Shown: positions 1-64,000 of the stretch, piece by piece
Numbering within the stretch: the first letter of the stretch is position 1
Layout: each line of letters begins with the position of its first letter
Assembly (NCBI RefSeq): GCF_016937515.1
Contig: NZ_JAFHKM010000002.1
Coordinates: 4,645,001-4,709,000, forward strand
Direction: 5' to 3'
DNA length: 64,000 nt
Source: Cohnella algarum
GTDB taxonomy: Bacteria; Bacillota; Bacilli; Paenibacillales; Paenibacillaceae
Program-made: the position numbers and the translations under genes
The notes under the pieces: generated by a model
The model's database searches: none
The model's input: only the letters and a program-made list of their open reading frames with translations
What the model was told of the DNA's origin: nothing

Positions 1-899
1 CGGACATCGTGCCGTCGGCGACGCTCGTCGGCGGCGTAACGGCGGAAGCGGCGGCGGAAACCGGGCTCGCGCCGGGCACGCCGGTCGCGCTCGGAGGCGG
101 CGACGGCTCGTGCGCCGCGCTCGGCGCCGGCGCGATCGCGCCGGGGGAAGCGTACGTCTATATCGGGACGACCGCCTGGGTGTCTCGCGCGGCCGCGGCG
201 CCGGCAGCGGACGAAAAAAAACGGATTTTCACGATGTGCGGACCGGAGGCCGGGCTATACTACGGAATCGGGACGATGCAGGCGGCCGGGGCCGCCCATC
301 AATGGGCGGCGCGGGAGCTCGGCTCGCGCGGGGCGCCGCAGGAGGACCCGTATGTACGGTTGGAGGAAGAAATCGGGCGGCTGCCATGGGGCTCGAACGG
401 CCTCGTGTTCCATCCGTATTTGCAAGGCGAGCGGTCTCCGGTCTGGAACGAGGAGGCGCGAGGCCTGTTTTTCGGCCTGGAATCGGGTCACACCCGGTTC
501 CATATGGCGCGGGCGGTGATGGAGGGGGTCGGATACGGGCTGCGCTCGATCGCCGAGGCGCTTCGGGGAACCGAACCCGCGGCCTGCTACGCGGCGATCG
601 GCGGCGGCATGAAAAGCCCGGCGTGGCGGGAAATCGTCGCATCCGCCCTTGACGCGCCGATCCGGGTGCCGGCCCAAACGGAGGCGGCGACGTCGCTCGG
701 CGCCGCGATGGCGGCCGGGGTGGCCGTCGGCATGTTCGCGGATTATGCGGACGCCCGGCGCCGGTTCGCGCGGGAGACGGCCGAAATCGCGCCGAAGGCC
801 GACCGCGGGCGGGTGCTGGAAGGATACCGGCTTTACGTCGAGCTTTACGAAAGGCTGCGCGATTTGTACCCGCGTCTGCGGACGCTTCGCGGCTATTGA
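1..899 (+). CDS. FGGY-family carbohydrate kinase (xylulokinase-like), 3' part
   Basis: This is the C-terminal half of an ATP-dependent sugar kinase; about 298 residues are visible and the reading frame is open at the window edge, so the gene starts upstream. The segment with GGGDGSCAALGAGA followed by YIGTTAWV matches the second FGGY ATP-binding lobe, and GGGMKSPAWREIVASAL is the typical C-terminal signature. The family phosphorylates pentoses or polyols such as xylulose, ribulose or glycerol; the substrate cannot be assigned because the N-terminal sugar-binding half is absent. The stop codon overlaps the -35 element of the next promoter, and no terminator was seen between it and rpsB. Confidence 0.85.
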   Translation, partial: DIVPSATLVGGVTAEAAAETGLAPGTPVALGGGDGSCAALGAGAIAPGEAYVYIGTTAWVSRAAAAPAADEKKRIFTMCGPEAGLYYGIGTMQAAGAAHQWAARELGSRGAPQEDPYVRLEEEIGRLPWGSNGLVFHPYLQGERSPVWNEEARGLFFGLESGHTRFHMARAVMEGVGYGLRSIAEALRGTEPAACYAAIGGGMKSPAWREIVASALDAPIRVPAQTEAATSLGAAMAAGVAVGMFADYADARRRFARETAEIAPKADRGRVLEGYRLYVELYERLRDLYPRLRTLRGY

Positions 900-924
900 T
901 TCTTCAGGCACGATATGGTATAGT
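896..924 (+). promoter_or_regulatory. Sigma-A type promoter for rpsB
   Basis: TTGATT at 896-901 and TATAGT at 919-924 are separated by 17 bases. Transcription would begin near 931, giving a leader of about 134 bases before rpsB. The -35 element overlaps the end of the kinase gene. Confidence 0.7.
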
Positions 925-957
925 ATCATGCAGTGTGAAAAAACGCACGCCGTTCAA

Positions 958-1008
958 TTTCGCCGGCGGTGCTCTTCCTAGGTTCCTGCAAGGGGAGTTC
1001 CGGCGAAA
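958..1008 (+). promoter_or_regulatory. Hairpin in rpsB leader, possible S2 autoregulatory site
   Basis: A perfect 9-base stem pairs TTTCGCCGG (958-966) with CCGGCGAAA (1000-1008) inside the untranslated leader of rpsB. Ribosomal protein leaders are often autoregulatory, but I do not recognise this one as a known class; its function is inference from position only. Confidence 0.35.
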
Positions 1009-1064
1009 GACGCGAAGCGGCGGAGGAGATTCACCTAAAACCATTTTACGGAGGTGCAGGAAAG

Positions 1065-1763
1065 ATGGCAGTTATTTCCATGAAACAGCTTTTGGAAGCA
1101 GGGGTACACTTCGGACACCAAACCCGTCGCTGGAACCCGAAAATGGCGAAGTTCATCTTTACCGAACGGAACGGCATTTACATTATTGACCTGCAAAAAA
1201 CGGTCAAAAAAGTCGACGAAGCTTACAATTTCGTACGCCAGCTCGCCGAGCAGGGCGGAACGATGCTGTTTGTCGGCACGAAGAAGCAAGCGCAAGATTC
1301 CGTTAAAGAAGAAGCGGAGCGCAGCGGTCAATTTTACATCAACCAACGCTGGCTGGGCGGCACCCTGACGAACTTCTCGACGATTCAAAAGCGGACCGAC
1401 CGTCTGCACCAGTTGGATAAATGGGAAGAAGACGGCACGTTCGAACGCCTTCCGAAGAAGGAAGTCATCATTCTCCGCAAGGAAAAAGAGCGTCTCGAAA
1501 AGTTCCTCGGCGGCATCAAGAACATGCGCAAGCTGCCTGACGCGCTGTTCATCATCGATCCGCGCAAAGAACGCATCGCCGTGGCCGAAGCCCGCAAGCT
1601 CGGCATTCCGATCGTCGGCATCGTCGATACGAACTGCGATCCGGACGAGATCGATTACATCATCCCGGGCAACGACGACGCGATCCGCGCTGTGAAGCTG
1701 TTGACGTCCAAAATGGCCGACGCCATCGTCGAAGCGCATCAAGGCGAAGAGACGACGGCTTAA
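1065..1763 (+). CDS. rpsB: 30S ribosomal protein S2
   Basis: S2 is a small-subunit protein needed for late 30S assembly and for binding of S1 or its analogue. The 232-residue product starts [19 protein letters not shown] and contains the hallmark [24 protein letters not shown] and [12 protein letters not shown] blocks, and near the C-terminus [15 protein letters not shown]. The ATG at 1065 is chosen because GGAGGTG lies 8 to 14 bases upstream and the S2 consensus begins there; an in-frame extension to 969 lacks a ribosome site and homology. tsf follows, as in most Bacteria, but a terminator lies between them. Confidence 0.98.
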
Positions 1764-1777
1764 GCGAAGCGATCACA

Positions 1778-1815
1778 GGGCGGTCAGAAGAGAACCTTCT
1801 TGCCGCCCTTTTTTT
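1778..1815 (+). terminator. Terminator or attenuator between rpsB and tsf
   Basis: GGGCGG at 1778-1783 pairs with CCGCCC at 1803-1808, extended by CAGAAG against CTTCTTG, and is followed by seven T residues. It probably lowers or uncouples tsf expression relative to rpsB. Confidence 0.8.
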
Positions 1816-1868
1816 ACGAAACATAAGCATCTTTAAAAACGAAACATACGATCAGGAGGTTGTTGGGC

Positions 1869-2519
<651 letters not shown>

Positions 2520-2541
2520 AGCAGCATTTCGTCCAACCAAG

Positions 2542-2566
2542 GGGAACACGCCGTGTTCCCTTTTTT
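2542..2566 (+). terminator. Rho-independent terminator after tsf
   Basis: A perfect 8-base stem pairs GGGAACAC (2542-2549) with GTGTTCCC (2553-2560) around a 3-base loop, followed by six T residues. Confidence 0.85.
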
Positions 2567-2633
2567 CGAGGGGCTTAAAGCCGTTCCGGCGCCAGGGCAA
2601 TCGAAAGAAATAGAACCAGTGGAGGTACAAACG

Positions 2634-3362
2634 TTGAATCGTCCCGTTTACAAACGCGTCGTATTGAAAGTCAGCGGAGAGTCGCTTGCCGGCCAGAACG
2701 GCTACGGAATCGACGCCGCGACCATTTTGTCGATTGCCGAACAAGTCAAGGAAGTCGTCGAGCTCGGCGTGGAAGTCGCCATCGTCTGCGGCGGCGGCAA
2801 CATCTGGCGGGGCATTTCCGGCAGCCAAAAAGGCATCGACCGGGCCACCGCGGATTATATGGGCATGCTGGCCACCGTCATGAACTCGCTTGCCCTTCAG
2901 GACGCGTTGGAGCAAATCGACGTGCCGACGCGGGTGCAGACCTCCATCGCCATGCAGCAAATCGCCGAGCCTTACATTCGCCGCAGGGCGATCCGCCATC
3001 TGGAAAAGGGCCGCGTCGTCATTTTCGCCGCCGGAACCGGCAATCCGTTTTTCTCGACGGACACGACGGCCGCGCTGCGCGCCGCCGAAATCGAAGCCGA
3101 AGTCATTCTGATGGCGAAAAACAAGGTCGACGGCGTCTACAGCGCCGACCCGTTCAAGGACGCGAACGCGCAAAAATACGAGCAATTGACGTATATGGAC
3201 GTGTTGAACAAAAATCTCGGCGTCATGGATTCTACGGCATCATCCCTATGCATGGACAACAACATTCCGCTGCTTGTGTTTGCCATTACCGAAAAAGGAA
3301 ACATTAAACGTGCCGTCCTCGGCGAGAAAATCGGCACGATTGTGAAGGGGAGCGTGAACTAA
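2634..3362 (+). CDS. pyrH: Uridylate kinase (UMP kinase)
   Basis: This enzyme phosphorylates UMP to UDP with ATP in pyrimidine nucleotide synthesis. It belongs to the amino-acid-kinase fold, visible as [12 protein letters not shown] at the N-terminus, [27 protein letters not shown] and AKNKVDGVY. The start is TTG at 2634, because GGAGGT at 2621 gives normal spacing and the 242-residue product matches family length; an upstream in-frame ATG lies inside the tsf terminator. frr follows 2 bases after the stop, so the two are translated from one message. Confidence 0.97.
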
Positions 3363-3364
3363 AA

Positions 3365-3919
3365 GTGCCTCAAGCGATCAAGAAAAACGCGGAAGAGCGG
3401 ATGGAAAAAGCGATCGGAGCGTTGAAGCGGGATTTGGCGACGCTCAGGGCCGGCCGCGCGTCGGCCGCCATTCTGGAACGCGTGCAGGCCGAGTACTACG
3501 GAGCGATGACGCCCGTCAACCAGCTCGGTACGATCAACACGCCGGATTCCCGCACGCTGATCATCCAGCCGTGGGACAAGTCCGCCCTCGCCGCGATCGA
3601 AAAGGCGATCCTGAAGTCCGATCTCGGCCTTACGCCGGCCAATGACGGTTCGATCATCCGCATCGTCATTCCGCCGCTGACGGAGGAGCGCCGGGCCGAC
3701 CTCGTCAAATCGACCAAAAAATTCGGCGAAGAGGCGAAGGTCGCCATTCGCAACATTCGCCGCGACGCCAACGACGAAATCAAGAAAAAAGAAAAAGGCG
3801 AAATTTCCGAGGACGAATCCCGCCGCCATCAGGAAGACGTTCAGAAGCTGACAGACCGCTTCACGGCGGAAGTGGACAAAATTCTCGCCGCCAAAGAAAA
3901 GGAAATAATGGAAGTTTAA
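3365..3919 (+). CDS. frr: Ribosome recycling factor
   Basis: RRF splits post-termination ribosomes together with EF-G. The 184-residue product is full length and shows [19 protein letters not shown], the turn [24 protein letters not shown], and [20 protein letters not shown] of the helical domain. It starts at GTG 3365, two bases after the pyrH stop, with GGGGAG lying within the end of pyrH as the ribosome site, which suggests coupling. Confidence 0.97.
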
Positions 3920-3928
3920 TCGTTATCG

Positions 3929-3951
3929 ACCCCATCGACCGGTGGGGTTTA
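3929..3951 (+). terminator. Weak hairpin after frr
   Basis: ACCCCA pairs with TGGGGT around an 8-base loop and is followed by TTATTG. The stem is short and the T tract poor, so it would at most attenuate transcription into uppS. Confidence 0.35.
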
Positions 3952-3973
3952 TTGTTCATCAGGGGGAAAGACC

Positions 3974-4771
3974 ATGATCAATCCTTTCCGCGGCGGTTTG
4001 TTCCGCAAGCAGCAAGACGACGGCACGGAAGCGGATAAGCGGTCCGTCCGGGAAGACGGGTTGCCGGAAACGGATAACGTGCCTCAGCATGTCGCCATCA
4101 TCATGGACGGCAACGGGCGTTGGGCGAAGGAACGGGGCTTGCCACGGATTGCCGGCCACCACAGCGGAATGAAGGCGGTCAAGCGCATTACGAAGGCGGC
4201 CGACCGCATCGGGGTCCGCTATTTGACGATGTACGCCTTTTCGACGGAAAACTGGAAGCGGCCCAAGTCGGAAGTGGAATTTTTGATGAAGCTGCCCCAG
4301 GAGTTTTTGTCGCTCGAGCTGGACGAATTGATCGAAAACAACGTTCAGGTGCGCATGATGGGGCTGCAGGACTTGCTTCCCGATCATACGCTGAGCGCGG
4401 TCGACGAAGCGGTCCGAAAGACGAAAAACAATACGGGACTCGTACTTAATTTTGCGTTGAATTACGGCGGGCGAACGGAGCTCGTGCAGGCCGCGCGGCA
4501 GTTGGCCCGCAAGGCCGCGTCCGGTCAATTGGACCCGGACGCCATCGACGAGGAAACGTTCCGTTCGTGCCTGCTGTCGAGCGACTTGCCGGATCCCGAT
4601 CTGCTCATTCGGACGAGCGGCGAAATCCGGCTGTCGAATTTCATGCTCTGGCAGCTGGCATACAGCGAATTTTGTTTCGTGGACGCCTATTGGCCCGATT
4701 TTTCGGATCGGCATTTTTATGACGCGATTTGCGAATACCAACGGCGGGCGCGTCGTTACGGGGGGCTCTGA
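3974..4771 (+). CDS. uppS: Isoprenyl transferase (undecaprenyl diphosphate synthase)
   Basis: This cis-prenyltransferase extends farnesyl diphosphate with isopentenyl diphosphate to make the C55 carrier of peptidoglycan and teichoic acid synthesis. The signature HVAIIMDGNGRWA places the catalytic Asp at residue 45, and RTSGEIRLSNFMLWQLAYSE carries the conserved C-terminal substrate-binding segment. The 265-residue form has about 38 extra N-terminal residues of low conservation. AGGGGG upstream of ATG 3974 supports the start. It shares the cluster with dxr, which feeds its isoprenoid precursors. Confidence 0.96.
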   Translation: MINPFRGGLFRKQQDDGTEADKRSVREDGLPETDNVPQHVAIIMDGNGRWAKERGLPRIAGHHSGMKAVKRITKAADRIGVRYLTMYAFSTENWKRPKSEVEFLMKLPQEFLSLELDELIENNVQVRMMGLQDLLPDHTLSAVDEAVRKTKNNTGLVLNFALNYGGRTELVQAARQLARKAASGQLDPDAIDEETFRSCLLSSDLPDPDLLIRTSGEIRLSNFMLWQLAYSEFCFVDAYWPDFSDRHFYDAICEYQRRARRYGGL

Positions 4772-4775
4772 CCGG

Positions 4776-5567
4776 ATGGGTCAACGCATTGTGACGGGGG
4801 TTGTCGCGGGCGCGGGCTTTCTCGCGCTGCTGTATGTCGGAAGCGGGTATTATTCCGCCCTGCTGGCGCTGCTGGCCCTTATCGGGTTTTTCGAGTTCGT
4901 CCGGCTCAACGGAATGCCGCCCGCGCGGCTCGATGTCGCGATCGGCTATGCCGCCGTGCTGCTGCTGGCGCTGCCGACGCTCCCGTTCGGCTGGCAGCCG
5001 CCTTCCGTCGCGACGGTCGCATGGCTCGCGATGCTGGCATTCCTCGCCGCGACGGTGCTCAGCAAAAACCAAATAGACCTCGGGCACGCGGCTCTGCTGC
5101 TGCTCGGCGTTTTTTACATCGGTCTCGGATTCCGCTATATGTCGGCGACCCGGGAGCTCGAGCACGGCCTGTTCTGGTCGCTGCTCGCGTTTTTTTGCAT
5201 TTGGGGCTCCGATGCCGGGGCGTACTTCGTCGGCAAGGCGATCGGCAAGCGCAAGCTGTGGCCGGCCATCAGCCCGAACAAGACGGTGGAAGGCGCGATC
5301 GGCGGCCTTGCGGTCGCGGCGGCCTGCGGAGTCGCCTTCGCCTTGGTCCGGCCGGAGCTGCTCTCGATCGGAAGGGCGCTCGCGATCGCCGTCTGCGCCG
5401 CCGCGGGCGGAACGCTGGGCGATTTGATCCAGTCCGCCTACAAACGGCTGAGAGGCGTCAAGGATTCCGGCGCGCTGCTCCCCGGCCACGGCGGGGCGCT
5501 CGACCGGACCGACAGCTGGATCGTCGTCTTCCCGCTGCTGCACGTTTTATCGCTGCTGCCGGTTTAA
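4776..5567 (+). CDS. cdsA: Phosphatidate cytidylyltransferase
   Basis: This integral membrane enzyme makes CDP-diacylglycerol from phosphatidate and CTP, the branch point for phosphatidylglycerol and phosphatidylethanolamine. The 263-residue product is mostly hydrophobic segments and ends with the family signature SAYKRLRGVKDSGALLPGHG then GALDRTDS. ATG 4776 is preferred over an upstream in-frame start because a GGGGGG ribosome site lies about 10 bases upstream, only 4 bases separate it from the uppS stop, and the protein then starts at the first membrane helix. Confidence 0.95.
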   Translation: MGQRIVTGVVAGAGFLALLYVGSGYYSALLALLALIGFFEFVRLNGMPPARLDVAIGYAAVLLLALPTLPFGWQPPSVATVAWLAMLAFLAATVLSKNQIDLGHAALLLLGVFYIGLGFRYMSATRELEHGLFWSLLAFFCIWGSDAGAYFVGKAIGKRKLWPAISPNKTVEGAIGGLAVAAACGVAFALVRPELLSIGRALAIAVCAAAGGTLGDLIQSAYKRLRGVKDSGALLPGHGGALDRTDSWIVVFPLLHVLSLLPV

Positions 5568-5625
5568 GCTGCCGACGCGGCCTGTTCATGTTTCGGATAC
5601 ATACAAGAAAGACGGAGGAAATCGC

Positions 5626-6771
5626 ATGGCGAAGAAATTGGCTGTCCTCGGCAGCACGGGCTCGATCGGCACGCAAACGCTGGATGTCGTCGCCGGCGAT
5701 CCCGACAGCTACGAAATTACGGGGCTCGCGGCCGGACGGAACATTCGGCTGCTGCTGGAGCAAGCCCGCCGGTTTCGCCCGAAGCTGGTGTCGGTCGCGA
5801 CCCGGGAGCTCGCCGAAGAAATTCGCCCCGGTTTGCCGCCGGGCACGAAAGCCGTTTACGGCGAAGAGGGGCTCATCGAAGCGGCGGCCGGGTCCGGCGC
5901 CGACTATGCGGTGTGCGCGCTGGTCGGCAGCCTCGGCCTGAAATCGACATTGGCCGCCATCGACGCCGGGCTGTCGATCGGCCTGGCCAACAAGGAATCG
6001 CTCGTCGCGGCCGGACATATCGTCACAAAACGCGCGCGCGACAAGGGCGTGACGATTTATCCGATCGACAGCGAGCATTCGGCCATTTTTCAGTGCCTGA
6101 ACGGGGAAGACGGCCGCGCCGTCAAGCGCCTGGTCATCACGGCTTCCGGCGGAAGCTTTCGCGACCGGACGCGGGACGAGCTTGCGGACGTGACGGTCGC
6201 CGACGCCCTGAAGCATCCGAACTGGTCGATGGGCGCCAAAATCACGATCGATTCCGCGACGATGGTCAACAAAGGCCTGGAAGTCATCGAGGCCCACTGG
6301 CTGTTCGACCTTCCGTACGACAGGATCGACGTGCTGCTACATCCGGAAAGCATCGTGCATTCGATGGTCGAATTTACCGATACGAGCGTCATCGCCCAGC
6401 TCGGCAACCCGGATATGCGGGTGCCGATCCAATACGCGCTTACGTATCCGGCCCGCAAGCCATCGCCGGCTTCCCCGCTCGATCTGGCGAAAGCCGGCAC
6501 GCTGCATTTTCGCGAAATGGATTTCGAGCGTTACCCCTGCCTGAGACTCGCTTACGAGGCGGGGCGGGCGGGCGGCACGGCGCCCGCCGTGTTCAACGCG
6601 GCCAACGAGGCGGCCGTGGCGCGTTTTCTGAAAGGGGAAATTCCTTTTCTGGCCATCGATACGATCATCGAACGGATGCTTCGGGAGCACCGGACGATCG
6701 GAGATCCGGACCTGGAGACGATTTTGTCCGTCGACGAGCGGACGCGCGCCGAAGCGGCCGTTCTCCGATAA
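5626..6771 (+). CDS. dxr: 1-deoxy-D-xylulose 5-phosphate reductoisomerase
   Basis: DXR converts DXP to MEP with NADPH, the committed step of the non-mevalonate isoprenoid pathway and the target of fosmidomycin. The N-terminal Rossmann motif GSTGSIGTQTLDVV is at residues 9-22; NKESLV, DSEHSAIFQ, ASGGSFRD and HPNWSMGAKITIDSATMVNK form the metal- and substrate-binding core. The full 381 residues are present. GGAGG precedes ATG 5626. Its place between cdsA and rseP is the standard Firmicutes arrangement. Confidence 0.97.
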   Translation: MAKKLAVLGSTGSIGTQTLDVVAGDPDSYEITGLAAGRNIRLLLEQARRFRPKLVSVATRELAEEIRPGLPPGTKAVYGEEGLIEAAAGSGADYAVCALVGSLGLKSTLAAIDAGLSIGLANKESLVAAGHIVTKRARDKGVTIYPIDSEHSAIFQCLNGEDGRAVKRLVITASGGSFRDRTRDELADVTVADALKHPNWSMGAKITIDSATMVNKGLEVIEAHWLFDLPYDRIDVLLHPESIVHSMVEFTDTSVIAQLGNPDMRVPIQYALTYPARKPSPASPLDLAKAGTLHFREMDFERYPCLRLAYEAGRAGGTAPAVFNAANEAAVARFLKGEIPFLAIDTIIERMLREHRTIGDPDLETILSVDERTRAEAAVLR

Positions 6772-6806
6772 AATTGCGACTGATAGCCTACCGATCCCGT
6801 ATTCTC

Positions 6807-6834
6807 TTGTAACGGCCTGGAGAATAATGATAAT
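6807..6834 (+). promoter_or_regulatory. Possible internal promoter before rseP
   Basis: TTGTAA at 6807-6812 and GATAAT at 6829-6834 are separated by 16 bases in the 104-base gap between dxr and rseP. The match is moderate. Confidence 0.4.
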
Positions 6835-6875
6835 CTAAGGACAGCCGTCACAGGCATCGGGGGTTGAACAACGAT

Positions 6876-8138
<1,263 letters not shown>

Positions 8139-8166
8139 GCTAGCTTCCGGGGGCAGAGAAACCGCC

Positions 8167-9615
8167 ATGTCGAAGGACAAAGCGTTTGTTACCGAAATAA
8201 CGCCGCAAGGCGAAGATTTCAGCCGTTGGTATATCGACGTTATCAAGAAAGCCGAACTGATGGATTACTCGCCGGTGCGCGGCTGCATCGTTTTCCGTCC
8301 GGACGGCTACGAACTGTGGGAAAACATGCAGCGAGAGCTGGATCGCCGCTTTAAGGACACCGGCCATCGCAACGCGTATTTTCCGCTGTTCATCCCGGAA
8401 AGCTTTTTCCAGAAGGAAAAAGAGCACGTCGAAGGCTTTAATCCGGAGCTGCCGTGGGTAACCGAGGCGGGGGGAGAAAAGCTGGAGGAGCGACTCGCCA
8501 TTCGGCCGACGTCGGAAACGATGATCGGTCATATGTACGCGAAGTGGATCAATTCGTACCGCGATCTGCCGCTGCTCGTCAACCAGTGGGCCAACGTCGT
8601 GCGCTGGGAGAAGCGGACGCTGCCGTTTTTGCGCACGAGCGAGTTTTTGTGGCAGGAAGGGCATACGGCGCACGAGGACGAGGCGGACGCCCGCAAGGAA
8701 ACGATGACGATGCTGGACGTCTATACCGACTTCGTCGAAAACGTGCTGGCCATTCCGGTCATCAAGGGGCAGAAGACGCCTTCGGAAAAATTCGCCGGAG
8801 CGGTCGACACGTATTCGATCGAGGCGATGATGAAGGACGGCAAGGCGGTGCAGGCGGGAACGTCGCACTATTTGGGCACGAATTTCGCCGTCGCGTTCGA
8901 CATCAAGTATTTAAGCCGCGAAAATACGCAGGAGTTTTGCCATACGACGTCCTGGGGCGTCAGCACCCGGCTCATCGGCGCGCTCATCATGGTGCACGGC
9001 GACGACCGCGGGCTCGTCATGCCGCCGAAGGTGGCGCCGACGCAGGTGATCATGATTCCGATCGGCCCGCCGAAAACGCGGGAAGCGGTCATCGCCAAAA
9101 CCGACGAGCTTTACGCGCAGCTCAAAGCCGCCGGCGTCCGCGTCCGCGTCGACGACCGCTCGGACGTATCGCCCGGCTGGAAGTTCAACGAATACGAAAT
9201 GCGGGGCATTCCGCTGCGGCTGGAGCTTGGACCGCGGGACCTCGAGAACGGCGTCTGCGTGCTCGTCTCCCGCGTCACCGGCGAGAAAAAGCAGGTGCCG
9301 CTGGACAACCTCGTCGCCGAAGTCCAGGCGCTGCTCGATCAGGTGCACGGCGAAATGTTCAACCGCGCCGCCGCTTTCCGCGAGGAGCATTCGTTCTCGG
9401 TCGAGACGCTGGACGAGCTGAAAGGCTCGCTCGAGGAGAAGCGCGGCTTCGCGCTGGCGGGCTGGTGCGGTTCGGAGGCCTGCGAGAAGCAGGTGAAGGA
9501 CGAAACGGGGGCCACGAGCCGGAACATCCCGTTCGAGCCGGCCGAGAAGAAGACCAAATGTCTCGTTTGCGGTTCGGATGCGAAGCATACGGTCGTCTTC
9601 GCCAAAGCCTATTAA
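8167..9615 (+). CDS. proS: Prolyl-tRNA synthetase, archaeal/eukaryal-type (short form)
   Basis: This enzyme charges tRNA-Pro with proline. At 482 residues it lacks the large editing insertion of the roughly 565-residue bacterial form, and it has the features of the archaeal/eukaryal class: start region FSRWYIDVIKKAEL, motif RPTSETMI, GTSHYLGTNFAVAFDI, a C-terminal cysteine-containing region (CGSEACEK, KCLVCGSD) and the terminal AKAY tyrosine. It sits where Bacillus subtilis has the long bacterial proS, 28 bases after rseP, so it is probably the housekeeping enzyme here. That gap is too short for a T-box. Confidence 0.95.
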   Translation: MSKDKAFVTEITPQGEDFSRWYIDVIKKAELMDYSPVRGCIVFRPDGYELWENMQRELDRRFKDTGHRNAYFPLFIPESFFQKEKEHVEGFNPELPWVTEAGGEKLEERLAIRPTSETMIGHMYAKWINSYRDLPLLVNQWANVVRWEKRTLPFLRTSEFLWQEGHTAHEDEADARKETMTMLDVYTDFVENVLAIPVIKGQKTPSEKFAGAVDTYSIEAMMKDGKAVQAGTSHYLGTNFAVAFDIKYLSRENTQEFCHTTSWGVSTRLIGALIMVHGDDRGLVMPPKVAPTQVIMIPIGPPKTREAVIAKTDELYAQLKAAGVRVRVDDRSDVSPGWKFNEYEMRGIPLRLELGPRDLENGVCVLVSRVTGEKKQVPLDNLVAEVQALLDQVHGEMFNRAAAFREEHSFSVETLDELKGSLEEKRGFALAGWCGSEACEKQVKDETGATSRNIPFEPAEKKTKCLVCGSDAKHTVVFAKAY

Positions 9616-9640
9616 TCGTTGCGGCAAAGCCTAGAGTACG

Positions 9641-9681
9641 GCCGGCTTTCCGGTGCACACGCACGCGGGGGCCGGCTTTTT
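9641..9681 (+). terminator. Terminator after proS
   Basis: GCCGGC at 9641-9646 pairs with GCCGGC at 9671-9676, extended by TTTCC against GGGGG with wobble, and is followed by five T residues. Confidence 0.7.
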
Positions 9682-9685
9682 AGCA

Positions 9686-9714
9686 TTGATGGCGTAATGC
9701 CGATGGGGTAAAAT
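9686..9714 (+). promoter_or_regulatory. Promoter for polC
   Basis: TTGATG at 9686-9691 and TAAAAT at 9709-9714 are separated by 17 bases, just after the proS terminator. It gives a leader of about 140 bases ahead of polC. Confidence 0.65.
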
Positions 9715-9717
9715 AGA

Positions 9718-9846
9718 TTGCGAGAGTCGGTCCGGCGGACGGACGCCCGGCAATCGCAAGGCCTTCGGATCATGACGGCGCGTTTGGCGCGAGGCATGCG
9801 CCTTGCCTCCATAGAAGCGGAGGCTTTTGTTTTTTCATGGGAAAAA
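9718..9846 (+). promoter_or_regulatory. Structured attenuator-like leader of polC
   Basis: Several hairpins can be drawn: TTGCGA (9718-9723) with TCGCAA (9754-9759) enclosing GTCCG/CGGAC, then GGCGC/GCGCC (9786-9802), then a terminator GCCTCC (9815-9820) with GGAGGC (9829-9834) followed by a T-rich tract. GAGGCA (9791-9796) can instead pair with TGCCTC (9814-9819), which would break both the third hairpin and the terminator. This mutually exclusive pairing is typical of attenuators or riboswitches. I do not recognise the element as a known family. Confidence 0.45.
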
Positions 9847-9861
9847 AAGGAGGGATTTCGG

Positions 9862-12800
9862 ATGCAGCCGAGTACGGACCGGAGAAAGAGGTTCGAGCTA
9901 TTGCTGGAACAGGCCGAAATACCGGTCGATTGGATCAATTCCTATTTCCAGGACGGTTACATAGAGAAGGTGGAAGTGAGCAAGGCGAAGAAAACGTGGA
10001 CGTTTCACTTCGTGAAGAAGACGCTCGTGCCCGCCGCCGTTTACGGAGGGTTCAGTTCTCGCGTCGCCGCCAAGCTGGGGCATCTTGCGAACATCGCCAT
10101 GGTCACGCGCTACGAGGAATCGGTGCGGACGGACGAACTGCTCAGCGATTGCTGGCCGCTGTTCGTCGAGTGGATGCAGTCGGAGTTCGCCTCGGTCAAC
10201 GGCTGGCTGGCCAAAGCCCGGCACCATGCGGAAGGGGACCTGCTGACGGTTACGCTCATGGACGAGCTGGGGCTGGAGATGGCCCGAAAGAAAAACGTCG
10301 AAGCCCATGCCGTCCGCTTTTTCGAGGAGCGGTTCGGCCGCAAGTGCCGGGTCAAGCTCGTGGCGGGAGAGTCGCGGCAGGAATTTTACGAGGAGTTCGC
10401 CGCGAAGCTGCAGGAAGAGGAGCGGCAAGCGATTCAAAAGCTGATGGAAAGCTCGGCCCCCGAGCCGGCCGCCGCGGGCGACGAGCCGCCGCAGTCGCTT
10501 CAGTACGGCTATGAGATCAAGGACGACCCGGTCCCGATTCAAAATATCGTCGAAGAAGAGAAAAAAATCGCGATACAGGGCCTCGTCTTCGGCCACGAGA
10601 CGAAGGAGCTGCGCAACGGCAGCACGCTCTATCAATTTTTCGTCACCGATTACACGGACTCGATCGCCGTCAAGATGTTCGGCAAGACGAAGGAAGACAA
10701 CAAGGTTCTCGCGCTGATCGCCAACGGCAAATGGCTGAAGCTGCGCGGCCGGGTCGAATACGACCGGTTTCTGAACCCGCCGGAGCTCGTCATGATGCCG
10801 AGCGACGTGAAGGAAGTGCCGCCCCGCCCGCCCGCAAGGACGAAGCGGAGGAAAAGCGCGTCGAGTTCCATCTGCATACGACGATGAGCACGATGGATGC
10901 GGTCACGCCCGTCGACGTTTACATCAAGACGGCCGCCAAATGGGGACACAAGGCGATTGCGGTGACGGACCACAGCAACGTGCAGTGCTTCCCGGACGCC
11001 GCCAAAGCCGGCAAAAAAAACGGCATCAAGGTCATGTACGGCATCGAGGCGAACGTCGTCAATGACGCGGTGCCGATGGTGCTGATGCCGCGCGCGGAAC
11101 GGCTGGAGGACGCGACCTACGTCGTGTTCGACATCGAGACGACCGGCCTGTCCGTCACCGCGAACAAAATCATCGAAATCGCCGGCGTCAAGATGAGCGG
11201 GGGCAAGGAGCTGGACCGGTTTTCGACGTTCGTCAACCCGCACGAGCCCATCCCTTACAACATCCAGCAGTTGACGAACATTACGGACGAGATGGTGCGG
11301 GATGCGCCCGAGCTCGAGCCGAAGCTGAAGGAATTCGTCGAATTCGTCGGCGACGCCGTGCTTGTCGCGCACAACGCGCGGTTCGATATCGGGTTCATCC
11401 AGGAAAACTGCAAGCGAATCGGTTTGCCGCAGCTGACGAATCCGGTGCTCGATACGCTCGAGCTGGCGAGATTCCTCCACCCGACGATGAAAAACCACCG
11501 GCTGAACACGCTCGCGGCCTTGTACAAGGTAAGCCTCGAGAACCACCACCGGGCGATCGACGATACGATCGCGCTCGCCGGCATATTGAACGGCCTGATC
11601 AAGGACTCGGTCGCGAGGGGCGTGACGGAGCTCGCCAAGCTCAATTCCGTAAACGTCGACAGCTGGAAAACGACGCGGCCGTTTCACTGCGGCATTTACG
11701 CGCTCAACGCCCAAGGCAAAAAAAATCTGTTCAAGCTCGTCTCGCTGTCGCATACCGATTACTTCCACCGCGTCGCCTGCATTCCGCGGAGCAAGCTGAT
11801 CGAAATGCGGGAAGGCCTGCTCGTCGTTTCCGGATGCGAGAAGGGCGAACTGTACGAAACGGTGCTGAACAAATCGGAGGAGGAAGCCGAGGACGTCGCC
11901 GCGTTCTATGACGTGCTCGAAATCCAGCCGCTCGATTTTTACATGCACCTGCTGGACAAAGGGCTGGTCGGCAGCCGCGCCGAGCTGGAGGAATCGCTGC
12001 GCCGCATTTGCCGGATCGGCTACAAGCTCGGCAAGCCGGTCATCGCCACGGGCAACGTGCATTACCTCGAGCCTCGCGACAAGCTTTACCGGGACATTAC
12101 GATTCACGGGATTACCGGCTTCAGCCCGCTGAAGGACCAGCGCAAGCCGGACGCGCACTTCCGGACGACGCAGGAAATGCTGGATGCGTTCTCCTTCCTC
12201 GGAAAGGACAAAGCGTACGAAGTGGTCGTCCGCAATCCGAACGAGCTGGCCGACCGTTTCGAGGACATCGCCATGTTCCCCGACAAGCTGTACACGCCGA
12301 TCATCGAAGGGGCGGACGACGAAATCCGCAATTCCTGCTACGAAACGGCGAAGTCGATGTACGGGGAGCCGCTGCCGGACATCGTCGTCCAGCGGCTGGA
12401 GAAGGAGCTCGTGCCGATTATCAAGTACGGCTTTTCGGCGAACTACCTCATTTCCGAGCGGCTCGTCAAAAAGTCGAACCAGGACGGCTATCTCGTCGGC
12501 TCGCGGGGATCGGTCGGCTCATCGGTCGTCGCGACGTTTCTCGGCATATCCGAGGTCAACCCGCTGCCGGCGCACTATTTGTGCCGCAATCCGGAGTGCA
12601 AGCACAGCGAATGGATTACGGACGGCAGCGTGCCCAGCGGCTTCGACCTGCCGGACAAGCCATGTCCGAACTGCGGCACGATGATGCGGGGCGAAGGCCA
12701 GGACATTCCGTTCGAAACGTTCCTCGGCTTCAAAGGCGACAAGGTGCCCGATATCGATTTGAACTTTTCGGGAGAATACCAGCCGCATGCGCACAACTAC

Positions 12801-14171
12801 ACGAAGGTGCTGTTCGGGGAGAAAAACGTGTTCCGGGCGGGCACGATCGGCACCGTGGCCGAGAAGACGGCTTACGGCTTCGCGCGAAAATACCAGGAGG
12901 ACCACGGCAAATCGTGGCGCGGCGCGGAATTGAACCGGCTCGCCTCCGGCTGCACGGGCGTCAAGCGCAGCACCGGCCAGCACCCGGGCGGCATCGTTGT
13001 CGTGCCCGATTACATCGAAGTCGAGGACATTACGCCGGTGCAATACCCGGCGGACGACACGAGCTCCGAATGGAAGACGACGCATTTCGACTATCACGCG
13101 TTCGACGCGAACCTGCTGAAGCTCGATATTCTGGGACACGACGACCCGACGATGATGCGGATGCTCCAGGACTTGACCGGCGTCGATCCGACGACGATTC
13201 CGATGAACGATCCGAAGGTGATGAGCATCTTCAACTCGGTCGAGGCGCTCGGCGTCACGCCGCAACAGATCCGCACGCCGGTCGCCACCTACGGGGTTCC
13301 CGAGATGGGGACCCGGTTCGTCCGGCAAATGCTCGAGGAGACGAAGCCTTCGTCGTTCGCGGATTTGCTTCAAATTTCCGGACTGTCCCACGGAACGGGC
13401 GTCTGGCTCGGCAACGCGCAGGAACTGATCAAAAACGGCACCTGCACGATCAAGACCGTCATCGGCTGCCGCGACGACATTATGCTGTTCCTGATTTACA
13501 AGGCGGGCATGGACGCTTCGCTCGCGTTCAAAATTACCGAAAGCGTCCGGAAGGGCAAGGGACTGACGCCCGAATGGATCGAGGAAATGAAGCGGTGCGG
13601 CGTTCCTCAGTGGTACATCGATTCGTGCCTGCGCATCGAGTACATGTTCCCGAAGGCGCACGCCGCCGCTTACGTCATTTCGGCCGTGCGCACCGCATTT
13701 TTCAAATTGTATTATCCGATCGAGTTTTACGCGACCTATTACTCCGTGCGCGCCGCCGATTTCGACGTCGACCTGTTCTGCCAGGGATACGATGCCATCC
13801 TGAAGACGCTGATCGAGATCGAGGCGAAAGGCTTTCAGGCGACGCCGAAGGAAAAGGCGATGATTTCGATTTTGGAGATGGGGCTGGAAATGACGGCGCG
13901 CGGCTTCCGCTTCAAGCCGATCGATTTGTACCGTTCGGACGCGACGCGCTTCATCATCGACGGGGACTCGCTCATCCCGCCGTTCTCGGCGATCGCCGGC
14001 ATCGGCGAAAACGCGGCGAAAAATATCGCGGCGTCGCGGGAGGACGGAGAATATTTGTCCGTCGAGGACTTCCAGCAGCGATCGAAAGCGAGCAAGACGA
14101 TCGTCGAGGTGCTCGCCGGCATGGGATGCTTCCGCGGACTGCCGGAATCGAACCAGCTCAGCCTGTTCTGA
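9862..14171 (+). pseudogene. polC: DNA polymerase III alpha subunit PolC, frameshifted as read
   Basis: PolC is the Gram-positive replicative polymerase with a built-in proofreading exonuclease. The first segment (9862 to about 10830) holds the N-terminal domain and the OB fold. The second, in the -1 frame to 14171, has the PHP motif EFHLHTTMSTMDAVT, the exonuclease motif VVFDIETTGLS, a zinc module (CRNPEC and CPNCG), PDIDLNFSGEYQ and QHPGGI of the polymerase palm, and the end MGCFRGLPESNQLSLF. Together they give about 1436 residues, the normal size. The shift lies in the C-rich stretch 10819-10836, where one base appears missing. PolC is essential, so a sequence error is the likeliest cause; ATG 9862 follows AAGGAGGG. 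Confidence 0.9.
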
Positions 14172-14203
14172 AGATAAGCGGTCCCCGGGCGGACGGTAAG
14201 ATA

Positions 14204-15786
14204 GTGTAAAATCTCTGTGGGTGTAGGAATTGGAAAAAGCGGATATAGAAAAAGAGCTTCTCCCTTGGTAAAGTGATGTTTGCGCACAACACACCAAGAA
14301 GGAGGAAGCTCCTGTGAGCCACTTTACCACAACAATGCCGACGATGAAAGAGATTGAGCAATGGATTTTCCGGAAAATGCAGGAGGAATTCGCTCGTGCG
14401 ATGAAGCAGGTACTGGAGGCGCTGGATCAGCAGATCCTGGAGCAACGGGACCGAGAGCGTTATCGAGTAAAGGACGAGCGTGAAACAAGCGTCAACACAG
14501 TGTTCGGGAATGTGCGCTTTAAGCGGAGATTGTACTGTGACCGTAGAAGCGGCAAACACGTGTATCTGCTGGATCAGCTGTTGCAATTCGAAGGGCGCGG
14601 GAAAGTCAGTCCGCATTTGGAAGAGACAGCAATCGCATTCGCAAGCCAAGGACCGTCGTACCGGGACAGCGCAAAGAGGCTGGAGCAGCTTTTGGGCTAC
14701 AATGTGCTGAGCCACCAAGCGATCAGGGAAAAACTGATGGAGCGTGCGCAACAGCCGATGCCAGCGGTGAAACGGCGCGCTGCCCGCGTGCTGTTCGTGG
14801 AAGTGGATGGGCTGTACACGAAGCTGCAGCGGAGCAAAAAGCGCGGGATGGAGAACGCAATTGCAGTCGTACACGAAGGCTGGGAGAAGAACGGCAAGCG
14901 GGTACAGCTGAAGAACAAACAGCATTACCTGCATACGAGCGGCGGCGACTTCTGGGAAGGGTTCGGGGACTTTCTGGTGGAGCGTTACGAAATCGACGAG
15001 AACACGTGGCTTGTGGTGAACGGAGACGGCGCGGCGTGGATCGGGGAATGTACATCCTACTTTCACCAATGTCTGTACATGCTGGACCGCTTTCATGTGG
15101 CGCGTGATTTGAAACGCTTTGTTGGTCATTTGCCGCAGGTGTGGGAGACCGTGAGACGGTCTTTGGCCAAACAGGATGCAGCCGCGCTTATGGCGGTCCT
15201 GGAAGGCGTGTCGGAGCAAGAGATAGCGGAAGAGAACCGGAAGGATTGGAAGCCGTATAAAAGATTTCTAAAGCGGCATGAGAAGCATTTGGACGACTAC
15301 CGAAAAACACTCCAGGCGAAGGGGATCGACACAAGCGGTATGCGCCCGATGGGAAGCGCGGAATCGCAGATGCGTATATTCGCCAAGCGGACGAAGCGTG
15401 GCGGGTACAGTTGGAGTGAGCGAGGCGTCAGGGCGATGCTGAGGACGATGATGAGGATTCAAGAAGCGGGCACGGTGGTAAGAACGGTTGAAGGACAAGC
15501 GAGTAAGCAGGCAACGCCGCAGCAGTCGATAAACATGCGGCAATTGCTCAAGAACGTGACGCAACCGGTCAAGGGTTGTATCGCTGGAATGATTCGCATG
15601 CTGCAAGGACCGAAGCAAAGCAGCACAACGGGTATGGCACTCAAAGCACTTCGCGGATAACGGCAAAAAATTCTGACAAATCACTTGTGTTTGATGAAAG
15701 AACGAAGCAAAGCGCTTACAAGGAAGAGGTTCCTTCGGGGTTCGCGTTCCAGGCATCTTAAATGACTGCCCACGCTAGCTTGACAC
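14204..15786 (+). mobile_element. ISLre2-type insertion sequence (ends approximate)
   Basis: A single transposase gene occupies most of this segment. Possible imperfect ends are GTGTAAA with GTGGG 6 bases later at the left (14204-14221), matched by the reverse complement of CCCACGCTAGCTTGACAC at the right (15769-15786), 12 of 18 positions agreeing. No flanking target duplication was found at these ends, so either the true ends differ slightly or the copy is old. It lies between the polC stop and a terminator at 15795. Confidence 0.6.
14314..15660 (+). CDS. ISLre2-family transposase (UPF0236)
   Basis: The 448-residue protein matches the UPF0236/ISLre2 transposase group. Recognisable blocks are the N-terminal TVFGNVRFKRRLYCDR, the middle ASQGPSYRDSAKRLEQLLGY and LFVEVDGLYTKLQ with a probable catalytic Asp, and MLDRFHVARDLKRFVG. 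The reading frame is intact, so the copy could be active. AAGGAGG lies upstream of a GTG at 14313 and of ATG 14314-region starts; the assigned start gives the usual length. Base composition is lower in GC than the flanking genes, consistent with acquisition. Confidence 0.85.
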   Translation: MSHFTTTMPTMKEIEQWIFRKMQEEFARAMKQVLEALDQQILEQRDRERYRVKDERETSVNTVFGNVRFKRRLYCDRRSGKHVYLLDQLLQFEGRGKVSPHLEETAIAFASQGPSYRDSAKRLEQLLGYNVLSHQAIREKLMERAQQPMPAVKRRAARVLFVEVDGLYTKLQRSKKRGMENAIAVVHEGWEKNGKRVQLKNKQHYLHTSGGDFWEGFGDFLVERYEIDENTWLVVNGDGAAWIGECTSYFHQCLYMLDRFHVARDLKRFVGHLPQVWETVRRSLAKQDAAALMAVLEGVSEQEIAEENRKDWKPYKRFLKRHEKHLDDYRKTLQAKGIDTSGMRPMGSAESQMRIFAKRTKRGGYSWSERGVRAMLRTMMRIQEAGTVVRTVEGQASKQATPQQSINMRQLLKNVTQPVKGCIAGMIRMLQGPKQSSTTGMALKALRG

Positions 15787-15794
15787 TGACGATT

Positions 15795-15827
15795 GCCGGG
15801 AGCTTGTCGCCCTCCCGGCTTCTTTGT
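15795..15827 (+). terminator. Terminator, probably the original polC terminator
   Basis: GCCGGGAG (15795-15802) pairs perfectly with CTCCCGGC (15812-15819) and is followed by TTCTTTGTT. It is now separated from polC by the insertion element. Confidence 0.7.
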
Positions 15828-15871
15828 TGTATAATGGGAAAAGTAAAATTAAGAGAAGGCAGGATCCGAGA

Positions 15872-16591
15872 ATGGGACGCAAATGGAATAATATCAAAGA
15901 GAAAAAAGCGTCGAAAGATGCGAATACGAGCCGGGTTTACGCGAAATTCGGCATTGAAATTTACGTGGCGGCGCGCAAGGGCGAGCCCGACCCGGAAGCG
16001 AACCGCGCGCTGAAGGTCGTGCTCGAAAGGGCCAAAACGTACAACGTCCCGCGGGCGATTATCGACCGCGCGCTGGAAAAGGCCAAAGGAGCCTCCGACG
16101 AAAACTACGTCGAGCTTCGTTACGAAGGCTTCGGTCCGAACGGCTCCATGGTCATCGTCGACGCGCTGACGAACAACGTGAACCGGACGGCCGCGGACGT
16201 TCGCTCCGCCTTCAACAAAAACGGAGGCAATATGGGCGTTAACGGATCGGTCTCTTATATGTTCGACGATACGGCCGTCATCGGAGTGAACGGCAAGTCG
16301 GCCGACGAGGCGATTGAAATTTTGCTGGAAGCGGATGTCGATGCGCGCGACGTCATCGAGGAAGAAGACACGGCGATCGTCTACGCCGATCCGGATCAAT
16401 TCCATGCGGTTCAGGAAGCGTTCAAAAACGCCGGAGTTACGGAATTTACCGTCGCGGAGCTGACGATGCTGCCGCAAACGTACGTCGAGCTGCCGGCCGA
16501 ATCGTTGGCCCAATTCGAGAAGCTGATCGACACGCTCGAAGATTTGGAAGACGTTCAGCAAGTGTATCATAATGTCGAATTTGGCGATTAA
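15872..16591 (+). CDS. YebC/YeeI-family protein
   Basis: The 239-residue product starts [20 protein letters not shown] and continues with [19 protein letters not shown] and [19 protein letters not shown], closely resembling Bacillus subtilis YeeI. The family was long annotated as transcriptional regulators; recent work links several members to relief of ribosome stalling on polyproline. I start at ATG 15872, where the family consensus begins and an AAGGCAGGA ribosome site precedes it. TATAAT at 15830-15835 gives a possible -10, but no well-spaced -35 is seen. Confidence 0.93.
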
Positions 16592-16601
16592 TACACCGCT
16601 C

Positions 16602-16630
16602 AAACCGTCAGTTTCCGCTGGCGGTTTTCT
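16602..16630 (+). terminator. Terminator after the yebC-family gene
   Basis: AAACCGTCAG pairs with CTGGCGGTTT around TTTCCG, ending in a short T run. Confidence 0.75.
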
Positions 16631-16674
16631 AATTCCACGGGCGTGCCGGCGCGACGTTGCGTTTGCGGCGTTCG

Positions 16675-17460
16675 TCAATATTTGGCGGACTGGCCGCCGT
16701 CGATCGGAATGATCGCGCCGTTCAGGAACGGGGCTTCGCCGGACAGCAGGAACGCGACGAGCCGCGCGACCTCCAGCGGGTCGCCCAGGCGCTTGGCCGG
16801 ATTGTCCTTGACGAATTCCCGGGAAGCGCCCTGCCAGTCGTCCGGATCGATTTGCTTGAAGGAATTTATGACCATATCGGTTAAAATCGCGCCGGGGGCG
16901 ATCGCGTTGACGCTGATGCCGTGCTCCGCGTACTCGATCGCGGCGTCCTTGGTCATGCCGGCGACGGCATGCTTGCTCGCCCCGTATGCGACTTGATTCA
17001 TGACGGCCCGGATCCCGCCGACCGAAGAGGTGTTGACGATGAAGCCTTTGCCCTGTTTCTTCATGACGGGCAGGACGTGCTTCATCCCGTAAAATACGCC
17101 TTTCAGATTGATGTCGATCACTTTGGAAAATATCGCGCTGTCGTAGTTCTCGGTCGGCGCCTGTTTTCCTTCGATCCCGGCATTGTTGAAAAAGCCGTCG
17201 ATCCGGCCGAAGCGGCTCATCGTCTCCCGCACGTATCCTTTGACGGCTTCCTCGTCCGAAACGTCCGCTTTCAGCAGGAGCACGTCCGTCTGTTCCGCCT
17301 GCTCCCCGATCAGCGCCTTGCTTGCTTTCAGCGCTTCCATGTTGACGTCGACCAGCGCCAGCTTGGCGCCTTCCTTCGCGACTTCGATCGCGGATGCGCG
17401 CCCCAGGCCGGAGCCGCCTCCCGTGATCAAAACGACTTTGTTTTCAAAACGCGCTGCCAT
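16675..17460 (-). CDS. SDR-family NAD(P)-dependent oxidoreductase
   Basis: A classical short-chain dehydrogenase of 261 residues. It shows the cofactor motif LITGGGSGLGRASA near the N-terminus, the structural motif FNNAGIEG, the active-site segment with Ser before YGASKHAVAG (Tyr-x-x-x-Lys) and the C-terminal LNGAIIPIDGGQSAKY. LVDVN after the second strand suggests NAD(H) preference. The start at 17460 follows AGGAGGC on the minus strand; longer in-frame versions have no homology. The substrate cannot be inferred. It is divergent from the DUF6492-like gene. Confidence 0.88.
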   Translation of the reverse strand: MAARFENKVVLITGGGSGLGRASAIEVAKEGAKLALVDVNMEALKASKALIGEQAEQTDVLLLKADVSDEEAVKGYVRETMSRFGRIDGFFNNAGIEGKQAPTENYDSAIFSKVIDINLKGVFYGMKHVLPVMKKQGKGFIVNTSSVGGIRAVMNQVAYGASKHAVAGMTKDAAIEYAEHGISVNAIAPGAILTDMVINSFKQIDPDDWQGASREFVKDNPAKRLGDPLEVARLVAFLLSGEAPFLNGAIIPIDGGQSAKY

Positions 17461-17705
17461 CGTCAAGCCTCCTCGTTTTTCGCTCGCGCGAGCGGAAACA
17501 GCTTCGGTTGTCCCATTGTTTTTATTCCCCTTTTTGCGGTCGCGTAAAACAGAAGCCGGGCGCGGCCGTCTTGGCCGACCGCATGGAATGTTCGTGCCGA
17601 AGCCGCTGCCGCGAAAATGTTCCGCTTGCCGAAGCAAAGGCATGAACGCGCGGCCGGAGTCGACATAGGATATTGCAAAATCCTAAAGCCACCGGAGATG
17701 AGAGA

Positions 17706-18494
17706 ATGAAGCTTTCGACAATCGACGTAATCATACCCGCGATCGAAAAGGATCTGGGGACGCTTCCGCATGTGATCGACAGCGTGAGGAGGATGGTCAA
17801 GCATCCGATCGGCAAATTCATGATCATCGCGCCGGATACGAAACGAATGCGCGCTTTGTGCGCCCGCAAAAACTGCGCCTTCGTCCATGAGAACGCCGTC
17901 CTTCCGATCGCCAAAAAGGACATTCGGTACAGATCCGCTCGCTGGGAACGCTCCGGATGGCTGTTTCAGCAGCTGCTCAAGCTGGGCAGCGACCGACTGG
18001 GGGCGAGCAAGTATTATCTCGTCATCGACGCGGATACCGTGCTCATTCGACCCCATGCGTTTCGGACCCCGGACGGGAGGACGATCTTTTATTACCGCAA
18101 CTGGAGCCAGCCGGAATATTTTCGCACGTACCGCAAGCTGATGGGCGGCGATCCGGTTTCGCGCAAGTCGTTCGTCACGCACTACATGCTGTTCGATAAA
18201 GAAAAAGTCGCGCATTTGAAAAAAACGATCGAGCACAGGCATAAAGACCGGTGGTACGCTGCGATTTTAAAAAGCATGGATCTGAAGCGCCCGTTCGCAT
18301 TCTCCGAATTCGAGACGTACGGCAATTTCGTCGCCTCCCGTTACCCCGGGTCTTTCGAATTTCGCAAGGCGCTCAACGTCAGCCTTCATACGGGCGTCTC
18401 CGGCCTGACGGAATCGAAGCGGAAACGGCTTGCCTCCTCCTACCGGTCCGTTTCGCTGCATAAACGAAAATCCTATTCCCGCCTCCCGAAGTGA
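17706..18494 (+). CDS. DUF6492-like protein, possible glycosyltransferase
   Basis: The 262-residue protein begins with a Rossmann-like strand KLSTIDVIIPAIEKDLGTLPHVI, then KFMIIAPDTKRM, and holds YYLVIDADTVLIRP, a DxD-type sugar-nucleotide/metal motif as in GT-A glycosyltransferases. These features match the family I know as DUF6492. No signal peptide or membrane segment is visible, so it acts in the cytoplasm or at the inner face of the membrane. GGAGATG precedes ATG 17706. Donor and acceptor are unknown, and the neighbours give no pathway. Confidence 0.65.
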   Translation: MKLSTIDVIIPAIEKDLGTLPHVIDSVRRMVKHPIGKFMIIAPDTKRMRALCARKNCAFVHENAVLPIAKKDIRYRSARWERSGWLFQQLLKLGSDRLGASKYYLVIDADTVLIRPHAFRTPDGRTIFYYRNWSQPEYFRTYRKLMGGDPVSRKSFVTHYMLFDKEKVAHLKKTIEHRHKDRWYAAILKSMDLKRPFAFSEFETYGNFVASRYPGSFEFRKALNVSLHTGVSGLTESKRKRLASSYRSVSLHKRKSYSRLPK

Positions 18495-18523
18495 AGCTCG
18501 CAAGCGGCTGTCGGTCCGGTGGG

Positions 18524-19201
18524 TCAGCACATGCCCGCCTCGGATAAAAATTGCCGGACCATGTCCGTCTGGTAGTTCACGCGGGAGGAAAACGGGAGGT
18601 CCCACGAGGTCTCGACCGTAACGGCTCTTGCGCGCAGCAGACGTGCGGCGGCGGTGCGCGAAGAGCCGGGCTTTTCGCGCAATCGAACGGTGAAGCGGTT
18701 TTTCTTGCGGGAAATCGCGCGGTTCGCGTTCCGGACGATTCGTTTTACGGCGGGAACGGCCCGATTATCGGGATCGGTAAGCAGGCATTGCCCGATTCGC
18801 CGCGGATCGAGGCTGGAAAGTCCGTTCGCCTCGTGAAGATCGAGAACCCAGCGCGGCTTCGCGCGCTTGGCCAAACGAAAGATGGCGGCGGCCAGCGGAT
18901 GGCTTGCGGACTCGCCGCGCCGGCGCGGAAACCGGCGGTTCAGGTCCGGAACGCCGCGAACTCGTTCGCGGTAGGCTTTTCGGTTCGCAACGGGAACAAT
19001 CAGGAGCGTTCCCCTTCGCAAATGGAGAGTGCCGTCGCCGAACATTCGCGTCAGCTTTTCCGCCGCGCGTACGCTTGCTCTTTCATTGCCGTGAATCCCC
19101 GCCGTAATGAGAAACGCGGGGCCGCCGCGTTCCGCCTCGATGACGAAATACGGCGTTTCGTAGGCCGTATGTTCGGCCAACCGGCGTTCGGTAACTCTCA
19201 T
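18524..19201 (-). CDS. Succinylglutamate desuccinylase/aspartoacylase-like zinc hydrolase
   Basis: A short (225-residue) member of the M14-related AstE/AspA group. Zinc ligands are visible as AGIHGNE (His37, Glu40) and LDLHEANG (His123); DLNRRFP holds the conserved substrate-carboxylate Arg region, and VTVETSWD near the end probably supplies the catalytic Glu. Such enzymes hydrolyse amide bonds of N-acylated amino acids or remove small groups from peptides. GAGGTGAGG on the minus strand supports the start. It converges with the DUF6492-like gene (29-base gap) and diverges from the CDF transporter. Confidence 0.78.
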   Translation of the reverse strand: MRVTERRLAEHTAYETPYFVIEAERGGPAFLITAGIHGNERASVRAAEKLTRMFGDGTLHLRRGTLLIVPVANRKAYRERVRGVPDLNRRFPRRRGESASHPLAAAIFRLAKRAKPRWVLDLHEANGLSSLDPRRIGQCLLTDPDNRAVPAVKRIVRNANRAISRKKNRFTVRLREKPGSSRTAAARLLRARAVTVETSWDLPFSSRVNYQTDMVRQFLSEAGMC

Positions 19202-19409
19202 CGATCCTCACCTCAAAGTTAATATACTTCGGCTTCCCGGAGGGGGTGACGATCCGAACCCGCCGTGGAAATTATCGGTTCGAGCCGGCAGGAAATCGGT
19301 CGACTTTTGGCGAAAAGAAAAAGCTGGAATGTAAAGAAAATCATTTCTGATGAATTGGAGTTCAACAGCAAATACTAATCGCAACTTACCATCGGGAGGA
19401 AGCTTCGCC

Positions 19410-20423
19410 ATGAACTCGGACGGGAAAAAGGAAGGCTTTTGGCAACTGGTCAAAAAGGGGAATACGTCATCCGGAGCGGCCGCGCTCGGAAATGCCGGAT
19501 TGTCCATTGTAAAAGGGATCGCGGCCGCGATGACCGGAAGCGGAGCGATGTTCGCTTCGATGATGCATTCGATCGCCGACGCGATCAACCAGGCGTTCGT
19601 TTTCGCCGGCAGCGTGCTCGCGGAGAAAAAGCCGACCAAGCGCTTTCCGACCGGCTTCGGCCGCGTCATCAATTTGTTCTGCATGGTCGCCGTCGTCGTC
19701 GTGACGATCATGGCTTACGAGACGATTCACGAAGGCTTGCATTTGCTGGCCCATCCGCCGACCGAATCTCACGGTTTTTGGCTGAATTTTATCGTTTTGC
19801 TCATCGCGATTCTGATCGACGGCTTTATTTTGTTCAAGGCGATGAAGGAGATCGTCCACGAATCCCAGAGCCATGCGAAAGGGATGGCGATCGTTCCGAC
19901 CGCGTTTCGCAACGTCGGGCGCGCGGCGCCGCCGACGCGTCTCGTGTTTTACGAAGATCTTGTCGCGACGTCGGGGGCGCTGCTGGCGCTGATCGCGGTC
20001 GTCGTCACCTCGCTTACGAACTTCGCGCTGCTTGACGGCATTTCTTCCATTTTGATCGGCTGCTTGATGTTTCTCGTCGCCTTTAAAGTGGGCTACGACA
20101 ACATGGTCGGCCTGATCGGCGTCGCCGCGCCGCCCGAGGTCGAGGACAAAGTGTCGAAAATCATTTTTTCCCATCCCGAAGTGACGGATATCGCGTCGAT
20201 GCGCATTCTTCAGGAAGGCCGCTATTATCATGTGGAAGCGATGCTCGAGCTGAAAAAGGGCATGACGCTGGCGGATGCCGACGATATCAAATTCAAAGTG
20301 CGGGACAGCCTGCTGCTCGAATCGGACATCGTCGACGTCGGCATCGGCATAATTGAGGACAACGGCATTCAGAGCTGGGCGCCGAGAAAGACGGACCCGT
20401 CCGCGCAAAAGCCCGTGATTTAA
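19410..20423 (+). CDS. Cation diffusion facilitator (CDF) family transporter
   Basis: A proton-driven divalent metal exporter of 337 residues with six predicted membrane segments and a C-terminal cytoplasmic domain. The metal site of helix 2 is MMHSIADAINQ (His-x3-Asp), and the helix 5 counterpart is FYEDLVATSGALL. The segment PPEVEDKVSKIIFSHPEVTDI starts the C-terminal metal-sensing fold. The metal (Zn, Mn, Fe or Co) cannot be told. ATG 19410 has GGGAGGAAG upstream; the longer in-frame start at 19350 does not. A terminator follows. Confidence 0.88.
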   Translation: MNSDGKKEGFWQLVKKGNTSSGAAALGNAGLSIVKGIAAAMTGSGAMFASMMHSIADAINQAFVFAGSVLAEKKPTKRFPTGFGRVINLFCMVAVVVVTIMAYETIHEGLHLLAHPPTESHGFWLNFIVLLIAILIDGFILFKAMKEIVHESQSHAKGMAIVPTAFRNVGRAAPPTRLVFYEDLVATSGALLALIAVVVTSLTNFALLDGISSILIGCLMFLVAFKVGYDNMVGLIGVAAPPEVEDKVSKIIFSHPEVTDIASMRILQEGRYYHVEAMLELKKGMTLADADDIKFKVRDSLLLESDIVDVGIGIIEDNGIQSWAPRKTDPSAQKPVI

Positions 20424-20445
20424 AAGCGTATCTCCGAACTGGCGA

Positions 20446-20472
20446 AAGAACCGCTGCGGCGGTTCTTTTTTT
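20446..20472 (+). terminator. Terminator after the CDF transporter gene
   Basis: AAGAACCGC pairs with GCGGTTCTT around a short loop, followed by a T run. Confidence 0.85.
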
Positions 20473-20549
20473 GCGGCTATAGCCCGAAAGGGTCATTCGC
20501 AAACGATGCGGGTGTGTTATTCTATGGTTTCGAACAAGGAGGGAATTTC

Positions 20550-21197
20550 GTGAAAAGTCGCTTTAAGGCGGTTTCGTGGTTGCTGCTTATCGGGTTATTC
20601 GCGTTTCCGGCCTTCGTTTTTGCCCACTCGACCGCGGAAACGGTCGTCCCGGGAGATGCCGAGGTCGTCGAGGCCCCGCTGCCGGAAGTTTCGGTTGCGT
20701 TCAATACGACGGTCGAGCTCGTCAGTTTGAAAGTGTCGGATGCGTCGGGCGCGGAACAGCCGTTCAAGGAAACCGGGGCGAACGGCGAGACGATAACGGG
20801 CGTATTCGAGCAGCCGCTCGCGCGAAACGGAACGTATTCGGTGCAATGGCACATCATCGGGGCGGACGGGCACGCGATCAAAGGGGAATCTTCGTTTGAA
20901 GTGCGCATCGCGGCTCCTCCGGAATCGCCGGTTGCAACGGAGGACACTGCTGTTGAATCGGCGGTCCCGACTGCGCCCGCTCCCGAGCAAGGCGACGCCG
21001 CGGAATCGCCGGCCGCATCCGAGGCGTCGCCGTCATCGGAGGCGCAGCTTTCTCCGAGCCCGGAGGCGGGCGGAGAGAACGCCGCATCAAGCGGGGACAA
21101 CGTATCGGATTTGTCCGTCTGGATTGTCGGCGCCGCCGCTCTGCTGCTCGTTGCCGCCATCGGCTTCAGCTTCGCCAACAAGAGGAAGAAAGGGTGA
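20550..21197 (+). CDS. CopC-domain copper resistance protein, membrane-anchored
   Basis: The 215-residue protein has a signal peptide ending FPAFVFA, so the mature protein would begin with His-Ser, the copper(II)-binding N-terminal His of the CopC fold. VQWHIIGADGHAIKGESSFEV is the conserved CopC end with a second copper-binding His. A Pro/Ala/Glu/Ser-rich linker of about 70 residues follows, then a membrane helix and KRKKG, which anchors the domain outside the cell. GTG 20550 follows AAGGAGGG. No CopD-like gene is adjacent, which is unusual for a copper uptake or resistance pair. Confidence 0.82.
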   Translation: MKSRFKAVSWLLLIGLFAFPAFVFAHSTAETVVPGDAEVVEAPLPEVSVAFNTTVELVSLKVSDASGAEQPFKETGANGETITGVFEQPLARNGTYSVQWHIIGADGHAIKGESSFEVRIAAPPESPVATEDTAVESAVPTAPAPEQGDAAESPAASEASPSSEAQLSPSPEAGGENAASSGDNVSDLSVWIVGAAALLLVAAIGFSFANKRKKG

Positions 21198-21219
21198 GCC
21201 CTTTCTTCTTTTTTTTTCC
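21187..21219 (+). terminator. Terminator overlapping the end of the CopC-domain gene
   Basis: AAGAAAGGG pairs with CCCTTTCTT around TGAG, which contains the stop codon, followed by a long T run. Confidence 0.85.
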
Positions 21220-21314
21220 GTATTGGGGAATCGGCGAGGGCGCGAAAATGGAAATCGTGCGATCGACCCGCGCAAGCTCGCGACATCGTTCTACTCAATA
21301 GAAGAAATCCTTCG

Positions 21315-21343
21315 TTACCGGTCCGCCGGACGGGTGGTACAGT
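21315..21343 (+). promoter_or_regulatory. Possible promoter of sugar ABC locus 1
   Basis: TTACCG (21315-21320) and TACAGT (21338-21343) are spaced by 17 bases. The hexamers are poor, which would fit activation by a response regulator. Confidence 0.35.
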
Positions 21344-21386
21344 AGAGATGCGAATGAAACATACGCATTTGACGGAGGGGATATCG

Positions 21387-22718
21387 TTGCTCAAGAAAAA
21401 GATGGCGGCGCTGCTCGCGGCGGTCATGATGGGAACGGCGCTCGCGGGCTGCTCGACGGGCATGGGGACGACGAATGGCTCGGCGAATGCATCCGGCACG
21501 CCGGCGGCGTCTTCGGCTAATCCGGACGAGAAAATTACGCTGACGATGTGGGGAGGCGTGCCGGCGGAGTCCGGTCCGCAAGCGGTCGTCGACGCCTGGA
21601 ACGCCGAAAATCCGAACGTCCAGGTCAAGTACGAGCGGTTCGTCAACGACGACGCCGGCAATCTGAAGCTCGATACGGCGCTCGCCACGGGACAGGACGC
21701 GGATTTGTTCGTCAGCTACTCCAAGACGTTGCTTCAGCGCCGGGTCGACGCCGGGTTCGCTCTGGATTTGAGCGCTTATTCCGATTACGACATCGACGAG
21801 AACATTCCCGGAGCCGACGAATGGAAAATCGACGACAAGTATTACGGAATGCCGACCGTAAAAAGCAATTTCTTCGTCTGGTTCAACAAGGAATTGCTGG
21901 ACGAAGCGGGCCTGCCGCTGCCGGAGGAATGGACGTGGCAGGAGATGAAAGCGTATGCGGAAAAGTTGAAAGGCGACAAGCGCTATGGGCTGGTTCAGCA
22001 TACGGAGCCGTTCCCGGATCCACTCGACTCGGTGTCGATGAAGTTCGGCTATACGAAGGCCGACGGAACGTCCCATATGGATCACCCGCTTTACGGCGAA
22101 TGGATGGAAACGCTGAAGTCGATGATGGACGACGGCTGGACGACCGTGCCTTACGCGGAGCAGGTGACGTCCAAAATGCCGGTGGACACGGTGTTTCTAA
22201 GCGGCGAAGCCGCCATGCTGAACGCCGGAACGTGGATTTTCCGCAGCTCGAACAATATGAAGGACAATCCGCGAACGTTCAAAATCGCTTTCGCGCCCGT
22301 TCCGCGGCTTGCGGAGGACCCGGCCGATTACGTGACGCGAGGCGGCACCGGGGACGCGATTTCAATCAACGCGAATTCCAAGCATAAGGACGCCGCATGG
22401 ACGTTTTTGAAGTGGTATGCGGACGGCGGCATGCTCCCGATGGTTCCCGGCGGACGGCTTCCGGCTTCCAAGGCGGTCGATGCCGACGATACGATGAAGC
22501 TGCTGCTGGGCGAAAACGCCGATACGTACGACCAGGAGTCGCTGAAGCGCGTGCTGTTTAACGACGACGTCAAATATTCGCGCTCCCTCCCGCAGCAGGT
22601 CATGGATTTGCGGCAGGAAGAATACGAGAATTTCTTTACGGGCAAGAAGGACGTCCAAACGACGCTCGCGGACATCGCCAGACGCCATAACGAATTTTTG
22701 AAGCAAAACGGATCATAA
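21387..22718 (+). CDS. Sugar ABC transporter substrate-binding lipoprotein
   Basis: An extracellular solute-binding protein family 1 member of 443 residues. After a short signal sequence the lipobox LAGC marks lipid attachment, followed by a Ser/Gly/Ala-rich linker. ITLTMWGGVPAESGPQAVVDAWN is the usual start of the mature fold, and FFVWFNKELLDEAGLPLPEEWTW lies in the hinge region. I start at TTG 21387 since GGAGGGG precedes it with normal spacing. It delivers a mono- or oligosaccharide to the two permeases downstream; no ATPase gene is present, so a shared MsmX-like ATPase is likely. Confidence 0.9.
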   Translation: MLKKKMAALLAAVMMGTALAGCSTGMGTTNGSANASGTPAASSANPDEKITLTMWGGVPAESGPQAVVDAWNAENPNVQVKYERFVNDDAGNLKLDTALATGQDADLFVSYSKTLLQRRVDAGFALDLSAYSDYDIDENIPGADEWKIDDKYYGMPTVKSNFFVWFNKELLDEAGLPLPEEWTWQEMKAYAEKLKGDKRYGLVQHTEPFPDPLDSVSMKFGYTKADGTSHMDHPLYGEWMETLKSMMDDGWTTVPYAEQVTSKMPVDTVFLSGEAAMLNAGTWIFRSSNNMKDNPRTFKIAFAPVPRLAEDPADYVTRGGTGDAISINANSKHKDAAWTFLKWYADGGMLPMVPGGRLPASKAVDADDTMKLLLGENADTYDQESLKRVLFNDDVKYSRSLPQQVMDLRQEEYENFFTGKKDVQTTLADIARRHNEFLKQNGS

Positions 22719-22722
22719 GAAG

Positions 22723-22798
22723 GGAGGGGCAGGGGCTCGTCAAGGTCCGGAACATGCCGTCGCTGGCGGACCGGCCGGGGATCCTCTGCCCTTCGCTT
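22723..22798 (+). terminator. Intercistronic hairpin between binding-protein and permease genes
   Basis: GGGGCAG near 22729 can pair with CTGCCC near 22788, with further inner pairing. There is no T tract, so it may stabilise the upstream message or reduce read-through rather than terminate fully. Confidence 0.35.
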
Positions 22799-22818
22799 CG
22801 GGATTGGAGCGAAAAACC

Positions 22819-23688
22819 ATGCGCAAAAAACAGTTTTGGGTCGGTTACGCGTTCATTGCGCCGAATCTGCTCGGCGTGCTCCTGTTCTTCGTCATCCCGG
22901 CCGCCGTATCGGCCGTGCTGATGTTCACGGACTGGCAGTTCGCAAGCCCCGTGTTTCATTTTGTCGGGTTCGACAACATCAAGCGGCTGCTCCATGACGA
23001 GCAGTTTTATACGTCGCTCGCCAATACGGCGCTGTTTCTGGCGAGCGTGCCCGTTTCCATCGCGCTGGCATTCCTCGTGGCGGTCGTGCTCAACCGTTCG
23101 GTCTATTTGAAATCGCTGCTGCGGGCGCTGTATTTTTTGCCCTACATTACGAACGGGGTTGCCGTCGCCTTCGTCTGGATGCTGCTGTTCCAGCCGAAGC
23201 TGGGGCCGATCAACGGGCTGCTGAGAAGCATCGGAATCGAAAATCCTCCGGGCTGGCTGACGTCGCCGGATTCGGTCATGGCGGCCATCGACATCATCTG
23301 GATCTGGTTCATGCTCGGCTACAATATGATCATCTATTTGGCGGCGCTTCAGGAAATCTCGCCGGAGCTGCTGGAGGCGGCGAAAATGGACGGAGCCCGA
23401 AAACGCCAGGTCGTGTTCCGCATCATGCTTCCGCTCGTCAGTCCCACCACGTTCATGCTGCTCGTGACCGGACTGATCATGTCCATCAAAACGTTCGGCA
23501 TTTTCGAAGCGCTGACGCAGGGAGGTCCGGGCAGCAGCTCGCTCATTCTGTCGCTGTACGTGTACAAGACGGCGTTCCGCTATTACGAGATCGGCTATGC
23601 GGCCGCCATTTCCTGGGCGTTGTTCGCGGTCATCCTTTTCATCACGGCGATCCAGTGGTTCGGTCAAAAAAAATGGGTGCATTACTAA
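22819..23688 (+). CDS. Sugar ABC transporter permease (MalF/UgpA-like)
   Basis: The 289-residue integral membrane protein begins MRKKQFWVGYAFIAPNLLGVLLFF and has six hydrophobic segments. The inner-face EAA motif is read as EISPELLEAAKMDGARKRQVVFRIMLPLVSP, the contact site for the ATPase. ATG 22819 has GGAGCG upstream. It forms a heterodimer with the next permease. Preceded by the binding lipoprotein and followed after 19 bases by the second permease. Confidence 0.92.
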   Translation: MRKKQFWVGYAFIAPNLLGVLLFFVIPAAVSAVLMFTDWQFASPVFHFVGFDNIKRLLHDEQFYTSLANTALFLASVPVSIALAFLVAVVLNRSVYLKSLLRALYFLPYITNGVAVAFVWMLLFQPKLGPINGLLRSIGIENPPGWLTSPDSVMAAIDIIWIWFMLGYNMIIYLAALQEISPELLEAAKMDGARKRQVVFRIMLPLVSPTTFMLLVTGLIMSIKTFGIFEALTQGGPGSSSLILSLYVYKTAFRYYEIGYAAAISWALFAVILFITAIQWFGQKKWVHY

Positions 23689-23707
23689 AGAGAGAGGAGG
23701 TCACACG

Positions 23708-24601
23708 ATGCAGACGAAAGCCGAATTCGCCGCTTCTTCCGGCCGCGGCCATGTCGCCTCGGAGGCGAAAAAGCAGGCATGGCGAAAAGCGAAAAAAGGC
23801 GCGATCACGCTGATCATGCTCTTCTTCGCCATCCTGACGGTGCTGCCGTTCGCGTGGATGATTTCCACCTCGTTCAAATCGCCTTCGGAAGTGTTCGATT
23901 TCCCGATTTCCTGGATTCCGGCAAATCCCGTATGGGAGCACCATCAGAAAATATGGACCGGCTCGGCCAGCTTCGTGCCCTATTATTTGAACTCGCTCAA
24001 GGTTTCGCTGATCAGCACGATCGGCGCGACCGTGCTGTCCGCGCTTGCGGCTTACGGCTTTACGAAGGTGACGTTCAAGGGAAGGGACACGCTGTTCGTT
24101 TTCTATATCGCGATGATGATGATTCCCCCTCAGGTGCTTTTTGTCCCGAAATTCATCATCTTTAAATGGCTGGGCATTTTCAACACGCATTGGGCGCTGA
24201 TTTTGCCCGGCATGATCACGATTTTCGGCGTCTTCATGATGAGGCAGTTTTTCCTTTCCATTCCGAACGAAATTTCCGAATCCGCCTATATCGACGGAGC
24301 CGGCCACGCGCGGATCTTTTTGCAGATGATGCTACCGCTTGCCAAGCCCGCTTTGGCCACGCTGGCCGTCATCGATTTTTCCTGGCATTGGAACGATTTC
24401 GAGAACGCCCTCGTCTTTCTGATCAGCCGGGAGCTGTATACGGTGCCGCTAGGGCTGCAAAATTTCATTCTCGAATACAACGTCGATTACAACGGAATGA
24501 TGGCGGCCGCGTCCGCCGGCATCCTGCCGATGCTGGTCGTGTTTTTCATCGCGCAGAAGTTCATCATTCAAGGCTTGTCGGGCACGGCCGTCAAGGGCTG
24601 A
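23708..24601 (+). CDS. Sugar ABC transporter permease (MalG/UgpB-partner type)
   Basis: The 297-residue second permease. Six membrane helices follow a hydrophilic N-terminus of about 30 residues; ISESAYIDGAGHARIFLQMMLPLAKPALAT is the EAA loop, and the tail VFFIAQKFIIQGLSGTAVKG is typical of the MalG branch. GAGAGGAGG lies before ATG 23708. A strong terminator after it separates the transporter from the kinase gene. Confidence 0.92.
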   Translation: MQTKAEFAASSGRGHVASEAKKQAWRKAKKGAITLIMLFFAILTVLPFAWMISTSFKSPSEVFDFPISWIPANPVWEHHQKIWTGSASFVPYYLNSLKVSLISTIGATVLSALAAYGFTKVTFKGRDTLFVFYIAMMMIPPQVLFVPKFIIFKWLGIFNTHWALILPGMITIFGVFMMRQFFLSIPNEISESAYIDGAGHARIFLQMMLPLAKPALATLAVIDFSWHWNDFENALVFLISRELYTVPLGLQNFILEYNVDYNGMMAAASAGILPMLVVFFIAQKFIIQGLSGTAVKG

Positions 24602-24626
24602 AGCTTCGGCCGTCGTTCGGATCCGG

Positions 24627-24670
24627 CCGGCCCATTCGCGGACATTCGTTCGCGGGAGGGCCGGTTTTTC
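24627..24670 (+). terminator. Terminator after sugar ABC locus 1 permeases
   Basis: CCGGCCC (24627-24633) pairs with GGGCCGG (24658-24664), with an inner CGCG/CGCG pairing, then five T residues. Confidence 0.85.
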
Positions 24671-24759
24671 GATAGACGAGCGAGCCGACTCCGTATTATG
24701 CTGGAAAAAACCGGCCAAGGCCGGCTCTGCCCGAGCTCTGCCAGAGGAGTGTTTTCCCG

Positions 24760-26580
24760 ATGCCCGTTCGTAATCTGCTCGGCAGCCTGAAGCCGTCGGC
24801 CTGGCTGCCCAAGACGCTCCGAAACCGCCTGTTTCTGGCGTTTGTCGTCTTCATCTTGTTCCCGCATACGCTGTTGAACCTGTCCAATTTCAACCGGGTG
24901 GAGGAGGTGCTGCGCAAGCAGACGGCCGATCAAAGCCTGGATTCGATGCTGACGTTGAACCAGTCGCTGGAGGATTTTTTGAACGTCGTCTACAAAACCG
25001 TCATCCTCGTCGAGCAGGACGATTCGGCGGCTTCCGTGCTGCAATACCCCGAACGTTACGACAGCCTGGAGCGGGTTTACCTGATCGATACCAAATTCAA
25101 ATCGATCACGAACAGCCTGTTCATCAGTCTTTCGCCGGTCTATTACACAATCGCGGATTTCAAAGGCAACGTGTATGCGTCGTACCCGCCGCTTCAGCGA
25201 TTGTCCTACGAACGAACGTCCAGGGAAGCCTGGTTTGCGGAGGCGCTGAATCAGCCGAACGCCTACGTCTGGAATTGGGAACCGAACTATACGAGCAGGG
25301 ACATGTCGCGCAGTCCGCAGCTTCTGTCTTACGCGGCAACGCTCAAAAATCGCGGCAACGCGCCCTATGCAGTACTGCGCGTCAGCGTCGACATGTACGA
25401 ATGGTTTCGCCTGTCCACGCAATTTCTGCAGGAGACGTATTTGCTGCTGGATGCGGACGGAACGATCCTGGCCGACAGCAAGCTGGGACGTACGGAAAGC
25501 GGCGAGCGGCTGGCCGGGTTTTCCGCGCCGGACGAACAGGGATACTACGTGTCCGGCGGCAATCTGAACGTCTACGCGAAGCTTCCCCGGCTGGACAAAG
25601 TGCTGATCAAGCAGGTTCCGCTCGAAATTACGTACGCGGAAGTCGACCGGCTGAAGCAGTCTTTTTTTACCGTGTCGCTATCGCTGACGCTCGCTTTTAT
25701 CACGATTACGCTATTGATTTCGTCGGCGATCACGAAACCGCTTCAGCACCTCCAGCGGAGAATGGCAGGCGCCGTCGACCGGCGTTTCCGCGTGAAGCTG
25801 CCCGAGACGAACCGCCGCGGGGAGGTGCTGGAACTGACGCGCGCGTTCAACCGGATGATGGAGGATACGGAGGAACTGGTCCGGCAGCTGAAAGCGGAGG
25901 AACGCAACAAAGAGGCCGTCCGGTTTCAGGTGCTGCTGTCGCAGACGAATCCGCATTTTTTGCTGAATACGCTGAATACGATCAAGTGGCTGGCCCTCGT
26001 GGAACATCAGCCGAACATCGCGGAAATATGCGTGAGCCTGGGCAAGCTGCTGGAGGCGGGGCTGAATTCGGAGCTGGAGCTGATCCACGTCCGGGAGGAG
26101 CTGCAGTTGATCGAGTCCTATCTTTACATTCAGAACTTCCGCTACAAGCAGCAATTCGATGTCCGTTACGAAACGGAGCCGGGCCTGGAATTCGCCTTGA
26201 TTCCGAAGCTGAGCCTGCAGCCGCTCGTCGAGAACAGCATTCAGCACGGATTGATGGAAATCGACCGAAAGGGCCTCATTACGATCCGGACGCTGTCCCG
26301 GGACGGCAAGCTCGTCTTGGAAGTGGAAGATAACGGGGCGGGGATTTCGGCCGGAAGCGGGATCAAGGACGAGAAACCCGAGCGCAAAAGACCCGGCATC
26401 GGCATCGCCAATTTGCGGGAAAGGCTGGAGCTGCTGTTCAAAGGAAGCTCGGGACTGGAAATCATGCCGCTTGAGCAAGGCACGCGGGTCCGGTTTTATA
26501 TGCCTCTGCTCTTGTCTAAGCCGTACCGGAGCGAGTCTGACGGAAAGGCGGAGTTTATCGCGGAGGGAACCCTTAAATGA
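24760..26580 (+). CDS. Sensor histidine kinase, YesM type (sugar locus 1)
   Basis: A 606-residue membrane kinase. Order: membrane helix at about residues 24-42, an extracellular sensor region to about 295 (cache-like), a second helix (SLTLAFITITLLISSAI), a HAMP domain, then the His_kinase domain with SQTNPHFLLNTLNTIKW, placing the phospho-accepting His at residue 399, and an HATPase domain with LQPLVENSIQHG (N box), EDNGAGIS and GIGIANLRERLELL (G boxes). ATG 24760 follows GAGGAGTG. It probably senses sugar, perhaps via the binding lipoprotein, and signals to the regulator at 26773. Confidence 0.92.
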   Translation: MPVRNLLGSLKPSAWLPKTLRNRLFLAFVVFILFPHTLLNLSNFNRVEEVLRKQTADQSLDSMLTLNQSLEDFLNVVYKTVILVEQDDSAASVLQYPERYDSLERVYLIDTKFKSITNSLFISLSPVYYTIADFKGNVYASYPPLQRLSYERTSREAWFAEALNQPNAYVWNWEPNYTSRDMSRSPQLLSYAATLKNRGNAPYAVLRVSVDMYEWFRLSTQFLQETYLLLDADGTILADSKLGRTESGERLAGFSAPDEQGYYVSGGNLNVYAKLPRLDKVLIKQVPLEITYAEVDRLKQSFFTVSLSLTLAFITITLLISSAITKPLQHLQRRMAGAVDRRFRVKLPETNRRGEVLELTRAFNRMMEDTEELVRQLKAEERNKEAVRFQVLLSQTNPHFLLNTLNTIKWLALVEHQPNIAEICVSLGKLLEAGLNSELELIHVREELQLIESYLYIQNFRYKQQFDVRYETEPGLEFALIPKLSLQPLVENSIQHGLMEIDRKGLITIRTLSRDGKLVLEVEDNGAGISAGSGIKDEKPERKRPGIGIANLRERLELLFKGSSGLEIMPLEQGTRVRFYMPLLLSKPYRSESDGKAEFIAEGTLK

Positions 26581-26726
26581 GGAAAATGTTCTATTCAAAC
26601 CGCGCCTTGCGAAAAATTCCGGAAATCGTTCTATCCGAAACAAGAAATTGTTACTGTCCCCGCCGAAGCTGACATGGTACGATAGCTCCGCGCCGAATGG
26701 GATTACGGCCGAAATGGAGGCCCTCA

Positions 26727-26735
26727 TGCTATAAT
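26727..26735 (+). promoter_or_regulatory. Extended -10 promoter for the response regulator gene
   Basis: TGC followed by TATAAT forms an extended -10 element; no good -35 lies at the usual spacing. It is in the 192-base gap between the kinase and its regulator gene, so the regulator can be made on its own. Confidence 0.5.
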
Positions 26736-26772
26736 TCGATCGAGGGGCATATGAACGGAGGGAGGGGGAAGC

Positions 26773-27636
26773 ATGTGGAGCGTGCTGCTCGTGGAGGATG
26801 AAATATTCGTTCGTGAATCGGTGAGAAGAATCGTCGACTGGCAGAGCCTTGGCTTCGACGTCGTCGGCGAAGCGGGAAACGGCGAAGAGGCGTTCGCTTT
26901 TCTCGAGCAGAGGAGGCCCGATCTGGTCATCTGCGATATTTTAATGCCGAAAATGAACGGCGTGGACGTGCTGAAGCGCGCGCGGGAGGCCGACATCGAC
27001 AGCCGTTTTATCATGTTGTCCTGCCTCGGCGATTTCGAATACGTGCGCCAAGCGATGGAGTACGGGGCGTCCAATTATATATTGAAGCTTTCCATGAACG
27101 TGCAATCGCTCGTGGACGCGCTCGTCAAGGTGGACGCGGAATTGAGAAAACGGCTCGCGGACGGACGGCGCGAAGCGATCGGCGTTGCGGTCGGTACCGA
27201 AGGACAGGAAGCGAGCGCAGGGCAAGCGGCGGAAGACGGACGGGAGCCGGCGGCGCCGGGACAGTCCGAAAGCGTTGCGCTGCTGCGGGCGGATACCGGT
27301 CATCAGGAGGTCGACAAGCTGCTTTTGTACATGAAGGAAAATTACCGGTCGTTCATCTCTTTGAAAACGCTGGCCAACCATGTTTCGATGGACGAAAAGT
27401 ACATCAGCACCCTGTTCAAGAAAAAGACCGGCACGAACATTATTTATTACCTCCATCAGCTGCGGATCGCGGAAGCGAAACGGCGTTTGGAGCAATCGCG
27501 CCTGCCCGTATCCGAAATCGGGCTTCAGGTCGGGTACGAAAACGACAACTACTTCATCAAAATGTTCAAGCGATTTACGGGCATGACGCCGAACGCCTAT
27601 CGCGGACAGTTCCCGGCCGAGGCGCGAAAAGCGTAA
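26773..27636 (+). CDS. AraC-type response regulator (YesN-like, short form)
   Basis: The 287-residue protein has an N-terminal receiver with the acidic pair Glu8-Asp9, phospho-acceptor Asp55 in LVICDILMPKMNG and a C-terminal AraC/XylS DNA-binding domain with YISTLFKKKTGTNIIYYLHQLRIAEAKR and GYENDNYFIKMFKRFTGMTPNAYR. It lacks the long central domain of typical YesN proteins; the linker is a 50-residue Ala/Glu/Gly-rich stretch. GGAGGGAGG precedes ATG 26773. Expected target: the transport genes of locus 1. Confidence 0.92.
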   Translation: MWSVLLVEDEIFVRESVRRIVDWQSLGFDVVGEAGNGEEAFAFLEQRRPDLVICDILMPKMNGVDVLKRAREADIDSRFIMLSCLGDFEYVRQAMEYGASNYILKLSMNVQSLVDALVKVDAELRKRLADGRREAIGVAVGTEGQEASAGQAAEDGREPAAPGQSESVALLRADTGHQEVDKLLLYMKENYRSFISLKTLANHVSMDEKYISTLFKKKTGTNIIYYLHQLRIAEAKRRLEQSRLPVSEIGLQVGYENDNYFIKMFKRFTGMTPNAYRGQFPAEARKA

Positions 27637-27670
27637 TAACCCACTATCCGGGCGGAAGAGAGGACGCAGC

Positions 27671-27699
27671 TTGACTTTTAGTTCGCCCGCCCTTATCAT
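27671..27699 (+). promoter_or_regulatory. Promoter of the NAD(P)-binding oxidoreductase gene
   Basis: TTGACT (27671-27676) and TATCAT (27694-27699) are spaced by exactly 17 bases. The -10 element is part of the left arm of an inverted repeat. Confidence 0.75.
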
Positions 27700-27735
27700 T
27701 AATTACAAAAAGTAAGTATGTAAATAATGATAAGG
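27691..27735 (+). promoter_or_regulatory. Inverted repeat, probable repressor operator
   Basis: CCTTATCATTA (27691-27701) is an exact inverted repeat of TAATGATAAGG (27725-27735); extending it gives 14 of 15 matches. An inner TTAC...GTAA pair also exists. The left arm covers the -10 element and the right arm covers the ribosome site, so it could act as a protein operator, as an RNA hairpin, or both. HxlR-type regulators often control this kind of gene, but none is encoded nearby. Confidence 0.5.
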
Positions 27736-27747
27736 AAGGGATCGCAT

Positions 27748-28623
27748 ATGGGCAAAATGGCGATTACCGGCGCGACCGGTCAATTGGGCGGTTTGACGAT
27801 ACGCCATCTGTTAAGCAAGGGAGTTGCGGCCGGCAATATCGTCGGAATCGTGCGGAGCCCGGAAAACGCGGGAGCTCTTCGCGAACTGGGGATCGAAATC
27901 CGAACCGGGGATTACGATCGGCCCGAGACGCTGGCCGAAGCGTTTGCCGGCATCGAAAAGCTGCTGTTCGTTTCGGGGCCTTCCATGGACAATACGCTGC
28001 GCATCCGCCAGCACGCGAGCGTCGTGGAAGCGGCCCGCAACGCCAAAGTGGGCCATATCGCCTATTCCGGCATCGCGTTTGCCGAAAAGATGAAGCTCGG
28101 ACTCGAAAACGTGCACCTCGCGACCGAATACATGATTCGGACGACGGGCATCCCGTTTACGTTTTTGCGCAACGGCTTTTATTTGGAAATCCTCGTCAAC
28201 GAAGGGTTGAAGGGGATCGCCGCGAGCGGGGAAATCGTGACCTCGGCGCCGAACGGCAAGATGAACTACGCGACCCGGAACGATCTGGCGCTGGCCGCGG
28301 CGACCGTGCTTGCCGGGGACGGATTCGAAAACCGGGTGCTGGAGCTGACGGCTCCTGAGCCTTTTACGTACGACGAGTTTGCGGCCGTCGTTTCCGACGT
28401 CGCCGGCAAACCGGTTAAGCACCGCGCCGTCTCTCCGGAGGAAGCCGTCAGGTCGATGACGGGCGCCGGCGTGCCGGAGGGAATGGCCGGATTCATGGTG
28501 CACGTCGTGTACAAGGCGATCGAGGACGGGCAGTTCGGTCATGCGTCCCGGGACCTGAAGCAATTGATCGGGGACGGATACACGACGATCAGGCAAGCCG
28601 TGACCGAGGCGTTGAACGCATAA
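27748..28623 (+). CDS. NAD(P)H-binding SDR / NmrA-like oxidoreductase
   Basis: An atypical short-chain reductase of 291 residues with the N-terminal dinucleotide motif MAITGATGQLGG, the basic IVGIVRSPENA suggesting NADPH, and GHIAYSGIAFAE. It resembles the YtfG/QorB quinone reductase group, which act on quinones in electrophile or oxidative stress. That assignment is inference. AAGGAAGGG precedes ATG 27748 and lies in the right arm of the upstream inverted repeat. Confidence 0.8.
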   Translation: MGKMAITGATGQLGGLTIRHLLSKGVAAGNIVGIVRSPENAGALRELGIEIRTGDYDRPETLAEAFAGIEKLLFVSGPSMDNTLRIRQHASVVEAARNAKVGHIAYSGIAFAEKMKLGLENVHLATEYMIRTTGIPFTFLRNGFYLEILVNEGLKGIAASGEIVTSAPNGKMNYATRNDLALAAATVLAGDGFENRVLELTAPEPFTYDEFAAVVSDVAGKPVKHRAVSPEEAVRSMTGAGVPEGMAGFMVHVVYKAIEDGQFGHASRDLKQLIGDGYTTIRQAVTEALNA

Positions 28624-28775
28624 AAGGACCTCCGACGCCCGAGCAGCAAGCGGTCAATCGCCTGATCGCCGGCCGCCCGGAAGCTACCAGCGCCTTTCTG
28701 GGCCTGTACAATCATGCCAACGGTCCGGAGGAGGTGGAACGGGCGATCGCAAGCCTTCTTTCTCAAAAGCCGTAG
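28623..28775 (+). pseudogene. Possible C-terminal gene remnant
   Basis: In the frame starting at 28623 an open stretch of about 50 codons reads with residues NRLIAGRPEATSAFLGLYNH and then ERAIASLLSQKP before a TAG. The composition looks like real protein, but there is no start codon or ribosome site, and its end overlaps the 3' end of the opposite gene. It may be what is left of a gene deleted next to the oxidoreductase. Family unknown. Confidence 0.3.
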
Positions 28776-29884
28776 CCGCTTCCATCCCACTGATAATGTC
28801 GAATCAGCTCCAGATCGAGCTCGGCGCCGATTCCCGCGCCGGACGGCAAGGCGATTTCCCCCCGGTTCGGTTTTAGATCCAGCAATCGGGAAAAAGGGTT
28901 GTCCATGACGTCCCATTCGACGGGCTCGATGCTGTCCGATCCCATTTTGCTCCACTGAGCAAGGCATGCCTGGGCGAAAAGGGCGTAAAGCCGGGACAAC
29001 ACGCCGTCGTACGCATGCGGGGAAACGCGGAGCCCGAAGCTTCGCGCCAGCAAGCCGGCTTCCCGAAAGCGATCGATTCCCGAAAGGTGGAGGGGATCGG
29101 GCGTTACGATATCAAGCGCCTGCCCGGTTAACAAAGGAATGTAATCGGCAGGCGCTTTGACATTTTCGCCGCCGGCGATCGGGATCCGAAGCCGCTGCCG
29201 CAACATCCGGTAATCCGCGGGGTGCTTGGCCGGAATCGGTTCTTCGAGCCAGAGCATATTCGGCCATGTTTCGAGCAAGAATTGCCATTGCAGCGTCGCG
29301 GAAACGTCATAGCTTCCGTTGGCGTCCAGCGCCAGCTCCGATTTTTCCTGCAGCAGGGCCTGAACCTTGCGAATATGCCGCTGGTCGGCGGCGACGGTTT
29401 TCCCCCCGATCTTAAGTTTCAATCTCGGAAACCCTTCGTTTATCGCGGCTTCCACCGCGCGCAGGGAAACGGCTTCCCAATCTTCGTCCTCCGAATACGA
29501 TTGAAACGATGCGTACACCGGCACTTTGTCCCGGAGCTTGCCGCCCCACAGCTCGCAAACGGAAATTCCGCACGACTTGGCGACCATTTCCGTCGCGGCC
29601 ATGCTAACCGCCGCCGCCGCGCGGGCGTGCCATTTCGCGATCGTCCGGATCCATTCGGCCCGGTCGGCGACCGGTTTCCCGGTCAGATACGGGATAATCC
29701 GCTCCCGGAACCCGGCCTGCAGCGCGGGCAGCCAATCGGAGCATTCCCCCCAGCCTTCGACGCCGCTATCGCTCGTCAACCGGACGAGAAAGCTGGACCT
29801 GTAGGCTTTGATCCCGTTCGCGTCGCCGTACGGCTTCGGAAGCCGGTAAAACAAAGGAAAACAATCGACCTTGTGGATGCGCAC
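28763..29884 (-). CDS. Mandelate racemase/muconate lactonizing enzyme family protein
   Basis: An enolase-superfamily enzyme of 373 residues. The N-terminal capping domain is followed by a barrel showing LKLKIGG (catalytic Lys-x-Lys), LALDANGSY, WLEEPI and GGEN, the three carboxylate metal ligands for Mg2+. Such enzymes abstract a proton alpha to a carboxylate, for example in sugar-acid dehydration, dipeptide epimerisation or o-succinylbenzoate synthesis. The KxK form suggests the MLE/dipeptide-epimerase branch rather than sugar-acid dehydratases. The start is GTG 29884, with GGGAGGG upstream on the minus strand. Substrate unknown. Confidence 0.85.
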   Translation of the reverse strand: MRIHKVDCFPLFYRLPKPYGDANGIKAYRSSFLVRLTSDSGVEGWGECSDWLPALQAGFRERIIPYLTGKPVADRAEWIRTIAKWHARAAAAVSMAATEMVAKSCGISVCELWGGKLRDKVPVYASFQSYSEDEDWEAVSLRAVEAAINEGFPRLKLKIGGKTVAADQRHIRKVQALLQEKSELALDANGSYDVSATLQWQFLLETWPNMLWLEEPIPAKHPADYRMLRQRLRIPIAGGENVKAPADYIPLLTGQALDIVTPDPLHLSGIDRFREAGLLARSFGLRVSPHAYDGVLSRLYALFAQACLAQWSKMGSDSIEPVEWDVMDNPFSRLLDLKPNRGEIALPSGAGIGAELDLELIRHYQWDGSGYGF

Positions 29885-30058
29885 CGAAAACCCTCCCGAA
29901 TACGGATGATGCTAGTATGCCGGGCCGTTTTCTTTTTATGAACAAGCTGCGGGTTTTCGGCTTTCCGAGGGATTTTCGGCGAATTCGGCAACTATTTCGC
30001 TGTTTCGGCGTCTATAGAATACTGGGTTTTTTCCGATTTTCCGGGAGAGGGAGATTTC

Positions 30059-30285
30059 ATGACCGTCCGTAAAAGAACCGCCGCGCTGGCCGCAGGGATC
30101 GGGCTGGCCGCGATTTTCGCCGTCGTCGTTGTCGGCATGACGATCGCGGACGTTTTGAAGCCGTTTCGAAGCTTCTCCGTTACGACGAAACCCGAACCGT
30201 CTGCGGGTATACCGAAAGCTTGTCCGGCTATTCGGACGTCGTTATTCGGAACGATGACGTCGAGATTTCCGGGGAATGCATGTAA
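30059..30285 (+). pseudogene. Small membrane-anchored protein, apparently frameshifted
   Basis: GGGAGAGGGAG precedes ATG 30059. The first 30 residues form an N-terminal membrane helix (AALAAGIGLAAIFAVVVVGM). In this frame the reading would run through the terminator hairpin into the intron. In the -1 frame a protein-like stretch ending GYSDVVIRNDDVEISGECM stops at 30285, just before the terminator. One missing base near 30150 would join them into a protein of about 75 residues. Function unknown; the shift may be a sequence error. Confidence 0.45.
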
Positions 30286-30305
30286 AAAATCGAATAAGGA
30301 TGCCG

Positions 30306-30330
30306 CCGAGCCGCAAAGCTCGGTTTTTTT
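30306..30330 (+). terminator. Terminator that serves as the group II intron target
   Basis: CCGAGC (30306-30311) pairs with GCTCGG (30318-30323) and is followed by seven T residues. The intron begins two bases after the T tract. Confidence 0.85.
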
Positions 30331-30331
30331 A

Positions 30332-32233
30332 GTGTGCCACGCATGGCGATTAACTAGGTGGTGAAAGTCCACTGTGGGGGTTTGTAGTTACCAACCACTA
30401 GCCAAGAGCAAGGGTGTCCACCGCGAGGTGGAATCCAAAGGAAGCTGGAGGCAAACTTCCGGCCCAAGGAACACGAACATCATCAGGCATAGGATACGGG
30501 ATGAGTCTGCTAAACAAGACGAAGTCCAATTAACTACACGGACGTACCAATGTAAATGATGTGGGTATATGGAAGGAAAGTGAATCGTCTTACCGTGGGA
30601 GGTCTCATGGACGTGAGGAGATGCACTTCGAATCACGGTTGAAACAAGATTTATCATGAGAAGTCAGCAGACGCCATAGTACCGCGAACAGTCGACGGTT
30701 CGAGGGAAGGGCTGAACCTTAGGAGGTGAAGTCAATGAAAGTTACCGAAACAGGAGCCAAGGGCAGCCAACTTCTAACGGAAGACTCTTTGCAAAAGAAT
30801 AGTGCGGAACACGAAGGATATGCGGGAGTGCACAGTCCTGCGAGGATAACCGAAACCGACGACACCAACGCAACCGAGTCGAAGGACCGGTTGCTTGAGA
30901 AAATCGTTAGCAGGGACAACTTGAACGAAGCATTCAAGAGAGTCAAAGCGAACAAGGGATCGCACGGAATCGACGGGATGGGAGTAGATGAACTTCTACA
31001 ATATCTCAGAGACAACGGCGAGACCATCAAGCAACTGATCTTGGGCGGCAAGTACCGCCCGAATCCCGTTCGAAGGGTAGAGATTCCCAAAGAGAACGGA
31101 AAGAAGAGAAACCTTGGCATTCCAACAGTGGTTGACCGAGTCATCCAGCAGGCAATCGCCCAAGTGCTTACGCCAATTTATGAGAGGCAGTTTTCAGACA
31201 ACAGCTACGGATTCCGACCCAAACGGAGCGCACACCACGCGATGAAACGAAGCCAACAATACGTGCAAGAGGGATATCGTTACGTGGTGGATATGGACTT
31301 GGAGAAATACTTTGACACCGTCAACCAAAGCAAGCTCATCGAGGTGCTTTCAAGAACGATCAAAGACGGACGAGTGATCTCGCTCATCCATAAGTATCTC
31401 CGGGCGGGAGTCGTCGTGAAGCATAAGTTTGAGGACACGGAAATCGGCGTACCGCAGGGAGGGAACCTAAGTCCGATTCTCAGCAATATCATGCTGAATG
31501 AATTGGACAAGGAACTGGAAGCAAGAGGACATCGATTCGTGCGATACGCAGACGATATGCTCATATTCTGCCGGAGCAGGAGGAGTGCGGAGCGTACCCT
31601 GACGAAAATTCTCCCTTACATCGAGAAGAAGTTGTTTCTCAAGGTAAACCGGGAGAAAACGATTGTGGACGATGCGACAAAAGTTAAATTTCTTGGCTTC
31701 TCATTCTACCAGAGCAAAGGGGAAACGCGGGTCAGAATCCATCCCAAATCCGTATCCAAGATGAAAGCTAAAGTGAAAGAGCTAACGTCGAGAAGCAACG
31801 GAATGGGCAACACCGACCGGGCGCTGAAGCTTAGGCGTTACATCATGGGATGGGTAAATTATTTCAAGCTTGCTGACATGAAACAACTACTCCAAACCAC
31901 TGATAAATGGATGAGAAGGCGTATCCGAATGGTCTTCTGGAAGCAATGGAAACGAGTGAGGACGAAACTCGAAAGGCTTATATCGCTCGGAATTCATGAA
32001 CAGAAGGCGTGGGAATACGCAAACACAAGAAAGGGCTATTGGAGAATCTCCAATAGCCCAATCCTCTCGAAGTCCCTCGGTAACAATAGGCTGAAGAACC
32101 TCGGATTCCTTTTCTTTTCTGATTATTATCGACAAGTTACTGCGCATTCCTAATGGAACCGCCGTATACCGAACGGTACGTACGGTGGTGTGGGAGGTCG
32201 GCTGCCCAATTAATGGGTAGCCTCCTACCCGAT
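30332..32233 (+). mobile_element. Group IIC intron with maturase
   Basis: The 5' end GTGTG at 30332 matches the group II start consensus. About 400 bases of structured RNA domains precede the reverse transcriptase gene. After its stop, a domain V-like hairpin (CCGCCGTATACC, GAAC, then GGTACGTACGGTGG, about 32160-32195) and a domain VI-like hairpin (GGAGG... GCCTCC) lead to the end CTACCCGAT at 32233. Insertion right after a terminator T tract is characteristic of class C introns. All parts look intact, so self-splicing and mobility are plausible. Confidence 0.85.
30735..32153 (+). CDS. ltrA: Group II intron reverse transcriptase/maturase
   Basis: The 472-residue protein holds the reverse-transcriptase core with NLGIPTVVDRVIQQAIAQVL, YGFRPKRSAHHA, GVPQGGNLSPILSNI and the catalytic FVRYADDMLIF, followed by the maturase (X) domain and the C-class GIIM end WMRRRIRMVFWKQWKR...AWEYANTRKGYWRIS. 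No HNH endonuclease domain is visible, as in class C. AGGAGGTGA precedes ATG 30735. It helps the intron splice and copies it into new sites. Confidence 0.93.
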   Translation: MKVTETGAKGSQLLTEDSLQKNSAEHEGYAGVHSPARITETDDTNATESKDRLLEKIVSRDNLNEAFKRVKANKGSHGIDGMGVDELLQYLRDNGETIKQLILGGKYRPNPVRRVEIPKENGKKRNLGIPTVVDRVIQQAIAQVLTPIYERQFSDNSYGFRPKRSAHHAMKRSQQYVQEGYRYVVDMDLEKYFDTVNQSKLIEVLSRTIKDGRVISLIHKYLRAGVVVKHKFEDTEIGVPQGGNLSPILSNIMLNELDKELEARGHRFVRYADDMLIFCRSRRSAERTLTKILPYIEKKLFLKVNREKTIVDDATKVKFLGFSFYQSKGETRVRIHPKSVSKMKAKVKELTSRSNGMGNTDRALKLRRYIMGWVNYFKLADMKQLLQTTDKWMRRRIRMVFWKQWKRVRTKLERLISLGIHEQKAWEYANTRKGYWRISNSPILSKSLGNNRLKNLGFLFFSDYYRQVTAHS

Positions 32234-32309
32234 TGCCGAATTGGGAAAAAGTAATAGCAAATACCCGGTCCGAGGGTATACTCCAAAACAGGAAGGAGGT
32301 TTATATTCC

Positions 32310-32654
32310 ATGAAATTTTTGATGAAATGGGTGCTGAACGGGATTATCGTTACGCTCCTGTTGTATTATTACTCGAATGTCGGGTTATGGACGGCGCTCG
32401 TCGCGGCGACCGGCCTTACGGTCATTTCCTGGTTTGTCGGCGACCAGCTCATTTTGCGGAATACGAACAATACGTTGGCTTCGCTGATGGACGGCGTGCT
32501 GACCGCCGTATATTTGGGTTTGCTCAGCTATTTGTTCGACTGGCGGTTGACGGTCGGAGCGATCGCGTTGATTTCGATTCTGATCGCGGTTGCCGAATGG
32601 GTGTTCCATCGTTTCGTCCTGAGGGGAACGCCGCTCATGAAGTCGGCGACCTGA
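32310..32654 (+). CDS. DUF2512 (YndM-like) membrane protein
   Basis: A 114-residue integral membrane protein with four hydrophobic segments; WFVGDQLILRNTNNTLASLMDG between the second and third is the conserved block of the DUF2512/YndM family found in spore-forming Bacilli. Function unknown. GAAGGAGG precedes ATG 32310. The segment between the intron end and this gene is only 76 bases. Confidence 0.7.
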   Translation: MKFLMKWVLNGIIVTLLLYYYSNVGLWTALVAATGLTVISWFVGDQLILRNTNNTLASLMDGVLTAVYLGLLSYLFDWRLTVGAIALISILIAVAEWVFHRFVLRGTPLMKSAT

Positions 32655-32690
32655 GGCGGCATTTCGGTCGCCATGCTGGACGATCTTTCG

Positions 32691-32719
32691 AACGGCTTTC
32701 GCGAGAGGGCCGTTTTTTT
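32691..32719 (+). terminator. Terminator after the DUF2512 gene
   Basis: AACGGC pairs with GCCGTT across a 12-base loop (itself CTTTCGCGAGAGG-like), then seven T residues. Confidence 0.8.
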
Positions 32720-32805
32720 ATTTTTTCCTTTTGCGGAATATAGTATTGTAATTGTATAAGGAACATTCTTAAGGAGGAGGACGGGCAAAAAAGGACTCGT
32801 TTCGG

Positions 32806-33510
32806 CTACATAAGCTCAAGGAGTTTGCATAGCTCGACCAGCCGGCGTACGCCGTCAAACTGCAAACGGTTGCGGTCGTGGATGCTGCGAATCGCGTCTC
32901 CCGTCAATTTTTTCGCCTGTTCGATCCCTTGGCGATCGACGGCTTGGACGATCTCTTTCATATGCTGCAAGAAGTAGACGGTGTTCCGCAGGGTGCGGAT
33001 GAGCAATATTTTGCGAATGTGCGCCGGGGCGAACAGCCGATAGCCGTTGTCCGGATCGCGCGCGGGCTCGAGCAGGCCTTCTTTTTCCCAGTGGCGAATC
33101 GCTGACGTCGTGACGCCCGCGAAGGCGGCCGCTTCGCCGATCGTCATGCTGTTTTTCGGCTTTTTTTTGGAAATCGGGGAAAGCTCCAGGTTTTGCAGAA
33201 GCTCGAGCGTTTGGTCAGCCGCTGCTTTTTCCTGCTGCAATTTCGCTTGCTCCTTGTTGACGAGCCAGAAGGCAGCGTCGATATCGGCCCTTTGGATGCA
33301 GCGGAGCGCCTCGCACGCGACGGCGACGCCGAATCCGGGAAACATCGTTCGCAAGCAGCGAAAATAGGCGAGGTGCACGTCCGTATAAATCCGGTATCCG
33401 TTGGCGGCGCGGGCGGGGGCCGGGACGACGCCCCATGATTCGTAATGGCGCAAAGCGCTTGTGCTGATGCCCAGCTCTTTCGCGATTTCGATCGGTTTGT
33501 AGACTCGCAA
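32806..33510 (-). CDS. Transcriptional regulator with two MerR-type DNA-binding domains
   Basis: The 234-residue protein carries two separate MerR helix-turn-helix units. The first, at the N-terminus, reads VYKPIEIAKELGISTSALRH then YESWGVVPAPARAANGYRIY; the second, about residue 125, reads MTIGEAAAFAGVTTSAIRHW then EKEGLLEPARDPDNGYRLF. A standard MerR protein has one. The region after the second unit is a helical coil. The start is TTG 33510, which has GGGAGG at good spacing; an ATG at 33534 has a weaker site. TTGCCT/TATAGT with a 17-base spacer forms its promoter. It is divergent from chrA and probably controls it. Confidence 0.85.
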   Translation of the reverse strand: MRVYKPIEIAKELGISTSALRHYESWGVVPAPARAANGYRIYTDVHLAYFRCLRTMFPGFGVAVACEALRCIQRADIDAAFWLVNKEQAKLQQEKAAADQTLELLQNLELSPISKKKPKNSMTIGEAAAFAGVTTSAIRHWEKEGLLEPARDPDNGYRLFAPAHIRKILLIRTLRNTVYFLQHMKEIVQAVDRQGIEQAKKLTGDAIRSIHDRNRLQFDGVRRLVELCKLLELM

Positions 33511-33628
33511 TTCGGTCGGCCTCCCTGAAAACATGAAGGTTCGGTCCTTCACTATAGCAAAAGAACGTTTACAAGGCAATCCTCTATTGACAAAAACAGA
33601 TGCTAAACGGCAAAGGAGAGTTAACCCT

Positions 33629-34852
33629 GTGACGACTGACAAACGGCAGCCGGTTACCCGGAACGCCAAGAGGGGAAAAATCGCCGCTCTTCTCGAAGTA
33701 TTGGGCGTCTCGGCAAAGCTCGGCCTGACCTCCTTCGGCGGTCCGATCGCGCATCTCGGTTATTTTCACAATGAATACGTTCGCCGCCGCAAATGGATGG
33801 ACGAGCGGAGCTATGCCGACCTGGTCGCTCTTTGCCAATTCCTTCCCGGTCCAGCCAGCAGCCAGGTCGGCATCGGAATCGGCATCGTCCGGGCGGGGTT
33901 GCCGGGAGGGATCGCCGCATGGTTAGGCTTTACGCTGCCTTCCGTCGTGGCGTTAACGTTATTCGCCCTGCTGCTGCAAGGCTTCGATGTCGGCGGTTCC
34001 GGATGGATTCACGGCCTTAAAATCGTCGCGGTCGCCATCGTCGCGCATGCCGTTCTCGGCATGGCGCAGAAGCTCGCGCCGGATCGCGAACGAGCGGCCA
34101 TCGTCGCGTTTGCCGTTGCCGTCACGCTGCTATGGCCGACCGTCTACGGCCAACTGCTTGCGATGATCGCGGCTGCCGGCGCGGGCTTGCGGCTCTATCG
34201 CGACAAAAAGCAGGAGCCGGGGGAAGGTTTTCCGATTGTCATCAGCCGCGGCGTATCCGTGATTTGCCTTGTCTTGTTTTTCGGCTTGCTGGTCGCGCTG
34301 CCGCTATGGAGGAACGCGACGGGAGGGGAGTCGGGATGGCTCGCGATGACGGACGTCTTCTACCGGTCCGGCTCGCTCGTGTTCGGCGGCGGCCATGTCG
34401 TGCTTCCTTTGCTGGAACGGGAGGTCGTACCGCTCGGCTGGATCGGCAAGGAGGACTTCATGGCCGGGTACGGGGCCGCGCAGGCAGTGCCGGGGCCGCT
34501 CTTTACGTTCGCGAGCTACGTCGGGGCCGCGACCGCGGGCGTGGCGGGGGCGATCGTGGCGACGCTCGCGATCTTTTTGCCGGCATTTCTGCTCGTCGTC
34601 GGCACGCTGCCGTTCTGGAACGGGCTGCGCAACCATCCGAGAGCGCAAGGCGCGCTTGCGGGGGTCAACGCGGCGGTAGTCGGCATTTTGCTGGGGGCCT
34701 TGTACGATCCGCTATGGACGACGGCCATATGGAAACCGGCCGATTTCGTTTTGGCGGTCATCTTGTTTGTGATGCTCGCTTGCTGGAAGCTCCCGCCGTG
34801 GACGGTCGTGCTTGCGGGCGCGGCGGGCGGGATAGCGATAAGCTATTTGTAA
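33629..34852 (+). CDS. chrA: Chromate transporter ChrA (two-domain)
   Basis: ChrA exports chromate and lowers its toxicity. The 407-residue protein has two homologous halves, each opening with the CHR motif: LGLTSFGGPIAHLGYF then CQFLPGPASSQVGIGIG, and GSLVFGGGHVVLPLLE then GYGAAQAVPGPLFTFASY. About ten membrane segments are present. The start is GTG 33629 after AAAGGAGAG. Long-chain family members are proven chromate exporters in Proteobacteria; specificity here is inferred. Confidence 0.88.
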   Translation: MTTDKRQPVTRNAKRGKIAALLEVLGVSAKLGLTSFGGPIAHLGYFHNEYVRRRKWMDERSYADLVALCQFLPGPASSQVGIGIGIVRAGLPGGIAAWLGFTLPSVVALTLFALLLQGFDVGGSGWIHGLKIVAVAIVAHAVLGMAQKLAPDRERAAIVAFAVAVTLLWPTVYGQLLAMIAAAGAGLRLYRDKKQEPGEGFPIVISRGVSVICLVLFFGLLVALPLWRNATGGESGWLAMTDVFYRSGSLVFGGGHVVLPLLEREVVPLGWIGKEDFMAGYGAAQAVPGPLFTFASYVGAATAGVAGAIVATLAIFLPAFLLVVGTLPFWNGLRNHPRAQGALAGVNAAVVGILLGALYDPLWTTAIWKPADFVLAVILFVMLACWKLPPWTVVLAGAAGGIAISYL

Positions 34853-34853
34853 G

Positions 34854-34922
34854 CCCGTGCTCGGCAGCGTCAGCCATAAGGTGGCGAAACGGGCGCACTG
34901 CCCGGTAAGGATCGTGAAGTAG
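34854..34922 (+). pseudogene. Remnant of a universal stress protein gene (UspA C-terminus)
   Basis: Directly after the chrA stop, the frame from 34854 reads PVLGSVSHKVAKRAHCPVRI then VK and stops at 34922. This is the typical last strand and helix of UspA proteins (GSVS...HCPV.IV). The rest of the gene is missing and there is no start, so it is a deletion scar next to chrA. Confidence 0.65.
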
Positions 34923-34936
34923 CTTGGCCATGCAAA

Positions 34937-34966
34937 TTGACTGGGAACGTTCATAAACGCTATAAT
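34937..34966 (+). promoter_or_regulatory. Promoter of the LacI-family regulator
   Basis: TTGACT (34937-34942) and TATAAT (34961-34966) with an 18-base spacer. Transcription should start near 34973, at the first operator half-site. Confidence 0.75.
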
Positions 34967-34973
34967 TTCATTG

Positions 34974-34993
34974 TTGTGCAAAAAATTGCGCAT
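34974..34993 (+). promoter_or_regulatory. LacI-type operator at the regulator's own promoter
   Basis: TTGTGCAA (34974-34981) and TTGCGCAT (34986-34993), 12 bases apart, lie at and just after the transcription start. They match the TTGCGCAA core found at three other promoters of the locus, so autoregulation is expected. Confidence 0.6.
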
Positions 34994-35011
34994 GGATTGG
35001 AGGGAGCGCAA

Positions 35012-36013
35012 ATCAAACTGAAAGAAATCGCAAAAAAGGCAAATGTCTCGATCAGCACGGTGTCCAGGATCATCAACAATCAGGGCAATTTCAGCGAGGA
35101 GACCCGCCGAAAAGTATTGGAAATTGCGAATGAGCATTTAAAACCGGGTGTCGCTCCCTCTAAGCTGGCGGGCATATCCTATAAGATCGTCGTCATCGTT
35201 CCGGGCAATCACGATTTCGTCGATAATGACCCGTCTACCTCTGCGGACCTGACTCATTTGAAGGAAGAACTCGAAGCGTACGGTCATCAAGTTCAAATTG
35301 CGAAGCATCACTCCGACCTGCAGTCGTCTCCGGCTTATAAGCTCTTAAACGAGGAGAAAGCGGACGCAGCCATCGTTTTCGACCCATTCGTCAATGACAA
35401 AATATTCGAAGAATTTGACAGACGCGGAATTCCGTACGTGCTTACGAATGGACGAACCTATAAGTCCGGTCACAACTATATCGACTACGATAACCGCAAG
35501 GGCGCTTATGAGGTGATTCGATATCTGCATGGATTGGGTCATCGGAAAATCGGAATCATCGCGGGGCCCCGGAATCATCTGGTGAATTTAAACCGGCTGG
35601 ACGGGTGCAAAGACGCATTTCGCGATTTGAACATGCCATGGATCGACACCAATGTCGTCATGGGGGCATTCGATCCTGCCCATGGATACGAGGCGGTAAA
35701 GCAATTGATGAGCGAGCAGCCGTCCATAACGGCCATTTTTACGTTTAACGACATCATTGCTTTCGGGGCCATGAAGGGATTGGCCGACCTGAACGTTCGG
35801 ATTCCGAAGGATGTCTCCTTGGTCGGTTTCGACGATTTAAAGCTGTCGGAGTTCATGGTTCCGCCGTTAACGACAGTCCGAAGGTTCAGATACGATATCA
35901 GCTCGATCATCGCAAAGGTTCTGACGGAATTGATTGCGAACCAAAACATTTCAGAAGTACACATCAGCCTTAAGACCGAGCTGATTGAGCGGGAATCATG
36001 CTCAAAAGCGTAG
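35012..36013 (+). CDS. LacI-family transcriptional regulator (apparent ATC start)
   Basis: The DNA-binding domain KLKEIAKKANVSISTVSRII and the periplasmic-binding-protein-like effector domain (GHRKIGIIAGP, FTFNDIIAFGAMKG, VSLVGFDDLKLSEFMVPPLT) make a 333-residue LacI/GalR repressor. The family normally starts Met-Lys-Leu-Lys-Glu-Ile-Ala; here the codon at that place is ATC, 8 bases after a perfect GGAGG. A TTG at 34997 is in frame but has no ribosome site. It probably represses the sugar genes of this locus through TTGCGCAA operators and is relieved by a sugar ligand. Confidence 0.85.
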   Translation: MKLKEIAKKANVSISTVSRIINNQGNFSEETRRKVLEIANEHLKPGVAPSKLAGISYKIVVIVPGNHDFVDNDPSTSADLTHLKEELEAYGHQVQIAKHHSDLQSSPAYKLLNEEKADAAIVFDPFVNDKIFEEFDRRGIPYVLTNGRTYKSGHNYIDYDNRKGAYEVIRYLHGLGHRKIGIIAGPRNHLVNLNRLDGCKDAFRDLNMPWIDTNVVMGAFDPAHGYEAVKQLMSEQPSITAIFTFNDIIAFGAMKGLADLNVRIPKDVSLVGFDDLKLSEFMVPPLTTVRRFRYDISSIIAKVLTELIANQNISEVHISLKTELIERESCSKA

Positions 36014-36042
36014 GGCAAGGTGCTCCGCGAATCGATCCGACA

Positions 36043-36088
36043 AGCCGTCCTTCAGCTGTTCCGCCAAGCTGAGGACGGCTATTTTGCG
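36043..36088 (+). terminator. Terminator after the LacI-family gene
   Basis: GCCGTCC-TTCAGCT pairs with AGCTGA-GGACGGC, followed by TATTTTGCGTTTTT. Very stable stem. Confidence 0.8.
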
Positions 36089-36127
36089 TTTTTCAACTTG
36101 CGCTTGCGGGAATCGTCATAATTTGGA

Positions 36128-36157
36128 TTGACGAAGCGAGCGGAGGTAGACTATACT
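36128..36157 (+). promoter_or_regulatory. Promoter of the DUF4832 gene
   Basis: TTGACG (36128-36133) and TATACT (36152-36157) with an 18-base spacer, the same layout as the regulator's promoter. Confidence 0.75.
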
Positions 36158-36160
36158 GAG

Positions 36161-36193
36161 AGCGCAATTGAATTGCGCAATAAATTTGCGCAG
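36161..36193 (+). promoter_or_regulatory. Triple LacI-type operator
   Basis: GCGCAATTGAATTGCGC (36162-36178) is a perfect 17-base palindrome at the transcription start; further TTGCGCA motifs begin at 36173 and 36186. Three half-operators spaced by 12 and 13 bases suggest strong, co-operative repression. Confidence 0.7.
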
Positions 36194-36218
36194 CAATCAC
36201 CATTATGGGAGGGACGTT

Positions 36219-38177
36219 ATGAAAAGGTCTGCACCATTTTTGAAAGCGATTGCGGTGTTATTGTCGTTTGGGTTGCTGACGGGAGGTTCGCTAGGGGTGC
36301 CGTTTCTTGATAAGGCGTCAGCCGCTGTCGGTTCGATCACCGTTCATTTAACGGAAACGCAAGAGGCTTTCAAAAATCCCTTCAAGGGATTCAGGCCTAC
36401 CCGCTTCATGAATGACACCGGATTTTCGAATCATGAATACGGAACTGTGTTCAAGCACTATATCAAATACACGGATTTGGAAAACGCGGCGTCGGACTCC
36501 GTTCAGAAGATCAAGGATTGGAGCAACGCGGCCTGGGCAGGAATCGAAAGCCAGAATAAAAAGGTGATTCCTCGCGTTTTCATCGTATACCCGAACGGAG
36601 GAGAGTATTGGCCGCAAGGCGTCCCTCACGGCGACGTGACGACGCAATGGACGACGGATGTCTTGAAGAACCGTCTGGTGGCCTTCATCCAGAAGCTTGG
36701 TCAAGCTTGGGATAACGATCCCCGAGTCGCCTATATCGAGCTGGGATTGTGGGGGAATTGGGGAGAGCATCATATTTGGCCGGATACGCTTGCCGACGGG
36801 ACCGATCGCATTCCGCTAAGCTTTCAGACAGCATTAGGCGACGCTGCATCGCAAGCTTTTCAAAACAAGAAAGTTCAGGTAAGGTATCCCGAAACGTTCC
36901 AGAATTATGACTTCGGGTTTTTGTGGGATTCTTTCGCCTTGATCGACGATCTGGCAGGAGGGGAAGGCATTGTTGCAAGAGATGTCTGGAGAACGCAAAT
37001 CAACGGCGGCGAAGTTGCCTACGATTGGGGACAGAAGCATATCCAGCCCGGCGATTCTCCGAATGACACCTTAAGCGATCCGATCCATCGGAACTACGTT
37101 ATCGATTGGATCAAAAAGACGCACACAACCAGTCTTGGTTGGATCGATCTGTACGATGCCGGAAATCCCGCCGTCTCGCAGGGAGCTGCGTTGATGCAGA
37201 AGGAATTCGGATATCGATTCGTCATCAACCAGGCGACATTTTCCGGCAGCGTGGAGCCAGGCGGAACGATGAACGTATCCTTTCAAGTTGTAAACAAAGG
37301 ATCGGCTCCGTTCTATTATGACTGGCCTGTAGAAGCCAGTTTACTGCGCAGCGATCGCACGGTAGCTTGGAAGGGACTTTTCGACAACGTGGACATTCGG
37401 AATTGGATGCCGGGCGACGATTGGAACAGTTCGACACGTCAATATAATCAAGCGCCAGCCGTTCATCAAGTTTCCGGCGCGTTTACCATTCCTTCGAATA
37501 TGCCGGCGGGAACCTACACCTTGGCACTTTCCATTCTTGACCCTTACGGCTACAAGCCAAGCGCCAGATTTGCCAACGCCAATTATTACACAGGCGGGCG
37601 AACGCCGCTCGGAAAAGTGGGAATCGGCATGGATCCCGCCGATCAGAACATAGGTCCTTTCGATAATCTGAAATCGGACAATACGCTTTCGTATAGCCTG
37701 ACTCAAACTCCATATGACGGCGGCATTTCGGGAGGCGGCGGAACGAACGGCTTGCTGCTGGACAACTTCGACAACTCGCCGGGCTGGCCGGGAGCCAACG
37801 ATCTCGGCATATGGGCAGGCGCCAACGGGTTTGCAAACGATGCAGGCGTCATCGAATCGGGGGCGTTGAAGCTTCAATACAACAACAACGGATGGTTCGG
37901 CTCCGATATCAACCAGAGCATCGCGAGCTACTCGAAGATGGTGATTCGCATCAAAGGCGCAAATGGCGGCGAGCAAAATCATTTCCAGCTCACGATCGGC
38001 GGAGTGACGCAAACCTTGGCGGCTTTCAGCGGAGATACGATAACGACCGGCTACAAAGATATTGAAATTGATTTGGCATCGAACGGCGTAAATCGCAGCA
38101 ACCCCGGACAATTGTCGATGTCATTCTGGCATGGAGGGAACAGTTCGATCTGGATCGATGAGATTCGTTTCGAATAA
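36219..38177 (+). CDS. Secreted DUF4832 (glycoside-hydrolase-like) protein
   Basis: The 652-residue protein has a signal peptide cleaved after ASA near residue 35. The next part (FKNPFKGFRPTRFM, PRVFIVYPNGGEYWP, AWDNDPRVAYIELGLWGNWGEHH) matches the DUF4874/DUF4832 pair, a TIM-barrel hydrolase-like fold whose enzymatic role I do not know to be shown. A beta-sandwich follows (VSFQVVNKGSAPFYYDWPVE), then a Gly linker and a C-terminal domain of about 140 residues like a carbohydrate-binding module. GGGAGGG precedes ATG 36219. Under the LacI operator, it probably acts on the polysaccharide or oligosaccharide used by this locus. Confidence 0.78.
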   Translation: MKRSAPFLKAIAVLLSFGLLTGGSLGVPFLDKASAAVGSITVHLTETQEAFKNPFKGFRPTRFMNDTGFSNHEYGTVFKHYIKYTDLENAASDSVQKIKDWSNAAWAGIESQNKKVIPRVFIVYPNGGEYWPQGVPHGDVTTQWTTDVLKNRLVAFIQKLGQAWDNDPRVAYIELGLWGNWGEHHIWPDTLADGTDRIPLSFQTALGDAASQAFQNKKVQVRYPETFQNYDFGFLWDSFALIDDLAGGEGIVARDVWRTQINGGEVAYDWGQKHIQPGDSPNDTLSDPIHRNYVIDWIKKTHTTSLGWIDLYDAGNPAVSQGAALMQKEFGYRFVINQATFSGSVEPGGTMNVSFQVVNKGSAPFYYDWPVEASLLRSDRTVAWKGLFDNVDIRNWMPGDDWNSSTRQYNQAPAVHQVSGAFTIPSNMPAGTYTLALSILDPYGYKPSARFANANYYTGGRTPLGKVGIGMDPADQNIGPFDNLKSDNTLSYSLTQTPYDGGISGGGGTNGLLLDNFDNSPGWPGANDLGIWAGANGFANDAGVIESGALKLQYNNNGWFGSDINQSIASYSKMVIRIKGANGGEQNHFQLTIGGVTQTLAAFSGDTITTGYKDIEIDLASNGVNRSNPGQLSMSFWHGGNSSIWIDEIRFE

Positions 38178-38199
38178 TGGCGTATGAAACGTCAAACAA

Positions 38200-38225
38200 G
38201 ACCGGCCTGCGGGCCGGTCTTCATC
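38200..38225. terminator. Bidirectional terminator between DUF4832 and GH31 genes
   Basis: GACCGGCC pairs with GGCCGGTC around a 4-base loop between two converging genes. T-rich stretches lie on both sides (TTCATCTT on the plus strand, CTTGTTTG on the minus). Confidence 0.7.
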
Positions 38226-38257
38226 TTCTGCCAGGGTGGATAAACGTCCGTTTTCCG

Positions 38258-39795
38258 TTATTGAATTTTTTTAAACCATGGCAACCGGGAAAGAGGAGCC
38301 TTGACTTCGACCCGGATGGGCCCCTCGACTACGCTTCCGTCATCCCCCTGCCATCGGCCTTCCGGAAATTGGATCGTTCGAGTCGTCTGTCCCTTATGCA
38401 AGACCGGGGCAACCAGAATGGATTCGCCAACCATGAATTGATCCTGAACGGAATGGAAGCCTTGATGAGGAAAAACGAATTCCAGACTGCGCAGGATCGG
38501 AAGTCCATCTTTCGCGGCTTGGTTTGCAAGCTCGAAGAGCAGAGGGCCTAATTCCGTTCGAATTCGTACGGCGTCCATGCACCAGGACAATTCGTCGCCG
38601 GTCAAAACTCGCCATGGCGCCATGGAAAACTGCATCACGGGAAATAAAGCCGAGCATTGAACGTAACGGATAAAAAGTTCGGAATCAAAACGGAAATCGG
38701 GCGAATTAATGTCGCCATCCATCCCTCCGCCAACCATGTCGGGACAATTGAAGGCATATCCCAGCAGGCCCTGGGCGATTGCGTTGGGGATTAAGCCCCC
38801 CAGTCCGGTCGCATCCCATGTGTGCGTTTTATCGCGTTGCCGCTGGATGAGCGGCTGTCCTCCGAGTTTCCAGCACATGCGCAATTCGCTAAGCGCGTAG
38901 CCGATTCCCAAACGAGCATAGCATTCGCAATCCTCCATCGGGCGGACAGGGCGCGACCATGCGACGTCCTCCGCAACGTCATTCGTCAGATCGGGCAACA
39001 GGGGTTCTCCCGCGTCCAACTTGAATCCGTCGACCCCGTATCGTTCGATCAGCCTGTCTAACTGCTGCTTGAACCATGCGGATCCTTCCGTGCTCGTGTA
39101 GTCAACGACCGCACTGTACCCGTTCCACCATCTTCTCAGGACAGGAGTGCCGTCCGCATGCTTCATCAAGAGCCCAAGATCGCGCAATTGCCGGAATTTG
39201 ATGCTGTCGGGACTCACATACGGGCATACCCAGAGCATGATTTTAAACCCTAATTCGTGCAAAGCATCGATCATCCCGGCGGGGTCGGGAAATCGATGCT
39301 TGTCGAAGTCCCAGGTTCCATAGTCCTGCATCCAATTATCGTCGATGATGATCACGCCCGGGGGAAAGCCGTTCCGAAGGATGGACCTTGCGTAATCGAG
39401 GAGCTTCTCCTGCGTCGGTTCGTAAAACATTTCGACCCAAGTGCAATATTGCGGCGCTACAAAGGCCAGTTCGTCAGGCATAATGCCGGAAGGGGGAAAT
39501 GCGCATGGCTTGCATGCCGGTAAGCGCCTTGAAGGGTTTCATGTCCGTCTTCAATCCGTATGTCCTGTTTGTGATCGATCGTAAGGGTGTTCTCGTTAAA
39601 TGAAAAGGCAAACGGCTCTTCGCTCCAAATATACCTTCCCCGATTGGAGAGCAGCAAAGGGGACGCTTGATTGTCATCCGTCAAACGCAAATCGCGCGAA
39701 TGCGGACGGCTGCCAAAAGGCATCAAATGCCCTTCGTTTATAACGCCTCCCCACCAGAATTCTCCGGGCTTTCTTTCCAATGTCGTGATCGTCAT
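38258..39795 (-). pseudogene. Glycoside hydrolase family 31 protein, frameshifted as read
   Basis: Two reading frames together cover about 512 residues of a cytoplasmic GH31 glycosidase. The N-terminal beta domain (from ATG 39795, after TAGGAGTG) shifts by -1 at a run of five C near 39490 into the barrel, which begins LAFVAPQYCTWVEMFY. The nucleophile is in DGFKLDAGEP and the likely acid/base Asp in HTWDATGLGG. The KLDAGE form occurs in the branch that includes MYORG and some alpha-galactosidases, rather than in classical alpha-glucosidases. Restoring one C gives HFPPSGIMPDELAF. It has its own TTGCGCAA operator and diverges from the binding-protein gene. Confidence 0.8.
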
Positions 39796-39829
39796 GGCAG
39801 ACACTCCTAAGTCATGTGATGAAAATAAT

Positions 39830-39837
39830 TTGCGCAA
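39830..39837 (-). promoter_or_regulatory. LacI-type operator of the GH31 gene
   Basis: A perfect TTGCGCAA inside an A/T palindrome (AATAATTTGCGCAATTATT). On the minus strand TTGCTT and CATAAT, 17 bases apart, place the transcription start just upstream of it, as at the other two promoters. Confidence 0.6.
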
Positions 39838-39926
39838 TTATTTACTGTTATTATGGATGAATTTATCTTTAAAAGCAAATCTTTTTTATCTTAACAATTA
39901 GGCATTCGATCTTAAAAATGAGGCAT

Positions 39927-39941
39927 TTAAAACGGTTTTAA
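39927..39941. promoter_or_regulatory. Palindrome in the divergent GH31/binding-protein region (cre-like)
   Basis: TTAAAACGGTTTTAA is a perfect 7+1+7 palindrome with the ACGGT core resembling CcpA sites, though it lacks the TG...CA ends. It lies between two sugar promoters, so carbon catabolite control or another regulator is possible. Confidence 0.4.
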
Positions 39942-39994
39942 CCTTCGATTAAAATAAGCTTGTAAAGAGGAAAAGCGTCTTCTTGCTCCATAGT

Positions 39995-40002
39995 TTACGC
40001 AA
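39995..40002 (+). promoter_or_regulatory. Variant LacI-type operator before the binding-protein gene
   Basis: TTACGCAA differs by one base from the TTGCGCAA core and follows a possible -10 (CATAGT, 39989-39994), the same relative position as at the other operators. Confidence 0.4.
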
Positions 40003-40038
40003 AAATTTTCCTTAATCAATTTTCTAGGGGGATGTCAA

Positions 40039-41361
40039 ATGGTAAAACGAAACAAGTTTTCATTCGTGTTTGCGGTTGTCTTCATCGCTTTTGCTTTGGT
40101 TGCCGCTGCATGCAGCGGCGGCTCGAACAACGCATCGGACAAGGGTCCAAACAACAGCGCAGGGGGAACGGCGGAGGAGCCCCAAAAGAATGTAACGCTT
40201 ACCTATGCCATTTGGGATAAAATTCAGCAGCCGGCAATGGAAGCGATTGCGAAGGAGTTCACGGCCGAAAATCCGCATATCGAGATCAAAGTCGAAGTCA
40301 TCCCGTGGGGCGATTATTGGACCAAAATGTCCGCTGCGGCTCCGGCAGGGACGTTGCCCGATGTTTTTTGGATGCACGGAGGTCAATTTGTCAAATATGC
40401 GACGGGCAATTTCCTCGAACCGATCACGAGCAAGGTGCAGGCCGGGGAAATCGATCTGAGCAATTATGCGGCAGACCTTGCTTCCATCTACACGCTGAAC
40501 GGCGAAAATTACGGCGTGCCCAAAGATTTCGACACAATCGGTTTGGCGTACAACAAAGAGCTGTTCGATCAAGCCCATATTCCGTATCCGGACGACACGT
40601 GGGATTACGCGAAGCTTGCCGAGGTTGCCAAGCAATTGAGCCAGCCGGACAAAGGCATCTACGGCTTTGGCGCGAAACTGGACACGCAAACCGGTTATTG
40701 GAACGATATGCTGGCGAATGGCGGGAGTATTTTGTCCGACGATATGAGCAAGTCGGGGTACGACGAACCGGCTTCGATCGAAGCTCTGCAAGCCCGGTAT
40801 CAAATGATTCTCGACGGCGCTTCTCCGACCCACCAGCAAATGACGGATACGGAAGCAACCGAGATGTTCAAGTCCGGAAAATTAGCGATGATCTTTGACG
40901 GGTCCTGGCGGATCAGCGATATAGACGGCAGCGAAATTATCAAGGGAAAATGGGATTGGGCGAAATTGCCTATGGGCAAGGTGAAAAGAGGCAACATCAT
41001 TAACGGCTTGGGCAACGTCATGTCCGTGGCCGGAAAGAACAAGGAAGAAGCCTGGCTGTTCCTCAAGTTCCTCGGTTCCCAAAGAGCAGCGGAAATCACG
41101 GCGGAAATGGGCGCGGCCATTCCGGCATTCAACGGCACTCAAGAAGCGTGGCTGACTTCGAAACCGCATTTGAATCTCAAAGTGTTCACCGATCAAGTCG
41201 CCGATGCGATTCCGTATCCGAGCGGTTCCAAGTCGTACCCGGTATGGTTTGCGAAAGAACCCGAGATTATGTCGCAAGCATGGGGCGGAGCCATCCCGGT
41301 AGAGGAAGCCGCGAAAAAGGTCGCGGAGATGATGAATCAAGCGATAGCCGAAACGAAATAA
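40039..41361 (+). CDS. Sugar ABC transporter substrate-binding lipoprotein (locus 2)
   Basis: A 440-residue family 1 solute-binding protein with signal sequence and lipobox AAAC (SGGSNNAS follows). VTLTYAIWDKIQQPAMEAIAKEF starts the mature fold; PDVFWMHGGQFVKYATGNF and GLAYNKELFDQAHIPYPDDTWDY are typical blocks. AGGGGG precedes ATG 40039. With the two following permeases it forms an importer, again with no ATPase gene in the locus. Confidence 0.92.
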   Translation: MVKRNKFSFVFAVVFIAFALVAAACSGGSNNASDKGPNNSAGGTAEEPQKNVTLTYAIWDKIQQPAMEAIAKEFTAENPHIEIKVEVIPWGDYWTKMSAAAPAGTLPDVFWMHGGQFVKYATGNFLEPITSKVQAGEIDLSNYAADLASIYTLNGENYGVPKDFDTIGLAYNKELFDQAHIPYPDDTWDYAKLAEVAKQLSQPDKGIYGFGAKLDTQTGYWNDMLANGGSILSDDMSKSGYDEPASIEALQARYQMILDGASPTHQQMTDTEATEMFKSGKLAMIFDGSWRISDIDGSEIIKGKWDWAKLPMGKVKRGNIINGLGNVMSVAGKNKEEAWLFLKFLGSQRAAEITAEMGAAIPAFNGTQEAWLTSKPHLNLKVFTDQVADAIPYPSGSKSYPVWFAKEPEIMSQAWGGAIPVEEAAKKVAEMMNQAIAETK

Positions 41362-41387
41362 GCCAACTGTTCAAATGAAAGGGATTC

Positions 41388-41420
41388 GGGGGACGTTCTT
41401 GACGATCGGGAACGTCTCCC
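41388..41420 (+). terminator. Intercistronic hairpin between binding-protein and permease genes
   Basis: GGGGGACGTTC pairs with GAACGTCTCCC around 11 bases and is followed by TTGATAG. A leaky terminator or RNA-stabilising hairpin here would give more binding protein than permease, as is common in these operons. Confidence 0.6.
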
Positions 41421-41438
41421 TTGATAGGGAGTGGTCAG

Positions 41439-42308
41439 ATGAATTCCAGAAGCAGGTATGCGTGGGCCTATTTCATGATCGCGCCGACCCTTATAGGCAC
41501 ACTGGTTTTCTGGGGATGGCCGGTTGTCCAATCGATTTTGCTGGGCTTTCAGCGGTCGGAGAATTTCGGGCTCGAAACGTATTGGGTTGGATTAGACAAC
41601 TATGCGAAGTTGTTTCATGACGAAGAGTTTTGGCAGAATCTCCGCAACACCTTGTACTATGTTGTACTGTTTGTGCCGCTTACGCTTGCGCTCTCTACAT
41701 TTTTCGCCGTCCTGCTGAATACGAAGATCAAAGCCTTGTCCGTTTACCGTGTCGTTTTTTTCTTGCCTCAAGTCACGATGCCCGCAGCGGCGGCGATGGT
41801 TTGGGTCGTCTTGTTCGCTCAGGACTTCGGGCTTGTCAATCATATTTTGGGAACCCGCGTAGCCTGGCTGTCCGATCCCCGTTATGCCATGTTCGTGTTG
41901 GTGATCGTCGGCGTATGGGGGGCGATCGGCTTGAATATGCTGCTGATTCTCGCGGGCTTGCAAGGGATACCTAAAGCGCTTTATGAAGCGGCGGAAATCG
42001 ATGGCGCCCGAAGATTCAACAAATTTCGCTATATTACCGTTCCCATGCTGACGCCGACGCTTTTTTTCACGAGCATCATCCTTTTGATCGGAGCGACGCA
42101 AATTTTCGACTCCATCTATCTGATTATCGGAAAGACGAACGTAGCGCTTCCATCCGTTCGCTCGCTTGTCTATGCGTATTACCAAAACAGCTTCGTTTAT
42201 TTTAATCCCAATTATGGCGCCGCGATTATTAATGTCTTGCTGTTGATTAACCTTTTGCTGACGGGGATTCAATTTGCTTTTCAGAAAAAATGGGTCGTTT
42301 ACGAATAA
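41439..42308 (+). CDS. Sugar ABC transporter permease 1 (locus 2)
   Basis: A 289-residue MalF-like permease with six helices beginning YAWAYFMIAPTLIGTLVFWG. The EAA loop reads GIPKALYEAAEIDGARRFNKFRYITVPMLTP. GGGAGTGG precedes ATG 41439. The second permease starts 17 bases after its stop. Confidence 0.92.
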   Translation: MNSRSRYAWAYFMIAPTLIGTLVFWGWPVVQSILLGFQRSENFGLETYWVGLDNYAKLFHDEEFWQNLRNTLYYVVLFVPLTLALSTFFAVLLNTKIKALSVYRVVFFLPQVTMPAAAAMVWVVLFAQDFGLVNHILGTRVAWLSDPRYAMFVLVIVGVWGAIGLNMLLILAGLQGIPKALYEAAEIDGARRFNKFRYITVPMLTPTLFFTSIILLIGATQIFDSIYLIIGKTNVALPSVRSLVYAYYQNSFVYFNPNYGAAIINVLLLINLLLTGIQFAFQKKWVVYE

Positions 42309-42325
42309 GGAAGGGGGTGACCGAA

Positions 42326-43156
42326 ATGCGCATCTCATCGGCGAGGAAGATCAACTTGATCGTTCATATCATTCTGATCATCAGCGCCGTCGCCATGCTC
42401 GTACCCTTTGTATGGATGGTGCTCACTTCGCTGAAGACAACGACGGAAGCCACGCAAATTCCGATCCGTTATTTTCCCGAGGCCCCCAGCTTAAGAGGAT
42501 ATATCGAGGCGATCAAGCAATCGGAATTTCCATATTACTATTTGAATACCGTGTTCACGGCTTTCATGAAGACCGTGTTTCCGGTCATCTTTAGCTCGAT
42601 GGCGGCATATGCCTTCGCCCGGATCAGGTTTCCGGGAAGTTCGATTCTTTTTGTCGTGATTCTGTCGGTCATGATGGTGCCCAATCCTGTTTTTTATACG
42701 CCGCAATATATGATGATGAGCGACTTGGGCCTGGTCAATACGGTTACTGCGCTTTGGATTACCTCGTTGATCAGCCCGTTTGCTACCTTTCTTTTAAGGC
42801 AATTTTTCTTGTCCATATCTAAAGAATTGGAAGAAGCGGCCGTGTTGGACGGCTGCAATCCATTTCAAATTTATTGGCATATTATGCTTCCTTTAGTCAG
42901 GTCGGCTTTAGTCGCCATTGTCATCATTCAACTGCAGTGGGCATGGAACGAGCTGCAATGGCCGCTCATCATTAACAGCTCGCCCGAGAAGATGACCTTG
43001 TCGTCAGGCATCGCGACACTCGTTTCCATGTTTGGGACGGATTACCCGGTATTGATGGCAGGGGCCTTCATGGCGGTCGTTCCGATGATCGTCCTCTTTT
43101 TTATCTTTCAAAAGCAGTTTATCGAAGGCGTCGCCTTCAGTGCGCATAAAGGGTAA
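42326..43156 (+). CDS. Sugar ABC transporter permease 2 (locus 2)
   Basis: A 276-residue MalG-like permease. KELEEAAVLDGCNPFQIYWH is the EAA loop, and the tail QKQFIEGVAFSAHKG is typical. AAGGGGGTG precedes ATG 42326. A hairpin GCACATG/CATGTGC lies about 35 bases after the stop but lacks a T tract. Confidence 0.92.
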   Translation: MRISSARKINLIVHIILIISAVAMLVPFVWMVLTSLKTTTEATQIPIRYFPEAPSLRGYIEAIKQSEFPYYYLNTVFTAFMKTVFPVIFSSMAAYAFARIRFPGSSILFVVILSVMMVPNPVFYTPQYMMMSDLGLVNTVTALWITSLISPFATFLLRQFFLSISKELEEAAVLDGCNPFQIYWHIMLPLVRSALVAIVIIQLQWAWNELQWPLIINSSPEKMTLSSGIATLVSMFGTDYPVLMAGAFMAVVPMIVLFFIFQKQFIEGVAFSAHKG

Positions 43157-43316
43157 ATCGGGATAACCGAATGTTGGATGGAATCGGGGCACATGACATT
43201 CAAATGCATGTGCTCCTGTTCCTGTCTTTATGGCAGGCACCTTCATGGCGGCAGCGCGCTTTGATAGAATAGGTGTAGGCTAGCTAGAGGCTCTATCGTA
43301 AAGGAGGCAGCGCTTG

Positions 43317-44837
43317 ATGAAACCTGCCGTCATGGGCATGGTTGCGATACTTTTCATGTCTCTGACGTACGTCCTGTACAGTAAATATATCGGCCCCGAC
43401 TTGTCCGATTCGCCTCGATTCGACAATGCCGACGGCGCGGATCGGCCGGAGGGAGACGTGCCGGAATCATTTGTCGCTTTGAAGGTGATTATGCCAGGCG
43501 ATCAGTCGGCTCGAATGGCGGACTTCGTCGAGAATGAATTGAATGATCGGCTTAAGCAAGATTTAAATATGAAGCTTGAATTGACTTATATTCCGTGGTC
43601 CAATTACCAGCAAAAACTGGAACTGGCCTTGTCGACCGGAGGAGATTACGATTTGTTCTGGTACGGCGCGCCATTCGTCTCCGTTTATCACACGAAAGGT
43701 TATATTCAGCCGTTAGACAAGCTTCTCGACCAATATGGGCGGGATCTCGTCGAACAGATTCCCGAAGAAAACTTCGAGCAGAACCGGATCGACGGGAAGC
43801 TTTGGGCGATACCGTCTCAAGCCTTTACGTCCGCCGGGAAATTCTCCTCCGTTATGGTTCGCCAGGATTTGCTGGAGAAGGTCGGCATGTCGGAGGTAAA
43901 CACAATTGCCGATTTGGAACGGTTTTTTGAAAGGATGCACGCCATCGATCCAAGTTATTACGGGTATTTGGAAACCGACCGAGGGCATGAAATGTTGTGG
44001 CGCGAGTTAACGGATCGAAACTACTCCTCGTTGGATGAGCGAATGTTATTTATGGTGGATGAAGATTCCGGGGAAATGCTGAGCTATGTGGAGTCCGATT
44101 TATACAAAAAGGTGGCTCAATTACGCGAGTCATGGGTGGAGAAGGGTATAATTGACCAGAATCTGGTAGGCAATCCGGCGGCGAAGATCGATCAGGAAAA
44201 TGCGGGAAAGCTCCTTTTTCGCGTAGGTGCGGTCTCCAGGGCGATGGAGAACCTGCAAACGGCACGGAACGCCGATCCGAATGCCAGGCTTCGGGAGTAT
44301 TATCTGGCCAAGGAAAAGCCCAAGTTCATTACGACCCCCAGCAATGAAGCCTTTATGATTACGGCTGCGTCGGAAAATCCCGAACGCGCGATGATGTTTA
44401 TGAATTGGATTCTGCGCAGCAAAGAAAATTATCGTTTCATTATTTACGGGGTTGAGGGAAAGGACTACGAACTGGAACAAGGGAAAATCGAGTTTTTGAC
44501 GAATGACCAGTTCATTTACGAATGGATGTGGCGAAACAAGGACTATTTTATCCCGCCTGCCGGCGTAGAGGATGACATCATCCAGGATATGCTGACGAAT
44601 GACGAGAACTCCCGCATTTCCAAGCTGTTCGGGTTTCATTTTAACGAGGCGCCCGTCAAAAATGAGATCGCGCAGGTCATGGCGGTTTACAAGGAAAAAT
44701 TCGAGCCCATCAATTTTGGCTTGGCCAGCTATGAACAATATTATGAAGATGCCATCGCAGCTCTCAAAAAGGCAGGCTTTGACCTTGTCTTTGCCGAATT
44801 AAAAAAACAGTACTCGGAATTCCGACTCCAACATTAG
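43317..44837 (+). CDS. Second extracellular solute-binding-like protein, membrane-anchored
   Basis: A 506-residue family 1 binding-protein relative. It begins with a hydrophobic segment (AVMGMVAILFMSLTYVLY) but has no lipobox Cys, so it is likely held by an uncleaved helix. Blocks such as KLELTYIPWSNYQQKLELAL, YDLFWYGAPFV and the C-terminal EPINFGLASYEQYYEDAIAA fit the LplA/DUF3502 type. AAGGAGG precedes ATG 43317. It lies between the permeases and the sensor kinase; I infer that it may present ligand to the kinase rather than to the transporter. Confidence 0.8.
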   Translation: MKPAVMGMVAILFMSLTYVLYSKYIGPDLSDSPRFDNADGADRPEGDVPESFVALKVIMPGDQSARMADFVENELNDRLKQDLNMKLELTYIPWSNYQQKLELALSTGGDYDLFWYGAPFVSVYHTKGYIQPLDKLLDQYGRDLVEQIPEENFEQNRIDGKLWAIPSQAFTSAGKFSSVMVRQDLLEKVGMSEVNTIADLERFFERMHAIDPSYYGYLETDRGHEMLWRELTDRNYSSLDERMLFMVDEDSGEMLSYVESDLYKKVAQLRESWVEKGIIDQNLVGNPAAKIDQENAGKLLFRVGAVSRAMENLQTARNADPNARLREYYLAKEKPKFITTPSNEAFMITAASENPERAMMFMNWILRSKENYRFIIYGVEGKDYELEQGKIEFLTNDQFIYEWMWRNKDYFIPPAGVEDDIIQDMLTNDENSRISKLFGFHFNEAPVKNEIAQVMAVYKEKFEPINFGLASYEQYYEDAIAALKKAGFDLVFAELKKQYSEFRLQH

Positions 44838-44871
44838 ATGCCGAGCCCGATTTTGAGAGGACGATTCGATC

Positions 44872-46584
44872 TTGAGCAGATTCAGCATATTCACGAAACT
44901 GATCGCTACTTTGTTTATTTTGCTTATCCCGATTTTGCTCCTGTTTGTGGTATCGAATCGAACAAGCACGGGCGTATTGACTGACGAAATTATTAAAGTG
45001 AAGCGATATCAGATCGAAACGTTCGCAAGCCAACTGGATCAGCTGTTTTTCCAATTCGATACCTATCAGAAAATGTTGTATGAAAGTACGGATGTGCGCA
45101 ATTTAGCGTATCCCGATTTGCTTGACGATGTTTTGAATAAATATAGAATCAATCGAACCGTCTCGGAGGAAATTAATCGGCTTGCCGGTTATGGCGATTG
45201 GAAAGCCGTCATCGCGGTCGTCTACCCTCGTACCGGAAACGTCATTAAAAGCAGTTCCAGTTTGAATGCGCTTCCAAATAAACTTCCCGCACAGGATACG
45301 TTTTGGCAATACTATTCCGATCCCCATGAGGATTATTTCATGGAAATCTTGTCTTATCCGGATAACGCTGCGGAATCGGGCGAGGCGCATATGAGAGTCG
45401 TGCTTAAGTTCGGCGTGGCCGCCTTGCGCAGCGCTTTAACCGAATTTAAAGCGAACGGTTCGGGGGATCCCTTTCTGTACCATCCGGAAGAGGATCCTAT
45501 TTACAATTATTCCGTTAATTTTGATCAGATTGACGAATTTCTTCCCGATCTCAAGGGGCTTGATTCTTCGGCGGATAGCGGATATTTGTTGCTTGAATCC
45601 GACAATACGAGATTTCAGGTCCACTATCAAAAACTGGATTCATTAGGCTGGTATTTGGTTGATTATGTGCCCATCAGTCAAATTATGGCGCCGATCAGCC
45701 GAAACCGGATGATGTTTTATGCGATAAGCGGCATGCTTCTGTTTATGGGGGCCTATCTTGCCTTTGTCATGTATCGCAATATTCAGATTCCATTCCGGAA
45801 ACTGATTCGGAACATGAATTTGATTGAGAAGGGGATTTATTCCATTCGCATGGAAGACAAGCCCAAAGGGGAGTACCGTTTTCTTTATGAAAGATTCAAT
45901 TCCATGGCGTCCAAAATCGAGGAGTTGATTGAGAATGTTTATAAAGAACAGCTCCGGTCGAAGGAAGCGACGCTGAAGCAGCTGCAATCGCAGATCAACC
46001 CGCACTTTCTCTACAATACGCTTGCTTACATCAAAAGCATGATCGAGTTGAATGAAAACAGAGCCGCCATTTCGATGACCATGAACTTGAGCAAGTACTA
46101 TCGGTATACGACCAAAACGGGGAACAAGATGGTGCGGCTGAAAGAGGAACTGGACTTGGTGAGTTTTTATCTGGAAATCCATTGCATGCTGAGAGACGAT
46201 TTTGAATTCCAGATCGAGACCGAGCCGCAGATGGAAGATATACGGGTTCCACGGTTGATTGTACAGCCGCTTGTTGAAAATGTAATCCTCCATGCGTTCA
46301 AAAATCAATCGGAATACGGAATGATTCGAATCCGATGCTGGAGGGAAGAACGCATGAACCATATAGCGGTCGAGGATACGGGCGCGGGGGTTGATCATTC
46401 CTTTATCGAGTCGATGAGAAAGAAAATTTATACGAATAACGAAGAAGTGGAATCCGGGCTGAAAAACGTTCATCAACGTCTGCGTTTAATGTATGGCAGC
46501 GGCTCGGGATTGCGGTTGAGCAAATCGAAATTGGGCGGACTTTGCGCAGCATTATGTTGGAGCGATATGGAAGACGTGTCTTGA
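44872..46584 (+). CDS. Sensor histidine kinase, YesM type (locus 2)
   Basis: A 570-residue kinase: first membrane helix in residues 7-28, extracellular region to about 275, second helix (MLLFMGAYLAFVMY), HAMP, then QSQINPHFLYNTLAYIKSM with the phospho-accepting His at 378, followed by the HATPase domain (QPLVENVILHAF, EDTGAGVD). The G2 box region near the C-terminus is short. The start is TTG 44872 after GAGAGGACG. It lies 34 bases after the binding-like protein and 16 bases before its regulator, so one operon. Confidence 0.92.
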   Translation: MSRFSIFTKLIATLFILLIPILLLFVVSNRTSTGVLTDEIIKVKRYQIETFASQLDQLFFQFDTYQKMLYESTDVRNLAYPDLLDDVLNKYRINRTVSEEINRLAGYGDWKAVIAVVYPRTGNVIKSSSSLNALPNKLPAQDTFWQYYSDPHEDYFMEILSYPDNAAESGEAHMRVVLKFGVAALRSALTEFKANGSGDPFLYHPEEDPIYNYSVNFDQIDEFLPDLKGLDSSADSGYLLLESDNTRFQVHYQKLDSLGWYLVDYVPISQIMAPISRNRMMFYAISGMLLFMGAYLAFVMYRNIQIPFRKLIRNMNLIEKGIYSIRMEDKPKGEYRFLYERFNSMASKIEELIENVYKEQLRSKEATLKQLQSQINPHFLYNTLAYIKSMIELNENRAAISMTMNLSKYYRYTTKTGNKMVRLKEELDLVSFYLEIHCMLRDDFEFQIETEPQMEDIRVPRLIVQPLVENVILHAFKNQSEYGMIRIRCWREERMNHIAVEDTGAGVDHSFIESMRKKIYTNNEEVESGLKNVHQRLRLMYGSGSGLRLSKSKLGGLCAALCWSDMEDVS

Positions 46585-46600
46585 CGAAGGAGGAACAAAA

Positions 46601-48217
46601 ATGTACGAAATCTTGATCGTGGACGATCACACGCACTTGGTTGACAGTCTGGCGATCGGGCTTCCGTGGGAGCTAATGGGGGTCTCTAATGTCTACAAAG
46701 CCTATTCCGGCGAGGAGGCCCTGGAGCTGCTAAATTACCGTTCCGTTGATATTGTGGTCACGGATATCCAAATGAACGGAATGACCGGACTCGAATTGAT
46801 CGCTCGAATAAATGAGAAATGGAAAAACACAAAGGCGGTTATTTTAACCGGATATGATGAATTTCAATATGCGAAGGAAGCCATCCAGCAGCAAGTATGC
46901 GATTATTTACTGAAGCCGGTATCGAACGAGGACTTGGAAAAAACGCTTCGCCATATTATAAACAAGATTACGCAAGAAGGAAATGCGCTCCTGAATCAGC
47001 AAAAATTTTATTACCGGTTCAAAGAAAGCTTGCCCAAATTAAGAGAGATGTTCTTGTTCGATTTGCTGTCCGGCAAAAATTACCCCCTATCCGTTTTGAA
47101 GGACAAGATCCAGCTGGTCGAGCTGCCCATTCAAGCCGAAAGGGAAGCCATCCTCTTATGCATGAGAGTGGAGGAGGATAACTCGAATACGGATCTGTAC
47201 AGCCTCTCGTTGATCGAATATGCCATGTTTAATATTGTAGAAGAAGTATTTTCGAGTCAATTTCATGTGATCTATTGCAAAGATTCGTACGATTATTTGA
47301 TTTTCCTGGTTCAATCGAAACAAATCGAACAATCGGATCCCGATCGCTCCGCCGTTATGATTGAGGACCTGGCCCGGCTCTCCCAGCATCAAATCAAATT
47401 ATATTTAAAATCGAAAGTGTCCATTGTCCAAAGCAATTGGGGGGAGTTTCCAAAAGACATCCTGTCCATGTACCACTCCGCATTATCGATCTATACCGAT
47501 TATATCGGCTACCAGACGGAAAGTTTTTTTCAAGTAACGCAAAAGAAAGAAGCGTTCGACATTCGGCCGTTTACGGAGCTTTACCGTTCCCAAACGTTAA
47601 TGGAGTTAATCGAAATCGAGCAGTGGACGGCATTCGAGAACAAGCTGACCCGGATATTCGACGAGCTCGAAGGAGCAGGCAGCGGGGCCCGTGAATACGG
47701 GGTTGAAATCTATGTTGCGTTGCTGCATGCATACTCCTATTATTTGCACAAAAAAGGCAAACGGATTTTTGATGTATTTGGCAGAGACATCGAGAAGATG
47801 CTGAAAATCGATGCAAGCTGGAGCGTGGAACCTTTGAAGGAATGGGCTTTCGGCAGCTATGTACAAATCAAAGCGTACAGCGACAGCTATTCGGACAATA
47901 TACGTTCCGACTTGATGCAACGGATTCGCCGATTCATCCAAGGGAATATAAAGGAGATCACCCTTCAAGCGGTAGCCGATCATGTCCACCTGCATCCCGT
48001 ATACGTATCCAACTTATTCAAGCAGGAGGCCGGAGAGAACTTCTCCAACTACGTCCTTCGCCTGCGAATGGAAAAAGCGGTACAATTGTTGAAGCACAAG
48101 GATTTGAAAATCAGTCAAATTGCGCACGAAGTCGGCTATCAGAAACCGCAGTATTTTATTAAACTGTTCAAATCCCAGTACGGGATGACGCCGCAGGAGT
48201 TTAAGAACCATTTATGA
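46601..48217 (+). CDS. AraC-type response regulator, YesN type (locus 2)
   Basis: The 538-residue protein has an N-terminal receiver with phospho-acceptor Asp55 (VVTDIQMNGMTG) and a switch Lys in LLKPVSNEDLE, a central region of about 300 residues without a recognised motif, and a C-terminal AraC domain (LHPVYVSNLFKQEAGENFSN, HEVGYQKPQYFIKLFKSQYG). GAAGGAGG precedes ATG 46601. It likely activates the sugar genes while the LacI-family protein represses them, so the locus would need two signals. Confidence 0.92.
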   Translation: MYEILIVDDHTHLVDSLAIGLPWELMGVSNVYKAYSGEEALELLNYRSVDIVVTDIQMNGMTGLELIARINEKWKNTKAVILTGYDEFQYAKEAIQQQVCDYLLKPVSNEDLEKTLRHIINKITQEGNALLNQQKFYYRFKESLPKLREMFLFDLLSGKNYPLSVLKDKIQLVELPIQAEREAILLCMRVEEDNSNTDLYSLSLIEYAMFNIVEEVFSSQFHVIYCKDSYDYLIFLVQSKQIEQSDPDRSAVMIEDLARLSQHQIKLYLKSKVSIVQSNWGEFPKDILSMYHSALSIYTDYIGYQTESFFQVTQKKEAFDIRPFTELYRSQTLMELIEIEQWTAFENKLTRIFDELEGAGSGAREYGVEIYVALLHAYSYYLHKKGKRIFDVFGRDIEKMLKIDASWSVEPLKEWAFGSYVQIKAYSDSYSDNIRSDLMQRIRRFIQGNIKEITLQAVADHVHLHPVYVSNLFKQEAGENFSNYVLRLRMEKAVQLLKHKDLKISQIAHEVGYQKPQYFIKLFKSQYGMTPQEFKNHL

Positions 48218-48232
48218 AGTGGCAGCACCTAT

Positions 48233-48331
48233 ATGCTGCATAAAAAACAAATTGAAAATCAAGAACGAATCATTGCTCGTCTCGATCTTTTGCTAAAGGA
48301 ATTGAAATTGAATAAAATGAAGGACGAGTGA
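48233..48331 (+). CDS. Possible 32-residue helical peptide
   Basis: A short open frame reads MLHKKQIENQERIIARLDLL then LKELKLNKMKDE, rich in Lys, Glu and Leu like a short coiled coil. No clear ribosome site precedes it, although translation could be coupled to the regulator gene that stops 15 bases upstream. Unknown function; it may be a gene remnant. Confidence 0.25.
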   Translation: MLHKKQIENQERIIARLDLLLKELKLNKMKDE

Positions 48332-48356
48332 GGAATCAAAAGAAGGAGGGAACGTC

Positions 48357-48728
48357 ATGGAAGTTTTCGCAGAATATTTAGCGCGCATCGATAATCCGGA
48401 ACATCGGGCCCGAACGGAAGAGGTTTTGGCTTGGGTAACGAAAAAATTTCCGAATTTAGCGCCCAAACTGGCGTGGAATCAGCCTATGTTTACCGATCAC
48501 GACACCTTTATTATTGGCTTCAGCGTTTCCAAACGTCATTTGGCCGTCGCCCCCGAACGGGCAGGGATGCAGCATTTTTCGGATGAAATTGTCCAGTCCG
48601 GCTACGATCACACCAACGAGTTGGTCCGTATCCCGTGGGGGAGTCCGGTTGAATTCGCTCTGCTTGAGAAATTCATTGAATTCAATATTTTGGATAAGGC
48701 GGACTGTCCGACGTTTTGGCGGAAATAA
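48357..48728 (+). CDS. DUF1801 family protein (YdhG-like)
   Basis: A 123-residue cytoplasmic protein of the DUF1801/YdhG group, sometimes named iron chaperone. PKLAWNQPMFTDHDTFIIGFSVSKRHLAVAPE is the conserved core, and LVRIPWGSPVEFALLEKFIEFN the C-terminal helix. AAGGAGGG precedes ATG 48357. Role uncertain; its neighbours give no hint. Confidence 0.78.
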   Translation: MEVFAEYLARIDNPEHRARTEEVLAWVTKKFPNLAPKLAWNQPMFTDHDTFIIGFSVSKRHLAVAPERAGMQHFSDEIVQSGYDHTNELVRIPWGSPVEFALLEKFIEFNILDKADCPTFWRK

Positions 48729-48745
48729 AGAATGGGATTTTTTAC

Positions 48746-48774
48746 TTGATAGAAGCCTGGATTTTTGATATGAT
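48746..48774 (+). promoter_or_regulatory. Promoter of the riboswitch-adhesin transcript
   Basis: TTGATA (48746-48751) and TATGAT (48769-48774) with a 17-base spacer, immediately after the DUF1801 gene. The transcript would start near 48781, just before the aptamer. Confidence 0.75.
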
Positions 48775-48789
48775 AAGTTCACAAAGCTA

Positions 48790-48880
48790 CTCACGATAAC
48801 GGCAAACTTGTCGAAAGGCAAGGACGCAAAGCTATAGGGCCTTCATGACATGATGTCAATGGCAGCCAGCTACCGAACGA
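48790..48880 (+). ncRNA. Cyclic di-GMP-I riboswitch (GEMM-I)
   Basis: The aptamer landmarks are all present in order: CACGATAACGGCAAAC, the GAAA tetraloop stem CTTGTCGAAAGGCAAG, GGACGCAAAGC, the receptor arm TATAGGGCCT, and the 3' block ATGGCAGCCAGCTACCGA. This is the Firmicutes form of the class I c-di-GMP riboswitch. A T-rich tract follows at 48887-48900, but I find no clean terminator stem before it, so whether c-di-GMP turns the gene on or off cannot be read. The gene downstream is a surface adhesin, a typical target. Confidence 0.9.
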
Positions 48881-48941
48881 AGACGCTTTTTTTGTTTTTA
48901 TTGGACTTGCTGTTATTTCAAATTAAATCTTGCAGGAAATC

Positions 48942-48975
48942 AAGCTTTGGACTCTAGTCCAAGGCTTATTTGGAT
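48942..48975 (+). terminator. Second hairpin in the adhesin leader, terminator-like
   Basis: AAGCTTTGGAC pairs with GTCCAAGGCTT (one wobble) around a 4-base loop and is followed by a T-rich but interrupted stretch. It could be the real expression platform or an additional attenuator. Confidence 0.5.
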
Positions 48976-49009
48976 TTGTTTAGAAAATGTACAGTTTCTG
49001 GTGCTACAA

Positions 49010-49075
49010 TGGCGAAAGCCCATTTGGTTCTGAAAAACTATCAAGCGCAAGGAGTCATGCGCCAATAGGAAATGG
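49010..49075 (+). promoter_or_regulatory. Third structured segment of the adhesin leader
   Basis: CCCATTT (from 49018) can pair with AAATGG (about 49070), enclosing a hairpin GCGCA/TGCGC. It lies directly before a small upstream ORF. I do not recognise the fold. Confidence 0.3.
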
Positions 49076-49083
49076 CGGAGGTG

Positions 49084-49203
49084 ATGAGCTCGATGGTCCC
49101 TTATCGGTACCGTCCGATGGGTGCATGGTGCGATTTGCGCACGAAAGGCAAGATCGGAACCAATAGTATGAGGGTGATGAAGAGAACGAGGGAGAGACTA
49201 TGA
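49084..49203 (+). CDS. Small upstream ORF overlapping the adhesin start
   Basis: A 39-residue frame (MSSMVPYRYRPMGAWCDLRT then KGKIGTNSMRVMKRTRERL) follows GGAGGTG; the second ATG at 49093 has the better spacing and gives 36 residues. Its TGA overlaps the ATG of the adhesin as ATGA, the usual sign of translational coupling. The peptide is basic and resembles no family I know. Together with the riboswitch it may tune adhesin synthesis. Confidence 0.4.
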   Translation: MSSMVPYRYRPMGAWCDLRTKGKIGTNSMRVMKRTRERL

Positions 49204-52200
49204 AGAAAAAAGCAAGTGCATTCGCTGTGGCCCTGTTGCTCCTTTTCCAAACGCTGCTTGGCGCATCGGCCTGGACGACCCATGCTGCGACAAGCGTGCA
49301 GGAATCCGTATATGGTGTGACGTATAGCGTCTATAACCCGACATCGCCAGTCGTTCATTCGGATAATATTTTAACAAAAGTTGTGTTAACCGATACGAAC
49401 GGTTCCGTGATCGATGCCGTGTATCATCCGGACAGCAGTTTGGATATCGGCGCAGCTGTCAATCTCAGCTACGAATGGGAGCTTCCGAACGGACACGGCT
49501 ACAAGGCCGGGGATACGTTTACCTTCGAGCTGCCGACGCAGTTTGAAATTTTTACCGACATTAACGAACCGCTCGTTTCCGATCAAGGCGAGGTAGGCCG
49601 ATTTACGGTCGATCGGAACGGAAAGGTCGTCATGACCTTCAACGATTACGTGGAGAACCATTCCAACGTAAGCGGCAAGCTGGAAATTCGCACGGAATTC
49701 AGGAAGGAACTCATTAAAGGCAGCACGGAAATCATAATCGCCATTCCCGTAAGAAGCGGCGAGCAGACCGTAATCGTTCGCCTGAAGCCGCAGGGCGGAA
49801 AGCTGATCGAAAAGCAAGGAAATGCGGTCGGCAAAAATCAGATAAACTGGACCGTCAAGATCAATACGACGCTTGACAAAATCAAACATGCGGTCGTCAC
49901 CGATGCAATGCCAGAGGGTCTGGAGCTTATCGACGGTTCTGTCGAGGTTTATTACTTGCAAGTGAACGGAGACGGATCGACGCTCCTTGGCGACAAGGTA
50001 GAGGACAGCAAGGTTGCGGTCGCTACGAATAACGGCGCCAAACTTGAGCTTGCGTTCGCGGATGAGACGATCGGCAAGGCGTATGAGATTCGTTTCTCGA
50101 CGAAGCTGACCGACGGGCCGTCGGGCAAGGTGAAGTTTGAAAATACCGCCGTTCTGTCCGGCGATGACAGGGAAGAAGCGAAAGCGACCGCATCGGTAAC
50201 GGTGGATCGCGGAGAATTTTTGACCAAATCGTATCGCGAAGATAAAGATACCGGAATCGTCACTTGGACGGTGAAATACAACTTCAACGAAAAACAGATT
50301 CCGAAAGACCAAGCGGTCATCACGGATGAATTCAATTCGATTCATACGTGGATTGCCGATTCGCTGAAGGTGTATAAAGGGAATTCGACGAATGCCAAAG
50401 ATTTGCTTTCTGCGGATGATTATATGGCCGAAGCGACGGGCGCGAACGGGTTCAAACTTCAGTTCAACCAGGATATCGATTCGCCGTATACGATCGTTTA
50501 CCAAACGAAGCCGGTCGATCGATTGAGCGCCGAAGGCCAGCAGGTCAAAAATAAAGTCGTTTCGGGCGAATCGTCCAAAGAAGCGACAACCCCGGCCCAA
50601 CAAAGCCGCGCGTTGGCGAAAGGCGTCTCGAATGTCAATTTCGCCGGTAAAACGGCAAAGTGGCAAATTACGGTCAACGGCGATAAAAAGCCGGACGGAA
50701 GCAAATACAGCATGGACAACGTGGTAATTACGGATACGTTCCCGAATAACGGTCTCGAATTCGTTCCGAATTCGGTGATCGTAAAAGCCGACGGGAAAAC
50801 CGTTCCTTCGAGCGATTATAAAGTGGAATACGATCAAGTGCGCGCCGGCTTTGTCATCAAGTTCGCCAAAACCATCGACACCACGTATACGATCGAGTAT
50901 GAAACGAAGTTTAACATCGGCTGGCTGAAAAACAGGAATGGGAATTTTATCAACAAAGCTTCGATGACGTGGCTTGAAAACGGCAAGGAACAAGGACCGA
51001 TCGAACGGAGCGCAAGTTTTTCCGCTGACGAATATACGAAAAATAACGGCGGCAAAGACGGCAGCTACAATCCGGTCGAAAAAGAAATTACGTGGAACAT
51101 CAAGTTGAACTACAATCTCGATCCGATTGCCGATGCAATCGTAACGGATGTTCTGAAACAGAACCAGAAGCTTGTTCCGGATTCGGTCAAGGTGTATGAG
51201 ATGAAACTGACGGGAGGACGCAATGGCGTTGCCAAGGACGTTGAAGTACCGGCTAACCTGTACGAGGTGACGGAACCGTCCGAAGCGAACGGCAACCGGC
51301 TGTCCATTCATTTTACCCGCCCGATCTCATCCGCCTACTGGATAGAGTTCAAAACATCGCTGCAGGGTACGTTGATTGTCAAAAATATCGATAATACTGC
51401 CGAGCTGTGGAATGGCAGCAATAAAACGGCGACATGGAATGCCAGCGTGACGGTTCCCCACGGCGGCGAATATGTGACGAAAAGCGGCGGACAAAACGGA
51501 AGCAAAATCGATTGGTCGATTCGTATCAATGAAGGCCAGTCGCATATTTCCAACGCCAGAATCATCGACTATCCAAGCGCGAATCAGGTTTTGATCGAGG
51601 ATTCGTTCCGCCTGTACGCTACCGAAATCGGCGCAAACGGCGATGCGGTCAAAGCCGAAGAGTTGACGAAAGGGAAGGGCTATGCGTTGACCATCTCCAG
51701 GCTTGACGGAGATCAAGAGACGTTTGAATTGAGGTTCGCGGAAGACATCTCCACGGCCTATATTTTGGAATACCAATCGTTTATTACCGCCGGAGATAAA
51801 GAAACCGTGCAAAATAAGGTGGCGCTCGAAGGAGATCAGCTGAAGACCGAGCTTAGGGAAACGACGGAAGAGATCATTGTCCGCACTTCCTCCGGCTCCG
51901 GTTCGGGCGGCGGCGTCACGGGCAGCCTGGAAGTGACGAAGGTCGATCAGGACGATCCGGCGAAGCCGCTTTCGGGAGCGAAGTTCGCACTTTACGATGC
52001 GGCGGGCAAACGGGCGGCGATCGTCAAAACGACGGATGCCGACGGCAAAATCCTGTTTACAAAGCTGCTGTACGACGATTATATTTTGAAGGAGCTGGAA
52101 GCTCCGGAAGGCTATACGATCGAGCAGGCTGAACGAAACGTAACGATCGACTCCAGTATCGTAAGCCAAGGACATGTGAAGAAACTAATTGTTACGAACC

Positions 52201-52799
52201 GCAAGGAAGAGCCGGTTGACCCTGGCGAGCCTTCCGAACCCGAAAATCCGGACAACGGATCGGAGAATCCCGATGATGGAACGGAGAATCCGGATGACGG
52301 ATCGGATAATCCCGATGATGGATCGGAGAATCCGGATGACGGATCGGATAATCCAGATGGTGGATCGGAGAATCCCGATAACGGATCAGAAAATCCGGAT
52401 AACGGATCGGAGAATCCCGAAACTCCAAGCGGTCCATCGGTTCCGGAAATACCGGTTCCGACGGACAACAATCCGGAGCAGCCGCAGACAACTCAACCAG
52501 GGACGCCAACCGAAGAAGTGGAAGTACCGGATGAAGAGATCCCGAAAGGCGAACCGACATTGCCTGACACGCCTTCGACGGACGTTCCGGAGCCCGATCA
52601 AGAGCCTGTCGTCGAAATCGAAGAGGAGGAATTGCCGCTCGGCGGAGGCGAACCGGAAACGCAAGCTCCGACATCGGATAATCCGGTCAAGACGCTTCCG
52701 AAAACCGGCGAAGCAAGCCGCTATCCGTTCTATTTGGCGGGTTTCGGGCTGATCGCCCTCGGCGTATGGGCAGGCCGTAGACACATGATGAAACGATAA
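49200..52799 (+). CDS. LPXTG-anchored adhesin with collagen-binding-type domains
   Basis: A 1199-residue cell-wall protein. Signal peptide to about residue 30 (ASAWTTHAA); five repeated beta domains of 150-160 residues, each with a block like VVTDAMPEGLELIDGSVEVY, VITDTFPNNGLEFVPNSV or IVTDVLKQNQKLVPDSVKVY, as in Cna/Sdr adhesins; a Cna-B domain at about 907-985 (GSLEVTKVDQDDPAKPLSGA...LKELEAPEGYTIE); an acidic NPDDGS repeat; then LPKTG at 1166-1170, a membrane helix and RRHMMKR for sortase anchoring. GAGGGAG precedes ATG 49200. Controlled by the c-di-GMP riboswitch upstream. Ligand unknown. Confidence 0.93.
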   Translation: MKKKASAFAVALLLLFQTLLGASAWTTHAATSVQESVYGVTYSVYNPTSPVVHSDNILTKVVLTDTNGSVIDAVYHPDSSLDIGAAVNLSYEWELPNGHGYKAGDTFTFELPTQFEIFTDINEPLVSDQGEVGRFTVDRNGKVVMTFNDYVENHSNVSGKLEIRTEFRKELIKGSTEIIIAIPVRSGEQTVIVRLKPQGGKLIEKQGNAVGKNQINWTVKINTTLDKIKHAVVTDAMPEGLELIDGSVEVYYLQVNGDGSTLLGDKVEDSKVAVATNNGAKLELAFADETIGKAYEIRFSTKLTDGPSGKVKFENTAVLSGDDREEAKATASVTVDRGEFLTKSYREDKDTGIVTWTVKYNFNEKQIPKDQAVITDEFNSIHTWIADSLKVYKGNSTNAKDLLSADDYMAEATGANGFKLQFNQDIDSPYTIVYQTKPVDRLSAEGQQVKNKVVSGESSKEATTPAQQSRALAKGVSNVNFAGKTAKWQITVNGDKKPDGSKYSMDNVVITDTFPNNGLEFVPNSVIVKADGKTVPSSDYKVEYDQVRAGFVIKFAKTIDTTYTIEYETKFNIGWLKNRNGNFINKASMTWLENGKEQGPIERSASFSADEYTKNNGGKDGSYNPVEKEITWNIKLNYNLDPIADAIVTDVLKQNQKLVPDSVKVYEMKLTGGRNGVAKDVEVPANLYEVTEPSEANGNRLSIHFTRPISSAYWIEFKTSLQGTLIVKNIDNTAELWNGSNKTATWNASVTVPHGGEYVTKSGGQNGSKIDWSIRINEGQSHISNARIIDYPSANQVLIEDSFRLYATEIGANGDAVKAEELTKGKGYALTISRLDGDQETFELRFAEDISTAYILEYQSFITAGDKETVQNKVALEGDQLKTELRETTEEIIVRTSSGSGSGGGVTGSLEVTKVDQDDPAKPLSGAKFALYDAAGKRAAIVKTTDADGKILFTKLLYDDYILKELEAPEGYTIEQAERNVTIDSSIVSQGHVKKLIVTNRKEEPVDPGEPSEPENPDNGSENPDDGTENPDDGSDNPDDGSENPDDGSDNPDGGSENPDNGSENPDNGSENPETPSGPSVPEIPVPTDNNPEQPQTTQPGTPTEEVEVPDEEIPKGEPTLPDTPSTDVPEPDQEPVVEIEEEELPLGGGEPETQAPTSDNPVKTLPKTGEASRYPFYLAGFGLIALGVWAGRRHMMKR
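52242..52421 (+). repeat. 18-base tandem repeat coding for NPD-rich linker
   Basis: Ten copies of an 18-base unit encode (E/D)NPD(D/N/G)G(S/T), forming an acidic, flexible wall-spanning stalk in the adhesin. Such repeats often vary in number between strains. Confidence 0.85.
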
Positions 52800-53048
52800 C
52801 TCGTTAGCGGCGCTTCGGCTCCCCTTGTCCTGGAAGCAGGGCAGGGGGAGCTTTTTTAAAGAATCGACTTTGTAATATTTCTCGTAGATTAGCGCCGGAA
52901 CCGTCAGAAAGCAGCCCACGAATAAAAGGCAGACGACGAAGAAGCCATAAACGCTTATCTTGTCTGCAATCAGATGACCGCCTACCGAAGCCGTCTTTCC
53001 CACGCTTTCGCCGATCGAGAGCAGGTTCGACATCCATTCCGTCTTCAT
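52386..53048 (-). CDS. Small membrane protein, reading on into the adhesin 3' end
   Basis: From ATG 53048, which has GGAGG on the minus strand, the frame reads MKTEWMSNLLSIGESVGKTA and a membrane helix ISVYGFFVVCLLFVGCFLTV, then YEKYYKVDSL. These first 62 residues look like a real small membrane protein. The frame then runs through the adhesin terminator and 414 bases antisense to the adhesin before a stop. The true end is probably near 52860, with the stop lost by a change or an indel; the rest is chance reading. Family not recognised. Confidence 0.4.
   Translation of the reverse strand: MKTEWMSNLLSIGESVGKTASVGGHLIADKISVYGFFVVCLLFVGCFLTVPALIYEKYYKVDSLKKLPLPCFQDKGSRSAANELSFHHVSTACPYAEGDQPETRQIERIAACFAGFRKRLDRIIRCRSLRFRFASAERQFLLFDFDDRLLIGLRNVRRRRVRQCRFAFRDLFIRYFHFFGWRPWLSCLRLLRIVVRRNRYFRNRWTAWSFGILRSVIRIF
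52818..52857. terminator. Terminator after the adhesin gene
   Basis: GCTCCCC (52818-52824) pairs with GGGGAGC (52845-52851), extended by CCTG/CAGG inside, followed by six T residues. Confidence 0.85.
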
Positions 53049-53114
53049 TTGTGTGTCCTCCAATCCCGAATTCTTGATTTCTATTTTAATGCGCAAAGTA
53101 TCCGGTTCATGTAA

Positions 53115-53330
53115 TGAAAGTCACAATTCAAAGAAGCCTTGATATGAGGGGCGGTACGGTCCCGCAGACAGATTTATACGAAATATCATACAAAAATGTA
53201 TGCGGAACCGTCTGACGGGCCGACTTTGTATGATAAATCGTACAAATATCATCATAAAAGCGGCAAATGAAGGGTTCTTGAATGAAAAATCACACAAAAG
53301 CGCATAGAGAAAGGCCTGATGGGGGCAATT
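53115..53330. repeat. Degenerate 52-base intergenic repeat, four copies
   Basis: Similar modules begin at 53115, 53179, 53231 and 53283 (spacing 64, 52, 52). Each opens with a TGAAAAATCACACAAA-like block and continues with a GC-rich part containing TGA-GGG. Nothing coding is seen in 53049-53437 besides this and a promoter-like TATAAT at 53385. Origin and function unknown. Confidence 0.5.
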
Positions 53331-53437
53331 TTGCAGACTCAGGGGCGCAGGTTTCTTTATATTACCAGCCGATGTAACCCATGGTATAATGGAAATGCTT
53401 TTCGCCTCGAAACTTAAGGGATGAAAGAGGTAAAATC

Positions 53438-53596
53438 ATGCAGAAAGCCATCATTGTCTATTTTTTGACCGAGAAGAAAAACAATCTCGAGGAGCTGAAC
53501 CAGTATTTGGCGGACGGGTGGAAAGTCGTCAGTCAAAGAGCGATGAGCAACGGAGGAAACAACGCTTCTTTGTCTTTGGTTATTGTAGAGAAATGA
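53438..53596 (+). CDS. DUF4177-like small protein
   Basis: A 52-residue protein reading MQKAIIVYFLTEKKNNLEEL, then NQYLADGWKVVSQRAMSNGG and ending SLSLVIVEK. The pattern of a first strand, LEELNQYLADGWKVVS helix-turn and last strand resembles DUF4177-type small proteins. AAAGAGGT precedes the ATG and TATAAT lies at 53385-53390. Its stop overlaps an ATG of the next gene's frame, so the two are probably co-transcribed. Function unknown. Confidence 0.65.
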   Translation: MQKAIIVYFLTEKKNNLEELNQYLADGWKVVSQRAMSNGGNNASLSLVIVEK

Positions 53597-53622
53597 ACCC
53601 GGAACCGGAACTTGGAGGGAAA

Positions 53623-54204
53623 ATGAAAATCGATCAATTCCGCTGGCTTAACGAGCCGCAAACGTATCAGTTCGATCCCGGCCGAGTCGTCCTTCGGACC
53701 GAGCCGTGCACCGATTTATGGCAGCGCACGTACTACGGCTTTCAAAACGATAACGCGCCTGCCCTGCTGACCGAGACGACGGACCCGTTTTTTACGTTTT
53801 CGGTCAAGACGGAGTTCGAGAGCAAAAGACGATACGACCAATGCGGCATTTTGGTGTACCTAGACAGCGACAACTGGTTCAAAGCCTCGACCGAATATGA
53901 AAACGAGACGTTCCAACGACTCGGCAGCGTCGTCACGAATCGGGGGTACTCGGATTGGGCCACGACGGACATTCCTGCCGGCATCCGTTCGATTTTTTAT
54001 CGGGTCAGCCGCCGGCGAAGCGATTATCTCATTGAAGCCTCATACGACGGGACGAATTACCGGCAGATGCGCATTTTCCGATTGCTTGAAGGGGGCGAAG
54101 CGATCCGGTTCGGCGTTTACGCATGCAGTCCGGAGGACTCGTCGTTCGAGGCGATATTTACCGAGTTTGGAATAGAACCGTGCCGGTGGGAGGAACATAC
54201 TTAG
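53623..54204 (+). CDS. DUF1349 domain-containing protein
   Basis: A 193-residue cytoplasmic protein with the concanavalin-like DUF1349 fold: FRWLNEPQTYQFDPGRVVLR, DLWQRTYYGFQNDNAPALL, KRRYDQCGILVYLDSDNWFK and GEAIRFGVYACSPEDSSFEA are its conserved strands. The family resembles yeast REE1 and glucanase-like lectins; its role is not known. TTGGAGGG supports ATG 53623; an ATG at 53593 overlapping the previous stop is the alternative. Confidence 0.82.
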   Translation: MKIDQFRWLNEPQTYQFDPGRVVLRTEPCTDLWQRTYYGFQNDNAPALLTETTDPFFTFSVKTEFESKRRYDQCGILVYLDSDNWFKASTEYENETFQRLGSVVTNRGYSDWATTDIPAGIRSIFYRVSRRRSDYLIEASYDGTNYRQMRIFRLLEGGEAIRFGVYACSPEDSSFEAIFTEFGIEPCRWEEHT

Positions 54205-54255
54205 CTGGGAGAGGGGGCGTCGATCCGGCAAGAGCAAGCCCAAGGAGCGGTCGCG

Positions 54256-54798
54256 ATGATATTCAGCACATTCGACAGATTGGAAGCGCCTCACGGCGAA
54301 GCGGCTTTGCGGATCTATCGGGAGGCGTTTCCTAGCCGGAAACCGGATGCCGTCATTCGGGCGATGTTCGAACGGCGACTAAGTTATTTGCATACGGAAA
54401 GCACGGAAACCGAAGTGGCGGCGATGGCCATGACAGGCAACATACCGCAAGGGAACGCGCTGCTCATCGACTATTTGGCGGTGGCGGAAGCGAAACGGGA
54501 GCGCGGGATCGGGAGCCGGTTCGTGCGGAATATTGCCGACTGGGCCCGATCGGAGAAGCGGTTTCAAGCGATCATTCTCGAGGCGGAAGCGGAACCCGGC
54601 CCAGAAAACGAAGCCCGAATCCGTTTTTGGCAGCGCTGCGGATTCGTCTTGACCGATTACGTTCATAAGTACATTTGGGTTCCCGAAACGTATCGCGCCA
54701 TGTATTTGCCTTTAGTCGCCGATTGGCGCGTAAGCGATAGAGGAGAAACGTTGTTCCGCTGGATCGGGGAGTTTCACCGTCGTTCGTTCGCAAGGTAA
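54256..54798 (+). CDS. GNAT-family N-acetyltransferase
   Basis: A 180-residue acetyltransferase. LLIDYLAVAEAKRERGIGSRFV holds the acetyl-CoA pyrophosphate loop (Arg-x-x-Gly-Ile-Gly), and ARIRFWQRCGFVLTDY is the conserved C-terminal part. AAGGAGCGG precedes ATG 54256. It has about 35 extra residues at the end compared with a minimal GNAT domain. Substrate unknown. Confidence 0.85.
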   Translation: MIFSTFDRLEAPHGEAALRIYREAFPSRKPDAVIRAMFERRLSYLHTESTETEVAAMAMTGNIPQGNALLIDYLAVAEAKRERGIGSRFVRNIADWARSEKRFQAIILEAEAEPGPENEARIRFWQRCGFVLTDYVHKYIWVPETYRAMYLPLVADWRVSDRGETLFRWIGEFHRRSFAR

Positions 54799-54817
54799 GA
54801 GGAAAATCGGTTCCCCT

Positions 54818-55486
54818 TCAATCTCTATCGTGAAATTGAACGTTCATAACCGTTCGCCAGCCCATAAGACAGATCAACAGCCAGGCCCCGCCGGCGGCGA
54901 AGCCCGCGATGACGTCGCTGGGATAATGCACGCCTAAATAGACGCGGCTCAGGCCGATCATCAAAATCAGGACAATCGCCATGCCGCCGATGAAGATTTT
55001 TAAAAATCCCGACTTTACGTACATGGAGCAGAAAATCCCCAGCATTCCATAGAAGATGACGGCAATCATGGAATGTCCGCTCGGAAAGCTGTACCCGGTG
55101 ATTTCAATCAATCGCTGGATATCCGGTCTCGGACGTTCGAAAGTCCGCTTGAGCAGCAGGTTGAAAAGTCCGCCTCCGCCGGCGGCAACGACCAGGAACA
55201 AGGCTTCCCATCGCTTTTTTTGCCGCAGCAGGAAAACGACGAGAAGAAGAAGGAGCAGGACCACGGCCGCCGTTGAGCCCAGCGACGTCAACACTTTCAT
55301 TATAGCGGTTAGCTCCGGAGCCGTCATTCCCTGTACCCGCTCGATAATGGACAGGTCAAAACGGGTCAAGCCGTTCTCCGCCAATTCGTCCGCGAACCTG
55401 GCGAATATAAACACGAAAACAAAGAGCAGCAAGGATGAAATCACCCATTCTCTTTTGGCGGATGCGCCCAATCGGTACAGCTTCAT
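54818..55486 (-). CDS. PAP2-family membrane phosphatase
   Basis: A 222-residue membrane phosphatase with the three PAP2 motifs: KRTFERPRP, PSGHS and SRVYLGVHYPSDV, giving the catalytic His residues. Six hydrophobic segments are seen. Family members dephosphorylate undecaprenyl diphosphate, phosphatidylglycerol phosphate or similar lipids at the outer face of the membrane. AAGGGG lies before the ATG on the minus strand. It converges with the GNAT gene. Confidence 0.9.
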   Translation of the reverse strand: MKLYRLGASAKREWVISSLLLFVFVFIFARFADELAENGLTRFDLSIIERVQGMTAPELTAIMKVLTSLGSTAAVVLLLLLLVVFLLRQKKRWEALFLVVAAGGGGLFNLLLKRTFERPRPDIQRLIEITGYSFPSGHSMIAVIFYGMLGIFCSMYVKSGFLKIFIGGMAIVLILMIGLSRVYLGVHYPSDVIAGFAAGGAWLLICLMGWRTVMNVQFHDRD

Positions 55487-55598
55487 TCCGAATCCCCTTG
55501 TCGATCTTCTATTAATAGCTTTCCTTAAATATTATATCGTTCGGGACCGGGAGCTGGCAAAGGGACGAGGCGATCAGGCTGCGTCGACTTCGCGACAC

Positions 55599-55641
55599 GA
55601 AAAAAAGGGATGAAGCGGAATCGCATCCGCAACATCCCTTT
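55599..55641 (-). terminator. Terminator of the LysM gene
   Basis: On the minus strand AAAGGGATG-GCGGA pairs with TCCGC-CATCCCTTT and is followed by a T run. Confidence 0.8.
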
Positions 55642-55669
55642 CGATTGTCCGGCTGTACGGCCGAGGGGA

Positions 55670-56044
55670 TTACATCTTCTGCTGCGGGGCGGCGGCCGTA
55701 GTCATTTCCGAATACGTTTTTTGACAAACCATGTTGGAAATGCGGGGAATGTACACCATCTCGCCGGCTCTCAATTGGTTCGGATCGGAGAGATGCGGGT
55801 TGGCTTCCTCCAGGATGGCTTGCGGCATGTTGTACTTGTGCCCGATCGAGGCGAGCGAATCCCCGGGCTGCGTCTGATGCTGCGCGTAGACCATGTCGTC
55901 CGAGCTGCCGTCTCGGAAAAACGGAAAGAAAAACGGGGAAAAGAAGAAAAAGGGAAACAGGAAACGGTTCGGGAAAAACGGGTGCGGGAACGGACGAAAG
56001 AAGGGGCGGCCGAAACCTCCGCCGGGAAAAAATCCGCGATCCAT
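55670..56044 (-). CDS. LysM protein with Phe/Pro-rich N-terminus
   Basis: The 124-residue protein has a first third made almost only of Phe, Pro, Gly and Arg (GRPFFRPFPHPFFP and FFFFSPFFFPFF), then one LysM domain (QTQPGDSLASIGHKYNMPQA then NPHLSDPNQLRAGEMVYIPR). There is no signal peptide. Such proteins in spore formers are often spore-coat or cortex proteins (SafA-like LysM), which is my inference. GGAGG precedes the ATG on the minus strand. Confidence 0.8.
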   Translation of the reverse strand: MDRGFFPGGGFGRPFFRPFPHPFFPNRFLFPFFFFSPFFFPFFRDGSSDDMVYAQHQTQPGDSLASIGHKYNMPQAILEEANPHLSDPNQLRAGEMVYIPRISNMVCQKTYSEMTTAAAPQQKM

Positions 56045-56116
56045 CGGGCAACCTCCAATAAAAAATAGTCATTTGTCTATAGCATATTGCGGCGCGGGCA
56101 AACGGTTACGGAAAAA

Positions 56117-56293
56117 ATGAATTTTCGCCTCTGCAAATATCGCGACCGATCCGCCGGCTTCGCAAAGGACGAGCCGCGGGAGACGCTTGGCGAAAAGCTG
56201 ATGCTGCCGGCCTGGTTCGAAGCGAATCGCGCCCGAATCGAACAAAGTCTTACGCCGTTCTCCGTCCGCGTTCTGGATGCGGATAAGCAATGA
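56117..56293 (+). CDS. Hypothetical 58-residue protein
   Basis: A frame reading MNFRLCKYRDRSAGFAKDEP then RETLGEKLMLPAWFEANRAR and ending VRVLDADKQ. It is charged and soluble, with no known motif and a weak ribosome site. It ends 32 bases before the flavin reductase gene. It could be a gene end or a small protein. Confidence 0.3.
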   Translation: MNFRLCKYRDRSAGFAKDEPRETLGEKLMLPAWFEANRARIEQSLTPFSVRVLDADKQ

Positions 56294-56325
56294 CGCGTCA
56301 AACCGAAAAAACAGGAGGCTCAACT

Positions 56326-56937
56326 ATGGCGATTATCGATCCGTCGGAACAAAGCGAGCGCGACAATTACAAGCTGTTGATCGGCAGCATTTTGCCAAGG
56401 CCGATCGCGCTGGTGACGACGTTGTCCGAAGCGGGCGTCGTGAATGCCGCGCCGTTCAGCTATTTCAACATCGTAACGGCCAACCCGCCGATGATTTCGG
56501 TATCCGTCCAACGAAAAAACGGCCGGCCCAAGCATACCGCGAGCCATGCGATTGCCGCCGGCGCGTTTGTCGTGCATATTACGGACGAAGCCAACGTCGA
56601 GGCGGCCAACCAAGCTGCGGCGAACCTGCCCGCGGAGGAAAGCGAGCTTCCGTTCGCGGGCTTGACGGCGGTCCCGAGCGAGAAGGTGATCGTTCCGGGC
56701 GTCGCCGAGGCGAAAATCCGCATGGAATGCGTGCTGGAGCATGCTTATCCGCTGGGCGGAACGGAGGAGGAGCCGGCCTGCGATTTGCTGATCGGACGCG
56801 TCGTTTGCTTCCACGTGGACGACGGGCTGCTGCAGGACGGGCGTATCGACGCGCGGGGGCTGCAGCCGGTCAGCCGCCTGGCCGGCAACAGCTACGGGAA
56901 GTTAGGCGAAATTTTTTCGCTGGATCGGCCCGAATAA
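56326..56937 (+). CDS. Flavin reductase family protein (FMN-binding)
   Basis: A 203-residue split-barrel flavoprotein. GSILPRPIALVTTLSEAGVVNAAPFSYFN is the typical N-terminal FMN-binding segment, followed by PPMISVSVQRKNGRPKHTASH and FVVHITDEANVEAAN. These enzymes reduce flavin with NAD(P)H or bind FMN in oxidoreductases. AGGAGG precedes ATG 56326, where the family consensus starts. The FAD-dependent oxidoreductase downstream may be a partner, but the 143-base gap argues against tight coupling. Confidence 0.88.
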   Translation: MAIIDPSEQSERDNYKLLIGSILPRPIALVTTLSEAGVVNAAPFSYFNIVTANPPMISVSVQRKNGRPKHTASHAIAAGAFVVHITDEANVEAANQAAANLPAEESELPFAGLTAVPSEKVIVPGVAEAKIRMECVLEHAYPLGGTEEEPACDLLIGRVVCFHVDDGLLQDGRIDARGLQPVSRLAGNSYGKLGEIFSLDRPE

Positions 56938-57080
56938 ACAGGCCCCGACTTCTCCATCCGCCGAGCGCGGCCGCATGAAGCAAGCGGATATGTTCACTGC
57001 TTCCCCAAGATATGTTCATCGACCTTCAAGCCGGCGATTTTTACAATAGAAGCACGATGAAAGCCATTGGAGGTATCGGC

Positions 57081-59396
57081 GTGAGCGTTTCGATAAAGGA
57101 GCAGTACGACGTCGTCGTGTGCGGCGGCGGTTTGGCGGGGTTTTGCGCGGCGGTGGCGGCGGCCAGGCAGGGGATGAACACCTGCATCATTCAAGACCGG
57201 CCGGTGTTCGGAGGGAACAGTTCGTCGGAAATTCGGGTGACGCCGCACGGGGCGGCCCAGTTTCATGCTTACGCAAGAGAAACGGGCATCATTTCGGAGC
57301 TGCTGGCGGAGGAACGCGCCGCCAATCACGAAAAAGTGCGCGAAAACGGCTGGACGAACAGCGTATGGGACATGACGATGTACGATATGGCGATGTCGAC
57401 GCCGAATTTGGCGTTTCACTTGAACTCGACGGTGACGGAAGTCGTCATGGACGGTCCGCGCAAGATTAGCGCCGTCAAAGTCAAAATCGCCGGCGCCGAG
57501 ACGGAGCTGACTGTCCAAGGCAAAGTGTTTATCGACAGCACCGGGGACGGCGTCGTCGCCGATAAGGCCGGGTGCGAATGGCGATGGGGGACCGAGGGCC
57601 GCGACGAATTCGGCGAACCGCACGCGCCCTCGCGGGCGAGCAAGGATACGATGGGCAGCTCCATTCATTTCCGGGCGAAAGATATGGGCCGTCCGGTTCC
57701 GTTCCGCGCGCCGGAGTGGGCGGTCAAGCACGAGGATCCCGCCTATTTTTACAAGCAGGGCCGGCATTTTTACGACCTCGTCTCCGGCTACTGGTGGATC
57801 GAAATCGGCGTGCCGTGGAACACGATTTACGACAACGAGCAAATTCGGCACGAGCTTACGCGGCATACGCTCGGCATTTGGGACTGGATCAAAAACCGCG
57901 ACCCGGAGCTGAAGGAAAAAGCGGCGAATTACGCGCTCGACTGGATCGGCCAGGTGCCGGGCAAACGGGAAAGCCGCCGCATTATCGGCCGCTACTTCAT
58001 GACCGAACACGATCCGGCGAACAAGACGGTATTCCCTGACGAGATCGCCTACGGCGGCTGGTTCATCGATTTGCACACGGCGGGCGGACTGCTGGCGCCG
58101 ACGGCGGAGCCGGCGAGCGCGGAAGGCTATTCCGAAACAAGCGATTACGCGATCAAAAGCTATTGCGGGCCGTACGGCATTCCGCTGCGGATTATGATTC
58201 CGAAGGACGTCGACAATTTGCTGACGGCCGGACGCAACGTCAGCGTCTCCCATGCGGCCCTCGGCACGGTGCGGGTCATGGCGACGACGGCGCTGATGGG
58301 ACAAGCGGCGGGCACGGCGGCGGCGTTCGCGCTCCGAAACGGCATCGGCGTCGCCGACGTGCCGGATGCCTGCATGACGGAAGTGCAGCAGCGGCTGCTG
58401 CGCGACGGCTGCTTCTTGCCGAACGTCCGAAACGAGGATCCGGGCGATATGGCACGCGTCGCCCATGCCGAGGCGAGCAGCGCGGCAAGCGTTTACGGAG
58501 TCGGGCCCGAAAGCTCCGACCGAACCGGCGGGTTCCGTCCGTTTGCCCTCGAAGAAACGGCGGAACCGCTGACCTGCCGCCGCGGGCAATGGATCGCCGT
58601 CGGCGCGGAAGAAATTCACGCGCTGGCCGTTTGCCTCAGCAACGGAACGGACAGCGTGCAGAAGGTGGAGGCGGCGCTTGTGCCGGTCGACCATATTTGG
58701 GATTACCGCGCCGAACCCTATCCTCCGCTGGCGACGGCGACGCTCGACGTGCCGCCGGGGAACAAGGTCTGGATCGAGTGGCCGGTCATGATCGGCGCCG
58801 ACGACGGGCTTGTCCCCGGCACCTATGCGAGACTGGATCTGATGGCCAATCCGAATGTCGAATGGCATATGGCCGGAACGATTTTGCCGGGCCACGTATC
58901 GGCGTTCGAGATGGGAGCCGGCCGGATGCGCCGCTATCGCGACGGGGGGACGCTCAGCTTCCGGATCGATCCGCCGCAGCCGTCCTACGGGGCATCCAAC
59001 GTCTTGTCCGGCGTCGCCCGCCCCTACGATTTCACGAACGTGTGGCGCTCCGATCCCGCCCGGCCGCTGCCGCAATGGATCGGATTGCAGTGGGAAACGC
59101 CCCGCCGGATCGGACGGGTGGAGCTTGCGTTCCCCGGGCATCTGTTTCGGGAATATCACGGGTATCCGCCATTTTATCGCGATCCGCAATGCCCGAAGGA
59201 ATATGCGGTCGAAGCTTACGCGAACGGGGAATGGCGCGAGCTCGTCCGCGTCCGCGACAATTTCCGGCAGCGCCGGGCGCACGATTTTCCGAACGGCGTT
59301 TTCGCTTCCCGGCTAAGGGTCGTCGTCTATGCCACTAACGGCGATCCATCGGCCGCGGTAAGCGAAATTCGCTGTTACGCTCCCGAAAGCCGATAA
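57081..59396 (+). CDS. FAD-dependent oxidoreductase with C-terminal beta-sandwich
   Basis: A 771-residue protein. The N-terminal dinucleotide motif is DVVVCGGGLAGFCAAVAAAR and the second FAD contact VFGGNSSSEIRV; KVFIDSTGDGVVADKAGCEW and NLLTAGRNVSVSHAALGTVR are further FAD-oxidored (PF12831) blocks. About 300 extra residues form a beta-sandwich-like end (WIEWPVMIGADDGLVPGTYA). GTG 57081 is chosen because GGAGGT is 6 bases upstream; earlier in-frame ATGs lack a site. Such proteins cluster with sugar and polysaccharide genes in Paenibacillus; the reaction is unknown. Confidence 0.85.
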   Translation: MSVSIKEQYDVVVCGGGLAGFCAAVAAARQGMNTCIIQDRPVFGGNSSSEIRVTPHGAAQFHAYARETGIISELLAEERAANHEKVRENGWTNSVWDMTMYDMAMSTPNLAFHLNSTVTEVVMDGPRKISAVKVKIAGAETELTVQGKVFIDSTGDGVVADKAGCEWRWGTEGRDEFGEPHAPSRASKDTMGSSIHFRAKDMGRPVPFRAPEWAVKHEDPAYFYKQGRHFYDLVSGYWWIEIGVPWNTIYDNEQIRHELTRHTLGIWDWIKNRDPELKEKAANYALDWIGQVPGKRESRRIIGRYFMTEHDPANKTVFPDEIAYGGWFIDLHTAGGLLAPTAEPASAEGYSETSDYAIKSYCGPYGIPLRIMIPKDVDNLLTAGRNVSVSHAALGTVRVMATTALMGQAAGTAAAFALRNGIGVADVPDACMTEVQQRLLRDGCFLPNVRNEDPGDMARVAHAEASSAASVYGVGPESSDRTGGFRPFALEETAEPLTCRRGQWIAVGAEEIHALAVCLSNGTDSVQKVEAALVPVDHIWDYRAEPYPPLATATLDVPPGNKVWIEWPVMIGADDGLVPGTYARLDLMANPNVEWHMAGTILPGHVSAFEMGAGRMRRYRDGGTLSFRIDPPQPSYGASNVLSGVARPYDFTNVWRSDPARPLPQWIGLQWETPRRIGRVELAFPGHLFREYHGYPPFYRDPQCPKEYAVEAYANGEWRELVRVRDNFRQRRAHDFPNGVFASRLRVVVYATNGDPSAAVSEIRCYAPESR

Positions 59397-59406
59397 CGGC
59401 CGATTT

Positions 59407-59431
59407 GCCGCCCTCCCATGTCGGGGGCGGC
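59407..59431 (+). terminator. Hairpin after the FAD oxidoreductase gene
   Basis: GCCGCCC pairs with GGGCGGC around a short loop; no T tract follows, so termination is uncertain. Confidence 0.4.
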
Positions 59432-59496
59432 ATGTTCCGGTCTCGGGGCTTTCTGTGGTAAACTGCCCATATCATGAATGTTCGGGAGGTCGCGGC

Positions 59497-61296
59497 ATGA
59501 AGGCATGGAGGTCGCTTTGGCCGGCAAGCATCAAAAATCGGCTGTTCGTCTCGATCCTTTTGTTCGTGCTCGTTCCTTCCGCATTTCTGCAGCTCCGAAA
59601 CATCAGCCAGCTGGAAACGGCGATGGAATCGAATATCTCGCAGCAAAACGCCGCCCAACTCGATTCGATCAAAAACGGAATGGAAAACTTGCGAATCGGC
59701 GTTCTGGGAGGCATGCTGCAATTGGAGCGGGATCCCGAGCTGATCGCGATGCTGTCCTCGCCGGGCGAGCTTGCGGATACGAACCGGGAGCTGCAAATCG
59801 CCAACCGGCTGCTCGCGCTGAAGCAGCGGCTGATGAATGCGCTTACCCCGGTCCACATTACGCTGGCCGACCAATATGGCCATGTCTATACGACGACCGA
59901 GGAGGGGGAGCCCGAGCGCTTCGTGTCCGTCTCGGACATTACGGGGCAGCCGGAGTATGCGACGCTGTCCGACACCGGTCAATCGTACATGTGGGCCGTT
60001 CACGAGTCGCGCGACCTGCTGGCGGATCTTTTTCCGCAATCGGAGCTTTACTCGCTGTTCGCCAAACTGACGACGGTAGACGGGGACACGTTCGGCTATT
60101 TGCGCATCACTCTCGATATCCGGACCTGGCTTCAGTCGATGACGAACGGCTTTCAGGTCAAGCAGACATACTATTTGTTCGACGGCGACAGGAAGCCGAT
60201 ATTGCTGCCGCAGGACGATCGCGCGACAGCGCAGCTTCTCGGCATGCGGGAGCTGTTCGCGAACGATCCTTACCGCCATGCGACGGACGAGAACAGTCAG
60301 TTTATTTATAACGGCATTTATTTGCCCAATCTGGACTGGACGCTCGTCACCCGCTTCCCGCTCGAGGCGCTCTCCGGCAATCTCCGCGCGATGAGAAGCG
60401 AGGTGATCGTTTCCTTTTCGCTCACCGTCGTCTTGTTTATCGGCGTTACCTACGCGATCGTTTCCTCCATCGTCAGGCCGCTTCGCGCGCTCCAGCGAAC
60501 GATGAAGGAGCTGGTCGACCGGGATCTCGACGTCCGCATTCCCGAGCACCGATTCAAGGGCGAGCTTCTGGTGCTGGCCAAGGCGTTCAACGGGATGATC
60601 GGCGACATCAAAGGCCTCATCTCCCGGCTTCGGACGGAGGAACGGCAGAAGGAGGCGTTTCATTTTCAAATGCTCATGTCCCAGATGAATCCTCATTTTC
60701 TGCTCAATACATTGAACACGATCAAGTGGAACGCCCGCAACCACGGCGATCTCGCCACGTCCGAAATTTGCCAAAATCTCGGCCGGCTGCTGGAATCGAG
60801 TTTGAACAGCGAAGTCGACCTGGTCCATTTAAAAGAAGAGATCGAGCTGGTCAAAGCTTACGCGTACATTCAATCGTTCCGGTACGACCACAGCTTCAAG
60901 ACCGAGTACGAAATCGACGAAGAGCTGCAATATGCGCTCGTGCCGAAGCTTAGCCTGCAGCCGCTTGTGGAAAACGCCATTTACCATGGCCTGGTGCATA
61001 TGAAGGACGGAGGCGCCATTCGCATCTCCGCCGCGCGCCGGGAACGGCAGCTTCGGATCGAAATCCGGGACAACGGGCAAGGGCTGGGCGGCGAAAAACC
61101 GAAATCCGGGCGCAAACGGAAGGGGATCGGCCTCAGCAATTTGCGCGCCCGACTGGAGCTGCTGTTCAAGGACCGGTCGTCTCTTTCGCTGTTTCCGCTG
61201 GAGCAGGGCACGTTGGTCGTGCTGGAAATGCCCCTGCTCATCTCTTCCCCCTACGACATGGAGGTGAAGCCCGATGTGGAAAATTCTGCTCGTTGA
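59497..61296 (+). CDS. Sensor histidine kinase, YesM type (GH74 locus)
   Basis: A 599-residue membrane kinase: helix in residues 14-33 (LFVSILLFVLVPSAFL), extracellular sensor to about 300, second helix (VSFSLTVVLFIGVTYAIVSS), HAMP, then SQMNPHFLLNTLNTIKW with His400, and an HATPase domain with LQPLVENAIYHG, DNGQGLGG and GIGLSNLRARLELLF. ATG 59497 follows GGGAGGTC. Its 3' end overlaps the regulator gene by 23 bases, so the two are translated together. No solute-binding gene lies beside it. Confidence 0.92.
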   Translation: MKAWRSLWPASIKNRLFVSILLFVLVPSAFLQLRNISQLETAMESNISQQNAAQLDSIKNGMENLRIGVLGGMLQLERDPELIAMLSSPGELADTNRELQIANRLLALKQRLMNALTPVHITLADQYGHVYTTTEEGEPERFVSVSDITGQPEYATLSDTGQSYMWAVHESRDLLADLFPQSELYSLFAKLTTVDGDTFGYLRITLDIRTWLQSMTNGFQVKQTYYLFDGDRKPILLPQDDRATAQLLGMRELFANDPYRHATDENSQFIYNGIYLPNLDWTLVTRFPLEALSGNLRAMRSEVIVSFSLTVVLFIGVTYAIVSSIVRPLRALQRTMKELVDRDLDVRIPEHRFKGELLVLAKAFNGMIGDIKGLISRLRTEERQKEAFHFQMLMSQMNPHFLLNTLNTIKWNARNHGDLATSEICQNLGRLLESSLNSEVDLVHLKEEIELVKAYAYIQSFRYDHSFKTEYEIDEELQYALVPKLSLQPLVENAIYHGLVHMKDGGAIRISAARRERQLRIEIRDNGQGLGGEKPKSGRKRKGIGLSNLRARLELLFKDRSSLSLFPLEQGTLVVLEMPLLISSPYDMEVKPDVENSAR

Positions 61297-62782
61297 AGAC
61301 GAGCCGTTCGTCCGCCGTTCGATCCGGAACGCCATCCCTTGGGAGGAACACGGGTTCACGATCGCCGGGGAAGCGTCGCACGGCCAGGAAGCGTTGGAGA
61401 AAATGAAGGAGCTCGACCCGGATATCGTCGTTACCGATATTTTCATGCCGTATATGGACGGAATCGAGCTGCTGAAGACGGCCCGCGCCGAAGGCAGCGA
61501 AGCCCGGTTCATCATGCTGACGTGCGCGGGCGAATTCGAGTATGCGCGCGCGGCGCTCGAGCATGGCGCAAGCGGGTACATTCTCAAGCTGTCGATGGAA
61601 GACGACCAGCTGATCGGCGCGCTCGGCAAGGCGAAGGCGGAGCTCGACAAAATCGCGCGCCAGCAGGAACGCGCGCTGTGGGACTCGATCGGCAGCCGGA
61701 TCGGGTATTTGTGGCGCGACATGCTCGGCAAGGAGCTGAGCGGCTATGAGCGCGAGAAGCTGGAGGAGCTGAAGCGGCATGGCTGGAACGGCGGCCGGCT
61801 GACGATCGCCACTGCGCTGAGCGGGTCCGAGCCGTTCGGCTGCGAGCGCTTCTGCGCGTTGCTCGGCGTATCGCCCGGCAACGGGGAGCTTGTCCATTCG
61901 TTTGCCCATATGGGGCAGACGACGCTGTTCATCCGGTGGAGCGGGGGGGCGCAGCCGGAGCTGCTGAAGCTGCCCGACCGGCAGCTTCCGGTCATCTGCC
62001 GCAGCGCGAGCGGGGAAGAGATCGAGGCGAAATGGCTGGCCAATCTCCGCTGGCTCGATCGTTTTTATTATAGCCGACCGACCGGCGGCGGCGCAGAAAC
62101 GGACGGCGCGGAGTGGAACATGCCGGGCGTGCCCTGGGAGGTCGAACAGCCCGTCGTTCGGGCCTACGAGCGTCACGCGATCGCCGAATGCGCGGAGCTG
62201 CTCGCCGGCTTATGGGCGTATATGGCCGAGCGGGCGCTGCCGATGGTGCTGGCCAAGGAAACGGCGGAGCGGCTGGACAAATTGTTCGCGAGAATCAGCC
62301 GCAAGCCGCAGGAAGATACCGCGGCGCTAATGGCTTGCGTCCGGCACGACGCGCTGCTGCGAGAGCTGGACGGCCGGATGCGGCGGTACGCCAAAGGCAG
62401 CGGACGGCAAAACCCGGTCGAAACCGACCATCCCGAAATCAACGCCATCCTCCGTTATGTTCAGCAGCATTACGACCAGGAAATTTCGCTGCAAGCAATG
62501 GCCCAGCACGTCAACATGGACGAAAATTACTTGAGCAGCCTGTTCAAGAAAAAAACGGGCGACACGTTCATCAACTATTTGCAGCGGCTGCGGGTGGAGG
62601 AAGCGAAGTTTTACTTGGAGGAGACGGAGCTTGCGGTGGCCGAAATCGCCGAGCGCTGCGGGTTTTCGAATCCGAGCTACTTCTTCAAAATTTTCAAGCG
62701 CTGGACGGGAGCGACGCCGAACGAGCACCGGACGGTCCGCAAGCGCGAAACGTCCGGGTCCGGGAGCGGCGTCGGGCTTTGA
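61274..62782 (+). CDS. AraC-type response regulator, YesN type (GH74 locus)
   Basis: A 502-residue regulator with receiver Asp55 (VVTDIFMPYMDG), a long middle region and a C-terminal AraC domain (QHYDQEISLQAMAQHVNMDE, YLSSLFKKKTGDTFINYLQR, CGFSNPSYFFKIFKRWTGAT). ATG 61274 lies inside the kinase gene after GAGGTG. The GH74-like gene that follows after 570 bases is a plausible target. Confidence 0.92.
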   Translation: MWKILLVEDEPFVRRSIRNAIPWEEHGFTIAGEASHGQEALEKMKELDPDIVVTDIFMPYMDGIELLKTARAEGSEARFIMLTCAGEFEYARAALEHGASGYILKLSMEDDQLIGALGKAKAELDKIARQQERALWDSIGSRIGYLWRDMLGKELSGYEREKLEELKRHGWNGGRLTIATALSGSEPFGCERFCALLGVSPGNGELVHSFAHMGQTTLFIRWSGGAQPELLKLPDRQLPVICRSASGEEIEAKWLANLRWLDRFYYSRPTGGGAETDGAEWNMPGVPWEVEQPVVRAYERHAIAECAELLAGLWAYMAERALPMVLAKETAERLDKLFARISRKPQEDTAALMACVRHDALLRELDGRMRRYAKGSGRQNPVETDHPEINAILRYVQQHYDQEISLQAMAQHVNMDENYLSSLFKKKTGDTFINYLQRLRVEEAKFYLEETELAVAEIAERCGFSNPSYFFKIFKRWTGATPNEHRTVRKRETSGSGSGVGL

Positions 62783-62948
62783 CGGGGGCCGGGGCCAGGC
62801 CGGGCCGGGGGCTGAATGGACGCAATGGCGGATTGGCGATGGGTTTGGTTTGAAAGGCAAGAAGGGGACCGGACGGACTACATGGCGGGTTAACGGCGGA
62901 TTTGGCGGGCAAGAAGGGGATTCAGGGGCTGAAATTATCAAGTCAAGG

Positions 62949-63003
62949 GACTGAACGATTGGCAGAACTTTTTTGCCGATCGGCAGTCCTTTCGCTTTTT
63001 TCA
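62949..63003 (+). terminator. Terminator after the kinase/regulator pair
   Basis: GGACTG (62949-62954) pairs with CAGTCC (62985-62990) around an inner CGATTGGCA/TGCCGATCG stem, then TTTCGCTTTTTT. Confidence 0.75.
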
Positions 63004-63354
63004 AAGGGATACATGGACTAACGAAGCGGGGAAGCGGGAAAGTGTCGAATGGCCTACAATCGCGTCAGGAGACCGCACGAATCTGAAGTCTCTTCGGATT
63101 GAATGAAACTCGGACGCAGCGGACGACACAAATATGTAGGAACACTGACAGCGCAACCGAAGACGCCGCAACCGCAGGCGCCGTAGCCGCAGACAGATGA
63201 AATCTGCATGCCGGAACGAAGATTTGTTGATTTTATCGAGCGAATTCATTTGATACGATGCAATTGATTTATGAAAGCGCTTCACAAACTGCGATAAAGG
63301 AGTGGTTTTTATGATCGGGCAAGCGCCGAATATGGGGAAAAAGGGGTTGTTTTT
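63004..63354. other. Intergenic segment before the GH74-like gene
   Basis: Between 62783 and 63354 I see no gene. Apart from the terminator, there is a short GCCGCAACCGCAGG-type low-complexity patch at 63149-63195 and a site resembling a CcpA operator at 63271. Confidence 0.5.
63271..63286 (+). promoter_or_regulatory. cre-like site before the GH74-like gene
   Basis: ATGAAAGCGCTTCACA shares the GAAAGCGCTT core of CcpA sites but differs at two consensus positions of one half. It would fit glucose repression of a glucanase gene. Confidence 0.35.
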
Positions 63355-64000
63355 GTGCTAGAACAAGCATGGGGGAGGAACAAAGCGCGGAGGTTGCTGG
63401 CGGCGGGAATCGCTCTGTTGCTGCTGCTTTCGGCGTTCTCGCCGGCGGCGAGAGCCGCATCCGATGCGACAGCGGAAGCGGCCTATGCCCAGGAGGAAAC
63501 GGGAACCTACCGCTGGGGCGGCGTTCCGATCGGGGGAGGCGGCTATGTTACGGGGATCGTCGTTCACCCGAACGAACCCGATCTCGTCTACATCCGCACC
63601 GATGTCGGTGGCATCTACCGATGGAACGAGACAAGCGCAAGCTGGAAACAGCTTGTCGGTTGGGCGGATCGCAGCCAGATCAATCTTTACGGCGGCGAAA
63701 GCATCGCGATCGATCCGTCCGATCCGGACGTCGTCTATGCGGCGCTGGGCAAGTACGATTATTTGCGGCCAAGCGACATTTACAAATCGACGGACCGGGG
63801 CGAAACCTGGACCGCCACCGGCCTTAACGCGAACGGAGCCCAGGTCCGCATGGCCGCGAACGGCGGAAACCGAACCGCGGGGGAACGGCTGGCAGTCGAT
63901 CCGAACGACGGCTCCGTCGTTTTTTTCGGATCGCGGTACGACGGTTTGTTCCGCAGCGGGGAAGGGGCGGCGCCCGGCAGTTGGACCCGGGTTGCGGGAT
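63355..64000 (+). CDS. GH74-like xyloglucanase, 5' part
   Basis: The gene runs off the window; about 215 residues are visible. The N-terminus is a signal peptide (GIALLLLLSAFSPAARAA), so the enzyme is secreted. YRWGGVPIGGGGYVTGIVVH then PNEPDLVYIRTDVGGIYRW and IYKSTDRGETWT are the beta-propeller repeats of GH74 enzymes, which cut xyloglucan backbones. The start is GTG 63355 with AAGGGG upstream. Placed after a two-component pair, it suggests xyloglucan sensing and use. Confidence 0.85.
   Translation, partial: MLEQAWGRNKARRLLAAGIALLLLLSAFSPAARAASDATAEAAYAQEETGTYRWGGVPIGGGGYVTGIVVHPNEPDLVYIRTDVGGIYRWNETSASWKQLVGWADRSQINLYGGESIAIDPSDPDVVYAALGKYDYLRPSDIYKSTDRGETWTATGLNANGAQVRMAANGGNRTAGERLAVDPNDGSVVFFGSRYDGLFRSGEGAAPGSWTRVAG

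Follow-up and report, generated by a model that had tools for sequence, protein, structure and literature searches.

The locus under study comprises positions 34,974 to 40,002, together with the flanking transporter and YesM/YesN genes, of a 64,000-nucleotide stretch of the Cohnella algarum genome (assembly GCF_016937515.1, contig NZ_JAFHKM010000002.1, positions 4,645,001 to 4,709,000, forward strand), which is referred to here in its entirety as the window. On the forward strand, the gene of a LacI-family repressor (35012..36013) is followed by that of a secreted DUF4832 protein of 652 amino acids (36219..38177), and a GH31 gene lies on the reverse strand (38258..39797). Divergently from the latter, the forward strand encodes a sugar ABC transporter (40039..43156; binding protein 40039-41361, permeases 41439-42308 and 42290-43156), a second binding protein (43314-44837), a YesM-type histidine kinase (44872-46584) and a YesN-type response regulator (46601-48217). 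Both Pfam domains of the repressor, LacI and Peripla_BP_3, scored above their cut-offs in profile searches, with a LacI helix-turn-helix at the N-terminus (PF00356, 53.9 bits, cut-off 27) and a periplasmic-binding-protein-like effector domain (PF13377, 98.1 bits, cut-off 26.5). Eighteen NCBIfam families of named LacI-type subfamilies (RbsR, CcpA, PurR and others) were matched, none of them at the curated cut-off; judged by its sequence, the repressor belongs to the LacI family but can be given no subfamily name. Repressors of this family insert a hinge leucine at the central CG of their operators, and this leucine is present in the repressor (PGVAPSKLAG, aligned by eye), with a proline replacing the usual alanine.

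The DUF4832 protein is predicted to consist of a TIM barrel with beta domains, and it is devoid of an internal stretch of about 330 amino acids (fn3/CBM6 in the relative L003) that is present in many relatives. Several glutamates are invariant in 47 aligned homologs, including E174, E183 and E265, which the succession of elements in the predicted fold leads us to place close to strands 4 and 7. In clan GH-A, the catalytic glutamates are found at strands 4 and 7. The predicted barrel and beta domain and the invariant glutamates may resemble those of glycosidases with a TIM barrel (GH14 and families of clan GH-A, for instance GH5 and GH35), whereas the identity of the predicted fold to solved structures is 7-12% among the matches listed, and a sequence search of structures returned no solved relative. 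We know of no activity for DUF4832 proteins, as the earlier note had stated, but the protein is not a total blank, since it is predicted to be a glycosidase-like TIM-barrel enzyme. The GH31 gene encodes 516 amino acids in L003; in the window, its reading frame is broken within positions 39493-39499, and because of this break the GH31 target may not work in the C. algarum strain.

The earlier note had proposed that a single 8-base core, TTGCGCAA, is shared by the promoters of this locus. A mismatch scan confirmed a recurrent motif, but it is exact at only two of the seven named places (36173-36180 and 39830-39837) and carries one or two mismatches at the others. Downstream of the LacI promoter (-35 TTGACT at 34937-34942, -10 TATAAT at 34961-34966, spacer 18), which was read from the sequence and is similar in close relatives, the scan located a putative autoregulatory operator at 34974..34993, composed of TTGTGCAA (34974) and TTGCGCAT (34986), with one mismatch each and 12 bp apart. 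The DUF4832 promoter (-35 TTGACG at 36128-36133, -10 TATACT at 36152-36157, spacer 18) is conserved in close relatives, and a putative triple operator with 13-bp spacing (36160..36193) was read just after its -10 element, consisting of GAGCGCAA (36160, two mismatches), TTGCGCAA (36173, exact) and TTGCGCAG (36186, one mismatch). Three copies had indeed been described here, but the first starts at 36160 instead of 36161, and only that at 36173 is exact. On the reverse strand, the GH31 promoter (-10 CATAAT at 39850-39855, -35 TTGCTT at 39873-39878, spacer 17; sequence reading) is followed by a putative operator with the exact TTGCGCAA at 39830..39837. The transporter promoter, likewise read from the sequence, has a weak -35 element (TTAAAA, 39927-39932), a -10 element (TAAAAT, 39950-39955) and a spacer of 17, and its putative operator at 39995..40002 (TTACGCAA) lies downstream of the presumed transcription start and differs from the core by the one change previously ascribed to the site of the binding-protein gene. 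The distances of the cores from the -10 elements had also been given about correctly, being 7 bp for LacI, 2 and 15 bp for DUF4832 and 12 bp for GH31. A 17-base palindrome, described earlier at the DUF4832 promoter, is present at 36162-36178 (GCGCAATT-G-AATTGCGC), but it is the product of two neighbouring cores; it was rejected as an operator, relatives keeping the core and not the palindrome (by eye).

Words of this length are easily over-read, and the sites could represent chance occurrences of a common 8-mer. The exact TTGCGCAA occurs 3 times in the window against 2.56 expected, and the core with at most one mismatch 50 times against 48.6, so that both counts equal the shuffled expectation, and the genome contains 209 exact copies compared with 158 of the reversed control word. 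The promoters of the locus are nevertheless enriched: its three intergenic regions (535 bp), which were picked with the sites already known, contain 6 near-matches against a mean of 0.68 in 5000 dinucleotide-preserving shuffles (P = 0.0002 of 5000). The other intergenic sequence of the window (5961 bp) contains 5; intergenic regions were assigned by a simple home-made gene caller, which had C. algarum as its training genome and overlooked genes of the relatives.

The core is, in addition, conserved in relatives. At the DUF4832 promoter, where the exact core was scored within 150 nt, it is present in 15/15 loci whose LacI has at least 83% identity (window included), in two of the six with a LacI of 69-80% identity over the aligned part (four lack it) and in 0/11 that have no LacI in the locus; L012, left out of this count with a split alignment, also has the exact core. 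The transporter promoter was compared in 39 genomes, 24 with an ortholog of the locus LacI and 15 without, the latter having LacI-type proteins of at most 34% identity among the matches listed. A core matching at no fewer than 7 of 8 positions was found in 19/24 genomes with LacI versus 1/15 without (Fisher P 1e-5, computed ignoring the relatedness of the genomes), while five of the 24 have no good core; a perfect palindrome of 24 bp, GAGAAAATTTGCGCAAATTTTCTC, forms the putative transporter operator of L143. For the lacI promoter, 30 orthologs including that of the window were compared. Among the 18 that are at least 82% identical (again with the window), 14 have the core with at most one mismatch, four have at least two mismatches and none is exact, and the exact core is found in 9 of the 12 orthologs at 64-73% identity. 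This cross-genome sequence comparison already contradicts an origin of the sites by chance, to which we give practically no credence. What is conserved has the form of an even palindromic operator with a central CG. Because the core is conserved at all four promoters in close relatives and occurs where the LacI ortholog does, sequence comparison gives good support to a local regulon of a LacI-family protein, with putative operators centred on CG and cores in tandem at intervals of 12-13 bp.

The regulon also appears to be local when the whole genome is scanned, as no convincing distant target was found. Genome-wide, the word WWTTGCGCAAWW was counted 32 times, compared with 9 for the reversed control; 30 of these sites lie outside the locus, three of them intergenic according to the home-made caller. 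A candidate trans target between another LacI-type gene and a second DUF4832 gene (G000:C2:2214482), the only one of the three with a link to sugar use, was rejected. Its exact core is kept in only 1 of 16 orthologs of the second DUF4832 gene at 66% identity or above (the closest 16 of 26 loci), namely in the window's genome alone, and in 0/3 of the other genomes carrying the window's LacI; nine of the other 15 orthologs have one-mismatch words, and GTTACGTAAC-like words are common by eye. Two other intergenic WWTTGCGCAAWW sites adjoin spoVG and a COX15/CtaA gene.

It is conceivable that another regulator of the same genomes binds TTGCGCAA and that LacI is an incidental neighbour. Worn palindromes occupy the same place at the transporter promoter in some genomes without the locus LacI (G121, G137, G133, G073 and G127), where they are possibly relics or sites of another protein, and the core also adjoins another LacI-type gene of the C. 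algarum genome. However, the core tracks the presence of LacI and sits in LacI's own promoter, while the second LacI gene is accompanied in relatives by GTTACGTAAC-like words and the exact TTGCGCAA is not kept, making this explanation very improbable. The register of the operator could also differ, with inverted half-sites CGCAA-N4/5-TTGCG between neighbouring cores being bound in a PurR-like manner in place of TTGCGCAA. The half-site of PurR resembles CGCAA/TTGCG, and in many relatives the cores 12-13 bp apart at the LacI, DUF4832 and transporter promoters form this arrangement exactly or almost exactly. Yet cores lacking a partner are kept at the GH31 promoter and, in the more distant group, at the lacI promoter; this latter group also has transporter operators that extend to long CG-centred palindromes, and even palindromes centred on CG are the rule of the LacI family in the binding-site section of Ravcheev et al. 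(2014; PMC4052901). As a genome-wide operator, CGCAAN{4,5}TTGCG was rejected, its 29 occurrences showing no excess over the 34 of the control; overall, we regard the half-site register as unlikely.

A LacI switch centred on TTGCGCAA agrees with the local LacI-family sugar regulons described in the same study, where the spacing of adjacent sites peaks near 13 bp and 32 bp: the regulator is local and putatively autoregulated, the operator is an even palindrome with a central CG, and spacings of about 13 bp and 32 bp recur. It differs in its core and in its targets, DUF4832 and a short GH31. A word search of the main text of PMC4052901 did not find "Paenibacillus", and passages on the LacI recognition code in PMC2978694 do not contain TTGCGCAA and provided no direct test. 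The type of circuit is ordinary, whereas the start codon of the repressor is unusual.

Between the divergent GH31 and transporter promoters lies a further element, an 18-bp direct repeat on the forward strand (ATCTTAACAATTAGGCAT / ATCTTAAAAATGAGGCAT, 39888..39926) with its copies 21 bp apart, which the weak transporter -35 element abuts. The YesN-type protein combines a receiver (PF00072) and an AraC-type helix-turn-helix (PF12833) in a single chain, and its partner histidine kinase of the His_kinase type (PF06580) is encoded beside it. The two boxes of the window are the sole mismatch-free ones in the genome; with up to two mismatches, 78 boxes were found compared with 66 for the control, so single worn boxes are uninformative and the perfect pair alone stands out. 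The pair (18 bp, 20-21 bp apart) is present in 39/39 transporter promoters, with or without LacI, and in each of them not one of 100 single-base shuffles attained its score. In 36 of the 39 genomes, the same contig encodes a YesN-type relative (37-100% identical) no more than 15 kb away. Since this protein is at least 55% identical in 25/36 and only 37-38% identical in 11/36, the link of the box to the promoter is firmer than that to any single YesN ortholog. The repeated box is a probable YesN site, and its position in the divergent promoter region lends direct support to the proposal that regulators of both LacI and YesN type act on one locus. YesN-like pairs were also seen at DUF4832 promoters, where they were counted without a shuffle control.

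Among the closest described parallels is XydS/R of Clostridium cellulolyticum (PMC3572039), a source that also cites a related system of Paenibacillus JDR-2. These systems likewise employ an AraC-type response regulator of sugar-related genes, with shared sequence features upstream of the -35 element and on it. XydR sites are reported there as inverted and direct repeats, with no match to a published logo, whereas the C. algarum locus has a sharp 18-bp box, repeated at 20-21 bp in 39 promoters, in a region shared with a putative LacI operator. Targeted literature searches for Paenibacillus YesN with LacI and for YesN sites yielded nothing recognised as the C. algarum system.

The probable start codon of the repressor is an ATC at 35012 (forward strand), with GGAGGG ahead of it and a spacer of 7 nt between them. 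In the comparison of the 30 orthologs, AUC or AUU occupies this position in 16 (window included), and the others have ATG (7), GTG (1) or TTG (6). Translation might instead begin at a TTG or ATG five codons upstream, overlapping the ribosome-binding sequence. Seven of the 16 AUC/AUU orthologs (the window, L002, L003, L004, L007, L014 and L111) possess such an in-frame codon, and starts lie 12 and 25 codons upstream in L005 and L010. The remaining seven, however, have an in-frame stop and no ATG, GTG or TTG ahead of the codon, the next downstream start in all 16 (codon 12 to 36) would cut the DNA-binding domain, and the ATG, GTG or TTG of the other orthologs is found at the identical position. 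An upstream start is accordingly quite unlikely in our estimation, and we favour AUC as the probable start codon of the window's LacI; as its own gene has TTG, GTG and TTG in frame upstream of the ATC, this assignment rests on the orthologs.

A conserved non-canonical start codon (AUA) is described in PMC13009471 for the repressor gene ccpN. As there, a metabolic repressor seems to start at a weak non-canonical codon that follows a strong ribosome-binding sequence and is shared between species; unlike ccpN, the codon is AUC/AUU, the protein belongs to the LacI family, the case is known from sequence comparison, and ATG, GTG or TTG replaces the codon in other orthologs. Targeted literature searches for LacI repressors with AUC/AUU/ATC/ATT starts and for non-canonical starts returned nothing recognised as the C. 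algarum system. Gene finders restricted to ATG, GTG and TTG misplace the lacI start: the open reading frame list of the window extends the gene, and the home-made caller cut it in L001.

The motif, its conservation and co-occurrence with LacI, the boxes and the codon are observations of this analysis, from which we infer LacI binding, the direction of control, the ligand, the order of events and a low dose of the repressor. LacI would probably be scarce, owing to its weak AUC start codon and self-repressed promoter, and would bind even palindromes whose centre is the CG of TTGCGCAA. When the inducing sugar is absent, it would sit just downstream of the -10 element at the DUF4832, GH31 and lacI promoters and, at the transporter operon, shortly after the start of the transcribed region, and would block transcription at all of them. 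The transporter promoter, with its poor -35 element, would additionally require phosphorylated YesN on the 21-bp direct repeat. With a LacI block and a need for YesN at one promoter, the transporter would be under AND control, responding to an outside signal (sensed by YesM/YesN, to which the second binding protein may contribute) and to the absence of LacI. Uptake of the oligosaccharide product would then supply the ligand inside the cell, releasing LacI and derepressing the enzyme genes. As a whole, this model of a self-repressing LacI switch plus a YesN-dependent transporter seems to us highly probable. The complete repressor circuit described in the earlier note holds as a local LacI regulon on the grounds of sequence, but "complete" exceeds the evidence.

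The dose of the repressor may further be set at translation, AUC/AUU keeping it low and the weakened own operator (TTGTGCAA, with the central C changed, where the enzyme genes retain the exact core) making self-repression looser than repression of the enzymes, with species retuning the switch via AUC, AUU, ATG, GTG or TTG. We put this forward tentatively and lean somewhat against it; if true, the identity of the start codon would be an evolvable setting for LacI-type switches, and derepression would perhaps be tied to the state of translation initiation. The AUC/AUU start would join a LacI-family repressor to the regulators with non-canonical starts. For the secreted DUF4832 family, the putative operator and the paired activator site provide a testable handle, and with the family tied to an oligosaccharide transporter, its sugar could be found by screening for inducers with a simple reporter.

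The locus (34937-48217 of the window, in a genome of 6.21 Mb) comprises a LacI-family regulator and a secreted DUF4832 protein, then a GH31 gene on the opposite strand. Next come a sugar ABC transporter made up of one binding protein and two permeases, another binding protein, and finally a YesM-type kinase with a YesN-type regulator. In this assembly the GH31 frame is broken within 39493-39499 beside a C run, which may be a real mutation or a sequencing error; it is open, with 516 aa, in L003, the corresponding locus of a relative. The gap between the DUF4832 and GH31 genes (38178-38258) is short in the window; L003 has a gene for a Gfo/Idh/MocA oxidoreductase there, and six further relatives contain unscanned open frames of similar size. 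Upstream of the locus lies a group II intron reverse transcriptase/maturase (30726-32153), and between the chromate transporter and LacI genes the translation of 34853-34922 ends, by eye, in GSVSHKVAKRAHCPVRIVK and a stop, which we take to look like the leftover tail of a universal stress protein. A large LPXTG-anchored pilin-like protein is located downstream of YesN (49200-52799). In some relatives the LacI ortholog has additional DUF4832 proteins next to it, carrying fn3, LysM or CBM domains (L013:11607-15008, L020:9970-12372, L018:12321-14891); in others, open frames about 2100 aa long that give DUF4832-like matches lie close to the locus.

The earlier note had proposed that one core, TTGCGCAA, is shared by the lacI, DUF4832, GH31 and transporter promoters. 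Among the sites it named, the exact word was found only at 36173 and 39830; the first DUF4832 copy (36160) departs from it at two positions and the remaining sites at one. The word is common as an 8-mer (209 copies in the genome), and no enrichment of exact or mismatched copies was observed in the window as a whole. Within the locus, its three intergenic regions, picked with the sites already known, contained 6 near-matches in 535 bp versus 0.68 in shuffles and 5 in 5961 bp of intergenic DNA elsewhere. WWTTGCGCAAWW has 32 copies in the genome, two of them in the locus, and 27 of the 30 others lie inside called genes. In the window, neighbouring cores are spaced 13 bp at DUF4832 and 12 bp at lacI, while the lacI cores are 32 bp apart in two distant relatives (L016 and L018). 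In the available text of PMC4052901, spacings between adjacent LacI-family sites peak at 13, 22 and 32 bp, and the question of how two dimers fit onto sites spaced about 13 bp is left open; our locus adds further examples of such pairs and no answer to it.

A LacI match at E 1e-80 or better was detected in 26 of 295 family genomes, and a search of one genome per species yielded 20 loci. DUF4832 promoters were compared in 32 loci, L012 being dropped for a split alignment (it was core-positive in another comparison). The exact core was present within 150 nt in all 15 loci, the window included, whose LacI was at least 83% identical, in two of six with 69-80% identity over the aligned part (at -124 and -127), and in none of the 11 that lack LacI in the locus; a 7/8 match is present in one of these 11. 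At the lacI promoter, the core with at most one mismatch occurs in 14 of the 18 orthologs that are at least 82% identical (13 as TTGTGCAA, none exact), and it was exact in 9 of 12 at 64-73%. The AT-rich arms flanking the GH31 operator are nearly invariant in the relatives shown. The window's genome has another, separate LacI-type gene that diverges from a DUF4832 gene (L062:2886-5599). This pair recurs in the 15 genomes it was compared with, and the stretch separating the two genes shows, by eye, GTTACGTAAC-like words.

At the transporter promoter, 39 loci (at least 74% identity) were analyzed. A core of at least 7/8 within 130 nt after the putative YesN box was found in 19 of 24 genomes with a LacI ortholog and in 1 of 15 without; among the matches listed, no LacI-type protein of the latter exceeded 34% identity. 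Against a link to LacI count the five LacI-bearing genomes in which the core is missing, as well as a worn palindrome at the operator position in some LacI-less genomes (G121, G137, G133, G073 and G127; loci L145, L154, L157, L158 and L161), which may be a relic, the site of another regulator or an RNA hairpin. In a distant group the operator extends to a longer CG-centred palindrome, perfect over 24 bp in L143; even palindromes with a central CG are described as the rule for the family in the available text of PMC4052901.

In the region separating the GH31 promoter from the divergent transporter promoter, the putative YesN box occurs twice in direct orientation, as 18-bp copies at 39888-39905 and 39909-39926. 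These are the only mismatch-free boxes in the genome, which contains 78 with up to two mismatches versus 66 for a control. All 39 transporter promoters, whether or not LacI is present, contain a pair 20-21 bp apart scoring at least 22/30, and in none of them did any of 100 single-base shuffles attain the observed score. In 36 of the 39, the same contig encodes a YesN-type relative no more than 15 kb away (at least 55% identity in 25, 37-38% in 11); two of the remaining three have their best match on another contig, and one has only a 35% match, also on another contig. Since the repeat abuts the weak -35 of the transporter promoter on one side and stops nine bases short of the GH31 -35 on the other, it could serve both promoters. 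Six DUF4832 promoters without an exact LacI core (L020, L036, L037, L038, L039 and L041) have a YesN-like pair scoring 19-26/30, versus 14-17 in 15 core-bearing loci, and L043, which is without LacI, scores 20/30, all of these scores standing without a shuffle control. As a lead only, the DUF4832 gene looks in some relatives as if it had been handed from one of the two regulators to the other.

Among 30 distinct orthologs that are at least 64% identical (46 loci minus 15 duplicates and one 52% relative), the codon opening the LacI homology was ATC or ATT in 16, ATG in 7, TTG in 6 and GTG in 1. All 16 ATC/ATT orthologs have a GGAGG- or GGGGG-type sequence a few bases before this codon, and their next downstream start, at codon 12 to 36, would truncate the DNA-binding domain; in 7 an in-frame stop lies upstream with no ATG, GTG or TTG in between. 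As the window has upstream TTG/GTG codons, the assignment there rests on the orthologs, and the AUC at 35012 is probably the start codon of its repressor. Conserved non-canonical starts are known in repressors: according to the available text of PMC13009471, the start codon of ccpN is AUA in Staphylococcus aureus, Bacillus subtilis retains a non-canonical start for it, and codons of this kind give about a tenth of the AUG output in poor medium.

The promoters were recognized by sequence. LacI would block transcription at or just past its start, and YesN would activate the transporter. The operators are exact at DUF4832 and GH31 and presumably weaker at lacI and the transporter, so that the transporter may respond first and the enzymes after it.
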